In this document: in pieces, positions 1 to 64,000 of the stretch | How the letters are laid out: each line of letters begins with the position of its first letter | Position numbering within the stretch: the stretch's first letter is position 1 | Assembly (NCBI RefSeq): GCF_030540825.1 | Contig: NZ_JAUOEO010000002.1 | Span: 248,001 to 312,000 of the forward strand | DNA from: Flavivirga spongiicola | GTDB taxonomy: Bacteria; Bacteroidota; Bacteroidia; Flavobacteriales; Flavobacteriaceae | Direction of reading: 5' to 3' | DNA length: 64,000 nucleotides | Program-made: the position numbers and the translations under genes | The notes under the pieces: model-generated | The model's database searches: none | What the model was told of the DNA's origin: nothing | Seen by the model: the letters and a program-made list of their open reading frames with translations, nothing else

Positions 1-559
<559 letters not shown>

Positions 560-1636
560 ATGAATAATTCCAATAAAATTAAATCACTTTCAAAAAAATT
601 AGCAGTTTCGTTATTTAGGGGTCAGGGCTCTAGTCTTTTTATGACTGAGGCTAGATATACTGTAGGGGTTACCGATAATGTTGTTATATCTGGTGAAACA
701 AGCTCAGATACATTTGATCAACCAGTAGTAGTCAACTCTATTTTACATATAGAGTCTTATGGTTCCAATATAGATTATATGTTTACACCTACAGGAGCTA
801 GTAATTCGATAGTTACAACCTCATTATTTGTAAGGACTTCTCCAACGGTTAATTTAAATTGGGTTAATGCTACATCCTTTACAGTAACATTATCATCTCT
901 AGCTGCCTTAAGGTTTGACAATTTATCAGTTGCTACTAGTACCAATGGTCAAACTTTTTTTGAATTGAAAACTGCCTATAATACGGGAAGTACTATAACC
1001 GAAACAGCTAATGGTATTAGTGTTACAGTAGCTGGTGATTTTAGTTATTCCTTAACGAATTATGATGGTACTTCAGATGCATCAGGTCAAGTTGTTTTAT
1101 CAAATGTGATTACGACCCCCATTTCATTTGCATTTAACCAATCCGTAGTAGTGAACTCCGTTTTAGCTATAGAGGGTAATGGAGACAGTACAGATTATAC
1201 TTTTATACTCATAGGCGGAAGTAATTCACCAATTGTGACATTCATAGTTTCTATTGTAGGAACAAGTGTTGATTTAAATTGAAACAATGTGGCATCCTTT
1301 ACAGTAAACACCTTTTCAGGAGCAGGCTCATATCTCACCTTTGATTATTTATTGGTTCCCCTTTTATTACTGATGGTTATATTTATAAAACATCATCATA
1401 TATCCAAACCCAGTAGCCCTCTTTATATTAAAAACAGTTTAGGCTTAAAATCTATTAATGTAATGCATATAACCCAGAGGATAGATTTAGCTAAGTGGCC
1501 AGTTGGCTCGGTGATTTTGCAAAAGGAACTCGTAAATAAAAACAAATTGCAAGACAATGACCAAAAAATATACAAAAAGAAATACATTAATAAAAAGAAG
1601 GAGGAATGTAGTTTAAGACTGAACAGTATAAGTTAA
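560..1636 (+). pseudogene. Repeat protein interrupted by in-frame TGA
   Basis: The frame opening at 560 encodes a Ser/Thr/Val-rich protein with two homologous beta-rich units, about residues 45-120 and 185-250. Each contains a VVVNS-(I/V)L-x-IE-x-(Y/N)G motif followed by DYxF and a (D/N)LN-W-(V/N)NA-TSFTV-like stretch. In the second unit the Trp codon TGG is TGA (1280-1282), and the same frame continues with NNVASFTVN through 1636. After about position 1340 the downstream frame stops resembling the first unit and becomes hydrophobic then Lys-rich, which suggests a further frameshift. No clear signal peptide is seen. I read this as a decaying gene. A shortened functional 240-residue product, or readthrough, cannot be excluded. 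Function unknown. Confidence 0.6.
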
Positions 1637-1696
1637 GACTAAATCCCTCTTTTTTAAATTAATTAAAAAAATTAATCACTAATTACATATAAATTT

Positions 1697-2503
1697 ATGA
1701 AAATCAAATTAACTAATATAAGAAGAAAGAGCAAAAAATTAATCATTCTGATCCCTGTATTCTTACTTTGTATATTAATATTCAGTTGTTTAAATTTAAA
1801 AAAGAAAGATAAGGAGGTTATTGTATTAGATAATTTTTCTTACATTAGCAAAACAATTATTGGTTCAGACGAAATACCTTTGCACGGTTTAATTTTTAAA
1901 GAAAAGGATGGTATTGGGAAAGATGCTATTGAAGAAGCTTTAAATTTAATAAACGAATACCTTGGTAATGGTTGTGCTACGGTAGATGAAAATGGCAAGG
2001 TTTTATTGAGTTTAACAGAAAAAGAAGTTAAAAGGTTACCAAGAAAACAAAGAGTATTCTATAGAGTTATAAATGAGGTTGTTGCTTCTAGTAAAGAAAC
2101 TATAATTTCTATATCTAAAGATTCTGAATTTGTTGTAGTTGGTAGTGCATTTTATAATGAAATTGATATATCTGATGTAAATCATTTTGGAACAGGTAAA
2201 ATATGTAATAAGTTTTCAGTGTTTGCCCATGAAATTAAAGAACAGCAATTACTGCAACGTGGAAAGGATAAGAACCCTCATTTGGCTGGAATATTAGTAG
2301 AAGAAGAAATGCTGGGGTATACCAGAAGCTATTTTGATTCATCTGATTTAAAAAAAGTAAGATTTGATGATGTTTCTAAAAAATGGATATGTACAGGCTT
2401 TATATATTCATTTTTTGAAAAAGGAAGTAGGAAAATTGAATTGTCTGTTCGCATAGATACTAATAATATTGTTGGAAAGCCTAAGAAAAAAAATATAAGA
2501 TGA
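1697..2503 (+). CDS. Putative lipoprotein of unknown function
   Basis: 268 residues. A Lys/Arg-rich N-terminus, a hydrophobic stretch (about residues 16-30) and a lipobox-like end (LIFSC) indicate a lipoprotein signal peptide. The mature part is charged, with no domain I can name. A VFAHEIKEQQ segment near residue 180 recalls a His-Glu motif but does not form a full HExxH zinc site. The stop overlaps the next start by four bases (ATGA), so the two genes are probably co-translated and act together. Function not recognised. Confidence 0.7.
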   Translation: MKIKLTNIRRKSKKLIILIPVFLLCILIFSCLNLKKKDKEVIVLDNFSYISKTIIGSDEIPLHGLIFKEKDGIGKDAIEEALNLINEYLGNGCATVDENGKVLLSLTEKEVKRLPRKQRVFYRVINEVVASSKETIISISKDSEFVVVGSAFYNEIDISDVNHFGTGKICNKFSVFAHEIKEQQLLQRGKDKNPHLAGILVEEEMLGYTRSYFDSSDLKKVRFDDVSKKWICTGFIYSFFEKGSRKIELSVRIDTNNIVGKPKKKNIR

Positions 2504-2922
2504 AATCATTAATAATTGTATTGTTTTTTAGTTCTTGTTTTTTATCAGAAAGTCAGATTAAACATGAACATGCATATAAATTTGATAACGTAGAAGAAAG
2601 CAGTAATTTTAAAAAAGAATTTAGGGAAAAAGCCCATTTTTTATCAACAGACTGTCAGAATGAAAAGGCTCAAAGATATTTCAGTAAACAAATAGATATT
2701 ATTAAAGAAAGTGTAAATAATAAAGATGGTCGCATTAATATTAATGAGGTTGCTCGTGCTATAGTATATTTAGAAAGGGTTACCAAAATTAATTCTACTT
2801 CGGATAGTAATTACTTTGGAAGGTACAGCCCTACAAAAGAAGATTATGAAGAATGGGAAAAATGGTTCAAGAAAAACTTTCGAAAGATGTGTTGGGAAGA
2901 CACCACCATAAAAAGCCCTTAA
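2500..2922 (+). CDS. Small exported protein of unknown function
   Basis: 140 residues starting with a short hydrophobic signal (MKSLIIVLFFSSCFLSES); the cysteine after LFFSS could be lipidated. The mature part is hydrophilic. Its C-terminus carries a Tyr/Trp-rich motif (PTKEDYEEWEKWFKKN) of a kind I associate with small Bacteroidota exported proteins. It overlaps the preceding lipoprotein gene by four bases. It converges with the LacI-type regulator on the other strand. No function can be assigned. Confidence 0.65.
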   Translation: MKSLIIVLFFSSCFLSESQIKHEHAYKFDNVEESSNFKKEFREKAHFLSTDCQNEKAQRYFSKQIDIIKESVNNKDGRININEVARAIVYLERVTKINSTSDSNYFGRYSPTKEDYEEWEKWFKKNFRKMCWEDTTIKSP

Positions 2923-2982
2923 AAAGAATATAATGATTTAGTCTTTTGTTTTAAAAGAAAGGACCATGTCTTATAAATAAAC

Positions 2983-4020
2983 TCATAAATACTTAATATT
3001 CTCTTTCGTTAAAAGCTTAATAGGTAAATACCTGTTTTTTTTAGGAACAATGTCATTTATAATAAAATTGAATAATGTCTTTGTACCTTCATAACCTTGG
3101 AAAAAAGCATTCTGATCAATTAGAAAATTAATGGTCTCATTTTTAATAAAAAGAGCATTTTCTTCGCTTAAATCGTAACCAATCAGTTTCAAATGTTTTA
3201 ACCTGTGCTCTTCTATATATTTAGCCATAATACTAACTTTACTAGATGGTACAAACAAGCCCTTAATGTGTTGATTAGCTAATGTTTTGTAAATAAATGT
3301 ATCAATAGCTATCTGATCTTTGGTTTTAGGAAGTACCACTTCATTTATTTTAATAGACGAAGCTTGCGTATTAAAATACGATTTAAAACCTGAAATTCTA
3401 TCTTCAATAGCCGAATGATGACTATTGTCTTTTCTAACTTTTACTATGAGAACTTCATCATTATCATGTATTAGCAATGACATAAGTTTAGCGGCAAGTG
3501 TACCACTATCAAAAGAATGCTGTCCTATATAGGAAATATTGTTAGCCCCTTGTAATTCAACATTAATAAATACATAAGGTGTCTTTCTTTGTTCTAACTG
3601 TATAAGTCGTTTTTTGGTTTCGATTAAAAAAACTGGCGCTAATAATACAGCATCAAAAGTCTTTTCTAATAACTTATCAAAAGCTTCTTTAAAGGAATTC
3701 GAATCAAATTGATTAAAGTAAAAATAGCTTACAGAAGTTCTATGGATTTCAATTTCTTTAGAAGCCTTTTCAATACCTTTTTTTGGAAGATACCAAAAAT
3801 CGGATGAAGACTCAATAGCAGGAATTAAAACTGCAATGTCATATTTTTTATTTAAGGCAAGTGTTCTGGCTGTTTTGTTTATTTGAAAGTTATGTTCCTG
3901 AATTATTTTTTCAATACGCTCTTTAGTTTTTTTAGAAACGCCAGATCTATTATGAATCACCCGATCTACAGTTCCAATAGAAACGTTTGCTAAAGCAGCA
4001 ATGTCTTTAATTGTTTTCAA
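2983..4020 (-). CDS. LacI/GalR-family transcriptional regulator
   Basis: 345 residues, the usual size of the family. Residues 1-55 form the LacI helix-turn-helix and hinge (TIKDIAALANVSIGTVDRVI, then SGVSKKT). The rest resembles a periplasmic-binding-protein-like sensor domain. The gene diverges from the uronate operon across a 265-bp gap. That gap holds a near-palindrome with central CG (4168-4181) directly after a -7 box, the typical arrangement for a repressor of this family. The likely effector is a hexuronate or a catabolic intermediate such as fructuronate or mannonate; this is inferred from context only. An activator role is possible but less likely given the operator position. Confidence 0.88.
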   Translation of the reverse strand: MKTIKDIAALANVSIGTVDRVIHNRSGVSKKTKERIEKIIQEHNFQINKTARTLALNKKYDIAVLIPAIESSSDFWYLPKKGIEKASKEIEIHRTSVSYFYFNQFDSNSFKEAFDKLLEKTFDAVLLAPVFLIETKKRLIQLEQRKTPYVFINVELQGANNISYIGQHSFDSGTLAAKLMSLLIHDNDEVLIVKVRKDNSHHSAIEDRISGFKSYFNTQASSIKINEVVLPKTKDQIAIDTFIYKTLANQHIKGLFVPSSKVSIMAKYIEEHRLKHLKLIGYDLSEENALFIKNETINFLIDQNAFFQGYEGTKTLFNFIINDIVPKKNRYLPIKLLTKENIKYL

Positions 4021-4159
4021 TTTATTTTTTTAAATAAATACTTCTTATAAAATACAAACAAGTAGTTTGTTATACTCTTTTAAAAAGCAATAATAAACGA
4101 AAATATTAAATACTAGGTTATTTTTTCTTTGTTTTTCAAATAAAATTAAATAAAATATT

Positions 4160-4181
4160 TAAATTTGCGTGTGCGTACACG
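4160..4181 (+). promoter_or_regulatory. -7 box and LacI-type operator of uronate operon
   Basis: TAAATTTG (4160-4167) matches the Bacteroidota -7 consensus TAnnTTTG exactly. It is followed at once by CGTGTGCGTACACG (4168-4181), which pairs at 12 of 14 positions and has the CG centre typical of LacI-family operators. The site would overlap the transcription start, where a bound repressor blocks initiation. I did not find a well-spaced -33 TTTG. Confidence 0.55.
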
Positions 4182-4285
4182 TTTTTTGTTAAAAGCATAA
4201 TTTATACCTGACAAATGGAGAAGGTAATTATATAATATGAATTAAATTTTGATTCATTAGTTAATGTAAAAAAAATAAAAATAAG

Positions 4286-5101
4286 ATGAATTTATTTAAC
4301 ATAAAAGGCAAAATAGTACTTATTACCGGAGGTTGTGGAGTATTAGGCGGATCTATAACTGAATATTTATTAAGAGAAGGAGCTACTGTAGTTCTATTAG
4401 ATTATAATGAAGATGTTTTAAGAGAAACAGTAACAAGGTTTAAAAATATTAGCGAAAATGTAGATGGCTTTTTCTGTAATGTAACAGAAGAAGAGAGTTT
4501 ACAAAAAGTTTCTGATGCTGTTGTTAAAAAATATGGTCATATTGATGTTTTATTAAATGCAGCTGGTGGAAATATGCCAGGGGCTACAATTGGACCGACG
4601 CAAACTATCTTTGATGTGAATATGGACCACTTTAAAAAAGTTGTAGACCTAAACCTATTCGGTAGTATTTTACCATCCATTATTTTTGGAAAAGAAATGG
4701 CAAAAAATAAAAAAGGCGTGATTTTAAATATTTCTTCCATGACAGCTCAAAGGGCCATTACAAGAGTTGTAGGATATTCTGCTTCAAAGGCTGCGATTGA
4801 CAATTTTACAAAGTGGTTATCTGTTGAATTAGCATTGAAATATGGAGACGGATTGCGAGTGAACGCTATTGCACCAGGATTCTTTATAGGCAATCAAAAT
4901 AGAGATTTGTTGATAGATAAAGAAACAGGAAATTATACAGATAGGGGACATACTATTATACAAAACACACCGATGAAAAGATTTGGTGAAACTGATGAAT
5001 TGAATGGAGCAGTGCATTATTTGTGCTCAGACGCTTCAAAATTTGTAACGGGAATTGTAGTTCCTATCGATGGTGGATTTAGTGCTTTTAGTGGTGTTTA
5101 A
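4286..5101 (+). CDS. SDR oxidoreductase, probable fructuronate reductase
   Basis: 271 residues of classical short-chain dehydrogenase. The nucleotide-binding motif TGGCGVLG lies at residues 14-21, and an NAAGG motif near 90-94. The catalytic Ser is in NISSM (about 150), with Tyr164 and Lys168 in YSASK. First gene of the uronate operon, just ahead of mannonate dehydratase. In hexuronate pathways the step between isomerase and dehydratase is reduction of D-fructuronate to D-mannonate with NAD(P)H, and the enzyme fits that role here. It is not related to the long-chain UxuB enzyme of E. coli, so I do not give that symbol. Substrate is inferred from context. Confidence 0.85.
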   Translation: MNLFNIKGKIVLITGGCGVLGGSITEYLLREGATVVLLDYNEDVLRETVTRFKNISENVDGFFCNVTEEESLQKVSDAVVKKYGHIDVLLNAAGGNMPGATIGPTQTIFDVNMDHFKKVVDLNLFGSILPSIIFGKEMAKNKKGVILNISSMTAQRAITRVVGYSASKAAIDNFTKWLSVELALKYGDGLRVNAIAPGFFIGNQNRDLLIDKETGNYTDRGHTIIQNTPMKRFGETDELNGAVHYLCSDASKFVTGIVVPIDGGFSAFSGV

Positions 5102-5113
5102 TCGAAAAGAATT

Positions 5114-5134
5114 CTCCGAGGCTTTGCCTTGGAG
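5114..5134 (+). terminator. Intercistronic hairpin after SDR gene
   Basis: CTCCGAGGC (5114-5122) and GCCTTGGAG (5126-5134) form a nine-pair stem (one G-T) with a TTT loop, followed by TTTCC. It lies in the 239-bp gap between the SDR gene and mannonate dehydratase. It could be an attenuator, an RNA-processing site or a dispersed extragenic palindrome; the short T-run makes it a weak terminator. The remainder of the gap shows no gene. Confidence 0.45.
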
Positions 5135-5340
5135 TTTCCGTTGAAATTGTCATTCCCGTGAAATCGAAAGATTCATGAATTCATTAATATAAAATAAAAA
5201 CAATGAATAAAATGGGAATCTAAATAACAAAAATTCGATTTTTGATCAGAAAGGTCAAAATCAAACAAGCGAAATATCTTTATGGCTCTGCCTTGAGGAT
5301 AGTTCATTTTAAGAATTTTTTTATTAATTAAGAAAAACAA

Positions 5341-6522
5341 ATGAAACAAACATGGCGTTGGTATGGGCCAAACGATCCTGTACAATTATCAGATATTAAA
5401 CAAGCAGGAGCAATAGGAATTGTTTCTGCGTTACACCAAGTTCCTAACGGAGATGTTTGGACTGTTGAAGCTATTAATGAAAGAAAGCAAATTATTGAAA
5501 ATGCAGGTTTAAAATGGTCTGTTGTAGAAAGCATTCCTGTACATGAAAATATCAAAACACGTTCAGGAGATTTTAATGTATACATCGATAATTATAAGAA
5601 AAGTATAGAAAATTTAACAACATGCGGCATCAACATTGTTTGTTACAATTTTATGCCAGTATTGGACTGGACAAGAACGTCTTTAGATTATGAGTTAACA
5701 GATGGTTCTAAAGCTTTGTGTTTCGATGTGACGGCTTTTGCCGCTTTCGAATTGTATTTATTAAAAAGACCGGGAGCAGAAGTTATTTACTCCGATGTAG
5801 AAAAGGCAGAAGCAAAAGCGTATATAGACGCTTTATCTGAAGATGAAAAGGAAGTATTGATAAATAATATTATTGCCGGATTACCAGGAGCAGAAGAAGG
5901 TTATACTTTGGAGCAGTTTCAAACGGCTTTAGACACTTATACTCATATTGATGATCAGAAATTAAAAGAAAATCTGGTAGCTTTTTTAAAGGAAATTATA
6001 CCCGTTGCAGCTCAAAATAACGTGTTGATGTGTATACATCCGGATGATCCACCTTATCCCATTTTAGGCTTACCAAGAGTCGTGAGTACCGAAGCGGATT
6101 ACGCCTATGTATTTGAACAAGTACCTCATATTTCTAACGGAATTACTTTTTGTACAGGATCTTTAGGAGTAAGAGCAGATAATAATTTGGTACAAATTTT
6201 TAAACGCTTTGCAGATCGCGTTCATTTTTTACATTTAAGGAGTACTAAAAGGGACGAAAAAGGAAACTTTTATGAAGCGAATCATTTAGAAGGCGATGTA
6301 GATATGTTTAGCGTAGTAAAAGAAATCATAGTAGAAGAAGAAAAAAGAAAAGCAGCAGGAAGAGCAGATGCATTGATTCCTGTTCGTCCAGATCATGGTC
6401 ACCAAATGTTAGACGATTTGTATAAAAAAACCAACCCGGGCTATTCAGGAATTGGACGTTTGCGTGGATTGGCAGAATTGAGAGGTTTGGAAGTAGGAAT
6501 TTCTAAAAGTTTAAGCCGATGA
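5341..6522 (+). CDS. uxuA: Mannonate dehydratase
   Basis: 393 residues, standard length for the UxuA TIM-barrel enzyme that dehydrates D-mannonate to 2-keto-3-deoxy-D-gluconate. The N-terminus ([10 protein letters not shown], then [12 protein letters not shown]) and the C-terminal PVRPDHGH motif are family hallmarks; the CIHPDDPP segment near residue 230 contributes metal ligands. The last bases overlap the glucuronate isomerase start (ATGA), so the two are translationally coupled. Together with the SDR and UxaC it makes a complete route from glucuronate to KDG. KDG kinase and aldolase are not in this window. Confidence 0.95.
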
Positions 6523-7943
6523 TAAATCAAACAAATCCAAAAGGCTTTATAACAGATAATTTTTTGTTACGATCTAAAGAAGCAGAAATTTTGTTTCATG
6601 ATTATGCGAAAAAGATGCCAATCGTAGATTATCATAATCATTTATCTGCCAAACAAATAGCTAAAAATAAACCGATTGAAAATATTACCAAAGCCTGGTT
6701 AAACGAAGACCATTATAAATGGCGTGGTATGAGAGCTCATGGCGTTGATGAAGCATTTATTACAGGTTCAGTTTCCCTAAAAGATAAGTTTACAAAATGG
6801 GCTGCAACTGTGCCTTATACGTTGAGAAACCCTTTGTTTCATTGGACACAATTAGAATTGAAACGTTATTTCAATATAGATACTATTCTACAACCCGATA
6901 CAGCAGATGCCATTTATGATAAAGCGAATGCTGTTTTAGCTCTAAAGACGCCAGCTGAGTTATTAGAACAAATGAAAGTAGAAGTTGTTTGTACTACCGA
7001 TGACCCAACTGATTCTTTGGAATATCATAAGCAAATTAAAGAAGGTCATTTTTATACAAGGGTATTGCCGACATTTCGATCGGATGCTTTATTTTTTATA
7101 GAAAACACATATGAGTTTACTAACTATTTAGATAAGTTAGCTACCTGTGTTCATTATTCTATTGATAGTCTTGATAACTTGCTCAAAGCAATTGATGCAA
7201 GAATTGATTTTTTTCATGAGCATGGATGTAAATTATCTGATTATGGTGTTACGGGACCTTTATATGTTGTTGATTATACAGAAGGTGAGGTTGCGGAAAT
7301 TTTTGAAAAGTTTTTAAGCAATAGATCTTTAACGGAAAATGACGTAGCAAAATACAGAACCTATGTTTTATTTTATTTGTCTCGTAGGTATCATGAAAAA
7401 GGTTGGGTGCAACAATTTCATCTAGGCACTATTAGAAATAATAATAAAAGACTGGTAGCATTGTGTGGAGCAGATGCAGGGTGTGATTCCATAGGAGATT
7501 TTTCGTTTGCTGAATCCATGTCAAGATTTTTTGGTAAGTTGGATTATGAAAATAAGCTAGCAAAAACAATTTGCTATAATTTAAATCCTGCACATAATGA
7601 AGTATTTGCCAGTATGATGGGGAATTTTAATACAGGAGAATTACCAGGTAAGATGCAGTGGGGGTCAGGTTGGTGGTATTTAGACCAAAAAGATGGTATA
7701 GAAAAGCAATTAAATGCGCTATCAAATATTGGCTTGTTAAGTCATTTTGTTGGTATGCTGACTGACAGTCGCAGTTTTTTATCGTTCCCAAGACATGAAT
7801 ATTTTAGACGCATACTATGTGATTTAATAGCTGATGATGTACAAAAAGGATTGATCCCTAATGATATGGCTTTTTTAGGAAAAATGGTTCAGGATATATG
7901 CTATAACAATGCTATAAGTTATTTTAAATTTGATACCAACTAA
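6519..7943 (+). CDS. uxaC: Glucuronate (uronate) isomerase
   Basis: 474 residues, normal for UxaC, an amidohydrolase-fold enzyme. It converts D-glucuronate to D-fructuronate (and galacturonate to tagaturonate). The metal-binding start of the barrel is visible as VDYHNHLSA (His39 and His41), and [12 protein letters not shown] plus [22 protein letters not shown] are typical of the family's C-terminal half. It overlaps uxuA by four bases and is followed nine bases later by the TRAP binding protein, so uptake and first catabolic step are coupled. Confidence 0.95.
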
Positions 7944-7952
7944 GAACGCTTT

Positions 7953-8951
7953 ATGAAAAATCCAAACCTAAATTTTTTGTTTATTAAACAGCTGCTGGTC
8001 TTGATAGTATTATTCATGTTTAGTTCATGTAATACGTTGCAGGATAAAAAAGTTATAAAACTGGCACACGGGTTAGATATAAGTCATCCAGTTCATAAAG
8101 CTATGGTGTTTATGGCTGAAGATTTAGAAAAGCGTTCTAAGGGTACAATGAGGATTCAGATTTACCCAAACCAACAACTTGGAACCGAACGTCAGGCATT
8201 AGAATTATTACAAATAGGAAGCTTGGATATGACTAAAGTTTCAGCAGCGGTTATGGAGAACTTTTCTCCTAATATGAAAGTGTTTGGATTGCCTTTTTTA
8301 TTTAGAGATAGAGCGCATACTTTTAATGTTCTGGACGGGGATATAGGCAAGGCACTTTTAGATGGCGGTCAAAAATACTGGTTAAAAGGACTTGGGTATT
8401 ATGATTCTGGAAGCCGAAGCTTTTATACAAAGGAAAAATCTGTAGAGTCACCGGAAGATTTAAAAGGCTTGAAGATTCGCGTTATGGAAAGTATCACGGC
8501 TATGAATATGGTGAGTAGTTTAGGAGGTTCACCAACGCCAATTTCCTGGGGAGAATTATACACCTCTTTACAACAAGGCGTGGTTGATGGTGCTGAAAAT
8601 AATCCACCTAGTTTTTATTTATCGCGTCATTATGAAGTCTGTAAATTTTATTCTTTAGATGAGCATACATCTGTCCCGGATGTTCTCATTATGGGAACAC
8701 ATTTATGGAACGATTTGAATGCTGAGCAACAAAAATGGGTTCAGGCTTCTGTTGATCTATCTGTTGCATACCAAAGAGAATTGTGGGCAAAGGCAGAGCA
8801 AGAAGCCTTGGATGCCGTTAAAAAGGCAGGCGTTCAGGTTATTCATCCTGATAAGTCTAAATTTCAGAAAAAAGTAGCAAGCATGTATGAAGGCTATCAA
8901 GATGAAAATGAGATTTATAGTTTAATTAATAGAATTCAAAAAGTAGAATAA
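7953..8951 (+). CDS. dctP: TRAP transporter substrate-binding protein DctP
   Basis: 332 residues. A hydrophobic signal ends in a lipobox (FMFSSC, Cys26), so this binding protein is probably membrane-anchored. The mature part is a DctP-type solute receptor: KLAHGLDISHPVHKA at the start, FGLPFLFRDRAH, LKGLKIRVMES with the conserved Arg that binds the substrate carboxylate, and QQGVVDGAENNP. It delivers a carboxylated sugar to DctQM. A hexuronate such as glucuronate is the probable ligand, judged only from operon context. Confidence 0.93.
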   Translation: MKNPNLNFLFIKQLLVLIVLFMFSSCNTLQDKKVIKLAHGLDISHPVHKAMVFMAEDLEKRSKGTMRIQIYPNQQLGTERQALELLQIGSLDMTKVSAAVMENFSPNMKVFGLPFLFRDRAHTFNVLDGDIGKALLDGGQKYWLKGLGYYDSGSRSFYTKEKSVESPEDLKGLKIRVMESITAMNMVSSLGGSPTPISWGELYTSLQQGVVDGAENNPPSFYLSRHYEVCKFYSLDEHTSVPDVLIMGTHLWNDLNAEQQKWVQASVDLSVAYQRELWAKAEQEALDAVKKAGVQVIHPDKSKFQKKVASMYEGYQDENEIYSLINRIQKVE

Positions 8952-9060
8952 TACCAGTTTAGTTAAAAATGTTATATAACTAATTTGAACCAGTGAAAAA
9001 TAAACGAATTATATACCGCATTTTATGATAGAAATAGTATAACACTTTAGTTTGCAAAAA

Positions 9061-9528
9061 ATGGAGATAAGAAAGAAAATAGATAAAATTCTGGGTAATA
9101 CTTTAGTTTTCATTATGGCTGTTATGGTTATAAATGTACTATGGCAAGTGTTTACCAGATTTATAGTAGGAACACCAAGTTCGTTTACCGATGAACTGGC
9201 TAGATATTTAATGATTTGGGTTGGTGTATTAGGAGCCGCTTATATTTCGGGAAAAAAAATGCATGTGGCTATAGATTTAATTCCTAGAAAACTTAATAAA
9301 GCAAACCAGATCAAGTTAAAGATCGTTGTAAATATTCTTATCATAATTTTTTGTTTAGGAGCACTTGTTGTAGGAGGAGCCAGATTGGTTTACATTACTC
9401 TTATATTAGAACAATACTCTCCTGCATTACAAATTCCACTAGCATTAGTTTATTTAGTGATTCCTATTAGTGGGCTGTTAATTATTTTTTATAAAATTTC
9501 AGACATTCTTAACAAACAATTACTCTAA
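9061..9528 (+). CDS. dctQ: TRAP transporter small permease DctQ
   Basis: About 155 residues with four hydrophobic segments (LGNTLVFIMAVMVINVLWQV, LGAAYISG, the IVVNILIIIFCLGALVVGG region and LVYLVIPISGLLIIF), as expected for the small membrane subunit. The frame can be opened at a TTG three codons upstream (9052), but the ATG at 9061 is the better start. The stop overlaps the DctM start (TAATG). A 109-bp gap with a short 7-bp hairpin (8959-8983) separates it from dctP. Confidence 0.9.
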   Translation: MEIRKKIDKILGNTLVFIMAVMVINVLWQVFTRFIVGTPSSFTDELARYLMIWVGVLGAAYISGKKMHVAIDLIPRKLNKANQIKLKIVVNILIIIFCLGALVVGGARLVYITLILEQYSPALQIPLALVYLVIPISGLLIIFYKISDILNKQLL

Positions 9529-10823
9529 TGGAATATATACCAGTCATCATTTTAGTTTTAAGTTTTATTAGTTTATTGTTAATTGGAGTGCCAGTAGCTT
9601 GGAGTATCGCCATGTCATCATTATTAACTATGATGGCTAGCTTTCCGGTATTACCGGCGTTAACAACTGTTTCTCAAAGAATAGGTACTGGTCTCGATAG
9701 TTTTGCATTACTGGCGATTCCATTTTTTATACTCTCGGGACAACTCATGAACAAAGGTGGTATAGCCCACCGTTTAATAGCTTTTGCTAAAACTTTAGTA
9801 GGTGCTCTTCCGGGTGGATTAGCTTTAATAAATGTCATTTCGGCCATGCTTATGGGGGCTATTGCTGGCTCGGCTATGGCATCAGCTTCTGCTATGGGGA
9901 GTATATTGGGTCCAGAAATGGAAAAGGAAGGTTATTCTAAAGAATTTGGAGCGGCTGTAAATATTACATCTTCTACTATAGGGCTTGTTATTCCTCCAAG
10001 CAATGTATTGATCGTATATTCTTTGGCTAGCGGTGGTGTGTCTATTGCAGCATTATTTCTTGCAGGGTATATTCCCGGAATCTTAACTGGTTTATTTTTA
10101 ATGATAGTCGCCTCTTTTTGGGCTAAAAAGAAAAAATATAAAGTAGGGAAACGTAGTTCTATAAAAGAAGTCGTAAAAACATTCATAGCAGCTTTTCCCA
10201 GTTTAATGCTTTTAGTGGTTGTTATAGGTGGCATTGTTACTGGAATTTTTACGGCTACAGAGGCTTCTGCCATTGCGGTACTTTACACATTAGTTCTTGC
10301 GTTTTGGTACAAAGAAATCTTCATTAAAAATCTGCCTCAAATATTTTTAGACTCTTGCGGTACTACAGCTATTGTTATGCTATTAATAGGCGCATCCATG
10401 AGTATGTCATGGATTATGAGTTATGAAAATATCCCTCAGGATATTTCTAACTTACTTTTAGGAGTTAGTGATAATCCCATTATCGTTTTATTAATCATTA
10501 ACTTATTGCTCTTATTTGTGGGTATATTTATGGATATGACACCTGCTGTTTTGATTTTTACGCCTATATTTCTGCCAATCATTACAAAATTAGGCATGGA
10601 TCCTGTGCAATTTGGAATTGTGATGGTTTTAAATTTGTGTATAGGGCTTTGTACACCACCCGTCGGCTCTGTCTTATTTGTTGGCGTCGGGATTGCCAAT
10701 ACGACTATAGAAAAAGTGGTAAAACCTTTATTGCCCCTTTTTGTATCTATGATTATAGCGTTGTTTCTGATCACTTATTTCCCAGAATTAAGTTTATGGT
10801 TACCTCGATTATTTGGGTTATAG
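9528..10823 (+). CDS. dctM: TRAP transporter large permease DctM
   Basis: 431 residues, very hydrophobic, with about 12 membrane segments. Family motifs include the N-terminal GVPVAWSIAMSSLL, AIPFFILSGQLMNKGG, the GAIAGSAMASASAMGSI helix-hairpin, and the symmetric second half with FVGIFMDMTPAVLIFTPIFLPI and GLCTPPVGSVLF. It is the sodium-coupled translocation subunit of the TRAP system. Start overlaps dctQ by one base. It is the last gene of the uronate operon and is followed by a long palindrome. Confidence 0.95.
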   Translation: MEYIPVIILVLSFISLLLIGVPVAWSIAMSSLLTMMASFPVLPALTTVSQRIGTGLDSFALLAIPFFILSGQLMNKGGIAHRLIAFAKTLVGALPGGLALINVISAMLMGAIAGSAMASASAMGSILGPEMEKEGYSKEFGAAVNITSSTIGLVIPPSNVLIVYSLASGGVSIAALFLAGYIPGILTGLFLMIVASFWAKKKKYKVGKRSSIKEVVKTFIAAFPSLMLLVVVIGGIVTGIFTATEASAIAVLYTLVLAFWYKEIFIKNLPQIFLDSCGTTAIVMLLIGASMSMSWIMSYENIPQDISNLLLGVSDNPIIVLLIINLLLLFVGIFMDMTPAVLIFTPIFLPIITKLGMDPVQFGIVMVLNLCIGLCTPPVGSVLFVGVGIANTTIEKVVKPLLPLFVSMIIALFLITYFPELSLWLPRLFGL

Positions 10824-10851
10824 GGTAGATGTTGACGTTGACGTATAAAAA

Positions 10852-10911
10852 TAGTGCGGTTTGTGTACGAGGATTTTCCGAAGGAAAATCAGACGTAGCA
10901 AAACTGCACTA
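10852..10911. repeat. REP-like long palindrome after dctM
   Basis: A nested imperfect stem is visible. TAGTGCGGTTTG (10852-10863) pairs with CAAAACTGCACTA (10899-10911). Inside it TACG pairs with CGTA, and the core GATTTTCC (10872-10879) pairs perfectly with GGAAAATC (10883-10890) around a GAA loop. It has no strong T-tract, so it may work as a processing or stabilising hairpin. It looks like a dispersed extragenic palindrome. Confidence 0.6.
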
Positions 10912-10926
10912 ACAAAACTGCACTAA
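10899..10926 (+). repeat. Two tandem copies of a 14-bp unit
   Basis: CAAAACTGCACTAA occurs twice in a row (10899-10912, 10913-10926). The first copy is the right arm of the palindrome at 10852-10911, so the second is an extra arm, as if the palindrome had been partly duplicated at the junction with the transposase remnant. Confidence 0.85.
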
Positions 10927-11014
10927 CCTTTGGTTAAACACTAAATTACACATTACTTTTTTACGTTGTGCCCGTTGCACATTGTAAAAGTACAATTATT
11001 TAGTGTTTTTGTAT

Positions 11015-11482
11015 ATGCAAGGGAAAAAGACTTATCAAGAGCCATTGTTCACGAGTTTTCAATTAAGTGAACGAGTACCAAAGACTAATTTTTATAGACA
11101 ATTAAGAGCCGTTTTAGATTTACATTTTTTGTGTTCAGAAACACCTCCTTATTATGGTAGCAGCAGACAAAAAAGTATAGACCCCGTAGTATTTTTTTAA
11201 CTATGTCTGGTTGGCTATTTGGAAAACCTGACCAGTGATCATGAATTAATTAGGCATTGTAGTATGCGTTTGGATATTCTTTATTTTCTAAGTTACAATT
11301 TAGATGATAAATTTCCTTGGCACAGCAATATTAGGTGTATCCGACAGCTATTTCCCGAGGCTATTTTTGAAACGGTTTTCACTCACATATTCGAATTATG
11401 CGTAAACAAGAGGATGGTGAGTGATCATACCCAAGCCATAGATTCCGTTCCAATAAAAGCCTCTGTAAAGAGGCTTAAATAA
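11015..11482 (+). pseudogene. Truncated IS1182-type transposase remnant
   Basis: The frame from ATG 11015 reads like the N-terminus of IS1182-family transposases (MQGKKTYQEPLFTSFQLSER, YYGSSRQKSIDPVVFF). It is cut by TAA at 11198-11200. The same frame resumes with LCLVGYLENLTSD and continues through IRQLFPEAIFETVFTHIFE and HTQAIDSVPIKAS, then ends at 11482. The stop fits a single change of AAA (Lys) to TAA. Only about 155 residues of a protein usually some 450-500 long remain, without the catalytic core, so it cannot be active. Upstream, CACTAAAT (10939) and ATTTAGTG (10998) are inverted around a small ATTGTA/TACAAT hairpin and may be remains of the element's left end. Confidence 0.85.
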
Positions 11483-11541
11483 AACCTTTTTTATTGAAAT
11501 TATGGGATTGGACAACGATTACCGTTGTTGAATAGTTTTTA

Positions 11542-12657
11542 TTAATTACTTCTTTTTATGACTAGGTACGGGATTCCACTAGCAGAAAATTCTCCATCAA
11601 TTTCTGAGCTTAATCTTATTCCCAAGACAATTTCATTTTCTGGAAGATTGTCAATAATGTTATCTGTGATTAAATTTTCTTTTATATTAAAAGTATTATT
11701 TGTTCTTATTAATGTATTAGATATTGCTACATTGTCAGTGATATTGTAAAGTTCAAGTGATGCATAATTACTACTATTACCAACATAAGGGTCAGATTCA
11801 AAAAATATAGAACCAACATTTTCAAAATTACTTTTATTAAATGTTATTCCTGCGACAATTATAGGAATGGAGCTAGAAGTATTTGCAGTAGACCCTATAC
11901 CATCCGCAACTTTCAACCTTATTTCTTCATTTATTACACCATCAATTCCATTGCAGACGTATTTAGTTATGTTTATTTCGTTTTCGTCTAATAATTCATT
12001 TCTATTTGAATCAACTCCAGATTCGATTTTAACTCCACCATTTTCACATATCGTTCCTTCTGCTTCATCAGTAATATTAGTAAGACTTAAATTACCATTT
12101 AACCCGTTGCATGTATAAGTTGTGTATTGAACTTCATTATCATTTAATACACCGTCATTATTTGAATCTATTCCATAGTATATTTTTAAACCGCCATTTT
12201 CACAGTTTACACCTGAATCTTCATTGGAAATTTTTGTTAAACTGATATTGCCATCAATTCCGTTACATATATATGCAGAGGACATAATCTCACTTTCATC
12301 CAAAATGTTATTATTATTAGCATCTATACCTGAATTAATTCTTATACCTCCGTTTTCACAGTTTTGCCCTTTAGGTTCTGAGATAACTGTTATAAGACTA
12401 TTACTTCCATTAATTCCGTTACAAACATATTTTGTGTTTTGAATTTCATTGTTTTCAAGTATTCCATTGGAATTACTATCTAGACCAGCTTCAACTCTTA
12501 AACCGCCATTTTCACAATTACTTCCACTTATTTCATCAGAAATATTTATTAAACTATTTATTCCGTCATTCCCTTGTAAACCTTGAGTCCCTTCTTCTCC
12601 TTCACAGCTTATAAATAATACTATTGTAATTAAATAAAAAAGCTTTACTCTTTTCAT
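11542..12657 (-). CDS. Lipoprotein with four calcium-loop-like repeats
   Basis: 371 residues. The signal peptide ends in LFISC followed by EGEEG, a lipobox with the acidic stretch that in flavobacteria favours surface display. A short collagen-like GTQGLQGNDG follows. Then come four copies of a roughly 51-residue unit (about residues 35-240). Each has CENGG, a GxDxNxNxxLxxxEI loop resembling an EF-hand/dockerin calcium loop, and a closing YxCNG. This matches the DUF7151-type repeat, as far as I recall that family. The C-terminal 120 residues look like an unrelated beta domain. Probably a surface calcium-dependent protein; partner unknown. It stands alone, opposite in direction to the transposase remnant. 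Confidence 0.75.
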   Translation of the reverse strand: MKRVKLFYLITIVLFISCEGEEGTQGLQGNDGINSLINISDEISGSNCENGGLRVEAGLDSNSNGILENNEIQNTKYVCNGINGSNSLITVISEPKGQNCENGGIRINSGIDANNNNILDESEIMSSAYICNGIDGNISLTKISNEDSGVNCENGGLKIYYGIDSNNDGVLNDNEVQYTTYTCNGLNGNLSLTNITDEAEGTICENGGVKIESGVDSNRNELLDENEINITKYVCNGIDGVINEEIRLKVADGIGSTANTSSSIPIIVAGITFNKSNFENVGSIFFESDPYVGNSSNYASLELYNITDNVAISNTLIRTNNTFNIKENLITDNIIDNLPENEIVLGIRLSSEIDGEFSASGIPYLVIKRSN

Positions 12658-12907
12658 ATATTTCGATTTTTGATTAAATTATTCCTAACAATTGTATATG
12701 CGTACCAGTACACATATTTCTTATTTGTTGAGACCACTAATCTAGCGGATTTTTAATTGTTTTAAAAGTATTTGTAGCCTCAAATGTATATATTTCTGTT
12801 GTTTTGTATACTTAGTATTTGTTGATGTTATTTTTATATTACATAAAGATTTGTATTCGAATTATTTGTCGTATATACAGCTTGAAGTATGAGTGACAAA
12901 CAAGACT

Positions 12908-13096
12908 GTCTAAAAAGTGTCATTCTGAATATTGCCGAGAAACAAAATATATTTTGTTTCGAAGGTAGGAGCGAAGTTGTGAAGAATTTCTTATAAGTAT
13001 AATGCATTGATTTACATGAGTATAAGGTTCTTCGCTATAGCCAGTATTGGGCGTAGTCGAAGTACTCTGAATGACAAAATATATTACTTTTTAGAC
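12908..13096. mobile_element. MITE-like element with 11-bp inverted ends
   Basis: GTCTAAAAAGT at 12908-12918 is exactly inverted at 13086-13096 (ACTTTTTAGAC). Just inside, GTCATTCTGA is imperfectly inverted near 13070. A perfect 22-bp palindrome lies at 12939-12960. There is no coding frame. Size (189 bp), terminal repeats and lack of genes fit a non-autonomous miniature element or a dispersed flavobacterial repeat. The rest of 12658-13213 shows no gene. Confidence 0.65.
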
Positions 13097-13213
13097 CTCT
13101 CCTCATTCTTCGATTGGAATGGCAGTAATCAATTAATAGAATATATTCAATGATATGGATTTACAGATTTTAATAGATCGAACTCACGTTAATCATATCA
13201 AAATCACGTTATT

Positions 13214-14332
13214 TTAGTCAACAGAAACATAAGACTTTGACCAATCTTTCCAGACAACCTCATAACCTTGAGATTGAATCATTTGTTTAATTTGATCGGT
13301 AGTACGTTCATCAGAAATTTCAAATTGCTCAAGTGATTCAGATTCTACACTATAGCCTCCCGGATTCGTCTTGGATTCTGCGCTAATAGACGTAATGCCT
13401 AAATGAATACAATGATTTCTAAAGGTTTCACTTTCACGAGTAGATAATGACAATTCAACGTCTTCATCCAGTAATCTATAGGCACAAATTAGTTGTACTA
13501 AATCCGTATCGGTCATTTCTACTTTTGGGTCTAATCCGCCTTGATGAGGTCTAAGCCTGGGAAAAGAGATAGAATATTTTGTTTTCCAATATGTTTTTTG
13601 CAGATATTTTAAATGCAAAGCGGTGTAAAAGCTATCCACACGCCAATCTTCAAGACCAAAAAGAGCGCCCAGACCAATTTTATGAATGCCAGCTTTACCT
13701 AATCGGTCGGGGGTATCTAATCGGTAATCAAAATTCGATTTTTTACCTTTTGGGTGATGTGTTTTATAGGTGGCTTTATGATAAGTTTCTTGATATACTA
13801 AAACTGCATACAAACCCGAGCTAATTAAGGTTTCGTATTCTTGTTGATGTAAAGGTTGTACTTCGATGCTAATATTTGAGAATTGGGATCGAATCAGGTC
13901 TATAGCATGTTTTATGTACGGTACTCCAACAGTTTTGTTGGCCTCTCCTGTTACGAGAAGAATATGATCGTACCCCAATTTTTTAATGTGGGTAACTTCC
14001 TTTAATATTTCAGCATCACTCAAGGTTTTCCTTCTAATACCATTATTCATGCTAAATCCACAGTAAGTACAGATATTTTGACATTCATTAGATAGATACA
14101 TGGGAATATACATTTGAATCGTATTCCCAAAACGTTTCCGAGTAATGGCATTACTGCGTTGTGCCATTTGTTCTATATAGGGTTTAGCAGCCGGAGAGAT
14201 TAGTTTTTTAAAGTCTTCTAACTCAATTTTATCTTTGAGAAGGACTTTTTCAACTTCCTGAGGAGTCACTTCGTAAATCTCTTTTTCTAAAACAGACCAA
14301 TCGTATTTTTCAAATGTATCTTTAAAGGACAT
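13214..14332 (-). CDS. thiH: 2-iminoacetate synthase (tyrosine lyase)
   Basis: 372 residues, radical SAM. Cys84, Cys88 and Cys91 (CQNICTYC) form the CxxxCxxC site for the [4Fe-4S] cluster. It cleaves tyrosine to dehydroglycine and p-cresol, supplying the glycine-derived part of the thiazole ring to ThiG. Last gene of the thiamine operon, nine bases after thiG. ThiH rather than the oxygen-dependent ThiO is used here. thiF, which often follows thiH in this phylum, is not found; a MITE-like element lies downstream instead. Confidence 0.95.
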   Translation of the reverse strand: MSFKDTFEKYDWSVLEKEIYEVTPQEVEKVLLKDKIELEDFKKLISPAAKPYIEQMAQRSNAITRKRFGNTIQMYIPMYLSNECQNICTYCGFSMNNGIRRKTLSDAEILKEVTHIKKLGYDHILLVTGEANKTVGVPYIKHAIDLIRSQFSNISIEVQPLHQQEYETLISSGLYAVLVYQETYHKATYKTHHPKGKKSNFDYRLDTPDRLGKAGIHKIGLGALFGLEDWRVDSFYTALHLKYLQKTYWKTKYSISFPRLRPHQGGLDPKVEMTDTDLVQLICAYRLLDEDVELSLSTRESETFRNHCIHLGITSISAESKTNPGGYSVESESLEQFEISDERTTDQIKQMIQSQGYEVVWKDWSKSYVSVD

Positions 14333-14341
14333 AGCGTTTTA

Positions 14342-15124
14342 TTAATTTATATCATTTAAAAAAGAGGTTAGTGGACTACTTGCTTCAGCCCGGTTTTTAA
14401 TGGGAGCTAGTTTCGCGTTATAAGCCATTCTACCAGCTTCAACAGCCATTTTAAAAGCGATTCCCATGTCTACAGGGTTTTGAGATACGGCAATGGCAGT
14501 ATTTACTAAAACGGCATCAGCCCCTAATTCCATGGCAAATGCCGCATGAGACGGGGCACCAATACCAGCATCAACTATGACAGGAACTTTACTTTGTTCA
14601 ATAATGATTTCCAAAAAATCTAAAGTTTTAATGCCTTTATTACTTCCAATGGGTGCACCTAATGGCATCACGCATGGTACACCTACATCTTCTAACCGTT
14701 TACATAATACCGGATCTGCATGGATATATGGCATCACTACAAATCCGAGTTTTACCAATTCTTCAGCAGCTTTTAAAGTCTCAATAGGGTCGGGAAGGAG
14801 GTACTTGGGATCTGGGTGTATTTCCAGTTTTACCCAATTGGTCTGAAGGGCTTCTCTGGCCAATTCGGCAGCAAATATAGCTTCTTTTGCGGTTCTTACG
14901 CCAGACGTATTTGGAAGCAAATTAATTTGGCTTCCGTTTAAATGAACAAGCATATCGTCCGATTCCTTTTCTAAATCAACGCGTTTCAATGCTACTGTAA
15001 CCAACTCGCTTTCCGAAGCTAATATGGCTTCGCGCATTTTATTTGTGCTACTAAATTTACCTGTTCCGGTGAATAATCTCGACTTAAAAGTCTTGTCAGC
15101 TATTTTAAGTATATCCGTTGTCAT
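14342..15124 (-). CDS. thiG: Thiazole synthase
   Basis: 260 residues, standard length of the TIM-barrel ThiG. It forms the thiazole phosphate from 1-deoxyxylulose 5-phosphate, ThiS-thiocarboxylate and dehydroglycine. The Schiff-base lysine is in [10 protein letters not shown] near residue 100, and [20 protein letters not shown] and AVLVNTAIA are the phosphate-binding motifs. It lies between thiE and thiH in a tightly packed operon. Confidence 0.96.
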
Positions 15125-15125
15125 T

Positions 15126-15776
15126 TTATATTTTTTGATTTGGATTCCAAACCTGTTCTTGCGCTGAAGAGCTGTTTAAAAGTTTGTTGAATTGACTAAT
15201 TTTATTAAAGTTTTTGGTAATTTCTCCTGAAGCTGCAATACCGTAAACGCCCGTTTTTAAAATGTCAGGAACATCTTTTATGGTGATACCACCAATGGCA
15301 ATAATCGGAGTGTTTGTTTGTAATGCTTCAAGAATGGCTAGGTAACCGTTTGCTCCTAAAATGGGACTTAAATGGTCTTTGGTAGTTGTAAAACGAAAAG
15401 GTCCCAGACCTATATAATCTACTTTTTTTTCGATTAATGCTTCACAGTCTTCAAGTGTATTGGCTGTACCTCCAATAACTTGCCAGGATTCTAAATATTT
15501 TTTTGCAATAGTTGGAGAGGTGTCATTTTTTCCCAAATGCACGCCATCTGCTTTTACCTTTTTTGCAATTTTATAATGATCATTAATAATTAAACGTGTT
15601 TGATAGTGCCCAGTAATTTCTCTGGCTTCTTCGGCAATTTTTAAAATCTTTTTTTCGGACAAATTCTTTAAACGCAGCTGTACTAATTCTATTCCAGAAG
15701 TACATGCTTTTTGGATGTTTTCAAGATGTTCCTTTGTGGTATTTCCTTGTGATATGTAATGTATTTTTGGAATCAT
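15126..15776 (-). CDS. thiE: Thiamine phosphate synthase
   Basis: 216 residues. The ThiE fold is shown by [31 protein letters not shown], the pyrophosphate-binding [11 protein letters not shown] and IIAIGGI. It couples HMP-pyrophosphate and thiazole phosphate to thiamine phosphate. It retains the residues expected of an active enzyme, unlike the second ThiE/TenI-like gene in the operon. One base separates it from thiG. Confidence 0.92.
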
Positions 15777-15794
15777 AATATTGGCTATTGGCTG

Positions 15795-16574
15795 CTAGGT
15801 ATTAGGTGTTAGGTATTGGGGGGTGTATTTGTGCTTTCCTAATAAACTGTCATTAGAATTTAAAAACTGTTCTGTGTACTGTTTTGCATTTTTAGCAGCA
15901 TCTTCCAATTCTATATGTAATGCTAAATGACTAGCCAGTGAAGCCGATAACACACAACCACTTCCGTGTTTTTCATAAACTTTATCAGTATTTGGAGGTA
16001 TGTTTACCATGACGATTCTGCTGTGGTGCAAGGTATCCCAACCTTTTTTGTCATTTCGATGTCCGCCTTTTAAATAAATATTGGAGGTTCTGGAAATATG
16101 TTCAATCGTATTTTCAATCGTTAATTTCGGATACAAAATTTGAATTTCATCATAGTTAGGCGTGACAATAAAACATTGTTTCCATATGTTGTCTAGTAAA
16201 TCCTGGCTTTCGGTTTCGTGAAAATCAAAACCAGCACTTGCTTTAATGATTGGATCCAAAACAATTTTGATATCCGCACTTAATAGATGTAATTTGTTTA
16301 AAATAAGGTCTAATGTTTTCCAGGATTCTACAATGCCTATTTTTACGACATGGATATCAAAGCGCTCAAATAAGATTTCTAATTGAGCCATAATTAGATT
16401 AACTTCTGTCCAAACACATTGTTTAAAATCAATATCATTTTGAATGGTAATAGCTGTACAAACGGATAAACCATGCAACCCATGCGCCTCAAACGTTTTG
16501 ATGTCTGATGTTAATCCTGCTCCTCCCGAGGGATCATGGCCAGCTATAGTTAATATATATTTATTGTCATTCAT
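15795..16574 (-). CDS. thiD: Hydroxymethylpyrimidine (phosphate) kinase
   Basis: 259 residues of the ribokinase-like ThiD family. The N-terminus ILTIAGHDPSGGAGLTSDIK and the C-terminal anion hole GSGCVLSASLASHL are diagnostic. It phosphorylates HMP-P to HMP-PP, the pyrimidine partner for ThiE. It starts directly next to the stop of the TenI-like gene (16575). Confidence 0.95.
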   Translation of the reverse strand: MNDNKYILTIAGHDPSGGAGLTSDIKTFEAHGLHGLSVCTAITIQNDIDFKQCVWTEVNLIMAQLEILFERFDIHVVKIGIVESWKTLDLILNKLHLLSADIKIVLDPIIKASAGFDFHETESQDLLDNIWKQCFIVTPNYDEIQILYPKLTIENTIEHISRTSNIYLKGGHRNDKKGWDTLHHSRIVMVNIPPNTDKVYEKHGSGCVLSASLASHLALHIELEDAAKNAKQYTEQFLNSNDSLLGKHKYTPQYLTPNT

Positions 16575-17165
16575 TTATCGCTCAAAGTGATTTTTCATCT
16601 TTTTAAAAACTTCCACAGGGTTACTGTTATTCCATACACCTCCTAAAACACCAACCCCATTAAAGCCTAGTTTATTAAACTCAGAGAGATTATCAGTTGT
16701 TACACCACCCATTCCAATAATTCGTTTATCAATATGGTTTACATCAAAACCCCTGCCTTTATAGCCTTCTTTTGAAATTGAAGAAAAAACAGGGCTTAGT
16801 AAGTGATAGTCAAACTCAAACTCACAGTTATTTAAGTCATCAGGTTCATGAAATGAGCTACTAATCGTTTTGCCAAACATATTTAATTCTTTAAAATAAT
16901 GTCCTGGATTATCTATGTGGTCTCTTCTTTTTTGTTCTTGAAAATGAATGCCTTTTAGATTGTACGTATTGATTAACTCATGAAAATAATGAACCACAAT
17001 TCGATTGTGGTATTTAACATCAATTTGATTTAAATAGTCACAATGCTCCTGATAATTTTTTTCGGGTTTTCTCAAGTGGTAGTATTCTAAACCAGCTTCG
17101 AAAAGCTGATTTAGAATTAAAATTTCTCTATGAATATCCTTTTCAGGAGCAATTAATACGATCAT
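16575..17165 (-). CDS. ThiE/TenI-like protein
   Basis: 196 residues, related to thiamine phosphate synthase but diverged. It keeps YYHLRKP, a GIHFQEQKR stretch, LLSPVFSSISKEGYKGRGF and GMGGVTTDN. It is shorter than ThiE and lacks a clear INDxxDLA-type motif. Proteins of this type can be TenI-like thiazole tautomerases, or simply second ThiE copies; in B. subtilis TenI aromatises the thiazole phosphate tautomer. It sits between thiC and thiD in the riboswitch-controlled operon, so a thiamine role is firm even though the reaction is not. Confidence 0.8.
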   Translation of the reverse strand: MIVLIAPEKDIHREILILNQLFEAGLEYYHLRKPEKNYQEHCDYLNQIDVKYHNRIVVHYFHELINTYNLKGIHFQEQKRRDHIDNPGHYFKELNMFGKTISSSFHEPDDLNNCEFEFDYHLLSPVFSSISKEGYKGRGFDVNHIDKRIIGMGGVTTDNLSEFNKLGFNGVGVLGGVWNNSNPVEVFKKMKNHFER

Positions 17166-17168
17166 GGT

Positions 17169-19037
<1,869 letters not shown>

Positions 19038-19054
19038 TTAATGCTGGAATAGAA

Positions 19055-19258
19055 TTAACCACCCTGAGTTGCTTGAATAATTAAAACCTGATCATTTGAA
19101 TTGAAGTCGTGTGAGTCCCATCGTTCTTTTGCTATAATTTTATTGTTAATAGCAAAAGCAATACCTTCTGAAGGCGACTTGATTTTAGTAAGTAGTTTAG
19201 AAATAGTGGTGCTTTCTTCAACCTCTAATACCGTCTCATTTACCGATATTTTAATCAT
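19055..19258 (-). CDS. thiS: Sulfur carrier protein ThiS
   Basis: 67 residues ending in the ubiquitin-like di-glycine tail (QATQGG) that is adenylated and thiocarboxylated to deliver sulfur to ThiG. It is the first gene after the TPP riboswitch. The adenylyltransferase ThiF needed to activate it is not in this operon. Confidence 0.93.
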   Translation of the reverse strand: MIKISVNETVLEVEESTTISKLLTKIKSPSEGIAFAINNKIIAKERWDSHDFNSNDQVLIIQATQGG

Positions 19259-19389
19259 AAATAATACAATTTTAATAGTTTTTTATAACTAAAAAAGGTA
19301 GAGACAAAGTACTTTGAAATAGAAGCACAGCCATTATAAATAATGTGTACTTAAATAAGAAGTATGTAAATGCATATAAGATACATTTC

Positions 19390-19470
19390 TAACTTTTTCC
19401 TTCGTTGGTACTAACCATATCAGGTTCAAAGGGACTCTCTCAGTTCCAAAAAGGAACACCCCTAAAGTTT
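19390..19470 (-). ncRNA. TPP riboswitch (THI element)
   Basis: On the minus strand the stretch reads GGGGTGTTCC, then CTGAGAGAGTCCC, TTTGAACCTGATATGG, TTAGTACCAACG and AAGGAAAAAG. These are the conserved core blocks of the thiamine pyrophosphate riboswitch in the right order. It lies about 130 bases upstream of thiS and should switch off the whole seven-gene operon when TPP is plentiful. A TAAGTTTG (minus strand, 19484-19477) matching the -7 consensus lies just upstream of the aptamer. Confidence 0.95.
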
Positions 19471-19476
19471 ACTGTA

Positions 19477-19484
19477 CAAACTTA
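19477..19484 (-). promoter_or_regulatory. -7-like box of thiamine operon
   Basis: TAAGTTTG on the minus strand matches TAnnTTTG and is placed about 10 bases before the riboswitch aptamer. No convincing -33 TTTG was found at the usual spacing, so support is moderate. Confidence 0.4.
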
Positions 19485-19990
19485 TTTAAAATTTTGGATT
19501 TAAACTACCTTTTTTGAATGAACATTAGTTATTAGTTTGAAATATTTAGATGAAGAGGGGGAATTGAAGGGTTCCTTTTTAAGTTGCAATTCTAGAGGAA
19601 GTATGAGGTTTTAAGAAACAATTCAAAAGAAAATTGAACATATCTATTTTTTGTATAAAATCCTTTTAAGACAAGTTTTAATCCATCAGAGGTAAGTTTA
19701 ATCCATCTAAGATAAGTTTTAATCCGTATAAGGTAATTTTTATGAGTGATCTTTGGTAAAATATTGTTAGTCAAGTGTTTGTTGTTTTTTTTCTTAATTA
19801 CATTTGACCATTTTTATTGAAATTTTCAAGACATAAACTTAATGTTTTTTCATTAAAAATTTGATTAAAAATTATTACCCTTATCTACTTTATTTTCTTT
19901 TTAAGATAAAAACCTATCAATTTATGATAGCGTTATTTTCATTTATGGTATGGAATTGTTAGGTTTAATTATTTCTAAATAAAGAAAGAT
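19485..19990. other. Intergenic region, no gene seen
   Basis: AT-rich gap between the thiamine leader and the zincin gene. It contains the tandem repeats at 19673-19734 and a short inverted repeat CTATCA/TGATAG (19914-19930). A 60-codon minus-strand frame overlapping the repeats has no supporting features. Confidence 0.5.
19673..19734. repeat. Three imperfect 20-21-bp tandem repeats
   Basis: Units starting at 19673, 19694 and 19714 share AAGTTT(T)AATCC followed by a variable A/T/G stretch; a degenerate fourth copy may follow at 19735. There are no spacers, so this is not a CRISPR. Possibly a repeated protein-binding site or simple slippage product. Confidence 0.7.
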
Positions 19991-20914
19991 ATGAAAATAG
20001 AAAAAATCAAAAATTATAACCAGAAAATTCTAGTAATTTTAGGAACTATAACCATAATCATTGGAATAGTTTTTATATTAAAGACCATTAAGGAAACAGA
20101 AGATGTAGGAGAAAGTTTAAATGTATTTGCTTTTAGAAAGCCAGATAGTAGATATTTTAAGAATTATAATCCCATGTCTATAAGAAATAGTATAGTTACT
20201 AGAGATTTAATAAAATTTCAAGAATATAAAGATAGTGTTAAAGGTAGGCTGACGAAAATTACTGATAATAAAAAACAATTACAAAGAATAATTGACAGAA
20301 ATAAATTACAAGATACAATTAAAGACAAATATGAAAAAAGAATAAACGAATATGAAAAAAGAATAGGTATTCTAGAAAAAACAATAATTAATTTTGATAT
20401 TTTAGAGTCATCTGTTTGTAAATTTAAATTAAACCCTATAGATTCTTCTTCTGGTAATTTAACTTATGATCAAAATGAAAATGTAGTATCGATTAACTAT
20501 ATAAGGAATAATATTCCTAATTTTGTACATGAGATGACCCATGCATATCAATTTCTCAAAGGAGGTATTGCCTTCACTAAGAATAGCGAAAAACCTTTTG
20601 CTATAGACCTATTCGATGAAGTGTCAGCTTATAAAGCACAATATGCTTATGATCCAATTAGTGTTATAAAAGAAATACTTTCTGATAGTATAGTAAATAA
20701 TTTAATAGATATAGATACGAGTTGGGTTAGAGGAATACGAGATCCTATTAAAAAAAATCACCTTTATCATAAAACTCACTATGCTATTAAAAACATTAAC
20801 ATAAATACTCCTGTTAAAGAATTAGATGATGCATACCCAAAGATTAATTATGATAGTTTAAAATTAAAACATTTATATATGGGAATAATAACCTATGAGA
20901 ATTGCAAAAGGTAA
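19991..20914 (+). CDS. Membrane-anchored putative zinc metalloprotease
   Basis: 307 residues. One N-terminal membrane segment (about residues 13-30) precedes a charged region with heptad-like spacing (about 85-135), probably a coiled coil. The C-terminal half has HEMTH at 180-184, a canonical HExxH zinc motif, followed by YQFLKGG and DLFDEVSAYKAQY (Glu at about 210). The DExxAY-type stretch is a common third ligand and substrate-side motif in zincins. No family could be named. The protein would face the periplasm with its coiled coil near the membrane. It is a single gene between the thiamine operon and the AraC regulator. Confidence 0.7.
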   Translation: MKIEKIKNYNQKILVILGTITIIIGIVFILKTIKETEDVGESLNVFAFRKPDSRYFKNYNPMSIRNSIVTRDLIKFQEYKDSVKGRLTKITDNKKQLQRIIDRNKLQDTIKDKYEKRINEYEKRIGILEKTIINFDILESSVCKFKLNPIDSSSGNLTYDQNENVVSINYIRNNIPNFVHEMTHAYQFLKGGIAFTKNSEKPFAIDLFDEVSAYKAQYAYDPISVIKEILSDSIVNNLIDIDTSWVRGIRDPIKKNHLYHKTHYAIKNININTPVKELDDAYPKINYDSLKLKHLYMGIITYENCKR

Positions 20915-21074
20915 TTTTATTATAACCTGCTTCTCTGAGGTTGATTGTTCTTACTTTGCTTATTTAAAGCAGTTATATTTTAACTTATTGGTTTTATTTT
21001 AAGAAAAAAAATTAATGAACAAATAAATAGATAGATAATCCTTAAAGACATACTACCAAAGAAAAGACATTAGC

Positions 21075-22064
21075 TTAAATCTTAACTCTAAACTCCTTTG
21101 GTCTTTCATTATAAAACCTTTTAAAAGCAGCACTAAAATGTGTTGCATTTTTATATCCAACACTCTCAGCGATTTCATATATTGGTAATTCTGTATTTTC
21201 TAACAGATATTTAGCTCTAATCATTTTTTCTTCAACAAAATATTTAGAAATGGTAGATTCGAATACTCTTTTAAATTCACTTCGTAGTACACTTTCATTC
21301 AACCCTACTTGTTTTACTAATTGATTCATTGAGTAATTTTTATCTAAATTATTCTTTAAAAATTGTTTAAGATTATAGAGTTTTTTTAAATGTTTATTAT
21401 GTTGGACACTTAAACCATCAATATTTATATTTTTATAATTATTAATTTGGATAGCTAGTATTTCCAATACTTTAGCTTCTAAATATATTTTTCGTGAAAT
21501 CCCTTTTATTTTTTTTGTTTCCAAATCTGATAAAACTGAAAATAGATCGTTTGTTATTGGGATAATTAAATTATTATCGGTTAATTTTTTAAACTCAATT
21601 TCCTTACTTATTCCATGTTGCCTTAGAAACGATTCTGATAAAGTAATTTTGATTTCTTTAAATGGTTTACCTCCAGATATTTTATTGTATCCAGCATAGG
21701 TTTTAATATATGCCGTGTAGCATTCTTGGCTTTCATAAAGAAGTTCTTCAATTGTATTGTTTAAGCCTATTATTTTTTCACCTTCCAGTAGAAAGGATAA
21801 TTGTAGTTTATTCTTTTCTCCTTGATTATAAATCTTAAAATCGTGGTTTAGCCTATATCTGCTTATAGAAATTACAACATTATTAAAATGAAATTCTATA
21901 ATCATTCCTTTACCATATTTTGGCACTATATGACGTTCAATTTTTGTAAGTCCCTCTTCTTCAATTTTATGGATCTCTTCAGATATATGTTCTTTTAAAC
22001 TTGTTTTTAATGCTATTAAATCTATAAGTTCATAATTTTCTGTATCACGTCTTTTTTTCTTCAA
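21075..22064 (-). CDS. AraC-family regulator, PchR-like
   Basis: 329 residues. The C-terminal 100 residues are a typical AraC/XylS double helix-turn-helix (NYSMNQLVKQVGLNESVLRS, then ELPIYEIAESVGYKNATHFS, ending KRFYNERPKEFR). The N-terminal 220 residues resemble the ligand-binding part of PchR-type regulators that sense ferric siderophores. It is divergent from a TonB-dependent siderophore receptor across 78 bp, the usual arrangement for such an activator. Confidence 0.88.
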   Translation of the reverse strand: MKKKRRDTENYELIDLIALKTSLKEHISEEIHKIEEEGLTKIERHIVPKYGKGMIIEFHFNNVVISISRYRLNHDFKIYNQGEKNKLQLSFLLEGEKIIGLNNTIEELLYESQECYTAYIKTYAGYNKISGGKPFKEIKITLSESFLRQHGISKEIEFKKLTDNNLIIPITNDLFSVLSDLETKKIKGISRKIYLEAKVLEILAIQINNYKNINIDGLSVQHNKHLKKLYNLKQFLKNNLDKNYSMNQLVKQVGLNESVLRSEFKRVFESTISKYFVEEKMIRAKYLLENTELPIYEIAESVGYKNATHFSAAFKRFYNERPKEFRVKI

Positions 22065-22074
22065 ATCACGTCAT

Positions 22075-22103
22075 TTGTTTATAGAAAAACCATTCTATTT
22101 TTG
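22075..22103 (+). promoter_or_regulatory. Promoter of siderophore receptor gene
   Basis: TTG (22075-22077) and TATTTTTG (22096-22103, exact TAnnTTTG) are separated by 18 bp, a good match to the Bacteroidota -33/-7 pattern, 40 bp upstream of the receptor start. Confidence 0.6.
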
Positions 22104-22112
22104 TATTAAATT

Positions 22113-22127
22113 TATTTAGACTAAATA
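22113..22127. promoter_or_regulatory. Palindromic operator TATTTAGACTAAATA
   Basis: A perfect 7-1-7 palindrome placed just after the -7 box of the receptor promoter. A near copy (TATTTAGAATAAATA) lies in front of the second receptor gene. The 7-1-7 geometry and the iron-uptake context suggest a Fur-type operator; binding by the AraC regulator is the alternative. Confidence 0.5.
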
Positions 22128-22142
22128 TAAATAACAAAAATA

Positions 22143-24482
22143 ATGATTAAAAAATTACTATTACTACTAACAATTATTTTTTCAGCAACATTTGTATATG
22201 GGCAGCGTGGAAAAATTAAAGGAAAGGTTATTTCAAGACAAGGTTACGAGATTGCAAATGCTAATATTTCAATTAAAAAAACAGGTACAGGAACTATGAC
22301 AAATAGTTTTGGCGATTATTTAATTGAAAATATAAAATCTGGTAACTATACACTTAAAGTTACTTTTGTTGGCTATAAATCTGAAGAAGTTTTGGTATTA
22401 GTCAAAAGCAATCAAACGACAAATGTTCCAACGATTACTTTATTGAAAGGAGAAGAAAAGTTAGATGAAATTCTTGTTGAGGGCCATAAAAAAAATAAGT
22501 ACAGTGCAAAAACACCATCAAGATCTCTTCGTTTAAAAACGGAAATAGTAAATCTTCCACAAAATGTTCAGATAATAAACAATGATTTACTTGTTGATCA
22601 ACAAGTAACCAGCATGATGGATGGTGTCATAAGAAACGTAAGCGGTGTAACCATGTTAGAGCACTGGGGACATTTTGCGCGTATAAATATGAGAGGTTTT
22701 AGATTGCCAGCTTTTAGAAATGGTTTTAATGTATCTGATACCTGGGGACCATTATCTGAAGACATGAGTCTTGTAGAAAGCGTTGAGTTTGTAAAAGGGC
22801 CTTCAGGTTTTATGCTTTCTGCTGGTGAGCCCGGTGGATTCTATAATGTGGTTACTAAAAAACCAGTAGCAAATAAAATAGCTAATATATCTCTTACGAC
22901 TGGTAGTTTCGATTTTTATAGAGGCGCTTTGGATCTCGGAGGTAAATTAACAGAAAACGGAAAATTATTATACCGCTTTAATGCCATGTACCAAACAAAC
23001 GATTCACACAGGGGAGGTGAAGATGTTGAACGTTTTGCTATAGCTCCAGGAATAACATATAACTTTTCAGAGAAAACATCTTTAACGACGGAAGCAAATA
23101 TAGAAAAGGCAGAAAGTCTTATAGGTTCCGCATATGTATTTGCTCCGGTAGCCGATGGTTATGGAAGCTTAGATAGAGATTTTAAATTCTTAGATACGAA
23201 TTACCCGGAAACTGATATTAATCAATTTACATCATTTACAAATTTTAAGCATGAATTTTCTAAATATTGGAGCTTTGAAACTCAATTTGCTTATTTAAGA
23301 TATGAACAAGATGGTAATTCTGCTTGGGCAAGTATTACCGAGACAGGTGATGCTACACGTTTTATATATGATTGGGATGCTTTGTCTTTAGGTAAATATT
23401 TCCAAACCTATGTTAACGGTAAATTTAATACAGGAAGTATCAGTCACACCATATTAGCTGGTTTTGATTATACAGATAAAAATTATTGGGCAGATTTTAC
23501 ACAGGCACCTTTTGTGGTAGACTCTAGCACGCCCTTTAATATTTATAATCCAATATATGGTAATACGGAAATACCAAGCTTTGATACTTCTGATATTAGA
23601 AATAGAAATGGTGGAACGCCATATAATGGTTTTGTAAACCGATCTGTTTACTTACAGGATGAAATAGGTTTTGCCAACGATAAAATAAGATTAACACTTG
23701 CAGGTAGGTACACCAATTTATCTACAGTAGGGAAAAATGAAAATGATGCCGAGTTTACACCTAGAGTTGGTGTAAGTGCTGATGTTTTGCCTTCATTGAA
23801 GGTATATGCTTTATATGATCAATCATTTTTACCACAAAATGGAAGGACAAGCAATGAAAAGCCAGTTAACCCTGTTGAAGCAATAGATGTTGAAGGGGGG
23901 ATTAAGAAAATCTTTTTTGATGGGCGTTTAAAGGCAGCGTTGGGAGTTTATCAAATAACAAAAGAAAATATTGCATTTACAGATCCCGGAGATAATAGGT
24001 ATGTTTTAGAGTTAGGTGAAGTACAATCTAAAGGAATTGAATTTGATCTTCAGGGAGAAATCACTCCAGAATTAAATGTCGTATTAAATTATGCAAATAC
24101 TAATGTAGAAGTTACAAAAGATATTAACCCGGATAATGTTGGAAATAGAATAGCAGGGCATGCAAAACATATTACAAACGGTTGGTTAAATTATAATTTT
24201 GTTTCTCAATCAAAATTAAAAGGACTAGGGCTATCACTAGGTTACCAATATCAAGTAGATCGTTCTAGTTGGGCTTGGGGAGCAGATAATGAAACTGACT
24301 TGCCAGATTATTTTAGATTGGATGGTGGGCTATCATGGCAAAATGATGCTTTTAGAATACAAGTAAATCTTAATAATATTTTAGATGAGTATTTGTATTC
24401 CGGTGCTAATTATGGCAGCTATTTATACTGGCAATCTGAACCTGGAATTAATGGTAAAATAACATTAACCTACAAGTTTTAA
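22143..24482 (+). CDS. TonB-dependent siderophore receptor
   Basis: 779 residues. Signal peptide (cut near VYGQ, residue 21), then a carboxypeptidase-regulatory-like beta domain (about 24-105, IKGKVISRQGYEIANANISI). A plug domain follows (about 120-235, with NMRGFRLPAF, SVEFVKGPSGFMLSAGEPGG and NVVTKKP), then a 22-strand barrel ending in aromatic Phe (TYKF). The plug motifs are those of FhuE/FoxA-type siderophore receptors. It imports a ferric siderophore using TonB energy. It is divergent from a PchR-like regulator and followed by a terminator. Confidence 0.93.
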   Translation: MIKKLLLLLTIIFSATFVYGQRGKIKGKVISRQGYEIANANISIKKTGTGTMTNSFGDYLIENIKSGNYTLKVTFVGYKSEEVLVLVKSNQTTNVPTITLLKGEEKLDEILVEGHKKNKYSAKTPSRSLRLKTEIVNLPQNVQIINNDLLVDQQVTSMMDGVIRNVSGVTMLEHWGHFARINMRGFRLPAFRNGFNVSDTWGPLSEDMSLVESVEFVKGPSGFMLSAGEPGGFYNVVTKKPVANKIANISLTTGSFDFYRGALDLGGKLTENGKLLYRFNAMYQTNDSHRGGEDVERFAIAPGITYNFSEKTSLTTEANIEKAESLIGSAYVFAPVADGYGSLDRDFKFLDTNYPETDINQFTSFTNFKHEFSKYWSFETQFAYLRYEQDGNSAWASITETGDATRFIYDWDALSLGKYFQTYVNGKFNTGSISHTILAGFDYTDKNYWADFTQAPFVVDSSTPFNIYNPIYGNTEIPSFDTSDIRNRNGGTPYNGFVNRSVYLQDEIGFANDKIRLTLAGRYTNLSTVGKNENDAEFTPRVGVSADVLPSLKVYALYDQSFLPQNGRTSNEKPVNPVEAIDVEGGIKKIFFDGRLKAALGVYQITKENIAFTDPGDNRYVLELGEVQSKGIEFDLQGEITPELNVVLNYANTNVEVTKDINPDNVGNRIAGHAKHITNGWLNYNFVSQSKLKGLGLSLGYQYQVDRSSWAWGADNETDLPDYFRLDGGLSWQNDAFRIQVNLNNILDEYLYSGANYGSYLYWQSEPGINGKITLTYKF

Positions 24483-24534
24483 GGCATATTTCATAATTGA
24501 GTTAATTGAAATATAATTAGTTAGTTTAATTTTT

Positions 24535-24568
24535 ACAGCCTTCTTATACAAACAGGAAGGCTGTTTTT
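24535..24568 (+). terminator. Intrinsic terminator after receptor gene
   Basis: ACAGCCTTC (24535-24543) pairs with GAAGGCTGT (24556-24564), nine perfect pairs with a 12-base loop, followed by TTTT. It separates the receptor from the DUF4198 gene 25 bases downstream and may work as a partial terminator. Confidence 0.8.
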
Positions 24569-24592
24569 CCAATTTTAAAACAAAGAAAAAAA

Positions 24593-25309
24593 ATGAAAAA
24601 ATCAATTTTAACATTCGCATTAATAGTGTTGGCAACAACACAAACTTTTGCACATTATTTATGGATCGAAACCAATCCTAATGGGGCTATAGGTAAAGAA
24701 CAAGAGGTAAAGGTTTATTTTGGAGAGTATACCTATGGAGTCATTGAAAAAGTAAATGGTGAAGCATTTCCAAAAGTAAAAGATTTTAAACTTTGGGTAG
24801 TTGATGTTGCCGGCAATAAGACACAAATAAAAGTAACCTCAACTGAAGATTACTATTTAGGAACTTTTACACCTGCTTCAAAAGGGATTCATACTATTAT
24901 TTTGAATAATGATAAAATCGACGTTATTGATTATACAAAATACGACTTTGGTATTTTTAAAACACATTATCATGCAGTAGCTAAAGTAAATGTTGGAAAT
25001 ACAAGAGGAAAAACAAAAGCGTTAAATAATAAAGGAATTACGGTAAAAGACATTTCTGAAAACAAAAAAGAAATAAAGCTTCAAGTATTATACAAAGAGA
25101 AACCATTAGTAAAAAATGAAGTGAAAATTTATGTGTCAGATCAGTGGTCAAAAACTTTAGAAACTGATGATAATGGATTGGTATCTTTCAAATTGCCATG
25201 GAAGACAAAATATATTATCGAAACGACAACTAAGGAAGAAGTGCCTGATGAATATAAAGGCAAGGCTTACGAATTTATTTGGCATTGTGTAACATATTGT
25301 ATTTTATAG
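24593..25309 (+). CDS. DUF4198-like periplasmic protein
   Basis: 238 residues with a clear signal peptide (cut after TFAH or TQTFA, about residue 20). The mature part starts HYLWIETNP, typical of DUF4198/NikM-like proteins linked with metal or siderophore uptake. Two beta-sandwich-like halves follow, the second (about 140-230) with LQVLYKEKPLVKNEVKIYVS resembling a carboxypeptidase-regulatory fold. It follows the receptor after a terminator hairpin. Role probably accessory to iron acquisition; mechanism unknown. Confidence 0.75.
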   Translation: MKKSILTFALIVLATTQTFAHYLWIETNPNGAIGKEQEVKVYFGEYTYGVIEKVNGEAFPKVKDFKLWVVDVAGNKTQIKVTSTEDYYLGTFTPASKGIHTIILNNDKIDVIDYTKYDFGIFKTHYHAVAKVNVGNTRGKTKALNNKGITVKDISENKKEIKLQVLYKEKPLVKNEVKIYVSDQWSKTLETDDNGLVSFKLPWKTKYIIETTTKEEVPDEYKGKAYEFIWHCVTYCIL

Positions 25310-25348
25310 AGGTAGTTATTAGTTGTCCTTTTTTCTCTATAATTTACG

Positions 25349-25382
25349 AAATAGCCCTGAATTTTAATATTCAGGGCTATTT
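25349..25382. terminator. Bidirectional terminator
   Basis: AAATAGCCCTGAAT (25349-25362) and ATTCAGGGCTATTT (25369-25382) form a perfect 14-pair stem with a six-base loop. The stem's own A/T ends supply T-runs in both directions. It lies between convergent genes (DUF4198 on plus, RIC-like on minus). Confidence 0.9.
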
Positions 25383-25403
25383 ACTTTATGGTTTTTGATT
25401 TGT

Positions 25404-26132
25404 TTAATTATTAACTTCTAGCTTTATATTTTGTTCTAAATCATAAAGTTTTGTTATTAACACTTTATCTTCAATAAATGCGTGAATATTTAAGTCATAC
25501 TCGAAGTTTTTTAATTTTTCAAGTAATATTCTAAAAGAAGATTTATTGGTTTTTGGTGGTTCATATTGCAAAAGAACATTCATTATATCTGATAGGTTTT
25601 CAACAGTGTCGGAATGCTCTTCTACAAAGTCATCAATAGAGTTTTTCTGTAGAAATTCTATAAAAAAAGAAATTTCTTTTTTGAAGAATATAGCTTTGTA
25701 TAGACTATTTGCGTACAAAAACAATGTTTCTTCTTCTTCATTAAAATGTTCTTGTAAATCAACTTTATATTTAAAATAAAATTTATATAAAATTTCTAAT
25801 AGTGGGTGAGATTTAGGATAATTACTAAGTAAAATAGCGATGCTCTGTCCAATTTCCGGCAATATCTTTTCCATATAATACTTATGAGAACGTGTTAAGT
25901 AATCTACAATCACAGGAACCGGATATTTGGAAAATAAATTAATATCTACATCTTCATAATTACAAAATACATTGAGGACATCAACCAAAAAATCAGGGTT
26001 TATTTCAGTTAATGTCGTATTTTCAATAATTTGATTGGTATTACTAGAATCGATTCCAAAACGATTGAATACGTGTTCCGTTATTCTGTGTTGTAGAGTA
26101 ATTTCTGAAGGGGAAGTATAAGAAGTGATCAT
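25404..26132 (-). CDS. RIC-like hemerythrin di-iron protein
   Basis: 242 residues similar to RIC/ScdA/YtfE proteins that repair iron-sulfur centres damaged by nitric oxide or oxidants. The C-terminal hemerythrin-like four-helix bundle shows the expected metal ligands: SHKYYMEKILPE, HFNEEEETLF (HxxxE), EEHSD and IHAFIEDKVL (HxxxE). The N-terminal 50 residues align with the ScdA_N domain (VFNRFGID), but the Cys-Cys pair normally after GIDF is absent and reads SSN. It lies alone between two iron-uptake operons, facing the terminator at 25349. Confidence 0.8.
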   Translation of the reverse strand: MITSYTSPSEITLQHRITEHVFNRFGIDSSNTNQIIENTTLTEINPDFLVDVLNVFCNYEDVDINLFSKYPVPVIVDYLTRSHKYYMEKILPEIGQSIAILLSNYPKSHPLLEILYKFYFKYKVDLQEHFNEEEETLFLYANSLYKAIFFKKEISFFIEFLQKNSIDDFVEEHSDTVENLSDIMNVLLQYEPPKTNKSSFRILLEKLKNFEYDLNIHAFIEDKVLITKLYDLEQNIKLEVNN

Positions 26133-26287
26133 ATGTGCGTTTTATCTCAAAGTTCTATTTTTGTATACACTTTAAACGATGTATATCCAATCAATATTAT
26201 TCTTTTCTTTCAATAAATTTTACTTCTGAAGCTAATTGGTTTATCATTATAAGAAACGCTTAGTTTTGTTCGATTTCTTATTTAATT

Positions 26288-28357
26288 TTAAGCAATGGCC
26301 TCATTTTTCCATTTGTTTAGATTTATTACTAAAAAGACACTTGCCATAGCCATTAATAACAAAATAAAAATTTCAGAGTAATTATTAGCTTCATGCATAA
26401 TGGCTTCAATAACATGATATGTATTAAATAATGCTACTATGATTCCCCAGATAAAGGAAGCCCATCGAAACCAGTATTTAGACACTTGTACTGTAAGAAC
26501 AGCAAATAAAAAGGCTAATCCTTCCATTAAAATCCGCCATTGATGTGCCCAAAAGGGTGTTTCTCCTGTTGAACCCTCAATGAATACTGATTCTTTAAAA
26601 AATACAGTTGCTAAACCGTAAATATGATGAAATACAAATCCGAAGATGACAAGTAACCATAATGTAATAATTTTTGTTCGCATTGGTAGATGGTTTTTAT
26701 CGTTATTTTTTACTTTTAAATGAGTGTCTTTTTTTTCTATTACTTGTGCCTCTTCCGCTTTTAAGGCTTTAATGTTTTTATAATCTATAGGGTTTTTATT
26801 AAAGGCACTTTGCATGTTGTTTTTTGGCTGAATTTTAAAATAGAAGAGTAGGGAGAAGGAGGCAATTATCACCCATAAAGCATCTATTAATAAAATATCA
26901 AATTGATGTTGTGAAATGGTGACCCAAAACCAATTTCCTGAAATAAATCCATTAGTAACAGGGACTAAATAACCCAAAATAGCACCTGATAATAAACAGT
27001 ACTTATTGGTAAAGTAATTATCTCTTTTAAATCTGAAAAATAGAATAGCAATCAACCAAGTAATGAAATAAAACCAATAAATAGCAGTTTGCTTATCGTC
27101 AAAATAGTCGTTTGAAAATTTTACAAATAAAAAAGCCAGTGCAGTTACCGGAAGCATAGATAGACAAATGGCTAAATAGATATGACCAACTTTAGCTGTG
27201 TACAGTCTTTGGTTAATAGCCATACTTTTTTTGTTACGAGCTTCGATCCATATTAAAACCCCAGTGATAATAACAAAACAGGTGACGAGTGCTAAAATAA
27301 AATAGATCATTCTTAAAGGGATTCCTCCAAAATCTGCAAAATGTAGACGCCCGATAACCCGTTGTACATCTTCTGTATAAACACCTTCATAAGGACTCTT
27401 TTTTTTCAATATGTTTCCAGTATGGGCATCAAAGACAATACGGCCGATACTTATAAAACGCTCACTATCTTCAAGTTCACCAGCTATAATATATTTCATA
27501 TTGGTGCCGCCATAGTTTTTAATGTACGCTCTTGTTAAGTGGAAGTTATCCCAGTGTGTTGCTGTTTTTTTTGCAAATTCATTAAAACTAGGAATTTCTT
27601 TTTGGCTTGTAGTAATCCATTCGTAATTTTTACGTTCTGGACGTAAATCCTCCATTAATTTGTCTTGGTTATTATTATATAAAGTATTAGCCGGGATCAA
27701 TACTAAAATACTTAAACAAAAATAAGCACCTGTGACGGCAAAAATGAACTGAAAAGGTAGACCAATGATCCCAAGAGCGGTATGGGCATCAGTCCAAACC
27801 CTTTTTAAAGTCTTTCGCGGATCGAAAGCATAAAAGTTGGGAATAATTTTTTTCCAATGGACAACAACACCTGTTACCAGAGCAAATAAGAAAAATAAGG
27901 CCACAAAACCAGAAAGATACATACCTAATGTGGGTAGTTGTGCAAAAAAGTGTAGACGATATAAAAACTCGCCTAAAGAATATTGTTCTGGATATGTTTT
28001 TGTGTCAACCGTATTTATATCAGCATAAAGAAAGTGTCCTTGCTTTGCTTTTTCAGTGGCCAAAGTGTCTTTACTAGGACTCATTGAAATGCTGATCTTA
28101 TCGCTTTCTTCTCCTAAATTTAATTGTAAATCTCTACCTGTTAATTCATGATTATTATCTAACGCTTCTAAAATACGGTCGAAATCAATGTCTTTTCTTT
28201 CAATATGGTGTATGGGCTTACCATCTTCCCAAGCAGTTATTTCATCTTTTAACAAAGCGAAAGCCCCTGCAAAAAAGATGATATACAGAGCAACACTAAT
28301 TACGATGCCGCTAACGGTATGCATGTTAAAGAATACGTTATAATTTCTTTTGCTCAT
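26288..28357 (-). CDS. PepSY-associated membrane protein
   Basis: About 689 residues when started at MSKRNYN (28357), which overlaps the upstream stop by one base (TAATG); a longer frame to 28444 lies inside the preceding gene. The N-terminus (FFNMHTVSGIVISVALYIIFFAGAFALL) and the VTGVVVHWKKIIPNFYAFDP and WTDAHTALGIIGLPFQFIFAVTGAYF motifs define the PepSY TM-helix family. These proteins are linked with ferric siderophore reduction or handling in the inner membrane. The C-terminal 200 residues add several more membrane segments. Last gene of the second receptor operon. Confidence 0.88.
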   Translation of the reverse strand: MSKRNYNVFFNMHTVSGIVISVALYIIFFAGAFALLKDEITAWEDGKPIHHIERKDIDFDRILEALDNNHELTGRDLQLNLGEESDKISISMSPSKDTLATEKAKQGHFLYADINTVDTKTYPEQYSLGEFLYRLHFFAQLPTLGMYLSGFVALFFLFALVTGVVVHWKKIIPNFYAFDPRKTLKRVWTDAHTALGIIGLPFQFIFAVTGAYFCLSILVLIPANTLYNNNQDKLMEDLRPERKNYEWITTSQKEIPSFNEFAKKTATHWDNFHLTRAYIKNYGGTNMKYIIAGELEDSERFISIGRIVFDAHTGNILKKKSPYEGVYTEDVQRVIGRLHFADFGGIPLRMIYFILALVTCFVIITGVLIWIEARNKKSMAINQRLYTAKVGHIYLAICLSMLPVTALAFLFVKFSNDYFDDKQTAIYWFYFITWLIAILFFRFKRDNYFTNKYCLLSGAILGYLVPVTNGFISGNWFWVTISQHQFDILLIDALWVIIASFSLLFYFKIQPKNNMQSAFNKNPIDYKNIKALKAEEAQVIEKKDTHLKVKNNDKNHLPMRTKIITLWLLVIFGFVFHHIYGLATVFFKESVFIEGSTGETPFWAHQWRILMEGLAFLFAVLTVQVSKYWFRWASFIWGIIVALFNTYHVIEAIMHEANNYSEIFILLLMAMASVFLVINLNKWKNEAIA

Positions 28358-28659
28358 TATATAAAGGGATTGTTTTGATTTCCTAAAATGTAGATTCCCA
28401 AAAGGACAGTTATAATACCTGAATATAACAACCAGGCTTTCCACCCATTATTGAATAAAAATGGAATAATTAATAAGGCGCACCAAACAATAAAAAAAGT
28501 GAATATAAAGCTAATTAAAATGCCCTGTGGGTATGGTAACCAAAGGGCTAAGGACATATGGGAAAGCGCTGTAATAATATAACCACCTAACAAACCTGCT
28601 GAAATTTTGGCGAATTGTTGCCACGGTGATTTATTTAAATATTTAAGATTTGCCGGCAT
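28357..28659 (-). CDS. Small membrane protein, DUF3649-like
   Basis: 100 residues with three hydrophobic segments (ISAGLLGGYIITALSHMSLA, ISFIFTFFIVWCALLIIPFLF, LLYSGIITVLLGIYIL). Position between a DUF3325-like gene and a PepSY gene, and the SAGLLGGY start, match the DUF3649 family of siderophore-operon membrane proteins known from proteobacteria. Stop and next start overlap (TAATG). Confidence 0.65.
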   Translation of the reverse strand: MPANLKYLNKSPWQQFAKISAGLLGGYIITALSHMSLALWLPYPQGILISFIFTFFIVWCALLIIPFLFNNGWKAWLLYSGIITVLLGIYILGNQNNPFI

Positions 28660-28662
28660 AGT

Positions 28663-28992
28663 TTAATAATATAATTCGAGTATTAATAAAATGAAAAGTA
28701 AAACAGAAACAGACTTGTAGAGTCCTTTTTTTAAAGGAGACATGATAACAATTAGCCCTAAAATTAAAACCAATGATAGCAACCAAAACAATATTCCAGA
28801 TGTTAGACCAAAAGATATTATAGCCATTATTAATGCTAGAAAGAAAGATACAAGCCCTATAACCTTTGAAATTTTAAGCTTAGAATGTATCCACTTTTCT
28901 ATTCTTAAATTATGGCTTACTACTGCTTTTTCTGATGCCGTGTACAGAAAAAAACTTCCCAAAAAAATGAAGAGTATACTGCTTGTTATCAT
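28663..28992 (-). CDS. Small membrane protein, DUF3325-like
   Basis: 109 residues, four hydrophobic segments. The pattern FLYTASEKAVVSHN early on, and a long hydrophobic second half ending MSPLKK, resembles the DUF3325 family, which accompanies PepSY and DUF3649 genes in siderophore-uptake loci. Family assignment rests on pattern and neighbourhood. Three bases separate it from the DUF3649-like gene. Confidence 0.62.
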   Translation of the reverse strand: MITSSILFIFLGSFFLYTASEKAVVSHNLRIEKWIHSKLKISKVIGLVSFFLALIMAIISFGLTSGILFWLLSLVLILGLIVIMSPLKKGLYKSVSVLLFILLILELYY

Positions 28993-29010
28993 ATCATATT
29001 TTTTAAAATA

Positions 29011-29040
29011 AGCAACTCTAAAAATACTTTTAGAGTTGCT
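29011..29040 (-). terminator. Hairpin between receptor and downstream genes
   Basis: AGCAACTCTAAAA (29011-29023) pairs perfectly with TTTTAGAGTTGCT (29028-29040), 13 pairs with a four-base loop. On the minus strand it is followed by TATTTT, a weak T-run. It lies after the receptor stop and before the DUF3325-like start, so it probably lowers expression of the three membrane genes relative to the receptor. Confidence 0.65.
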
Positions 29041-29093
29041 TCAACTTAACTAAATAACTAATTCTAACTACTAACTATAAAAATTGATTAACA

Positions 29094-31625
29094 TTAAAAT
29101 TTATAAACAGCATTTGCTAAAAATGCTCTCGGTTGTTGAGCAACTAAGGTGCTCCAACCTTTATAGTAAACTTCATCTGTTATATTATTAGCTTTTATAC
29201 CAATTCTGAATTTTGGTGTATCATAATATATTGAAGCGTTATAAATGGTATAGCTTGGTAATTTAAATTGACCAGAAGTACTATTGTTTATGGTAAAATA
29301 TTCAGACGCGCCATTTAAACCAGCACCAATCCCCATATTTTTTAAAAACGTGTCTTCTTGAAATTTATAATCTCCCCAAACCGTATATGTGTTTTCGGCT
29401 CCAGATTCTATTGGTCTTCTACCCAGAAGCCCTTCTGCTACTGTTTTAGTTATTTCACTATCATTATAAGCATAACCGATTCTAAGGTTTAACCCATCAA
29501 AAGGGTTAGCGTTTACTTCGAGTTCAATACCCTGGCTTATAATCTCATCTATATTAATACTTGTTGATCCATTTACAGGGTCGGTATCTCGCTTGTCTTT
29601 TGCAGTGATATTATAATAACTTATACCAATGTTTAGTTTTCCATTTAAAAAATTGGTTTTAGTACCTATTTCGTACTGTGTCGATTTTGTTGGAGGAAGT
29701 GTTTCTATAATGGTATTACCTGTATTAAAATCAACAGAAATTTTAGGGTTCACATTTATAAAGCCAGTTTGATAATTTACAAACACTGCCATTTTATTTA
29801 ATATGGGTTGGTATACAGCTCCAAATTTTGGAGAAAAAGATGTTTTGGTATAATCATCTTCTTTAACCGATTTTTCTCCGTCTTGATTAAAATAATCTAA
29901 ACGTAAGCCCAACATGATAGATAAAGCAGGCGAAAAATTGATGACATCGGAAGCATAGATAGCCATGGTTTGCGATTTTGTTTCGATATCATTTGCAGGT
30001 AAGTTTTCAAATATGGGGTCAAAAAAAGTTGGGCTATGCGGGTATGCTGTTTCTATCTCTCCTTGAGTCAACGGATTGTCAATAAGTGTTCCATCTGGTA
30101 AGAAAAAACCATTTACAATAGGAAACCCCGTATTGGGATCACTATCCTTATTCCTGTCATAGGCTTCATTTTTTACATAATCAAAACCAATCACAGACCT
30201 GTTTCTCACGTTTCCTATTTTAAAATCTCCAATAAAATTTTGTTGAACATTTAAGCTTTCCTGACCACTATCCTGCTTAATCATTAATCTGGTAATTAAA
30301 TCGTTTTCTAATAAGCCTTCAAAAAATTGATTGCTACCCACTATAAAAGGATAGGTTGGATCACTTGGGTCGGGTAGGGGCCTTAAAAAGAATCTACTGG
30401 CACCTTCGAGTAAATAAGAGTAATATCCTTCACTTTTATAACTACTACTGGAAAAAATAGTTTGAGAGGTCCATGAGTCTGATATTTTATAATCTGCTAT
30501 TAAGCGTGTATTAAAAACAGGATTCTCAAGATAAATATCATTATTGGTAAAAGAAGCTTCAGGGTTAATTCCAAATTCTGCAGGAGTCGTTCCTTTTATA
30601 GGATATCCTCTTCTTACAAAGAGCATGGCAGGATTGGTTTGCCTTGTTTTAGAAAATTCAATTCCGGCAGAAATATTTAAACGGTTGTTTACTCTATATG
30701 ATAATGATGGTGCTATAAAAAATGTTTTTCTAAACCCAGCATCTTGAAAACTACCTTGGGTAAGATAAGAGCTGTTTATTCTAAAATAAGGACTGTTTTT
30801 ATCGCCTAAAGGGGTGTTTAGGTCAACAGAAACTCTATGAGAATCAAAAGAACCTCCTGTATAAGACACACTCCCTCCAAAACCTTCAAAAGGTTTTTTA
30901 GTCACTACGTTTATTAATCCACCAAGCGAATTAACCGTGCTACCAAACAAGGTGGCAGATGGTCCTTTTAAAACTTCTATACGCTCAATATAGGAGGGGT
31001 CTACAGAGCTAAAAACTGAACCAGGAACTCCGTCTATAAGACTAGGTTGTATGGAAAAACCTCTTAATGTATAATAACCAGTGCCATCTCCACCACGTCC
31101 AGTGGCTTCCCAAAGTTTACTAACTCCGGTCGCATTCTTTATACCATCATCAAAATTAGTAACTACCTGAGATTCTAACAATTCAGAAGTAACAGTACTG
31201 TATACCTGTGAGTTCTCTAAATCCTTTAAAGGTAATTTAGATACATAAGCTGTTTTCTTTCTTGAAAACTTATTTTTCCGTTCGCCTTGTACGATGACTT
31301 CGCTTAATAATTCATTTCCTTCATAAAGGATAATAGTTCCCAATGTATTTGTTTGATTATTCGATATTGAGAATAAAATTTCTCTGGTTTTAAAACCTAT
31401 ATAAGAAATAACAAGTGTATGATTGCCATTTGAAATGTTAGAAATTTCAAATGTTCCATTTTCATTCGATTGTACGCCTTTAATCGAATTTTTAATTAAA
31501 ATATTAACCCCGGATAAGGGCATTTGTGTGTTGTCAGTAATGCTTCCTTTTACACTTCCAGTTTGAGTAAAAGAATAGGAAAAAGATAATAGTAAAGCTA
31601 AGACGATTGAGAATTTTTTATTCAT
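29094..31625 (-). CDS. TonB-dependent siderophore receptor
   Basis: 843 residues. Signal peptide (cut near SFTQ, about residue 21), carboxypeptidase-regulatory-like domain (about 24-110, VKGSITDNTQMPLSGVNILI). Plug follows with YYTLRGFSIQPSLIDGVPG, IERIEVLKGPSATLFGS and GGLINVVTKKP, and the barrel ends in AVYKF. The plug motifs are those of ferrichrome/coprogen-type receptors. It is the first gene of an operon with DUF3325-like, DUF3649-like and PepSY proteins, a set fitting uptake plus inner-membrane handling of a ferric siderophore. It is distinct from the 779-residue receptor nearby. Confidence 0.93.
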   Translation of the reverse strand: MNKKFSIVLALLLSFSYSFTQTGSVKGSITDNTQMPLSGVNILIKNSIKGVQSNENGTFEISNISNGNHTLVISYIGFKTREILFSISNNQTNTLGTIILYEGNELLSEVIVQGERKNKFSRKKTAYVSKLPLKDLENSQVYSTVTSELLESQVVTNFDDGIKNATGVSKLWEATGRGGDGTGYYTLRGFSIQPSLIDGVPGSVFSSVDPSYIERIEVLKGPSATLFGSTVNSLGGLINVVTKKPFEGFGGSVSYTGGSFDSHRVSVDLNTPLGDKNSPYFRINSSYLTQGSFQDAGFRKTFFIAPSLSYRVNNRLNISAGIEFSKTRQTNPAMLFVRRGYPIKGTTPAEFGINPEASFTNNDIYLENPVFNTRLIADYKISDSWTSQTIFSSSSYKSEGYYSYLLEGASRFFLRPLPDPSDPTYPFIVGSNQFFEGLLENDLITRLMIKQDSGQESLNVQQNFIGDFKIGNVRNRSVIGFDYVKNEAYDRNKDSDPNTGFPIVNGFFLPDGTLIDNPLTQGEIETAYPHSPTFFDPIFENLPANDIETKSQTMAIYASDVINFSPALSIMLGLRLDYFNQDGEKSVKEDDYTKTSFSPKFGAVYQPILNKMAVFVNYQTGFINVNPKISVDFNTGNTIIETLPPTKSTQYEIGTKTNFLNGKLNIGISYYNITAKDKRDTDPVNGSTSINIDEIISQGIELEVNANPFDGLNLRIGYAYNDSEITKTVAEGLLGRRPIESGAENTYTVWGDYKFQEDTFLKNMGIGAGLNGASEYFTINNSTSGQFKLPSYTIYNASIYYDTPKFRIGIKANNITDEVYYKGWSTLVAQQPRAFLANAVYKF

Positions 31626-31663
31626 TTATAGTTATATATTTTTGTACTAAAAAAACATTATTC

Positions 31664-31680
31664 TTATTTAGAATAAATAA
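31664..31680. promoter_or_regulatory. Palindrome TATTTAGAATAAATA, operator-like
   Basis: A 17-bp near-perfect palindrome (one central pair mismatched) in the leader of the second receptor. Its core differs by one base from the perfect palindrome at 22113-22127. Confidence 0.45.
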
Positions 31681-31702
31681 AAATAAGACATATATTTGCT
31701 GC

Positions 31703-31727
31703 AAATCTATTAAGAATGATTCTAAAT
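31703..31727 (-). promoter_or_regulatory. -7 box with adjacent Fur-like palindrome
   Basis: On the minus strand TAGATTTG (31710-31703) matches TAnnTTTG. Immediately upstream, TTAAGAATGATTCTAAA (31711-31727) is a palindrome around a single base with one mismatched pair. The repressor-like site would fill the -33/-7 spacer. Together with the 31664 palindrome it suggests iron-dependent repression of this operon. Confidence 0.5.
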
Positions 31728-32066
31728 AAAATAATATTTTATCGTTTTTTTTAATAAAATATTCATTGATTTGAGAATGAGATTGTTATAAAAAAACCTT
31801 TTTTAATGTTAATCTCGATTTTCAATTCTAGTACGCAGTATGGAAATTTTATCTGATTATACACAAAAGATTGTCTAAGAAGACAGTTTTTTGTTTGGAA
31901 TTGTTATTATTTTTAATAGTAAATCGTCAAGTGATCTTTAAGACTTTTAATCAAGATCAATGAAGTCTTCAACAACCCAATTTTTTTGTTTTTAATATAA
32001 ACCACGGAAAACCCTTAGTTTAAATATGGTAAAACCCTAGCGACAATAGTAGGAATATGAATATAA
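31728..32066. other. Intergenic region, no gene seen
   Basis: Divergent gap between the receptor operon and the LytTR regulator. AT-rich; apart from the sites listed separately I see no gene or clear structure. Confidence 0.5.
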
Positions 32067-32819
32067 TTGCTTTCATTTTTTAATTACAAAACCTTGAAGA
32101 ATTATCTCATAATAGAAACAGAAGAAACTGTTATAAATAAAATTAAAGAAGTGCTTAGTGATTTTCCTGAATTTAATTGTATCGGTTGCACTTATGATCA
32201 TCCAGAACCTATTGAGTTTATTCTTAAAAACATGCCCGATTTAATCTTTTTGAATCTAGATACCGTATTACACAATCCTTTTAATTTTGTTAATGAAGTG
32301 GAGCAATATTTAAAAAAAGATTATGAGTTTATTGCTATTTCATCTTCAAAAGAAAAAACATATGATGCCATAAAAACTGGTTTTTTTGATTATTTATTAA
32401 ACCCAATAACTGACCTAGATATAAGAAAAGCTGTTTTAAAGTTTAAAAAAAAACATCCAAATAAAATAAATAAAACTATTTGTCTAAAATCTTATAAAGA
32501 TTATCAGTATTTGAATACGGATGAAATTTTGTTTTTAAAAGCAGATAATAATACTACTGATTTTTATATGAACAACGGGCATACCATAAGTGCTTTTAAA
32601 ACACTTAAAACTTTTGAATTAACATTACCAAGAAATTTTTTAAGAATACATAAAAGTTATATTGTCAATAAAAACTATGTTAACAGAGTTAATTATGGTA
32701 CTTTAAATTGTACATTAAAAAAGTGTTTAAAAAATATACCATTTAGTAAAACATATATTAATAATATAGAATCCATGATTAATACATTGTCTCAAACTTC
32801 TGTATTGGGGTTAAGTTGA
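32067..32819 (+). CDS. LytTR regulator with degenerate receiver
   Basis: 250 residues; no ATG is available and TTG at 32067 (or 32094) is the likely start. Residues 12-125 follow the response-regulator fold. The acidic pair after LII is E-T instead of D-D. The phospho-acceptor position reads FLN (Asn63) instead of FLD, and the conserved Lys in YLLKP is Asn (YLLNPI). It therefore cannot be phosphorylated in the usual way. Residues about 145-245 form a LytTR DNA-binding domain (FLRIHKSYIVNKNYVNRV). No kinase gene is adjacent. It precedes the secretion cluster and may regulate it by a phosphorylation-independent signal. Confidence 0.85.
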   Translation: MLSFFNYKTLKNYLIIETEETVINKIKEVLSDFPEFNCIGCTYDHPEPIEFILKNMPDLIFLNLDTVLHNPFNFVNEVEQYLKKDYEFIAISSSKEKTYDAIKTGFFDYLLNPITDLDIRKAVLKFKKKHPNKINKTICLKSYKDYQYLNTDEILFLKADNNTTDFYMNNGHTISAFKTLKTFELTLPRNFLRIHKSYIVNKNYVNRVNYGTLNCTLKKCLKNIPFSKTYINNIESMINTLSQTSVLGLS

Positions 32820-33119
32820 TTTTCCTTTCAAAAAATACTGTTTCACTCATAGAAGTATCCATTTCACTAATTACAGTTAAATAGTATGGGGTTTTTCATT
32901 TCTATATTTTATGTTTGTTAAGATACTATGAGTACATGAAATTTGATTAAAACTATTTAAGTTAATGCCTATTATAACAAATAAACTTAAAAGTTAATTT
33001 TTTTATTAAAAATGTATAAAAGAAGTGATTTAACACTTAGTTTTTTTGAGGGATTAAACTAAATTGAAGTAAATTGATTGTGATAAAAATAACATTTTTT
33101 TAATTTAATATTCTCTAAC
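32820..33119. other. Intergenic region, no gene seen
   Basis: A 300-bp AT-rich gap between the two regulator genes. No terminator or promoter with convincing spacing was found. Confidence 0.5.
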
Positions 33120-33797
33120 ATGATGAGTCCCTACAGAGTTTTACTAATTGATGATCATCCATTAATTACAAATGTTTATAAAAGAACTTTACAAACTATA
33201 GCAAAGTTAAATAAGACCCTTAAATTTAATATCGATGTAGCCCATAGTTGTGATATGGCTATTTTTAAAATCAATGAAGCAACCAAAAACAAACCCTTTG
33301 ATATTGTTTTTTTAGATATAGGGCTGCCTGCTTCTCAAGACAATAAAATATTGGGAGGTGAAGATTTAGGCATATTAATTAGAAAGCAATTTAAAAAGAT
33401 CAAAATAATTGTATCTACAAGCTATGATGATAGTTACATGATTTCTTGTATTCTTAAAAATGTTAATCCTGAGGCCTATGTTACTAAAGGAGATTTAACT
33501 ATAGACATATTAACCGAAACCATAAAAACAGTTGTTTTAGATCCACCTTATTACAGTAAAACTGTAATGAAAATATTGCGTAAACAATCTGCAAATGACT
33601 TTGTTATTGACAATATTGACAGAAAGATTTTGTATGAACTATCTAATGGGACTAAAATGAACGAATTGCCACAAGTTTTACCCCTTTCAATAGCCGCATT
33701 AGAAAGAAGAAAACGAATACTAAAAGATGTTTTTAATGTTGAAGGTAAGGGGGATAGAGACCTGTTACAATTAGCTCATGAGAAAGGGTTTATTTAA
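33120..33797 (+). CDS. Response regulator, NarL/FixJ-like
   Basis: 225 residues. The receiver is intact: Asp11 and Asp12 (LLIDDHP), phospho-acceptor Asp66 (FLDIGLP) and Lys123 (YVTKGD). The C-terminal 60 residues form a LuxR-like helix-turn-helix (ILYELSNGTKMNELPQVLPL, then AALERRKRILKDVF), though more diverged than usual. No histidine kinase lies nearby. It stands 233 bp ahead of the pilin-like operon, with a perfect 20-bp palindrome in that gap, so it is a candidate controller of the secretion cluster. Confidence 0.85.
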   Translation: MMSPYRVLLIDDHPLITNVYKRTLQTIAKLNKTLKFNIDVAHSCDMAIFKINEATKNKPFDIVFLDIGLPASQDNKILGGEDLGILIRKQFKKIKIIVSTSYDDSYMISCILKNVNPEAYVTKGDLTIDILTETIKTVVLDPPYYSKTVMKILRKQSANDFVIDNIDRKILYELSNGTKMNELPQVLPLSIAALERRKRILKDVFNVEGKGDRDLLQLAHEKGFI

Positions 33798-33980
33798 TTA
33801 TGTAACACTGCTAAATTAAGATATTTAATCTTTAAATTTTGATTAAAAACTCAGGCTTATTTATTGGTAAACCTTAGTTAAATATGCTCTAATATTTAGT
33901 TTTTGAAGCTCTTTTAAGTAAGGAATTACCTTTTTATTTTAAGGTATAACCCTAATTGGTTTAATAGCATGTCTATTACT

Positions 33981-34000
33981 TTTAATCATATATGATTAAA
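33981..34000. promoter_or_regulatory. Perfect 20-bp palindrome before secretion operon
   Basis: TTTAATCATATATGATTAAA is identical to its reverse complement and ends 30 bp upstream of the first pilin-like gene. Dimeric regulators, such as the response regulator just upstream, bind such sites. No T-run follows, so it is unlikely to be a terminator. Confidence 0.5.
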
Positions 34001-34030
34001 GAAAAAAATGAAAATATAATTATTCGATAA

Positions 34031-35296
34031 TTGAAAAATAATTTCAAAAATAATTTCAAACTTAAGTACATGTTAAAGGGATCTTCTTTAATGAATGCCA
34101 TTTTTGTTTGTGTTATTATTTCTGTTTTTAGTGGTTGTTTTATTTTAATATCTCATTACCAAAACATATTGAATGATAGGCTTTATTTACAAGAAGATTT
34201 AATTAGTAGAAATGAGTCGGCATTCAATTATTTTTTGAATAATAGCAAATTGGTTTCATATAACGATACTAAGGAAATTACTGTTTTTGATGATGATATC
34301 CCATCTTTTATTGAAAAAAAGAACTGGGGTTTTTACAATATTTTAATTTGTAAAACAGTATTTAAAAATGATACTATTAGCAAAATGGCTTTGGTGGGTA
34401 GCATTAAAAAAGTTGAAGACGATTTGGCTTTGTATGTTACAGATTATGATAAGCCTTTAAAATTATCTGGTAAAACTAAAATTTTAGGAGATATCAAAAT
34501 CCCTAATGGGCGCTCTGAGCAAGCCTATGTTAATGGACAAAAAGGTAATGCATTAACCTTAAAAGGTAGGCAATTAAATTCTAAAGATAGACTCCCGAAA
34601 ATTGATAAAATTATTAATCTGGATGTTTCTGGTTTACCCCGTTTATCATTTAATGCCATTAATGAAGAAAAGGTGCTAGTTAATGGGTTTGATAATGTAA
34701 CCAAAGTTATAGATGTTAATGGTATAGCTTCCCTAAAGGATATTAGCTGTAAGGGTAATTTTATTTTGTATTCCATTAACGATTTAGAAATAGATAGCTC
34801 TGTAACACTAAACGATGTGGTTATTATAGCCCCTGTTGTTAAAATTGCGTCGGGGTTTAAAGGTAATGTTCAAATTATAGCGAATCAGACGGTTGTTGTT
34901 GAGGAAAACGTATCCTTATTGTATCCATCTAGTATTTATATTAAAAATGATACAGATATAGTTTCCATAGAAATAAAAAAAAACAGCACATTAGTTGGAG
35001 GAATTGTAATAGATGGAGATACTTATAATAATTCTTTAGAACGTAAATTATATATAAATGAAGATGCTACTGTTATAGGGAATGTGTATTGCTATGGAAG
35101 TACACAATTAAAAGGCACAATCGTTGGAAGCATTTACACAGATAGGTTTTTTCTAAAAACAGAGGCTTCAAACTATGAAAATATCATCTTAAATGGATGT
35201 ATAGACAAAGAGAAACTTCTCGAGAATTTTGTGGAGCTTCCATTATTTAATAACTCATTCGATAAAAAAAAACATGCGGTTATTAAAGAATTTTAA
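34031..35296 (+). CDS. Pilin-like protein with beta-helix domain
   Basis: 421 residues from TTG 34031 (alternative ATG 34070). A Lys-rich leader precedes G-SSLMNAIFVCVIISVFSGCF, a type IV pilin-like N-terminal helix, but position +5 after the predicted cleavage is Asn instead of Glu. Residues about 230-380 contain regular V/I-x-I repeats (FILYSINDLEIDSSVTLNDV and GNVYCYGSTQLKGTIVGSIY) that look like a bactofilin-type beta-helix. It resembles large minor pilins of the PilX/GspK class, where loss of Glu5 marks the tip subunit. It overlaps the next pilin gene by 23 bp. Confidence 0.7.
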   Translation: MKNNFKNNFKLKYMLKGSSLMNAIFVCVIISVFSGCFILISHYQNILNDRLYLQEDLISRNESAFNYFLNNSKLVSYNDTKEITVFDDDIPSFIEKKNWGFYNILICKTVFKNDTISKMALVGSIKKVEDDLALYVTDYDKPLKLSGKTKILGDIKIPNGRSEQAYVNGQKGNALTLKGRQLNSKDRLPKIDKIINLDVSGLPRLSFNAINEEKVLVNGFDNVTKVIDVNGIASLKDISCKGNFILYSINDLEIDSSVTLNDVVIIAPVVKIASGFKGNVQIIANQTVVVEENVSLLYPSSIYIKNDTDIVSIEIKKNSTLVGGIVIDGDTYNNSLERKLYINEDATVIGNVYCYGSTQLKGTIVGSIYTDRFFLKTEASNYENIILNGCIDKEKLLENFVELPLFNNSFDKKKHAVIKEF

Positions 35297-35624
35297 AAAG
35301 CTGAAAGCCTCATCATTGGTAGAATCTGTCATAGCAATCGCCATTATTTCTATTTGTGTTTTAGTGGTTTTTATGGCTTACCTAAATGTTATTAATCTAA
35401 ACAAATCGGTTTATTATTATAAGGCTAAACATACTGTTGAGTTTTTAACACATGAAAGTATAGAACAGCAAGATTACGAAGATGATGTTTTTAAATATAG
35501 AGGATATACTGTTACTAAAAAAGTGACAATTAATAAAGAAGATCAAGTGGTTTTGCTATCATTTTTTATAAAAACAGGACATAATGAGTATCAAATTAAC
35601 AAGCTAATCCCATACAATGAATAG
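35274..35624 (+). CDS. Minor pseudopilin, GspI/PilV-like
   Basis: About 116 residues from ATG 35274; a longer frame from 35229 is less likely. The leader MRLLKNFKKLKA is followed by SSLVESVIAIAIISICVLVV, with Glu at +5 and a long hydrophobic helix, the prepilin signature. The small C-terminal domain has no cysteine pair. It overlaps both neighbours (23 bp and 8 bp), showing tight co-translation. Confidence 0.8.
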   Translation: MRLLKNFKKLKASSLVESVIAIAIISICVLVVFMAYLNVINLNKSVYYYKAKHTVEFLTHESIEQQDYEDDVFKYRGYTVTKKVTINKEDQVVLLSFFIKTGHNEYQINKLIPYNE

Positions 35625-36129
35625 CATGTGTTTGAAGAGTTTTACAGTATTAGAGGCCTTAATAAGTTTAATTCTTATGGGAATTATTATAACGCTAAGC
35701 TATACTGTGTTTAATTTAATAGAAAAACAAATGACACTTTTTCAAAATGAGAATACAGGCATTTTACAATACAACTTATTTAATACAACCATTAAAAATG
35801 ATATTTATAACGCTAATAATTTTACTCAAGATAACAACCAATTGTTATTAGAGTATTACGATGGATCAAGTATAAATTATCAAGTCTCAAAGCATTTTAT
35901 TTTAAGACACCATGATATAAAAACAGACACTTTTAAACTCCGAGTTTTAAGCCATAAGTTTTTACAAAACGGTATTTCTAAACCTTTGGATAAAATACTT
36001 CAGGTTTCCATTGAAGTTTTGGGTGATTCTATCAATACAAATTATTATTTAAAAAAGAATACCGCCAATACTATAAATAGCGTCTATTTTAATGACACAA
36101 CCATAACCGTTAAAAAGAACAAATACTAG
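35617..36129 (+). CDS. Minor pseudopilin, GspJ/PilW-like
   Basis: 170 residues. The short leader MNSMCLKS precedes FTVLEALISLILMGIIITLS, the canonical prepilin helix with Glu5. The globular part is of minor-pilin size. It overlaps the preceding pilin by eight bases and is three bases from the GspF-like gene. Confidence 0.8.
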   Translation: MNSMCLKSFTVLEALISLILMGIIITLSYTVFNLIEKQMTLFQNENTGILQYNLFNTTIKNDIYNANNFTQDNNQLLLEYYDGSSINYQVSKHFILRHHDIKTDTFKLRVLSHKFLQNGISKPLDKILQVSIEVLGDSINTNYYLKKNTANTINSVYFNDTTITVKKNKY

Positions 36130-36132
36130 CAG

Positions 36133-37257
36133 TTGAAAATTGAAATAAGTACATATAATCCAAAAGCAAAGAAGAAAAATGCTCTAAATACAGAGATTAA
36201 TTTTTCTACGTCTATTTTTAAACGGTTTTCTGATAAACAAAAAGAAGATTTTTATAGAGAATTTTCGACTCTTATAAAATCTGGAGTAGATTTTAATCAA
36301 GCATTAGAAATATTAACCAGTCAACAAAAATCTAAATTTGTAAGATCTATTTATAAAACTATTAATGATGATGTTGTTAAAGGAAAATCACTTCACCAAG
36401 CCATACAAAATTATAAATACTTTTCGCCTTACGAATATTATAGTATTAAAATAGGCGAAGATACAAGGCGATTACCAGCGATTTTTGATCAACTCCAAAA
36501 ATTCTTTTCACGAAAAATTAAAATGAAAAGACAAATTGTTTCTGTTTTGGCATACCCGGTGTTTGTGTTACTTATAACATTTGGGGTACTCTATTTTATG
36601 CTAAACTTTGTAGTGCCTATGTTTGCATCTGTTTTTCAGCAATTCGGAAAGGAATTACCCGAAATCACACAATTTGTTGTAAATGTTTCAAACAATTTTA
36701 ATGTTATAATTTCAGTGATAACGGGGTTTGTTTTGTTAACGGTTGTAGCACATAAGTTATTAAAACAACATGAGGTTTATAAAAGAATCACATCAAATAT
36801 ACTGCTAAAAACACCTTACTTTGGAGGCCTTATTAGAAAAATATACTTAGCACGATTTTGCCAATCTTTTGGGTTATTACTATCCGCAAAAACCCCATTA
36901 ATCACATCTTTAGAATTAGTAGAAAAGATGATTACATTTTACCCGCTCAAAAACGCGTTGTCACAAACTAAAAAAGACATTCTAAAAGGAGAAACCCTAG
37001 CTAGTAGTTTAAAGAAATACACCTTTTTTACTTCAAAAATAATATCGTTAACGGCCATTGGTGAGCAAATTAATGAGTTAGATACTATGTATGATGGATT
37101 GGCAAACCAATACAACGATGATGTAGATCATTCTACTAAAATGATAGGAACCATTTTAGAACCAATAATGATTGTCATTATTGGGGGGATTGTAGGTTTT
37201 ATAATGATTGCGATGTACTCACCAATTTTTAATTTAAGTAAGGTCATTCAAAATTAG
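36133..37257 (+). CDS. gspF: GspF/PilC-like inner-membrane platform protein
   Basis: 374 residues; TTG at 36133 is the only reasonable start. The F domain starts with FYREFSTLIKSGVDFNQALE, and its duplicate with FCQSFGLLLSAKTPLITSLE. Three hydrophobic regions lie near residues 135-160, 185-210 and 345-370 (PIMIVIIGGIVGFIMIAMYSP). It is the membrane platform that couples the ATPase to pseudopilus assembly. Usual length is about 400, so it is slightly short at the N-terminus. Confidence 0.92.
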   Translation: MKIEISTYNPKAKKKNALNTEINFSTSIFKRFSDKQKEDFYREFSTLIKSGVDFNQALEILTSQQKSKFVRSIYKTINDDVVKGKSLHQAIQNYKYFSPYEYYSIKIGEDTRRLPAIFDQLQKFFSRKIKMKRQIVSVLAYPVFVLLITFGVLYFMLNFVVPMFASVFQQFGKELPEITQFVVNVSNNFNVIISVITGFVLLTVVAHKLLKQHEVYKRITSNILLKTPYFGGLIRKIYLARFCQSFGLLLSAKTPLITSLELVEKMITFYPLKNALSQTKKDILKGETLASSLKKYTFFTSKIISLTAIGEQINELDTMYDGLANQYNDDVDHSTKMIGTILEPIMIVIIGGIVGFIMIAMYSPIFNLSKVIQN

Positions 37258-37283
37258 ACATCAAATAATTTAAAGTTTAAAAA

Positions 37284-37712
37284 ATGAAAAAGTTAGTATT
37301 AAAATTAAAGAAAAAAAAGGGCCATTTAAAGGCATACTCTATGTCGGAGATCTTAATTGTACTCTGTATTATTGGGATCTTAATTTATTTGGTCGTGCCC
37401 AACCAAACATCTGTAGTTACAAGTGCTAAATCTATTGAAGCACAGAATATGTTAAGTATGATTCATGGTTTAGAAAAAAGCCATTTTTATCGCCATTCTA
37501 AATACACTGCAGATTTTAATGAATTGGGGTTTGAAGAAACTTTAACTATAGATAAAGGCGGACAAGCAGTATATAAAATTGCAGTTACAGAAGCTTCGTT
37601 AAATAGTTTTAAAGCCACAGCTACAGCATTGCAGGATTTTGATGGCGATGGAGTCTTCAATACCTGGGAAATAGACCAAGACCGTAAATTAAGAGAAATT
37701 GTAAAAGATTAA
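37284..37712 (+). CDS. gspG: Major pseudopilin, GspG-like
   Basis: 142 residues. The Lys-rich leader ends at Ala17, followed by YSMSEILIVLCIIGILIYLV, with Glu at +5 and a hydrophobic helix ending VVPNQT. The domain after it contains DFDGDGVFNTWEIDQD, a calcium-loop-like segment reminiscent of the calcium site near the C-terminus of GspG. Its place after gspF and ahead of the peptidase, and its size, suggest the main subunit of the pseudopilus. Confidence 0.85.
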   Translation: MKKLVLKLKKKKGHLKAYSMSEILIVLCIIGILIYLVVPNQTSVVTSAKSIEAQNMLSMIHGLEKSHFYRHSKYTADFNELGFEETLTIDKGGQAVYKIAVTEASLNSFKATATALQDFDGDGVFNTWEIDQDRKLREIVKD

Positions 37713-37713
37713 T

Positions 37714-38196
37714 ATGGCACATAACTTAGGATACATTTTGTTAATAATCGTGTTGCTTTTTGTACTATATTTTGATACAAAAAAGCGAACCATACATATT
37801 ATTTTACCTATACTAATTTTCAGTTTCTCAATACTGATTAATTATACGTCTCCTAATTTAAAATTAATAGATATTATATATAATCTTGTTTTTTTACTCA
37901 TTAATATATTAGGTCTCATCCTTTATTTTTCATTAAAAACAAAAGCATTTGTTAACCCCATAGATCGTTTTATTGGCTTAGGGGATATCGCTTTTTTCAT
38001 AGCCATAACGCCGCTTTTCAAACTTGAAACATTTATTCTATTTTTTATAGTAGGCTTACTGTTTTCATTGTTACTATATGTCATAATCTTATTGTTTAAA
38101 GAGATAGAAACCGTTCCACTTGCAGGTTATTTAGCATTGTACCTTGTCATTAATATAGTCGTACAGCATGTATTTAATATGAATCTATCTATCTAA
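37714..38196 (+). CDS. Minimal prepilin peptidase (A24 family)
   Basis: 160 residues, almost entirely membrane-embedded. The two catalytic aspartates of GxGD proteases are visible as Asp21 in FDTKKRTI and Asp91 in GLGDIAFF. The N-terminal methyltransferase domain and zinc-binding cysteines of full-length PilD/GspO are missing, so it would cleave leaders without N-methylating the new end. Starts one base after gspG and overlaps the ATPase start by one base. Confidence 0.82.
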   Translation: MAHNLGYILLIIVLLFVLYFDTKKRTIHIILPILIFSFSILINYTSPNLKLIDIIYNLVFLLINILGLILYFSLKTKAFVNPIDRFIGLGDIAFFIAITPLFKLETFILFFIVGLLFSLLLYVIILLFKEIETVPLAGYLALYLVINIVVQHVFNMNLSI

Positions 38197-39602
38197 TGGA
38201 GGCAGCAAAAATTAATCATATAAACGTATCGGTTAGCTTGCAGCAAGCTATTAGTTCTGAGATGGCAAATCACTTTCTAATCATTCCGAAAAGGGTTACA
38301 GAAACTGAATATGTATTCTACATTGATCAAAATCAAGAATTAGAACTCTATAGCATTAAAGAAGAACTTAAACTGCTTTTTGATAAGAAAATATGCTTAG
38401 AAACTGTAGAGACTTCCATAATAAAAAAAGCGCTTTCCATTTATTATAGAAAGAATGACTCTCAGCCTAAATTGGTTTCTTATGGCAATGATTTTTTGGA
38501 AGATCTAATTTTTGAAGCAAAGCATATAAATGCCAGTGATATTCATATAGAAATATATGAAGAAGATGTACGGGTTAGATTGCGAATAGATGGTCAATTA
38601 ATTGAGAAAAATAACATAAAAAAAGAGAGTTATTTAGAGTTGATTAACCAAATTAAAATTAAATCGAATTTAGATATTACAGAAAAAAGATTGCCTCAAG
38701 ATGGTAGAATTGAATATGATGATTTCGATATAAGGGTTTCTATTTTGCCCACACATCATGGTGAAAAAGTGGTCATGCGTATATTAGGAAGGGATGCTTC
38801 TCATTTGGATATTTATCAACTAGGGTTTGAAGCAGATGATTTGCCGTTTTATCTGGAAGCTGTAAAAAAGACTAATGGTATTATTTTAATTAGTGGTCCT
38901 ACCGGATCTGGAAAAACCACCACTTTATATGGGACTTTAAAACACCTCAATAACATAAATACGAATATTGTTACTGTTGAAGACCCTATAGAATATACAT
39001 TAAAGGGTATAAATCAAGTACAACTAAAAGAAAATATAGGACTCACTTTTACATCTGCATTACGATCTTTCTTAAGGCAAGATCCAGATATCATTATGTT
39101 AGGAGAGATTAGAGATGCACAGACTGCTCAAATGGCTATTAGGGCATCTTTAACAGGACATTTAGTACTATCAACAATTCATACTAATTCTGCAATAGGT
39201 ACCATTTCCAGATTGGTAGATATGGGAGTGCCATCTTTTTTAATTGCCGAAACTATCAATATATCTGTAGCACAAAGATTAATAAGAACCCTATGTAAAA
39301 CATGTAAGAAAGAACAGGAATTTAATGAAGACGATTTACCATGGTCCTTTATTCCAAAAAATAAATTAAAGAAACACTATGTAGCTGTGGGATGCGATGA
39401 TTGCTACCATACTGGTTATAAAGGTAGAAGAGCTATTTATGAAATACTACCCATTACCCGTGATGTGATTGATGCCATAAAGAAGAATACATTGGAACAG
39501 TCTGATGCCATGAAAAACAAAAAACTATCTGACAAAGCTTTTGATCTATTTTCAAAAGGACTTACATCGTTAGATGAAATTTACCCAATACTTATCAATT
39601 AA
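38196..39602 (+). CDS. gspE: GspE/PilB-like assembly ATPase
   Basis: 468 residues. Walker A is GPTGSGKTTTLYG (about 234-246), followed by the Asp box VTVEDPIEYTLKGINQVQ, Walker B DPDIIMLGEIRD (about 295-306) and the His box TGHLVLSTIHTNS. A tetracysteine zinc site is present (Cys367, Cys370, and the CDDC pair near 400). The N-terminal part is shorter than in GspE of proteobacteria. It powers pseudopilus extension. It lies between the peptidase and the secretin. Confidence 0.95.
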   Translation: MEAAKINHINVSVSLQQAISSEMANHFLIIPKRVTETEYVFYIDQNQELELYSIKEELKLLFDKKICLETVETSIIKKALSIYYRKNDSQPKLVSYGNDFLEDLIFEAKHINASDIHIEIYEEDVRVRLRIDGQLIEKNNIKKESYLELINQIKIKSNLDITEKRLPQDGRIEYDDFDIRVSILPTHHGEKVVMRILGRDASHLDIYQLGFEADDLPFYLEAVKKTNGIILISGPTGSGKTTTLYGTLKHLNNINTNIVTVEDPIEYTLKGINQVQLKENIGLTFTSALRSFLRQDPDIIMLGEIRDAQTAQMAIRASLTGHLVLSTIHTNSAIGTISRLVDMGVPSFLIAETINISVAQRLIRTLCKTCKKEQEFNEDDLPWSFIPKNKLKKHYVAVGCDDCYHTGYKGRRAIYEILPITRDVIDAIKKNTLEQSDAMKNKKLSDKAFDLFSKGLTSLDEIYPILIN

Positions 39603-39605
39603 ACT

Positions 39606-41537
39606 ATGTCGTACAGAATTATAATGACGCTTATATCATGTATTATTTTTAATATAAGTTTTTCACAAACGAATATTAAAGTATTTACTGAAAAATTAAA
39701 CGAACTATCAAAAACGAAAAAAGGGTTGCAAGATAATGTTAGAATTGATTTAAGTGGTTTAACATTGTACGATTTTATCAATGCTTTAGCAGAAGAACAT
39801 CAATTAAATGTTAGCGTCGATTCAAATTTAAATCAACTTGTTACAAGCAATTTTTATGATGTAAATATAAAAGATGTCTTCTTATTTTTAATTAAAAAAC
39901 ACCAACTGGAAGTTGATGTGTCAAACAATATTTTGATCTTTAATAAAAAGCCTGAAGTGGTTGTTATTAAAAAACCGAAACCATTAAAAAATATAGATGT
40001 TTCTTATAATGAACAAAACAAATTTTTATCTGTTAAATTAAAAAACGATTCATTACCAAGAGTAGCACAAGCGATTACGGATGCTTCAAAAAAAAATGTG
40101 GTATTAGCTCCGGATATTAAAGACCAAAAAGTATCTGCATATATTTTAAACAGGCCTATTGATGAGGTGTTGGAAATGATGGCAAAATCAAATAGTTTAG
40201 TTTTAACCAAAGACGAAAACGATAATTATTACCTTGAAAAGGGCGTAGTCGCTCCTCCACAAGTTCCTAAAAAAACGACTGCATCACGTTCTAGCAGAAG
40301 AAGTCAATCAACAAAAAACAGATCCACAAATCAAGCAAGCGCAGGTGCTTTTGAAATAAAAACAAATGCTCAAGGCTTTTTAGATATTAAAGCTTATGAA
40401 GCCGATGCCGCAGATATAATTAATGAAGCAGCTGAAAAATTAAATATTAATTTCTTTATGTATAATACGCCACAAGGCGTGATAACAACCTTGGTGGCCA
40501 ATGGTATTACGTTCGACAATCTATTAAACCATCTTTTTAAAGGCGAAAATTATACTTATAAAAAAGCGGATAACTTATACTTAATAGGCGAGCATGCTAC
40601 TGAAGGTATTAGAATGACAGAATTAGTGCAGTTAGAAAACAGAACTATAGAAACAGTTTTGAGTACACTGCCAGCTGCTGTAACAGAAACACTCGAAATT
40701 AAAGAATTTGTCGAGCTTAATGGCTTTGTGGTTTCTGGATCAAAAAATCATATCCAAGGATTTAAAGATTATATATATGAAATAGATCGGGTCGTTCCTG
40801 TTATTCAAATAGAGGTTATTATTGCACAGTATCAGAAGTCCTATGAAATACAAACAGGCATGCAGGCTGGGATTAATAATGAACCAGGAGCTACATCGGG
40901 GGTTTTGTTCCCTACAAGTGATGTAAGCCTTAATGCCACATCAGTAAACGGATTAATTGATGCATTTAATGGTTTAGGGATTGTAAACCTTGGTAAGGTT
41001 TCCGAGAAATTTTATCTAAACTTAAAAGCCTTAGAAAACAACTCACTTATTAAATTATCGTCAACACCCAAACTAGTAACACTTAATGGGCATGAAGCCA
41101 CATCTTCAATAGGCGAAACTAATTATTATTTTGAGCAGAATAACAGATTAATAAATTCTGGTGTAAATAATAATATTCTTCAATCTGGTACGTGGAAATC
41201 GACCGAAGCAAATTTGAGTATAAATATTAAACCTTTTGTCTCTAAAGATGAAAATGTGACGCTTACTATTTCTGTTGAGAAAAGCTCATTTTTAGGAAGG
41301 GCAGGAGAGAACGCTCCTCCAGGTAAGTCTACTCAAAAATTTGAATCGATGATTAGTGTGAAAAATAATGAGATGATTCTTTTAGGAGGGTTAGATGAAT
41401 TAGAAAATGAAAATTCAGGAACAGGAACACCTTTACTATCGAGAGTTCCGGTAATTAAATGGTTGTTCAGTGGAAGAAAGAAAAGAAAAGAAAAATCGAA
41501 GCTTCATATTTTTATTAAGCCTACAGTTACTTATTAA
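39606..41537 (+). CDS. gspD: Secretin, GspD/PilQ-like
   Basis: 643 residues with a signal peptide (cut near ISFSQ, about residue 21). Residues 40-110 form an STN-like domain (LSGLTLYDFINALAEEHQLN). Two further N-type domains follow, separated by a Ser/Arg-rich linker (about 218-242). The secretin pore spans about 395-643 (PVIQIEVIIAQYQKSYEIQT, SSTPKLVTLNGHEA, MILLGGL, ending LHIFIKPTV). It is the outer-membrane channel of the machine. No separate pilotin is obvious; the FN3 lipoprotein downstream is a possible helper. Confidence 0.92.
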   Translation: MSYRIIMTLISCIIFNISFSQTNIKVFTEKLNELSKTKKGLQDNVRIDLSGLTLYDFINALAEEHQLNVSVDSNLNQLVTSNFYDVNIKDVFLFLIKKHQLEVDVSNNILIFNKKPEVVVIKKPKPLKNIDVSYNEQNKFLSVKLKNDSLPRVAQAITDASKKNVVLAPDIKDQKVSAYILNRPIDEVLEMMAKSNSLVLTKDENDNYYLEKGVVAPPQVPKKTTASRSSRRSQSTKNRSTNQASAGAFEIKTNAQGFLDIKAYEADAADIINEAAEKLNINFFMYNTPQGVITTLVANGITFDNLLNHLFKGENYTYKKADNLYLIGEHATEGIRMTELVQLENRTIETVLSTLPAAVTETLEIKEFVELNGFVVSGSKNHIQGFKDYIYEIDRVVPVIQIEVIIAQYQKSYEIQTGMQAGINNEPGATSGVLFPTSDVSLNATSVNGLIDAFNGLGIVNLGKVSEKFYLNLKALENNSLIKLSSTPKLVTLNGHEATSSIGETNYYFEQNNRLINSGVNNNILQSGTWKSTEANLSINIKPFVSKDENVTLTISVEKSSFLGRAGENAPPGKSTQKFESMISVKNNEMILLGGLDELENENSGTGTPLLSRVPVIKWLFSGRKKRKEKSKLHIFIKPTVTY

Positions 41538-41538
41538 A

Positions 41539-42726
41539 ATGTTACCAAAAAAATTAATAAACATATTTAACGATACTAAGAGATACTATGCGTTAAGCAT
41601 ATCCAAGAATAATGGTGTATCAGTGTATTATTTAATAACATTGCTATTCGAAGACAATGAGTTAAAAATTGAAGATCGGTATACATCTAAAAATATTGAT
41701 GATGCATTTAAAGCGAATTTAAATAAAAACTACCCGGTAATTTTACATATTGAAGGAGATAGTATCATAAATAAAAGTGTTGAAAACAAAGCAGGGTATA
41801 GGAAAAGTTTAATATTTAAGTCGAATCTAGACGACTTTTACTTTTATGAATATAAGCAAGAAGAAACGGTATACGTATCAGTTGCGAGAAAAGAACTTAT
41901 TGACACTTTTATAAAAGAGATAAATGCATTAAGGGTTTTTGTAGTTCATCTTTCTTATGGCCCTTTTGTAATGGCCAATTTACTTCCTGTTATAAAAAAC
42001 TATTCGAGTATTTCATCAGCTAATTATGCCATCGATATAAATGAAAATACAATATTATCTTTTAGGAACGCCGGTAACTCTAAAAACCAATATGCAATCA
42101 ACGGAGATGTTTTTAACGCTTATGAAATACCGCTAATTGGAGCTTTTTTTGGCTATAAGTTTCCTAAGGATAGTATTGAATTTGATACTGATTTTTTGAG
42201 TAATAACGCTAGTGAATTCAAGTTTAAAAAATGGTTTAAAACAGCATGTGTGTTTTCACTTTTCTTTTTTTTACTTACACTTTTTTCAAGTCACTTGCTA
42301 CACAATTCCTATGTAAGAACTTTAGCTGAAAAAGAATCGGTTTATGCTTTGTCACAACAAACAGCTATGGAGATTAACGCGCTTAAAGAGGAAAAAGGAT
42401 TAAAAGAAAAAATACTTCAAACCACTAATATTAGTAACAAAAGTTTCATTACAAAATATGTAGCAGATATAGGAAACTCAACACTTCCTGAAATTACATT
42501 GAAAACAATTCATGTCATTCCCAGACTAAAAAAAATAGAGCATGATAAGAAGATAGACTTTCATTTTAATATCATTAATATAACAGGCAAAGTCACAAAT
42601 GATGATGCTTTTAATCGTTGGATAAAAAAAATGAAGACACTAAAGTGGGTTGAGAAATTAGATATTGTTGATTACTCGCAAGAAAGCAAAATAATGAATG
42701 CATTTAACCTAAAAATAGAAATCTAA
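41539..42726 (+). CDS. GspL/PilM-PilN-like assembly protein
   Basis: About 395 residues from ATG 41539; a frame opening at 41470 lies inside the secretin gene. The cytoplasmic part (about 1-230) looks like a diverged actin-like PilM/GspL domain. One membrane helix follows (about 232-257, ACVFSLFFFLLTLFSSHLL), then a coiled stretch and a small ferredoxin-like periplasmic domain (about 320-395) as in PilN or GspL. Assignment rests on layout and position between secretin and the PilO-like gene. It should link the ATPase to the inner-membrane platform. Confidence 0.72.
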   Translation: MLPKKLINIFNDTKRYYALSISKNNGVSVYYLITLLFEDNELKIEDRYTSKNIDDAFKANLNKNYPVILHIEGDSIINKSVENKAGYRKSLIFKSNLDDFYFYEYKQEETVYVSVARKELIDTFIKEINALRVFVVHLSYGPFVMANLLPVIKNYSSISSANYAIDINENTILSFRNAGNSKNQYAINGDVFNAYEIPLIGAFFGYKFPKDSIEFDTDFLSNNASEFKFKKWFKTACVFSLFFFLLTLFSSHLLHNSYVRTLAEKESVYALSQQTAMEINALKEEKGLKEKILQTTNISNKSFITKYVADIGNSTLPEITLKTIHVIPRLKKIEHDKKIDFHFNIINITGKVTNDDAFNRWIKKMKTLKWVEKLDIVDYSQESKIMNAFNLKIEI

Positions 42727-43254
42727 GTGTTCGATAATTTAACATATAAGCGAAAATTTTTCTTAGTTATAATTGGTTTTGTATTGCTTTTTATGGCATC
42801 GTATAAAAAAACGTTTAAGCATACCTTAGCTGCTAAAAAGGAGCTCAACCATGTAAAGCAAAAACTTGCGAATACCGATCATTCGTTTAATAGCTTATAT
42901 ACTTTAAAAAATGATATCAAGGTTTTAGATAAATTGATTGGGGGACGCTCGTTAAACCCTATACATGTTCAGCAAAAAATTCTTGATTTTATATCTAAAA
43001 CAGATTTAATAATAAATATAGTATCCATTGAAGACGTTCATGTATTTGCTGATAAGGAATTTTTAATTTATTCTAACCAAATTGAGATTGAAGGCACCTA
43101 TGAAGCGCTCATCAAATTACTTTATGAAACAGAAAAGAACTTCAAAGATTCTCGTGTGGTAAGCTCAGAATTTTACTCAAAAAAAAACTATAGGACAAAT
43201 AAGCAAACCCTCTATTTAAAAATAATATTACAGAATTATGAAAAAGCTAAATAA
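42727..43254 (+). CDS. GspM/PilO-like assembly protein
   Basis: 175 residues from GTG 42727, directly after the previous stop. One N-terminal membrane helix (FFLVIIGFVLLFMASY), a coiled stretch, and a C-terminal alpha/beta domain (IEIEGTYEALIKLLYETEKN) typical of PilO/GspM. These partner with PilN/GspL in the inner-membrane complex. Its end overlaps the next lipoprotein gene by 17 bp. Confidence 0.72.
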   Translation: MFDNLTYKRKFFLVIIGFVLLFMASYKKTFKHTLAAKKELNHVKQKLANTDHSFNSLYTLKNDIKVLDKLIGGRSLNPIHVQQKILDFISKTDLIINIVSIEDVHVFADKEFLIYSNQIEIEGTYEALIKLLYETEKNFKDSRVVSSEFYSKKNYRTNKQTLYLKIILQNYEKAK

Positions 43255-44221
43255 TACCATTTTATACCCAAATTGGTATAGTATAATTTTAATACTAACC
43301 TTACTATTTATAGCATTTGCTTGTGATGATATTTTAGAAGAAGATATTACAAATGATGTTGTACAGGTTATTTCACCGACCGAAGGCACAGTAATTGAGG
43401 GCAATACCGTTCAGTTTTTGTGGCAAACTATTGAAGGCGCTGATAGTTATAGAGTTCAAATTATTAAAAATAACCAAAGGCACGTAGCAGACTCTTTAGT
43501 GACAATAACAAATTTCACTTATAATTTGGATCCGGGAGATTATCAATGGCGTATCAAAGCTGAAAATTTTGCTTATGAAACAGATTATACTTTTCCTATT
43601 AATTTTGAGATGCGCGCTTCAGAAGATTTATCAAATCAAAGTGTGTTGCTTCAAACACCTTCAGAAAATTTATATACCAATAACAAAAACATCATTTTTA
43701 CCTGGAACAGTTTAGCTAGTGCTGACACCTATACATTTGTATTGGCAAAAAAGTTGGGAGGAGAACAAACCGTCTTCCAACAAGCAGATATAACAAAAAC
43801 AAGTTTAAATATCGACCCTACTAAACTTGATGAAGATGCCGAATATATATGGAAGCTTAAAGCTATAAATACAACATCTGAAACGTTTTTTTCAGTACGA
43901 TCTCTTTTTATTGATACCGTGATACCTAATCAACCAACATTATCTGAACCATTGGATGATGCAAAAGTATCGCCATCGTCTGTTACTTTTAATTGGGCTA
44001 ATGGTGCCGATTCAGGAACTATTCAATCGCTAATTACGAATACTTTAGAAATTTCTACAAATGCCGATTTTAATACCATTATCCATTCAGCTAGCACGAC
44101 AAACAATTCTGCAGTCTACGAATTTGTCACACCTAATACTTATTACTGGCGAATAAAGGCTATAGATGCAGCTAAAAATGAAAGTGATTATAGTATTGTA
44201 AGATCTATAGTTATTGAATAA
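43238..44221 (+). CDS. FN3-like lipoprotein in secretion operon
   Basis: 327 residues. Signal ends in a lipobox (FIAFAC, Cys29) followed by acidic DDILEED, which suggests transport to the outer face of the outer membrane. About three fibronectin-III-like units follow, each with a W-x-x-(I/L)-x-(G/S)-A-D-(S/T)-Y start and a YxWRIKA end (VQFLWQTIEGADSYRVQI; FTWNSLASADTYTFVLAK; YYWRIKAIDAAKNES). It lies inside the machine operon, so it may be a surface component, a secretin helper or a substrate receptor. Not present in classical T2SS loci. Confidence 0.75.
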   Translation: MKKLNNTILYPNWYSIILILTLLFIAFACDDILEEDITNDVVQVISPTEGTVIEGNTVQFLWQTIEGADSYRVQIIKNNQRHVADSLVTITNFTYNLDPGDYQWRIKAENFAYETDYTFPINFEMRASEDLSNQSVLLQTPSENLYTNNKNIIFTWNSLASADTYTFVLAKKLGGEQTVFQQADITKTSLNIDPTKLDEDAEYIWKLKAINTTSETFFSVRSLFIDTVIPNQPTLSEPLDDAKVSPSSVTFNWANGADSGTIQSLITNTLEISTNADFNTIIHSASTTNNSAVYEFVTPNTYYWRIKAIDAAKNESDYSIVRSIVIE

Positions 44222-44241
44222 TAATACTAATTAAACGTCAT

Positions 44242-44739
44242 TTGAAAAAAAAATATCTAAATAGTGTTTTAATAGTCTTTCTTATTGTGATTTGGGGGGC
44301 AGTGCTATATAAGTACTTTGGTAAGCCTAATACTTCAAAAAAAAATATTAAAAATGAGATGTCTAGTATAAGTTATCAACCTAAATATATGGTGACGAAA
44401 GATACTTTTTTACTCGAAATAATAAACAAAACACCTTTTAAAACTTCTAAAAACCTTAGAAAAAAAGTAATAACCACGAAGCCCAAAGTAGTATCAAAAA
44501 AGCCGCCTGTTAAACCCATTAAAAAAACAACTGCGGTTTGGCCAGACATAAGTTACCATGGTTTTGTTAAAGGTAATCAGAAAGCAACACGACTTATTTT
44601 ATTAAAAATAAATAAAAAACTCTATAGAAAACGAGAAAATGAAGCGGTAGATGATTTAACCTTAATAAAAGCATATAACGACTCTCTAATCGTATCATTT
44701 AATAACATAAAAAAAACAATAACAAAAATCCATGACTAA
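44242..44739 (+). CDS. GspC/PilP-like protein
   Basis: 165 residues from TTG 44242. One N-terminal membrane helix (SVLIVFLIVIWGAVLYKYF), a Lys/Pro-rich linker (about 70-95), and a small beta domain (ISYHGFVKGNQKATRLILLK to the end). That domain fits the homology region of GspC/PilP, which links the inner-membrane complex to the secretin. Identification is by architecture and position. It overlaps the Skp-like gene by eight bases. Confidence 0.68.
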   Translation: MKKKYLNSVLIVFLIVIWGAVLYKYFGKPNTSKKNIKNEMSSISYQPKYMVTKDTFLLEIINKTPFKTSKNLRKKVITTKPKVVSKKPPVKPIKKTTAVWPDISYHGFVKGNQKATRLILLKINKKLYRKRENEAVDDLTLIKAYNDSLIVSFNNIKKTITKIHD

Positions 44740-45244
44740 TTTTAATCGTCTTACTATAACAAATACTATTTTAATAGTAATAGCCATCATTGTAGCTTTA
44801 ATTAATTATTTACAATCCATTAATCAGAAAGATATGGTGTATGTAGATAACATTAAATTGTTTAACGGTTTTAATATGACTAAAGATGTTAAAGTTATTG
44901 AAGAAGCCAAGATTAATACACAAGCAAAAGAACTTGATAGTTTATATTCAAAACTAAAATCACTATCAAGTGAAGAAAAGGTAGACACATTTACTAAAAA
45001 CCTACAGCAACAAATAGCTTATAAAAGTAAAGCGTTACAAGAAGCTCAAGATAATTATACTTATAATTTAAATCAGAATGTATGGCATAGACTTAATACT
45101 TATATAAAATTATATGGGCAAGCTCATGATTATGAGATTATATTGGGGACGAACGGTAATGGTAATGTTATGTTTGCCAAAGAGACCATTGATATTACCA
45201 ATCAAATTATAGAATATGCAAATAAAAAATATGAAGGCCATTAA
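44732..45244 (+). CDS. Skp/OmpH-like periplasmic protein
   Basis: 170 residues. A membrane segment or uncleaved signal (ILIVIAIIVALINYL) is followed by VYVDNIKLFNGFNMTKD, a long helical hairpin region and the typical OmpH ending ILGTNGNGNVMFAKETIDIT. Skp-type chaperones form jellyfish trimers that hold unfolded outer-membrane or secreted proteins. Encoded at the end of the machine operon, this one may chaperone the secreted fibre proteins; that is inference. Confidence 0.8.
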   Translation: MTNFNRLTITNTILIVIAIIVALINYLQSINQKDMVYVDNIKLFNGFNMTKDVKVIEEAKINTQAKELDSLYSKLKSLSSEEKVDTFTKNLQQQIAYKSKALQEAQDNYTYNLNQNVWHRLNTYIKLYGQAHDYEIILGTNGNGNVMFAKETIDITNQIIEYANKKYEGH

Positions 45245-45311
45245 AAAGGTTTTTCCTTAATAATGTAACGGAGAATCCCTACAAGACATTTTAACACTTT
45301 CAATAATTTTA

Positions 45312-45935
45312 ATGAAAGTTTTAACAAGTGTTTTTTTAATGGGGTCGTTTAAGAATTTTTCGTTTTACTGTCTTTTTATCTGCGTGCTAGGCGTTATTAT
45401 ATCTTGTAATAATTCTGAAAAAACAAATACCCAACCAGCATATAAAATCTACAATTTACAACAACAAGGATGGAAATCTAAGCGTGTCAATCAGTTTGTC
45501 AATGATATAAATTATACGGCTACAGAAGTTCCCTTGCAATATTATTTTTTTAAAAGTACCGGCGGTGATTATAAAAAAGCAGACTCCTTATATGATATAA
45601 ATAAAAGAGAACGCGTCATCGAAATTGAATTTCAACACACCAATCAAACCGATCTTTTATTAGATAAATACACCAACAAATCATATGAAGATGCTGTAAA
45701 ATATATGGCATTTACCATCGAAAAAGATTTCTCAATAGTAACATCTTCTAACGATACTATTTCATGTTCAGGAGTGAATTTTGAACGTAATTTTAAAGTT
45801 GCACCTTTTAAACGAGTATTGCTCTACTTTAATCATATAAATCCTAACGACCATATAAAACTAATATACCAAGATCAACTATTTGGTAATGGGATTATTA
45901 AATTCAATTTTAACGAAATGCCTTTAAAGTTATAA
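45312..45935 (+). CDS. Putative lipoprotein of unknown function
   Basis: 207 residues; alternative start at the second Met (45339). The signal ends in LGVIISC followed by NNSEK, a lipobox. The mature part is mixed alpha/beta with two further segments (VIEIEFQHTNQTDLLL, FERNFKVAPFKRVLLYFNHI) but no domain I recognise. It stands between the machine operon and the first fibre-like gene, three bases from the latter, so it is probably co-expressed with it. Confidence 0.68.
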   Translation: MKVLTSVFLMGSFKNFSFYCLFICVLGVIISCNNSEKTNTQPAYKIYNLQQQGWKSKRVNQFVNDINYTATEVPLQYYFFKSTGGDYKKADSLYDINKRERVIEIEFQHTNQTDLLLDKYTNKSYEDAVKYMAFTIEKDFSIVTSSNDTISCSGVNFERNFKVAPFKRVLLYFNHINPNDHIKLIYQDQLFGNGIIKFNFNEMPLKL

Positions 45936-45938
45936 ATT

Positions 45939-48167
45939 ATGAAAATAATTATAAAAACCATTTTCTTACTTATTTGCAGTATTTCTTTTGCTCAATTTGA
46001 TATGTCATATCAAGCAATTTTAGACGAAGCTACTACTCAGGGGTATGCCTTACCAAGTACTGCCGACCAAGCCATACAAAATCAAGTGATTGTTAGCACA
46101 AAAGCCAATGGTATATGGGCAAGTTCTGATTTGATTTTATACTTTAAAGGAAGTGGAGATAAAAATTTCAAACTTATAAACTGGAAGAATCCTACAGGTC
46201 CAAAAGCAACAGAGGATGATTTTGGAGGAGCATTAACATGGGGAGCTACTGGAGTAAAGGGAGATGGTTTAAACTTAATAAATACGCGTTTTAACCCTAC
46301 ATCGTCAGGGCTTAATTATCTGCAGAATGATGCAGGTGTTTATGTGAAAGTTACACAAGCCTATACGACTAAGCATAACATATTTGGAAATGCTAAGGTT
46401 TCTATAAATACAATATTTTCAAGACCAGAAATAAATTCAGATGGAAGTTTACCTCCTGTATTTACTTTTCCAGGAACTGGTTTATTTGGATTGTCGAGAA
46501 ACAATGCCACCACTTATATCGTCTCCGTTGACTCTGCCTTAACAACATTAACACATAGTTCTGGGAGTAATACAAATGAAGAGCTAAAGGCTTTGGGTTA
46601 TGGAACTGTTTTAACATCAAACTATACAAGATTTGACGGTGAAGTAGCATATGTTATCATAGGAAGTGATATGTCTGATAAATTATCGGACATGGCAACT
46701 GCTTTTGAAACAACATCTGGTGATACTCAGGCTCCCACTGCTTCAACCTTATCCAGTACCTCACAAACAAGTACCACAGTAGATTTAAGTTGGGCTGGAG
46801 CTACAGATAATGCAGCGGTAACTGGATACAAGGTATACAAAGATGCGGTGTTAGAAACCACTTTGGGCAATGTTTCAAGCTATCAGGTTACAGGACTTAC
46901 AGCAGCAACTGCTTATAATTTTACAGTGACCGCTTTAGATGCAGCTAGTAATGAGAGTGTGGTTAGTAATACTGTAGTTATTACTACAGATAGTGCAAGT
47001 AATAACATTTTTTTAGAAGGCAATGCAGCTAATTTAAATAATGATGCAGATACTATAGGAAGTTGTACAGGAGTAGGTGTTGATATAACAAGCGTAAGTA
47101 ATGGAGATGGAACATTTAAAATTAGAGCCACAGCCAATACAACAGGAACAGGAAGACTTGTTTTTTATTTTCCTGCAAGTACAACAGGACCTCATGAGTT
47201 AAGGTGGACGGCTTCAGAAAGTAATGGGGCTGATGGAAGAACAGCGCAAGGGAAAAACAGTGATGGTTTTGGAACTTTTTTAACTTTCACACCCAAGCCC
47301 TCTTTTAGCAATACACCAACAGAATATGTTTCTACTTTAACAAATTTAGATGGTACAGGGTTCTCTGTAGAGTTTTTTATGTATGGTATGACCATAGGGG
47401 ATTATATAGATATTGATAATATTTCAATTATTCCAATAGTAGATTCGGAAGTTCCTTCTACGTCAACGTTGTCCAGTACAGCACAAACAGATACGACAGT
47501 AGATTTAAGTTGGACAGCAGCAACCGATAACGTAGCTGTAACAAACTATAAAGTTTACAAAGATGCAGTATTAGAAACCACTTTGGGCAATGTTTTAACT
47601 TATCAAGTAACAGGACTTACAGCAGCAACGGCTTATAACTTTACAGTGACAGCTTTAGATGCAGCAGGGAATGAAAGTGTGGTTAGTAATACTTTGGCTA
47701 TTACGACTAATCCGGCTTCGGGAGGAGGCTCAGGTAATTGGACTTTGAATAACCAGGATGTCTACTACAATACAGGTAATGTAGGTATCGGTACAACTAC
47801 ACCAGATGAAAAACTAGCCGTTAATGGTAATATACATGCCAAAGAAATACGGGTTGATTTAAATGACTGGCCAGATTATGTGTTTACCAAAAGTTATGAT
47901 TTACCTACACTTAAACAAGTAGAAGAATACATAAAACGTAAGGGGCATCTACCTAATATTCCATCAGCCAAAGAAGTAGAGGAAAGTGGTATTCAGTTAG
48001 GAGATATGAATGCAAAGCTTCTTGAAAAAATAGAAGAGTTAACACTTTATATTTTACAACAACAAAGAAAAATAGATAAAAAGGATATCGTTATTCTTGA
48101 TCTTGAAGAAAGATTAAAAACCCAGGAAAGCCGACTTAAAAAAATAGAAAACTTATTGAAGTTATAA
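45939..48167 (+). CDS. Modular FN3 fibre-like surface protein A
   Basis: 742 residues with a signal peptide (about 1-19). Order of parts: an N-terminal domain (about 25-250, starting YQAILDEATTQGYALPST) also found in protein C; an FN3 module (about 262-350); a beta-sandwich-like domain (about 353-500, NIFLEGNAANLNNDADTIGS) shared with protein B; a second FN3 module (about 502-590); and a C-terminal module. The last starts GSGNWTLNNQDVYYNTGNVG and runs through HLPNIPSAKEVEESGIQLG to a coiled coil, as in tail-fibre-like proteins. No type IX sorting domain is visible. Probably exported to the cell surface; function unknown. Confidence 0.8.
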   Translation: MKIIIKTIFLLICSISFAQFDMSYQAILDEATTQGYALPSTADQAIQNQVIVSTKANGIWASSDLILYFKGSGDKNFKLINWKNPTGPKATEDDFGGALTWGATGVKGDGLNLINTRFNPTSSGLNYLQNDAGVYVKVTQAYTTKHNIFGNAKVSINTIFSRPEINSDGSLPPVFTFPGTGLFGLSRNNATTYIVSVDSALTTLTHSSGSNTNEELKALGYGTVLTSNYTRFDGEVAYVIIGSDMSDKLSDMATAFETTSGDTQAPTASTLSSTSQTSTTVDLSWAGATDNAAVTGYKVYKDAVLETTLGNVSSYQVTGLTAATAYNFTVTALDAASNESVVSNTVVITTDSASNNIFLEGNAANLNNDADTIGSCTGVGVDITSVSNGDGTFKIRATANTTGTGRLVFYFPASTTGPHELRWTASESNGADGRTAQGKNSDGFGTFLTFTPKPSFSNTPTEYVSTLTNLDGTGFSVEFFMYGMTIGDYIDIDNISIIPIVDSEVPSTSTLSSTAQTDTTVDLSWTAATDNVAVTNYKVYKDAVLETTLGNVLTYQVTGLTAATAYNFTVTALDAAGNESVVSNTLAITTNPASGGGSGNWTLNNQDVYYNTGNVGIGTTTPDEKLAVNGNIHAKEIRVDLNDWPDYVFTKSYDLPTLKQVEEYIKRKGHLPNIPSAKEVEESGIQLGDMNAKLLEKIEELTLYILQQQRKIDKKDIVILDLEERLKTQESRLKKIENLLKL

Positions 48168-48170
48168 ATC

Positions 48171-50933
48171 ATGAAAACAATTATAAAACAGGGTCTTTTA
48201 GTTTCGATGTTAATTTTTAGCAATGTTATGCTGTTTGGGCAGGAGCTATACACTGAAAACTCTGCTGTATCAACAGTAAACGAGTCAAATAGTTTGGGGT
48301 CTTTATCTTCATCTCATGGTAACCCAACGGTAAGCATTTCCAATGAATCGGATACAGGTAGCTACTCCTTTTTTCTTGAAAACACCAATAATCAAACCTA
48401 TGCAAGGCACGGGTTGGATATAGCTGTACAAAGTGGTGTAGACATTAGGGTGATTATAAAATTTAAAACAGAAAATGAAGCTGGAACTGGTTATGGTAAT
48501 GGATTTGTTTGGATTGAAGAAGGAATACCAACTAATACATGGGCACCTTCATCTCAAACAGGCTGGCAAATATTTGATGAGGTAGTAACACCAAATGCCT
48601 CTTCCATAAAGTTAACATTTGGCACCACTCAAACTGCCACCACTATTGATAAAATTTGGGTAGATGAGGTTTCTGTTATGACGGTAGACAATCAGGTTCC
48701 CACCTCACCAACACTTTCTAGTGTAGCTCAAACAGATACCACGGTAGATTTAAGTTGGACAGCAGCGACAGATAATATAGCCGTTACTGGATACAAAGTT
48801 TATAAAGATGCGGTTTTGGAAACCACTTTAGGTAGTGTTTTAACCTATCAAGTAACAGGACTAACAGCAGCTACAGCTTATAATTTTACAGTGACTGCTT
48901 TAGATGCTGCAGGGAATGAGAGTGTGGTTAGCAATACGATGGCTATAACAACCAATAGCACAAGTAATAATATTTTTTTAGAAGGCAATGCAGCTAATTT
49001 AAATAATGATGCAGATTCTATAGGAAGTTGTACAGGAGTAGGTGTTGACATAACGAGTGAAGGTAATGGAGATGGAACATTTAAAATTAGAGCAACTGCC
49101 AATACTACTGGAACAGGGAGACTAGTTTTTTATTTTCCAGCAAGCACAACAGGGCCTCATGAACTAAGATGGACAGCTTCAGAAAGTACTGGGGCAGATG
49201 GTAGAACAGCTCAAGGAAGAAACAGTGATGGCTTTGGGACTTATGTGAGTTTTACACCAAACCCGGCTCCTTCTTTTAATACTACTCCCACAGAATATGT
49301 TTCTACTTTAACAAATTTAGATGGTACAGGGTTCTCTGTAGAGTTTTTTATGTATAGTATGACCGTAGGGGATTATATAGATATTGATAATATTTCAATA
49401 ATTCCAATAACAGATTCGGAAGCTCCTTCTGCACCAACATTATCGAGTACATTACAAACAGATACCATGGCAGGTTTAAGCTGGACGACAGCGACGGACA
49501 ATATAGCGGTTACAGGGTACAAAGTTTATAAAGATGCGGTGTTGGAAACCACCTTAGGAAATGTGTTGAGTTATCAAGTAACGGGACTTACAGCAGCAAC
49601 CGCCTATAATTTCACGGTCACAGCTTTAGATGCCGCAGGCAATGAAAGTGTGGTTAGTAATTCAGTATCGGTTAATACTGATACTGTTTCGGGGGGTGTT
49701 CTAGTATCCTCTCAAATAGCATCCAGTTATGCTGATGCTGAAGAAAATCTTAACGATAATAGTATAGATATTAGTAGTAGCGATTTAGAGCTTTTTAACG
49801 AGCCTTCTTTCAATCAAGAGATAGGTTTACACTTTGCAAACCTTAGTATCCCCGCTGGAGCAAATATTTCGAATGCCTATATTCAATTTACTGTAGATGA
49901 AGTCACAACAGGAGTCGTAAGCCTTAACATTTATGCAGAAGCATCTAATACCCCCCAAATTTGGTCAAGTACTAATGGGGATATTACGAGCAGAACAAAA
50001 ACCACAGCATTTGTACAGTGGTCTCCACCAGATTGGAATACTGTTGATGAAAATGAAATCGCTCAGCAAACCCCAAATCTATCAGCTATTATTCAGGAAG
50101 TTGTGAATAGATCTGGCTATACTAGTAGCGATGCCATCAATATTATAGTTTCTGGAAACTCTGGTGGAAGACGAACAGCAAGAAGCTATGACGGAAGCTC
50201 TACGCAATCACCAAAACTCTTTGTTACTTATAATACATCGGGAGACACCCAATCCCCAACAGCGCCAACACTATCCAGTACATTACAAACCGATACCACA
50301 GTAGATTTAAGTTGGACAGCAGCAACTGACAATGTAGCCGTTACAGGATATAAAGTTTATAAAGATGCGGTATTAGAAACCACGTTAGGTAATGTTCTAA
50401 GTTATCAAGTAACAAGATTAACAGCAGCAACCGCTTATAACTTTACAGTGACTGCTTTAGATACAGCAGGAAATGAAAGTGTGGCTAGTAATACCTTACC
50501 TATTACTACCAATGTGTCTTCTGGAGGAGGCTCAGGTAATTGGACTTTAAATAATCAGGATGTCTATTACAATACGGGTAACGTAGGTATTGGCACAGAA
50601 ACCCCCGATGAAAAACTCGCGGTTAACGGTAATATTCATGCGAAAGAGATACGAGTTGATTTAAACGACTGGCCAGATTACGTATTTACAAAAGAATATG
50701 ACTTACCCACACTTAAACAAGTAGCAGAATATATTAAAAGTAATGGACATTTACCTAATATCCCATCAGCCAAAGAAGTAGAGGAAAGTGGTATTCAGTT
50801 AGGAGAAATGAATGCCAAGCTCCTTGAAAAAATTGAAGAATTAACACTTTATACGCTACAGCTCCAAAAGCTTATAGACAATCAATCAAAAAGGATTAAA
50901 CATATTCAACAAAAACAAAAAAACAGACAATAA
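48171..50933 (+). CDS. Modular FN3 fibre-like surface protein B
   Basis: 920 residues with a signal peptide (cut near LFGQ). A carbohydrate-binding-like N-terminal beta domain (about 25-170) is followed by FN3, then the NIFLEGNAANLNND domain shared with protein A and a second FN3 module. A DNRLRE-like beta domain follows (about 510-685, with GLHFANLSIPAGANISNAYI), then a third FN3 module and the same C-terminal GNVGIGTETPDEKLAVNG plus coiled-coil module. Modules match protein A closely, in places at DNA level, which points to recent duplication or gene conversion. Three bases from the preceding gene. Confidence 0.8.
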   Translation: MKTIIKQGLLVSMLIFSNVMLFGQELYTENSAVSTVNESNSLGSLSSSHGNPTVSISNESDTGSYSFFLENTNNQTYARHGLDIAVQSGVDIRVIIKFKTENEAGTGYGNGFVWIEEGIPTNTWAPSSQTGWQIFDEVVTPNASSIKLTFGTTQTATTIDKIWVDEVSVMTVDNQVPTSPTLSSVAQTDTTVDLSWTAATDNIAVTGYKVYKDAVLETTLGSVLTYQVTGLTAATAYNFTVTALDAAGNESVVSNTMAITTNSTSNNIFLEGNAANLNNDADSIGSCTGVGVDITSEGNGDGTFKIRATANTTGTGRLVFYFPASTTGPHELRWTASESTGADGRTAQGRNSDGFGTYVSFTPNPAPSFNTTPTEYVSTLTNLDGTGFSVEFFMYSMTVGDYIDIDNISIIPITDSEAPSAPTLSSTLQTDTMAGLSWTTATDNIAVTGYKVYKDAVLETTLGNVLSYQVTGLTAATAYNFTVTALDAAGNESVVSNSVSVNTDTVSGGVLVSSQIASSYADAEENLNDNSIDISSSDLELFNEPSFNQEIGLHFANLSIPAGANISNAYIQFTVDEVTTGVVSLNIYAEASNTPQIWSSTNGDITSRTKTTAFVQWSPPDWNTVDENEIAQQTPNLSAIIQEVVNRSGYTSSDAINIIVSGNSGGRRTARSYDGSSTQSPKLFVTYNTSGDTQSPTAPTLSSTLQTDTTVDLSWTAATDNVAVTGYKVYKDAVLETTLGNVLSYQVTRLTAATAYNFTVTALDTAGNESVASNTLPITTNVSSGGGSGNWTLNNQDVYYNTGNVGIGTETPDEKLAVNGNIHAKEIRVDLNDWPDYVFTKEYDLPTLKQVAEYIKSNGHLPNIPSAKEVEESGIQLGEMNAKLLEKIEELTLYTLQLQKLIDNQSKRIKHIQQKQKNRQ

Positions 50934-50934
50934 T

Positions 50935-53769
50935 ATGATGATTACGTTTAAAAAGATAATTCTTTTAAGTTTTTTAATGATTACAGGCAATATGATAGCT
51001 CAGTCATTTCAAGACTGGAATAGAAAGCAGGCTATTACAATTAATAGTAATCAGATAGGAGGAGCTACTAATTTAACAGATTTTCCATTTTTAGTAACTC
51101 TTGACCATTTAAATGGTGAAATTGTAGATGGTGGTTCAAATTCGGCTCTTAACGGTGGTGGTGATTTACGCTTTTCCAGTGACGCAGCCGGTAGTAATCG
51201 CTTAGCAATTGAAGTGGTAGAATTTATAACCGATGCAACGTCTTCAAACAGAAAATGTCAGGTCTGGGTAAAAATACCAAGTCTTTCTGCAACAGCAGAT
51301 ACCACTATATATGTATGGTATAATAAAACAGGAGAAACACAACCAGCGGCAACAGATACTTATGGAAGTCAAGCCGTTTGGACCAATTACAATTTTGTGA
51401 GTCATGATTGTATAACAGATTCTTCAGGAAACAAAGTAATAAATCAAACTGTTGCTGCCGATACTGCCGATAGTGTTTTTGATGGTACAACAGCTAATTT
51501 TAATGGTACAGATGACAGGCATACCATAGATATTTCGGACTGGAATTTGGCTGCCGGTCAAACCATTACATTTTGGGCAAATTATGATAATACCAGTTCA
51601 TATCAGAGAATGATTAATCTTATAAATAGCACTGGAGTAGTTCAAATAATGAAAGGGGATCAGTCTTTACCAGAGGATATAATATTCTTTAGTTCAACAA
51701 ATATTGCTACTGATGGTGTTAATGGTGATTCAAGAAAAGCTGATTTAGCGGCTCAAAACCAATGGGTCTATATTAGAGCAAGTACTATTGATTTGAATTC
51801 AGGTAGAAACTATAAAGTCAATAATATAGATCATTCTACCGTTTTGCCGAGTGTTCATAATTGGACACCAAGTACTAACGACAATGTTATGACCATTGGT
51901 GCCAGGGGAGACAATACTAATCATTTTCAAGGAAAAATAGCTTCCTTAATGATAAGCCCGTTACAACTTAGTGACGATTACGCGGCTAGTACTTATAATA
52001 ATCAAAATACCCCAGCAACTTTTGCCACGGCTGGAGCTCCGCAAGCAGCATCGCCGAGTGATAATCAAGCTCCAACGGCCTCCACATTATCTAGCTCAGC
52101 ACAAACCGATACCACAGTCGATTTAAGTTGGACGGCAGCTACAGATAATATAGCTGTTACCGGATACAAAGTTTATAAAGATGCAGTATTAGAAACTACT
52201 TTAGGCAATGTATTAACTTATCAAGTAACAGGACTTACAGCATCAACCGCTTATAATTTTACAGTAACCGCTTTAGATGCCGCAGGGAATGAAAGTGTGG
52301 TTAGTAATACATTAAACATTACTACAAATAATGCTTCTTCTTTTGACCCTGATTATCAAGCTATATTAGATGAGGCAACAACACAAGGTTATACATTGCC
52401 TAGCTCTAGTGACCAAATCATACAAAATGCTAAAGTGGTTTCAGCAAAAGCCAGTGGCGTATGGAATTTGGCTGATTACATTTTAGTATTTACAGAAACA
52501 AGCTCTAAAGAGTTTAAAATGATTAATTGGAAAAACCCAACGCAAAAAGCAATACCCTACCAAGGTAGTTCGGTAGTATCAGACTTAGTTCCTTTATTAG
52601 ACAGCAGCACCGGGTTGTCTTCAAATGGAACTAGGTATTTGTCTTTATATAATCCGTCACAAGGCGGGGTTAACTATACTTTGAATAATGCTGGTATTTA
52701 TGTAAATGTAGTTACAGCTCCATCTAATTATTTTGTTACAGCAGCAAATTTAGGAACTACAAATGGTTCATTAAGAATATTGCAGGAAAATGTTTCGTCT
52801 GATCAAATATTAAATGGAAGTTCAGTTATTCAAGATATGTCAGGAACTGGATTAAAAGGAATTAGCAGAAACTCATCAACAAATATCATATTTTCTAATG
52901 ATACAACAACCAATACTGTTTCTAATGGATCTACTTCTATTAATAATAATAGTCTCTCACTATGGGGAGCACAATGGGCGACTGATGAAAGTTGGAATCG
53001 AGGTGATGCCAAAATAGGTTATGTTATTATAGGAGCAGATATGTCTGCTAACTTAACAGATATAAAAACAGCCTTTGATGTTACGTCAAATAATGACACT
53101 CAGTCTCCAACCGCACCAACATTATCCAGTACCTCACAAACCAATACTACCGTTGATTTAAGCTGGACAGCAGCCACAGACAATATAGCAGTTACAGGGT
53201 ACAAAGTATACAAAGATGCAGTATTAGAAACGACTTTAGGCAATGTTTTAACTTATCAAGTAACAGGACTTACAGCAGCAACCGCTTATAATTTTACGGT
53301 CACCGCATTAGATGCAGCTGGAAATGAAAGTGTGGTTAGCAATACAGAGAGCATAACTACAAATGCAGTATCTGGAGGAGGTTCAGGAAACTGGACTTTG
53401 AACAACCAAGATGTCTACTACAATACAGGTAATGTGGGTATCGGTACCAATACACCAGATGAAAAACTAGCAGTTAATGGTAATATTCATGCCAAAGAAA
53501 TCCGGGTTGATTTGAATGACTGGCCAGATTATGTGTTTACTAAAGATCATGATCTGCTTACGCTTAAGCAAGTAAAGAATTACATTAAAAGTAAAGGGCA
53601 TTTACCCAATATTCCATCTGCTAAAGAAGTGGAAGAAAATGGAGTGAAATTAGGAGAAATGAATGTGAAGCTCCTTGAAAAAATTGAAGAGTTGACACTT
53701 TATATTTTACATCTGAAAAACACACTAGACCTTCAAAAAGAACAAATTAAAAATCTAGAAAGAAACTAG
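50935..53769 (+). CDS. Modular FN3 fibre-like surface protein C
   Basis: 944 residues (second Met also possible). Signal peptide cut near MIAQ. The N-terminus FQDWNRKQAITINSNQIGG is a DUF2341 domain, followed by a LamG/concanavalin-like domain (about 150-365, ITFWANYDNTSSYQRMINLI). Then an FN3 module, a copy of the protein A N-terminal domain (DYQAILDEATTQGYTLPSSS), a further FN3 module, and the shared C-terminal module with coiled coil. DUF2341 and LamG often occur in glycan-binding proteins, so adhesion to polysaccharide is plausible. One base after gene B. Confidence 0.8.
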   Translation: MMITFKKIILLSFLMITGNMIAQSFQDWNRKQAITINSNQIGGATNLTDFPFLVTLDHLNGEIVDGGSNSALNGGGDLRFSSDAAGSNRLAIEVVEFITDATSSNRKCQVWVKIPSLSATADTTIYVWYNKTGETQPAATDTYGSQAVWTNYNFVSHDCITDSSGNKVINQTVAADTADSVFDGTTANFNGTDDRHTIDISDWNLAAGQTITFWANYDNTSSYQRMINLINSTGVVQIMKGDQSLPEDIIFFSSTNIATDGVNGDSRKADLAAQNQWVYIRASTIDLNSGRNYKVNNIDHSTVLPSVHNWTPSTNDNVMTIGARGDNTNHFQGKIASLMISPLQLSDDYAASTYNNQNTPATFATAGAPQAASPSDNQAPTASTLSSSAQTDTTVDLSWTAATDNIAVTGYKVYKDAVLETTLGNVLTYQVTGLTASTAYNFTVTALDAAGNESVVSNTLNITTNNASSFDPDYQAILDEATTQGYTLPSSSDQIIQNAKVVSAKASGVWNLADYILVFTETSSKEFKMINWKNPTQKAIPYQGSSVVSDLVPLLDSSTGLSSNGTRYLSLYNPSQGGVNYTLNNAGIYVNVVTAPSNYFVTAANLGTTNGSLRILQENVSSDQILNGSSVIQDMSGTGLKGISRNSSTNIIFSNDTTTNTVSNGSTSINNNSLSLWGAQWATDESWNRGDAKIGYVIIGADMSANLTDIKTAFDVTSNNDTQSPTAPTLSSTSQTNTTVDLSWTAATDNIAVTGYKVYKDAVLETTLGNVLTYQVTGLTAATAYNFTVTALDAAGNESVVSNTESITTNAVSGGGSGNWTLNNQDVYYNTGNVGIGTNTPDEKLAVNGNIHAKEIRVDLNDWPDYVFTKDHDLLTLKQVKNYIKSKGHLPNIPSAKEVEENGVKLGEMNVKLLEKIEELTLYILHLKNTLDLQKEQIKNLERN

Positions 53770-53800
53770 AATAATTAATAAAGTTATAATAATCTAAGTT

Positions 53801-56800
53801 ATGATTTATACAATAAGAACCAGTAAACTATCAAAAGTTATAGCAAGTTATCTAGCAATACAATTGATGTTAACAACGGTACAGCCATCCAATTTATTTG
53901 CCTTAACCAGTGGTCCTTCACAACCGGAATTTAACTCGTTTACACCCATTGGTACTTCAGATATGGTGAATTTATCGACTGGTGATTTTAACTATAACAT
54001 TCCTATCATGGATGTTGGCGGATATCCTTTAAATCTGGCTTACGACTCTGGAGTCACCATGGATCAGGAAGCCTCTTGGGTGGGGTTAGGTTGGAACCTA
54101 AACGTCGGGCAAATAAACAGGCAAGTACGTGGAATTCCTGATGATTTTAAAGGGGATGAAATGACTTATGAGAAAAACTTGAAGCCTAATGTTACGGTGG
54201 GAATTAGTGCGCAGTATTCAAGTCAGGTTTTTGGGTTAGAAGCAGAAGATTATGTTAAAGGAGGTCTTGCGGTAGGCATGGGCATACAATATAATAATTA
54301 TCATGGTATTAGTTTTAAACCATCTTATGGTTTGTCTTTAGATTTGGGTGATTATGTAACTGTGGGTATGAATGTGCAAACATCAGCAACCGAAGGAGCT
54401 ACTATTTCTCCATCTCTAAGTGCGAAAGCCAACCTCCCATATATAGATAACTTATCAGTTGGAGGAAGATTAAATGCAGGGTTGTCTTATAACTCAAATA
54501 AAGGTTTAACATCTTTTTCTTTAAGTGCTTCTGCATCTGCTACCTATAAATTGAGTACAAAGAGCGAGACAATAGCAAAAACTTCTGAATCTTTTGGGGT
54601 CTCATCTGGAAGTTTATCTTTTTCTAGTGTTACATTAACGCCAAGAAAACGAAGTGCTTTTCAAGACTTTAACAGCACATTTTCGTTTTCAACAGGTGTA
54701 GATTTATGGGGAGTAGATGGTGAAGGAGAAATATCAGCAACGGCCTCTGTTCAAAAAATAAAAGATAAGACTAAAAAAGAGAAGGCCTATGGCTATGAGT
54801 TTACAGGATTGGCGACAAAAAATGATGTCTTAGATTATAATAGAGAGAATGACAGGGTGATTAGTAAAAATATGCTGGCATTGCCTTATACTAATTATAC
54901 ATATGATTTGTATAGTGTGAATGGACAAGGGATTAATGGCATGTTTAGAGCCCATCGTAGTCAAATAGGACAAATTTATGATGAATATGTAAAAGATGAA
55001 AGTTTAGGACTTAGTTTAGGTGGCGAGTTTGAAGGTGGGCCTTCTTGGCATGTGGGAGCAAATTTTGTAGCGGCCCCTTCAAAAAGTCATACGGGCGTTT
55101 GGGAAACAAGAGCCTCTAATACGTTTAAAAATGAAAATGAGAATAAATCATCATCTAATTTAGATTATGAGCCTGTATATTTTAAATACGTAGGAGAGAA
55201 TAAAGTCGATCATGAAAGAAGCCTTTACACCAGTCAGTTAAAAGGAGATAAACCGATGGCTGTTAATATAGGAGGCACAGGTTTTAATAGATATGCAACT
55301 ACCAATTTTAGGGTTAAAGAATATGATACAGACAATATTCCTAGTCATCCGGTACAATCTTTTGAAACCACTTCTGGAGGGAAATTTAAAAGAACAACAA
55401 GAGATGTTCGAAATCAATCCGTACAGAAAGTAACAGTCAGTGAGTTGCGTGATTTTTACACAGGAGATTATGCACTAGAACACATTAATGCAAACGCTGC
55501 CGAACACCATACAGCAGAACTTAGAATGTTAAAACCAGATGGTTCTACCTACGTGTTTGGAGAAACAGCATATAATACAGAAAAACAAGAAGTCACTTTT
55601 GCGACCAATTCTAATAACTTTGATTGCGCGACTGGCATTGTAACCTATAACCCAGGAGATAACTCAACAAACAATAAAGCAGGCATTGATCATTTTTATG
55701 ACAGAGTAATTACCCCAGCTTACGCACATACCTATTTATTGTCCTCTGTATTATCTTCAGATTACGAAGATTTAACAGGTAATGGTCCTACCGATGATGA
55801 TTTGGGAGCCTATACACTTTTTAAATATAAGAAGCAAGATGAAGACTTTCAATGGCGTATTCCCTTTGGTCTAAATGAGGCTTCTTATAATGAGGGGTTA
55901 AGAAGTAATCGAGCAGATCAAAAAGGAAGTTATCTCTACGGTAAAAAAGAGATAAAATATATAGACAAAATAGAGACCAAAACGCATGTAGCTATTTTTA
56001 AATTATCAGATAGAGAAGATGCTATAGGGGTCAATGACCATAATGGTGGTGCTGGTTTAGGAAGGTTACAAAAGATTGATGAGATTAGATTGTATTCCAA
56101 ACCGGAATATGAAGATTTCAAAGAAGTACTTGAAGATGAAGATCCAGATAATGATCCTAGTATAGATCAACTATCTCCAATTAAAACCGCCTATTTTGAA
56201 TATAATTATGCTTTATGTGGTAACCTTCCTAATAATACAGGAACTATTATAGATGTAGATGGAATAAACATCAATGCTAATAAAGGGAAGCTTACTCTAA
56301 AAAAAGTTTATTTTACATACCGTACCTCTTTGATGGGGAAACATACCCCTTATACGTTTAGCTATAATGAAGATGACTTAAATTATAACCCGGATTATAA
56401 CTTAAAAGCTTTTGATATTTGGGGGAATTATAAGCCAAATGCTCTAGGTGGCTGTAACACACAGGATCCAATAACGACTTCAGAATTCCCTTTTGTAGAT
56501 CAAGATGATAAAACACTACAAGATCAATACGCTGCTTCGTGGTCATTAACTGCCATAGAATTACCGTCTGGAGGCTCCATTGATTTAACTTATGAAAGTG
56601 ATGACTATCAATATGTGCAGGATAGACCAACTATGGAAATGTTTAAAGTGGTAGGAGCAGGTACTAATGATAGTCCAGCAGATCCAGAAAATAACCACTC
56701 GTTATATCAAGGCGTTGTTCCATCCACTTATTTATATGTAAAATTAGAAGATGAAACAAGCCCAATTTCATCAGAAATATTTAAACAAAAGTATTTAAAC

Positions 56801-59800
56801 AATCAAGACGAGAAACCAATCTACTTTCGTTTTTTAGTGAATATGACTAAAAGAGGGGCTCTTAACTCTAATAGTAGTGATTATGATTATGTGACTGGTT
56901 ATTTTAATTTAGGAGGTAATGTCAATGTTTTCGAATCGCCTGCCAGTTCAGGCAATTTTTATGCGGCTGTGCCCATGGCGACTACCGATATGGAAGGAGG
57001 AACTAGTGGCCCCAGTCAGGTAAACCCCATATCAAAAGCAGGTTGGTATTTTGGAAGGCAGTATTTAAATGGGATTGTATATGGTTTAAATCAAGATCAT
57101 AGAACAGAAAATGCGGTAACCATTGCAAAAAAATTAGTGTCTAGCATAGGTGCCATAGGTGAAATATTCACGGGGCCTAATAAAAAACTGAGAAACAAAC
57201 GATGTGCTCAAAATTTTATTCCTGAAAAATCCTGGATTCGACTATCAACACCAAAGCTGTATAAACTAGGAGGTGGTTCACGGGTAAAGCAGTTAGTCAT
57301 GAATGATCATTGGGATACTATGGCAACAGGGAGCGACATGCAAACCTATGGACAGACTTATAACTATACATTAGAAGATAATAGTTCCAGCGGGGTCGCA
57401 ACTTTCGAGCCTAACGATAGCGCAGAAAATCCCTTTGTAGAACCTTTCTATGATAAAGCAGAACGTCTTATTGCTCCTCGGGAAGTCAGTTATGTAGAAA
57501 AACCTTTTGGAAAAGCATTTTTTCCACACTCTAAAGTTACTTATAGTCGTGTCTCAGTAAAGAATTTAGAACGTCCAGACATTAAAAGACATGCTACGGG
57601 TGAGGTCATCTCTGAGTTTTATACTACAAAAGACTTTCCAACAAAAGTAGATTATACCGATATAGATAGCCACTATGCCAGTAATCAAAATAACGTATTA
57701 GAGCAACTTATTGGCGGACTTTTTGGATTGCCAGTAAAAGTGAAAAATGAGTTTACTTTATCACAAGGTTATGTCGTCCATACGAATGATATGGATGGTA
57801 AAATGAAATCTCAAAACGTCTATCAGGAAGGAATGAGTACACCTATTTCTTCTGTAACATATAAATATAGTACCAAGGTAAAAGATGATACGAATAATCA
57901 GCTAGCAAATGCAAGTGTTCTTAATAATGTGCTCCCAACAATAAGTAAAAACGGTGAAGTAATAAATAAAGAAATAGGCGTGGATTATGATGTTATTACT
58001 GATTTTAGAGAAGCTTATTCTAAATCTGAAACAAAAGGGGTTAATGCAAATGTAGTAGCCATCCCGTTTACCCTTTTTGTTCTGATCATTTGGACGGCAT
58101 TTCCAGTTTTAACAAAACAGGAAAACATCGCTCACAGTGTCATTACTACTAAAACAGTGCATACCACATCGGTTTTAAAAGAAAAAATAGCAACCGATTT
58201 AGGGTCTAAAGTGTCTACGGTAAACGAAGCTTGGGATGCAGAAACCGGACAGGTTATTCTAACCAAAACCATTAATGAGTTTGATGATACTTATTATAAT
58301 TTCAACTTCCCAGCCTATTGGGCCTATAATAATATGGGGCAAGCCTCTAAAAATTTAGGTATTAAAGGAACTTTAACACCTTCTGGAGATTACTTTATGT
58401 TACCAAATGCCGATAAGTATCTAACATTGGGAGACGAGCTTATGGCATCCTATGGAAATACTACAGAACGTTTGTGGGTGGTAGGGTTTAACGACGCAGG
58501 TACAGGCGTGCTCTTAATGGACAAAGACGGTAGCGTAGCAAATAAAAGCGAGGGCTATACCATACAGGAAAATATAAACTTTAAAATAGTGCGCTCGGGG
58601 TACCGTAACCAGCAAATGGGCAATATGGGATCTATAACCATGATGAGCAACCCTTTAAAAAAGGATGCCAATGACAATTATCTTAATATAGATACCGCAA
58701 CATTCTCACAGTTAGCTACAGCCCCAGCTGTAAACAACTTGCGTATTGTTAACGCCAGTGCGGTTGCTTACAATGATTTTTGGAACTGTCAATGTGAAAA
58801 TAACCTGCCATTTATTCCAAATGCTAATGTCAATGAAGATGTTTTAGCAAATTTAGCCATAGAAGAATATAAATTTAATCCCTACTTGTATAATGCAAAT
58901 GGAGAATGGCGTGCGGAAAAATCATACGCCTATTTAACCGAACGCACAGATGTAAAAGAAGGAAGCAATACGGTTAGAAAACATACAAGAAAAGAAGGTT
59001 ATTTTAAAGAGTTTACACCTTTTTACAGCTTAGGTTCTGGAGATACACAATGGGCTGTAAACCCCGCAGTCATAAATGAGCAAACCCCCGATATAATAAA
59101 TTATTGGACGTTTGCCAGCGAAGTGACCCAGTACAGTCCATATGGAGCCGAAATAGAAAACAAAGATGCTCTTGATAGATATTCGTCTGCCCAGTATGGT
59201 TATAATTTCACATTACCAACGGCTGTAGCTTCCAATAGTAAATATCGTTATATGGGAGCAGATAACTTTGAGGATTATAGCTATTTAAATTCTGAAAACG
59301 GACATTTTAATTTCAAAGAAAATGTAGATAATGATGGGGCAGGCGGGATTCAGTTATCCACAGATCAAGCCCATACGGGACATAGCAGTTTACTACTCCC
59401 AAATAATAGTCTGGCTGATAAAGAAGTAGAGCTTCTGGGAATTGAAGCAGCAGATGCCGATGTAGACGGTGACGGTATACCAAATGAAGAAGATAACTGT
59501 CCTTATACATGGAATAAAAACCAAAAAGATTACGATGGGGATTTAATAGGTGATGTCTGTGATGACGAGGCCGTTCCAGAAATGTCCAACGTGATTAAAA
59601 CAGGAAGGTTAAATAATAGTTGTAGTAAACAAATGACTTTTACTGTTGATGGTACTCCAAATGGTAAAGGATACCTTAAGTTTCATATTTCTGAAAGGCC
59701 ACGTGGCGGTTTTGTTATATTCTTAGATGGTGTAAAAATAGGAGATGATGGAGCAGATAACCCTGATGGTAAAGAAGTTGAAATAAATTTTGATGCTACA

Positions 59801-59998
59801 GGTAAATATTTTGGGCAGTTTGAATTATGGGGGCAACGTAAAGATAAAAGCTATTTAAAAACAGCTATAGAGTTACAAGACAGTTTCCATGACTATGTTT
59901 CTAAAACGTTTTTAACGCTTACGGTTTATAAAAGTAAGGGGTGCCATGGAGAATCATACCAAGATAATAAGTTATTTGATTCTGAACTTCCGGATTAA
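53801..59998 (+). CDS. Giant SpvB/RHS-like surface protein
   Basis: 2065 residues. A signal-like N-terminus ([20 protein letters not shown]) is followed by the block [20 protein letters not shown], then [20 protein letters not shown] and [20 protein letters not shown], typical of large Bacteroidota SpvB/RHS-type proteins. I see no run of YD repeats and no RHS-core DPxG-type end, so it is not a classic RHS toxin. A hydrophobic segment lies near 1413-1440. Residues about 1885-1925 form calcium-binding thrombospondin-3-type repeats ([17 protein letters not shown]), then a C-terminal beta domain. No type IX sorting domain. Probably secreted or surface-attached by the neighbouring machine. Confidence 0.75.
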
Positions 59999-60126
59999 TT
60001 AAACTAAAAAAGCTTCTGTATGAAATCAAAGTCTAACAATGCAACCTGTTAATAATGGCATTTTCCAAGTTATCATTTTACATAAATTACAATTTAGTTA
60101 TTAGCAATAAAACCTGATTATATATC

Positions 60127-63100
60127 ATGAAAAAAACATATTATAATATATTTTTATTCATATCGATCTTATTTATAAGCAACTATGGATATAGTCAATG
60201 TGCCACAGATGTACCAACAGCAGAACGTGATGCTTTAATAGCATTATATAACGCTACAGATGGAGCAAACTGGACAAACAACACGAATTGGAATACAACG
60301 GCATGTGTAAGTGATTGGTATGGGGTGACGGTTACTAATGGGACAGTTTGGGTTTTAGATCTAAAAAACAACAATTTATCTGGATCAATACCCACAGAAA
60401 TAGGTAATTTACCTAATCTTGTAAGCTTAGATTTGGGTACTAATAATTTAATAGGGTCAATACCATCTCAGATAGGGAATTTATCCAATCTTTCATTATT
60501 AAGGTTAAATAATAATCAGTTAACAAATTCTATTCCATCAGAAATAGGAAATTTATCCAGTCTTAGTTCTTTATACCTGCCTTTTAATAATCTTTCAGGA
60601 CCAATCCCTTCAACTATAGGAAACTTGACTAATCTGACATCATTAGCCTTAATGCAAAATGACTTAACTGGATCAATCCCATTTTCAATAGGAAATTTAA
60701 CGAATCTTAGTTCTATTACCTTATATTCAAATCAATTAACAGGCTCCATTCCAGTGGAGTTAGGGAATTTATCTAATTTAACTTCCTTACTATTAGGTAG
60801 TAACCAATTGAGTGGTTCTATTCCTTCTCAACTAGGAAGTTTATCGAGTCTTACAACTCTAAATTTCAATGGTAATCAATTGACAGGAACAATACCTTCA
60901 GAACTTGGTAATTTATCATCATTATTGAATTTATCATTAGGTTCTAATAAATTAACAGGGTCTATTCCACCAGAGCTCGGTAGTTTACCATTATTACATA
61001 CTTTATCTCTGTTTAATAATCTATTAACGGGATCTATTCCACCAGAGCTGGGTAATTTATCATCATTATTGAATTTATCATTAGGTTCTAATAAATTAAC
61101 AGGGTCTATTCCATCAGAGTTTGGTAGTTTATCATTATTACAGAATTTAACTCTGTCTGATAACCAATTAGAAGGATCAATTCCACTAGAATTTGGAAAT
61201 TTATCGTCATTACAGTATTTGTATATATATGATAATAAATTAACAGGCAATATACCTTCTTCGATAAGTTTAATTACATCTTTAAATATATTTAGGTTTC
61301 AAAATAACAATTTTATTTTCAGGGATTTCGAAAGCGAACATCCTACCTATATAAGTAATTTAACTAATTACGGATACACCCCCCAAGCCAAAGTAGATCA
61401 AGTTGAAACACCAACAGTCACAGAAGGTAATAGTTACACATTTACAACAAGTTTAAGTAGTCCCAATAATAGTTACCAATGGTATAAAGATGGTACGGCA
61501 ATTGTTGGAGCCACCAGTAAAGATTATACTATTAATCCAGTAGCTTTAACAGACGCAGGTGTATACCATGTAGTAGCTACAAACAGTATTGTTACTGGGC
61601 TTACTTTAGAACGAAATACAATTACCCTAGGGGTAACAGCAGATACTTGTGTTGTATCTACTACCGAGCGGGATGCTTTAATGGCTTTATATAATGCTAC
61701 AGATGGTGCTAATTGGACTAATAATACTAACTGGGGAACGTCTGCTCCCGTTTGTGATTGGTATGGGGTGACGGTTGTTAATGGGAATGTTACAGAGTTG
61801 GATCTTCATAATAATCAATTAATAGGAACTATACCTTCAAATATAAGTGATTTACCTAATTTAAAGGCAATAATGTTTTTTGATAATCAACTAAATGGAG
61901 CTATACCTCCAGAAATTGGTAACCTATCTAATCTTGAATCTTTACTTTTGTATAGAAATCAATTAAGCGAATTACCCCCAGAACTTGGTAGTTTATCTAA
62001 TCTTAAATATTTTTACGCTCATCTTAATCAGTTTAGTGGTTCTATACCCCCAGAGTATGGAGCTCTAGAATCATTGCTCCATTTAGATTTAAAAAATAAT
62101 CAATTAAGTGGATCGATACCGTTAGAGTTTGGTGACTTATCTAATCTTGAAATCTTGGCTCTTTCAGCTAATCAATTAAGTGGAACTATATCACCAGAGT
62201 TTGGTAACTTATCTAATTTAAGTATTTTACAATTAGATAATAACCAACTTACAGGAGACATTCCTGCATTTTCAAGTTCTTTAACTCGTCTTTGGTTCAA
62301 TACAAATGCTTTTGTTTTTAGTAATTTCGAAAACGAACACAATACTTACACAACAAACCTAACATCATATAGTTACAGCCCCCAAGCCAAAGTAGATCAA
62401 GTTGAAACACCAACAATTCTAGAAGGCAATAGTTATACATTTACAACAAGCTTAAGCAGTCCCAATAATAGTTACCAGTGGTATAAAGATGACGTAGCAA
62501 TTGTTGGAGCCACCAGTAAAGATTACACCATAAATTCTATGGCTTTAACAGATGCAGGAGTGTACCATGTATTAGCTACTAATAGTATAGTAACTGGACT
62601 TACTTTAGAGCGTAATACGATTACCCTAGCTGTAACAGCAGATCCTTGCGGTGTGTCTACAGCCGAGCGTGATGCTTTAATGGCTTTATATAATGCTACA
62701 GATGGTACTAATTGGACTAATAATACTAACTGGGGAACGTCTGCTCCCGTTTGTGATTGGTATGGGGTGACGGTTACTAATGGAAGTGTTATTAGGTTGG
62801 GACTTTCTAATAATCAGCTAGTGGGAAATATTCCTACTGAATTAGAAAATTTATCTGATCTTGAGTTTTTGCACTTATCTACAAATCAATTAACAGGTAG
62901 TATTCCTGTAAGCTTAGGTAACCTTATTAAGTTAAAGACCTTATGGCTTGGTGAAAATAATTTATCAGGCACTATACCCTCAGAATTAGGAAACTTATCT
63001 GCTCTTGAGAATTTATCTTTTCTTAATAACCAATTAACAGGAAATATTCCACTCTCAATAAATTTAATAAGTACTTTAAATTATTTCTATTTCGATACTA

Positions 63101-64000
63101 ATAGTTTTGTATTTAGCGATTTTGAAAACGAGCATATTTCTTATACTAACAACCTTATAACTTATAATTACAGCCCTCAAGCCAAAGTAGATCAAGTTGA
63201 AACACCAACAATTCTAGAAGGTAATAGTTACACATTTACGACAAGTTTAAGCAGTCCCAATAACAGTTACCAATGGTATAAAGACGGTGCAGCAATTGTT
63301 GGCGCTACCAATAAAGATTATACTATTAATCCAGTAGCTTTAACAGATGCAGGTGTATACCATGTCATAGCTACAAACAGTATTGTCACAGGACTTACTT
63401 TAGAGCGTAACACAATTACCCTAGCAGTAACAGCAGATACTTGCGGTGTATCTACTGCCGAGCGGGATGCTTTAATGGCTTTATATAATGCTACAGATGG
63501 TGCTAATTGGACCAATACCTTAGCCAATAACCAACCTTGGGATATTAATGTGCCTGTTTGTGATTGGTATGGGGTGACGGTAACTAATGGGGGGGTTACA
63601 AGATTAGAACTTAATGGTAATCAGTTAGCGGGTAATATTCCAATTGAGTTAGAAAACTTATCAAATCTTACACACTTGTATTTAAACCAGAATCAATTAA
63701 CAGGCAGTATACCACCTGAATTAGGAAACTTATCACAACTTAAAAGGATATATTTTTATACAAATCAATTAACAGGAACTCTTCCATCTCAACTTGGTGA
63801 TTTATCTAATCTTACACATTTGCATTTATATAATAATCAACTAACAGGAAATATTCCAACGCAGTTAGGAGACTTATCTAATCTTCGGTTTTTATACCTT
63901 GGTAGTAATCAGTTAACGGGTACAATTCCAACGCAGTTAGGAAGTTTGTCTTTCCTGACTGTATTGGAATTATATAGTAATCAACTTTCTGGTAATATAC
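60127..64000 (+). CDS. Giant LRR/Ig-like repeat protein (partial)
   Basis: Open from ATG 60127 to the window edge (about 1290 codons, 3' end missing). Signal peptide MKKTYYNIFLFISILFISNY cut near YSQ. It is built of modules: a cap (ERDALMALYNATDG, NWTNNTNW, CDWYGVTV), a run of plant-type leucine-rich repeats (L-x-x-N-x-L-x-G-x-I-P-x-E-(L/I)-G-N), then an Ig-like domain (YQWYKDG, LTDAGVYHVVATNS). Cap starts lie near 60199, 61648, 62647 and 63448; Ig-like domains near 61381-61640, 62376-62640 and 63171-63440. The first module has about 13 LRRs. Likely a surface adhesin or recognition protein. The C-terminal anchor is outside the window. Confidence 0.85.
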   Translation, partial: MKKTYYNIFLFISILFISNYGYSQCATDVPTAERDALIALYNATDGANWTNNTNWNTTACVSDWYGVTVTNGTVWVLDLKNNNLSGSIPTEIGNLPNLVSLDLGTNNLIGSIPSQIGNLSNLSLLRLNNNQLTNSIPSEIGNLSSLSSLYLPFNNLSGPIPSTIGNLTNLTSLALMQNDLTGSIPFSIGNLTNLSSITLYSNQLTGSIPVELGNLSNLTSLLLGSNQLSGSIPSQLGSLSSLTTLNFNGNQLTGTIPSELGNLSSLLNLSLGSNKLTGSIPPELGSLPLLHTLSLFNNLLTGSIPPELGNLSSLLNLSLGSNKLTGSIPSEFGSLSLLQNLTLSDNQLEGSIPLEFGNLSSLQYLYIYDNKLTGNIPSSISLITSLNIFRFQNNNFIFRDFESEHPTYISNLTNYGYTPQAKVDQVETPTVTEGNSYTFTTSLSSPNNSYQWYKDGTAIVGATSKDYTINPVALTDAGVYHVVATNSIVTGLTLERNTITLGVTADTCVVSTTERDALMALYNATDGANWTNNTNWGTSAPVCDWYGVTVVNGNVTELDLHNNQLIGTIPSNISDLPNLKAIMFFDNQLNGAIPPEIGNLSNLESLLLYRNQLSELPPELGSLSNLKYFYAHLNQFSGSIPPEYGALESLLHLDLKNNQLSGSIPLEFGDLSNLEILALSANQLSGTISPEFGNLSNLSILQLDNNQLTGDIPAFSSSLTRLWFNTNAFVFSNFENEHNTYTTNLTSYSYSPQAKVDQVETPTILEGNSYTFTTSLSSPNNSYQWYKDDVAIVGATSKDYTINSMALTDAGVYHVLATNSIVTGLTLERNTITLAVTADPCGVSTAERDALMALYNATDGTNWTNNTNWGTSAPVCDWYGVTVTNGSVIRLGLSNNQLVGNIPTELENLSDLEFLHLSTNQLTGSIPVSLGNLIKLKTLWLGENNLSGTIPSELGNLSALENLSFLNNQLTGNIPLSINLISTLNYFYFDTNSFVFSDFENEHISYTNNLITYNYSPQAKVDQVETPTILEGNSYTFTTSLSSPNNSYQWYKDGAAIVGATNKDYTINPVALTDAGVYHVIATNSIVTGLTLERNTITLAVTADTCGVSTAERDALMALYNATDGANWTNTLANNQPWDINVPVCDWYGVTVTNGGVTRLELNGNQLAGNIPIELENLSNLTHLYLNQNQLTGSIPPELGNLSQLKRIYFYTNQLTGTLPSQLGDLSNLTHLHLYNNQLTGNIPTQLGDLSNLRFLYLGSNQLTGTIPTQLGSLSFLTVLELYSNQLSGNI
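60907..61113 (+). repeat. Exact 63-bp direct repeat inside LRR region
   Basis: The 63 bp from 60907 to 60969 recur without change at 61051 to 61113, a spacing of 144 bp, exactly two 24-residue LRRs. The identity at DNA level shows recent expansion by two-repeat units. Confidence 0.85.

Follow-up and report, generated by a model that had tools for sequence, protein, structure and literature searches.

T2SS-like machines of Bacteroidota are already known: a first description dates from 2017, and a discussion of them as a distinct type from 2019. The putative T2SS of Cytophaga hutchinsonii (chu_3191-chu_3202) was reported together with those of relatives including Flavobacterium johnsoniae (Fjoh_0611-0622; PMC5553014), and a later study suggested that the Bacteroidota T2SS-like system is a secretion type of its own, derived from T4aP (PMC6668835). 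According to the accessible part of the first report, Cytophaga mutants of this kind adhere more weakly to cellulose, keep their motility and show an altered profile of cellulose-bound outer-membrane proteins; soluble extracellular proteins hardly change, which counts against a cargo reading, and the authors doubt that direct substrates are among the affected porins (PMC5553014).

Here, we analyse 64,000 nucleotides of the Flavivirga spongiicola genome (contig NZ_JAUOEO010000002.1, positions 248,001 to 312,000), hereafter the window, in which positions are counted from the first base. On balance, we lean towards reading a gene cluster in this window as a Bacteroidota T2SS-like type IV filament machine for protein export, not motility, whose most promising cargo candidates are neighbouring RHS giants and proteins with a common tail-fibre-like C-terminal domain (CTD).

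A conserved twelve-gene cluster

By window sequence and Pfam matches, 12 genes at 34031-44739, all on the plus strand, form a type IV filament machine in which secretin, GspE ATPase and GspF platform stand together in one locus. The ORF coordinates bear out the gene positions, single strand and tight overlaps (1-23 bases) of the first-pass annotation: taking the likely ATG starts at 35274 and 41539, neighbouring genes overlap by 23, 8, 1, 17 and 8 bases. In 34 of 40 secretin-retrieved loci, the whole set of 12 genes that starts with the first pilin and ends with GspC keeps order and strand, so the layout is not due to chance, and the eight genes from GspG to GspC are kept in 38. Contig ends cut four of the six incomplete loci (L044, L049, L063 and L067); in L048 and L061 upstream DNA is present and the first four machine genes have no match there. 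The first-pass annotation had proposed a T2SS/T4P-type machine with a lipoprotein inside it, together with a gene-order survey, and both the machine and the lipoprotein's place within the conserved order hold. Upstream lie a LytTR-type response regulator (32067..32819, +; Pfam LytTR 3e-17), which in close relatives also has homologues ahead of the cluster, and a further response regulator (33120..33797, +; Pfam Response_reg 3e-7), a homologue of which adjoins the GspG gene in L074.

The first gene encodes a large minor pilin (34031..35296, +) with a bactofilin-like C-terminal region (Pfam Bactofilin 0.0019, below cut-off). Read by eye, Glu at +5 is replaced by N, Q or Y in 24/24 aligned sequences; GspK likewise lacks Glu5, and we propose this protein as a GspK-like tip pilin. 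Two minor pilins of conserved order follow (35274..35624, + and 35617..36129, +; N_methyl 0.0036 and 0.068, both below cut-off), the former in an ORF that opens at 35229 and has its ATG at 35274. The GspF/PilC platform protein (36133..37257, +; Pfam T2SSF 2.4e-46) precedes the GspG-like major pseudopilin (37284..37712, +; leader KA|YSMSE; TIGR01710 GspG 2.9e-5), which carries an EF-hand-like loop, DFDGDGVFNTWEID, close to its C-terminus; DxDxDG is present in 60 of 63 retrieved sequences. The pilin-like proteins do number four, as annotated earlier, with the GspG-like one included in that total and not additional to it.

A short A24-type prepilin peptidase (37714..38196, +; Pfam Peptidase_A24 3.6e-4, below cut-off) has its D21 and the GxGD D91 invariant in a 40-row alignment. 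The GspE/PilB assembly ATPase (38196..39602, +; Pfam T2SSE 9.2e-122) is the sole over-cut-off PF00437 match in the genome, and therefore no PilT retraction ATPase was found at that cut-off genome-wide. The secretin (39606..41537, +; Pfam Secretin 2.9e-34, residues 475-641 of 643) ends where its secretin domain ends, and its STN match (Pfam, 7.1e-5) is below cut-off.

The predicted fold of the next protein (41539..42726, +) joins an actin-like domain, a long helix and a ferredoxin-like periplasmic domain in a single chain, a predicted GspL-type architecture in keeping with the GspL assignment made earlier. No separate PilM and PilN proteins were found at the locus; both domains lie in this one chain. 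For the PilO/GspM-type protein (42727..43254, +), annotated as GspM, the predicted fold does retrieve the GspM periplasmic domain, although further down the list than PilO, which ranks first. The assignment of 44242..44739 (+) as a GspC/PilP-like inner-membrane protein is weak: among 26 orthologues, two match Pfam T2SSC (best 7.6e-4) and one matches PilP at 0.1.

Companion proteins and candidate cargo

Within the cluster, an FN3 lipoprotein (43238..44221, +; fn3 0.004, below the Pfam cut-off) reads CDDILEEDI from its lipid cysteine, Cys29, which is invariant (26/26). At E <= 1e-20, with at most 15 candidates scored per genome, it occurs in 31/32 secretin-positive and 0/117 secretin-negative Flavobacteriaceae genomes (p = 3e-31). 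It is a near-constant companion of the machine, which is new here, and its phyletic match with the secretin names a likely missing machine component. These Fisher values, here and below, overstate independence because the genomes are related; counts include this genome unless stated, and genome sizes are rounded.

The Skp/OmpH-like protein (44732..45244, +; Pfam OmpH 1.8e-12) shows, by eye, a hydrophobic N-terminal segment. It had been annotated inside the operon; a role as machine component we reject, many machine loci being without it: it directly follows GspC in 15 of the 36 loci where 1500 or more bases remain past GspC (L041, where it also lies downstream, falls outside the distance rule and is uncounted). 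In other genomes Skp-like genes often adjoin CTD genes, a partial tie: outside close relatives, 8/23 CTD loci hold Skp, and eight loci have Skp and no CTD gene in the stretch. We propose, as a new element, that the protein belongs to a cargo module and not to the machine core.

Beyond 45244 the same-strand run goes on with a lipoprotein (45312..45935, +) that usually follows Skp in the neighbourhoods of other loci, and with three proteins assigned by CTD alignment: one with FN3 domains (45939..48167, +; fn3 7.2e-19), a second (48171..50933, +) and a third (50935..53769, +). A 2065-aa protein with a signal-like N-terminus (53801..59998, +), a candidate cargo, has TSP_3 as its sole Pfam match, and similar ORFs, recognised via their N-termini, lie near the machine in L150, L155 and L156. 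Pfam and the locus reading identify the start of a 2977-aa LRR/Ig protein (60127..64000, +), which runs beyond the window and is followed, past the window end, by an RHS/DUF6443 giant (L138:10801-). At least one RHS/DUF6443 protein has a toxin-like end.

DUF6443, an independent Pfam model, was counted with second fragments of the same frame excluded. It is over cut-off in 30/32 secretin-positive against 2/117 secretin-negative family genomes (p = 9e-27; 29/31 positives without this genome). Among these 30 genomes, 22 have it within 30 kb of a secretin (24/76 listed matches) and 14 within 15 kb; including rows below cut-off, the genomes number 31/32, with 24/31 genomes and 26/82 matches within 30 kb (1.2 expected). 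A further set of 36 genomes was picked by score, length and neighbourhood, among them 14 machine-bearing ones from outside the family (of the two long secretins in G014, one entered the counts); nine of the 14 carry DUF6443, eight of these nine within 15 kb. Within Flavobacterium the over-cut-off counts, among the matches listed, are 20/21 secretin-positive against 41/129 secretin-negative (p = 2.5e-8), with 15/20 within 31 kb of the secretin, a limit chosen after the positions had been seen, and 5/20 within 15 kb. With rows below cut-off, 44 of these 129 secretin-negative genomes hold DUF6443 among the matches listed, which rules out exclusivity to the machine despite the 2/117 across genera.

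Some of the CTDs used to build the profile lie beside the machine, which biases it towards linked ones. At 150 bits or more and among the matches listed, the CTD is found in 19/32 secretin-positive against 6/117 secretin-negative family genomes (p = 7e-11), and 51 of 86 listed matches lie within 30 kb of the secretin (1.2 expected; rows under 100 bits excluded from position tallies). Outside the family, 4/14 machine-bearing genomes have CTD genes among the matches listed, each with one within about 16 kb, and G077 has two separate machine loci with CTD genes beside each. The present genome has its second CTD pair on another contig. Among secretin-negative family genomes the CTD reaches 100 bits in 24/117 (among the matches listed) and E <= 1e-3 in at least 42/117, and G245 holds 16 CTD and three DUF6443 matches among those listed, with neither a secretin nor an over-cut-off GspE. 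Secretin-negative genomes, G245, G222 and G084 among them, rule out an exclusive tie of the CTD to the machine.

That RHS and CTD genes are linked to the machine could reflect shared regulation or co-transfer. Together with the co-occurrence, this linkage lets candidate cargo be named, and therefore makes the export question testable by one deletion and a proteomic comparison; that the RHS/DUF6443 giants and CTD proteins would be the best candidates is new here.

Proposed mechanism and alternatives

The gene set, its conserved order, two predicted folds, the co-occurrence and the linkage are directly supported, and from these we infer each step that follows as well as the role of the neighbours as cargo. 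The GspE ATPase would dock on the GspL-type protein and drive pseudopilus assembly; the EF-loop major pilin would form a short, probably calcium-stabilised pseudopilus on the GspF platform, tipped by the bactofilin-like large pilin without Glu5. The GspL, PilO-like and GspC-like proteins would link the inner-membrane part to the secretin, and the FN3 lipoprotein may be the secretin's outer-membrane partner, either assembly factor or surface gate. Cargo, with the CTD tail-fibre-like proteins and RHS/DUF6443 proteins as candidates, would enter the periplasm via Sec, fold there, partly with Skp-like help, and be pushed outward, folded, by the machine. A T2SS-dependent trimeric adhesin of Legionella sets a precedent for fibre cargo (PMC11162425, as far as its accessible part goes). 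More tentatively, and at somewhat less than an even chance, we propose a separate Bacteroidota secretion system that combines T4aP-like and GspL-type parts, a calcium-loop pseudopilus and a standing FN3 lipoprotein, its main cargo being RHS/DUF6443 giants (some toxin-ended) and trimeric CTD tail-fibre-like proteins, with a membrane-anchored Skp-like chaperone.

The alternative that survives best is that the machine is real and the CTD and RHS proteins exit otherwise, by T9SS or another path, sharing only the region or a regulator. We consider this unlikely, although the secretin-negative Flavobacterium genomes with DUF6443 and the CTD-rich G245 speak for it, as do the little-changed soluble secreted proteins of the Cytophaga mutants (PMC5553014, accessible part) and large Bacteroidetes toxins of another class, often with Fn3, that are hypothesised T9SS cargo in the part of PMC7073777 at hand. 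Against it stand the contrast in DUF6443 between secretin-positive and secretin-negative genomes across genera and the linkage in other families. Furthermore, six candidate cargo proteins, the RHS protein scanned only to the locus end and so without its own end, gave no match to a T9SS sorting domain in the NCBIfam library, which presumably includes such models.

A type IV pilus at the cell surface, serving adhesion, twitching or the uptake of DNA, is improbable in our view. The best-scoring models for the major pilin are Myxococcus PilA and ComGC, every one below cut-off, the predicted 42727 fold is PilO-like, and published trees group the Cytophaga system with T4aP (PMC6668835, accessible part); however, the genome has no over-cut-off PilT-type ATPase, G143 and G116 hold a separate two-ATPase T4aP locus besides the machine, a PilT-type ATPase belongs to a second locus in G231, and motility is kept in the Cytophaga mutants (PMC5553014). 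An ordinary T2SS of the kind common to Proteobacteria is very unlikely: the predicted GspL-type single chain and the tip pilin without Glu5 would suit it, but the major pilin scores 24.1 bits against a curated TIGR01710 GspG cut-off of 88.85, 42727 is PilO-like and published phylogenies set the system apart (PMC6668835, accessible part). The low GspG score also leaves the earlier label 'complete T2SS' unsupported. In our ATPase tree, which has poorly supported deep forks and long branches that meet, the machine is neither joined to E. coli GspE nor set apart from it.

Comparison with known systems

T9SS shares the phylum Bacteroidota with the export machine that we favour and exports large surface proteins; we know of no component that the two have in common. 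RHS proteins elsewhere are often linked with T6SS. Polymorphic toxins with signal peptides, of RHS and tail-fibre type, have been listed under 'T2SS/Sec-dependent', with the signal peptide ('default pathway') as signature, and the accessible part of that survey draws no link to a T2SS-like machine (PMC3482391); if our reading is true, Bacteroidota RHS proteins gain an outer-membrane exit.

With T4aP the machine shares the predicted PilO-like fold and a published phylogenetic affinity (PMC6668835, accessible part), but here no over-cut-off PilT was found genome-wide and PilM-like and PilN-like domains are predicted in one chain. With the proteobacterial T2SS it shares secretin, GspE, GspF, a GspL-type single chain, a tip pilin without Glu5 and the lack of a detected PilT; in contrast, it has a PilO-like M protein, a major pilin outside the GspG equivalog, an FN3 lipoprotein and a gene order different from that of E. 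coli K-12.

The closest match by gene content is the Cytophaga kind, whose loci likewise group D, E, F and G with an A24 peptidase, minor pilins and L/M/C-like genes. In the accessible part of its description, neither a direct substrate nor a partner of the FN3 lipoprotein, Skp, RHS or CTD type is mentioned (PMC5553014). The Fjoh order given there (pilins, F, G, O, E, D and three L/M/C-type genes) is the order found here, and Fjoh_0621, left unassigned among the L/M/C-type genes in that part of the report, would by position alone correspond to the FN3 lipoprotein (PMC5553014).

The machine and its spread

Every gene that the first-pass annotation had assigned to a type II secretion-like machine (34031-45244, plus strand) lies where it had been placed, on a single strand, once coordinates are checked, and GspF, GspE, the secretin and the Skp/OmpH-like protein match Pfam models over cut-off. 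In our reading, the cluster encodes a protein-export machine, one of a Bacteroidota kind that is already known yet poorly defined. GspE is the only over-cut-off PF00437 match in the 5.9-Mb source genome (a second, of 23.7 bits within an 881-aa frame, falls under it); hence this search finds a single assembly ATPase and does not find PilT. Upstream of the cluster, here and in close relatives, are genes for two regulators (32067-33797), the first of LytTR type and the second a response regulator; a homologue of the second adjoins the major pilin gene at one fetched locus (L074). The major pseudopilin (37284-37712) and its orthologues carry an EF-hand-like loop at the C-terminal end; its DxDxDG motif, present in 60 of 63 retrieved sequences from several Bacteroidota families, is a possible marker for this machine kind.

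The secretin shows 89–91% best-segment identity to the secretins of three Flavivirga species and a Gaetbulibacter, which marks the host as Flavivirga-like. Used as a query against named genomes, it gave 40 loci, from genera including Flavivirga, Aquimarina, Flavobacterium, Mesonia and Salegentibacter; 34 keep all 12 genes in order, first pilin through GspC-like gene, and 38 keep the eight-gene order from GspG to GspC. More broadly, secretin occurs in 121 of 247 Bacteroidota genomes, and 40 stretches taken from this set are of several kinds: machines like the window's, type IVa pilus loci that have both PilB- and PilT-type ATPases, and further kinds. Two genomes (G143 and G116) each combine a window-type machine with a two-ATPase pilus locus, and a third (G231) has such a machine plus another locus that encodes a PilT-type ATPase. 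In genome G077 the machine genes are divided over two loci (L127 and L092), GspE at one, secretin and major pilin at the other, and genes for the tail-fibre-like C-terminal domain (CTD) adjoin both. Beside the major pilin gene of distant machines lie other short lipoproteins (L088:13203-13763, L089:5247-5849, L085:15426-16025 and L090:6905-7489).

Candidate cargo

Downstream of the cluster, the window genome encodes proteins of 2065 aa and 2977 aa, the longer one with LRRs, and an RHS/DUF6443 giant; type IX sorting models matched none of six candidate cargo proteins scanned, the RHS one lacking its end. That the RHS/DUF6443 and CTD neighbours are cargo of the machine is a strong but unproven hypothesis. 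RHS_repeat was found in five of six giants scanned beside distant clusters, two of the five also matching DUF6443. Among 149 Flavobacteriaceae genomes, close to one per genus, DUF6443 is over cut-off in 30 of 32 secretin-positive versus 2 of 117 secretin-negative genomes, and within 30 kb of secretin in 22 of the 30 (31/32 and 24/31 with sub-cut-off matches included). Outside the family it occurs in 9 of 14 machine-bearing genomes, within 15 kb in eight. Across 150 Flavobacterium genomes, secretin is found in 21 and DUF6443 in 64: 20 of 21 secretin-positive versus 44 of 129 secretin-negative genomes (41 over cut-off), at 31 kb or less from secretin in 15 of the 20 and 15 kb or less in five. 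Association and linkage thus recur at three taxonomic depths. DUF6443 proteins nevertheless also occur in genomes without the machine.

A machine-linked RHS protein at L139 ends in an HNH domain, so some linked RHS proteins may be toxins. Machine-adjacent RHS proteins are frequently paired (L139, L140, L141, L142, L145, L147 and others), a first protein of ~1000–1190 aa with a YD-like end preceding a DUF6443 protein whose terminal residues vary among genomes.

The CTD, ~130 residues with a coiled-coil-like end, is common to three proteins downstream of the cluster (genes at 45939, 48171 and 50935), which are three of the genome's five CTD genes; relatives have stalk-like regions that match phage tail-fibre families. 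At 150 bits or more it is found in 19/32 secretin-positive versus 6/117 secretin-negative Flavobacteriaceae genomes (24/32 versus 24/117 at 100 bits or more), and 51 of the 86 listed matches lie within 30 kb of secretin, against 1.2 expected. The CTD profile is biased toward machine-linked CTDs, and the independent Pfam DUF6443 model therefore weighs more.

The Skp-like gene (44732-45244), initially counted within the machine, is not core to it: homologues adjoin CTD genes at L081, L119, L127, L131, L132, L134, L135 and L136, some of these stretches holding no machine gene. Skp is absent from 15 of 23 CTD loci outside close relatives and occurs without CTD at eight loci; our guess is a chaperone of CTD cargo.

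Evidence against the cargo hypothesis

The strongest counter-evidence is a Flavobacterium genome (G245; L123-L125) that gives 16 matches to the CTD and three to DUF6443, but in which a genome search found no secretin and no over-cut-off GspE. The machine may have been lost, the assembly may have a gap, or the proteins may leave by a different route; any of the three would account for this. Second comes the published result (PMC5553014) that soluble extracellular proteins are scarcely altered in Cytophaga mutants; this would fit surface-bound or uninduced cargo, but also different cargo.

The FN3 lipoprotein

The FN3 lipoprotein (43238-44221) has a mean column identity of 53% across machine loci, similar to that of the PilO/GspM-type protein at 42727 (54%) and higher than those of the GspL-type protein at 41539 (44%) and the tentatively GspC/PilP-like one at 44242 (42%). 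A search of the 149 Flavobacteriaceae genomes (E ≤ 1e-20, up to 15 candidates scored per genome) found it in 31, every one secretin-positive (p 3e-31); in the remaining secretin-positive genome, G303, it was not found by this search. It lies 2–3 kb from secretin in nine genomes, as in the window, 5.7–49 kb away in 15 and on a different contig in seven; 16 of these 22 distant or other-contig genomes give a partial match, often residues 1 to ~118, and at L133 a short form adjoins the GspC-like and first-pilin genes. The lipoprotein has thus been kept with the machine despite rearrangement, as expected of a component. The acidic stretch after its lipid cysteine is similar to Bacteroidota surface-lipoprotein signals, and we infer that the protein is a secretin partner. 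The part of the Cytophaga description available to us (PMC5553014) mentions no such component; we regard the FN3 lipoprotein as a new, near-constant component of this known kind of machine.
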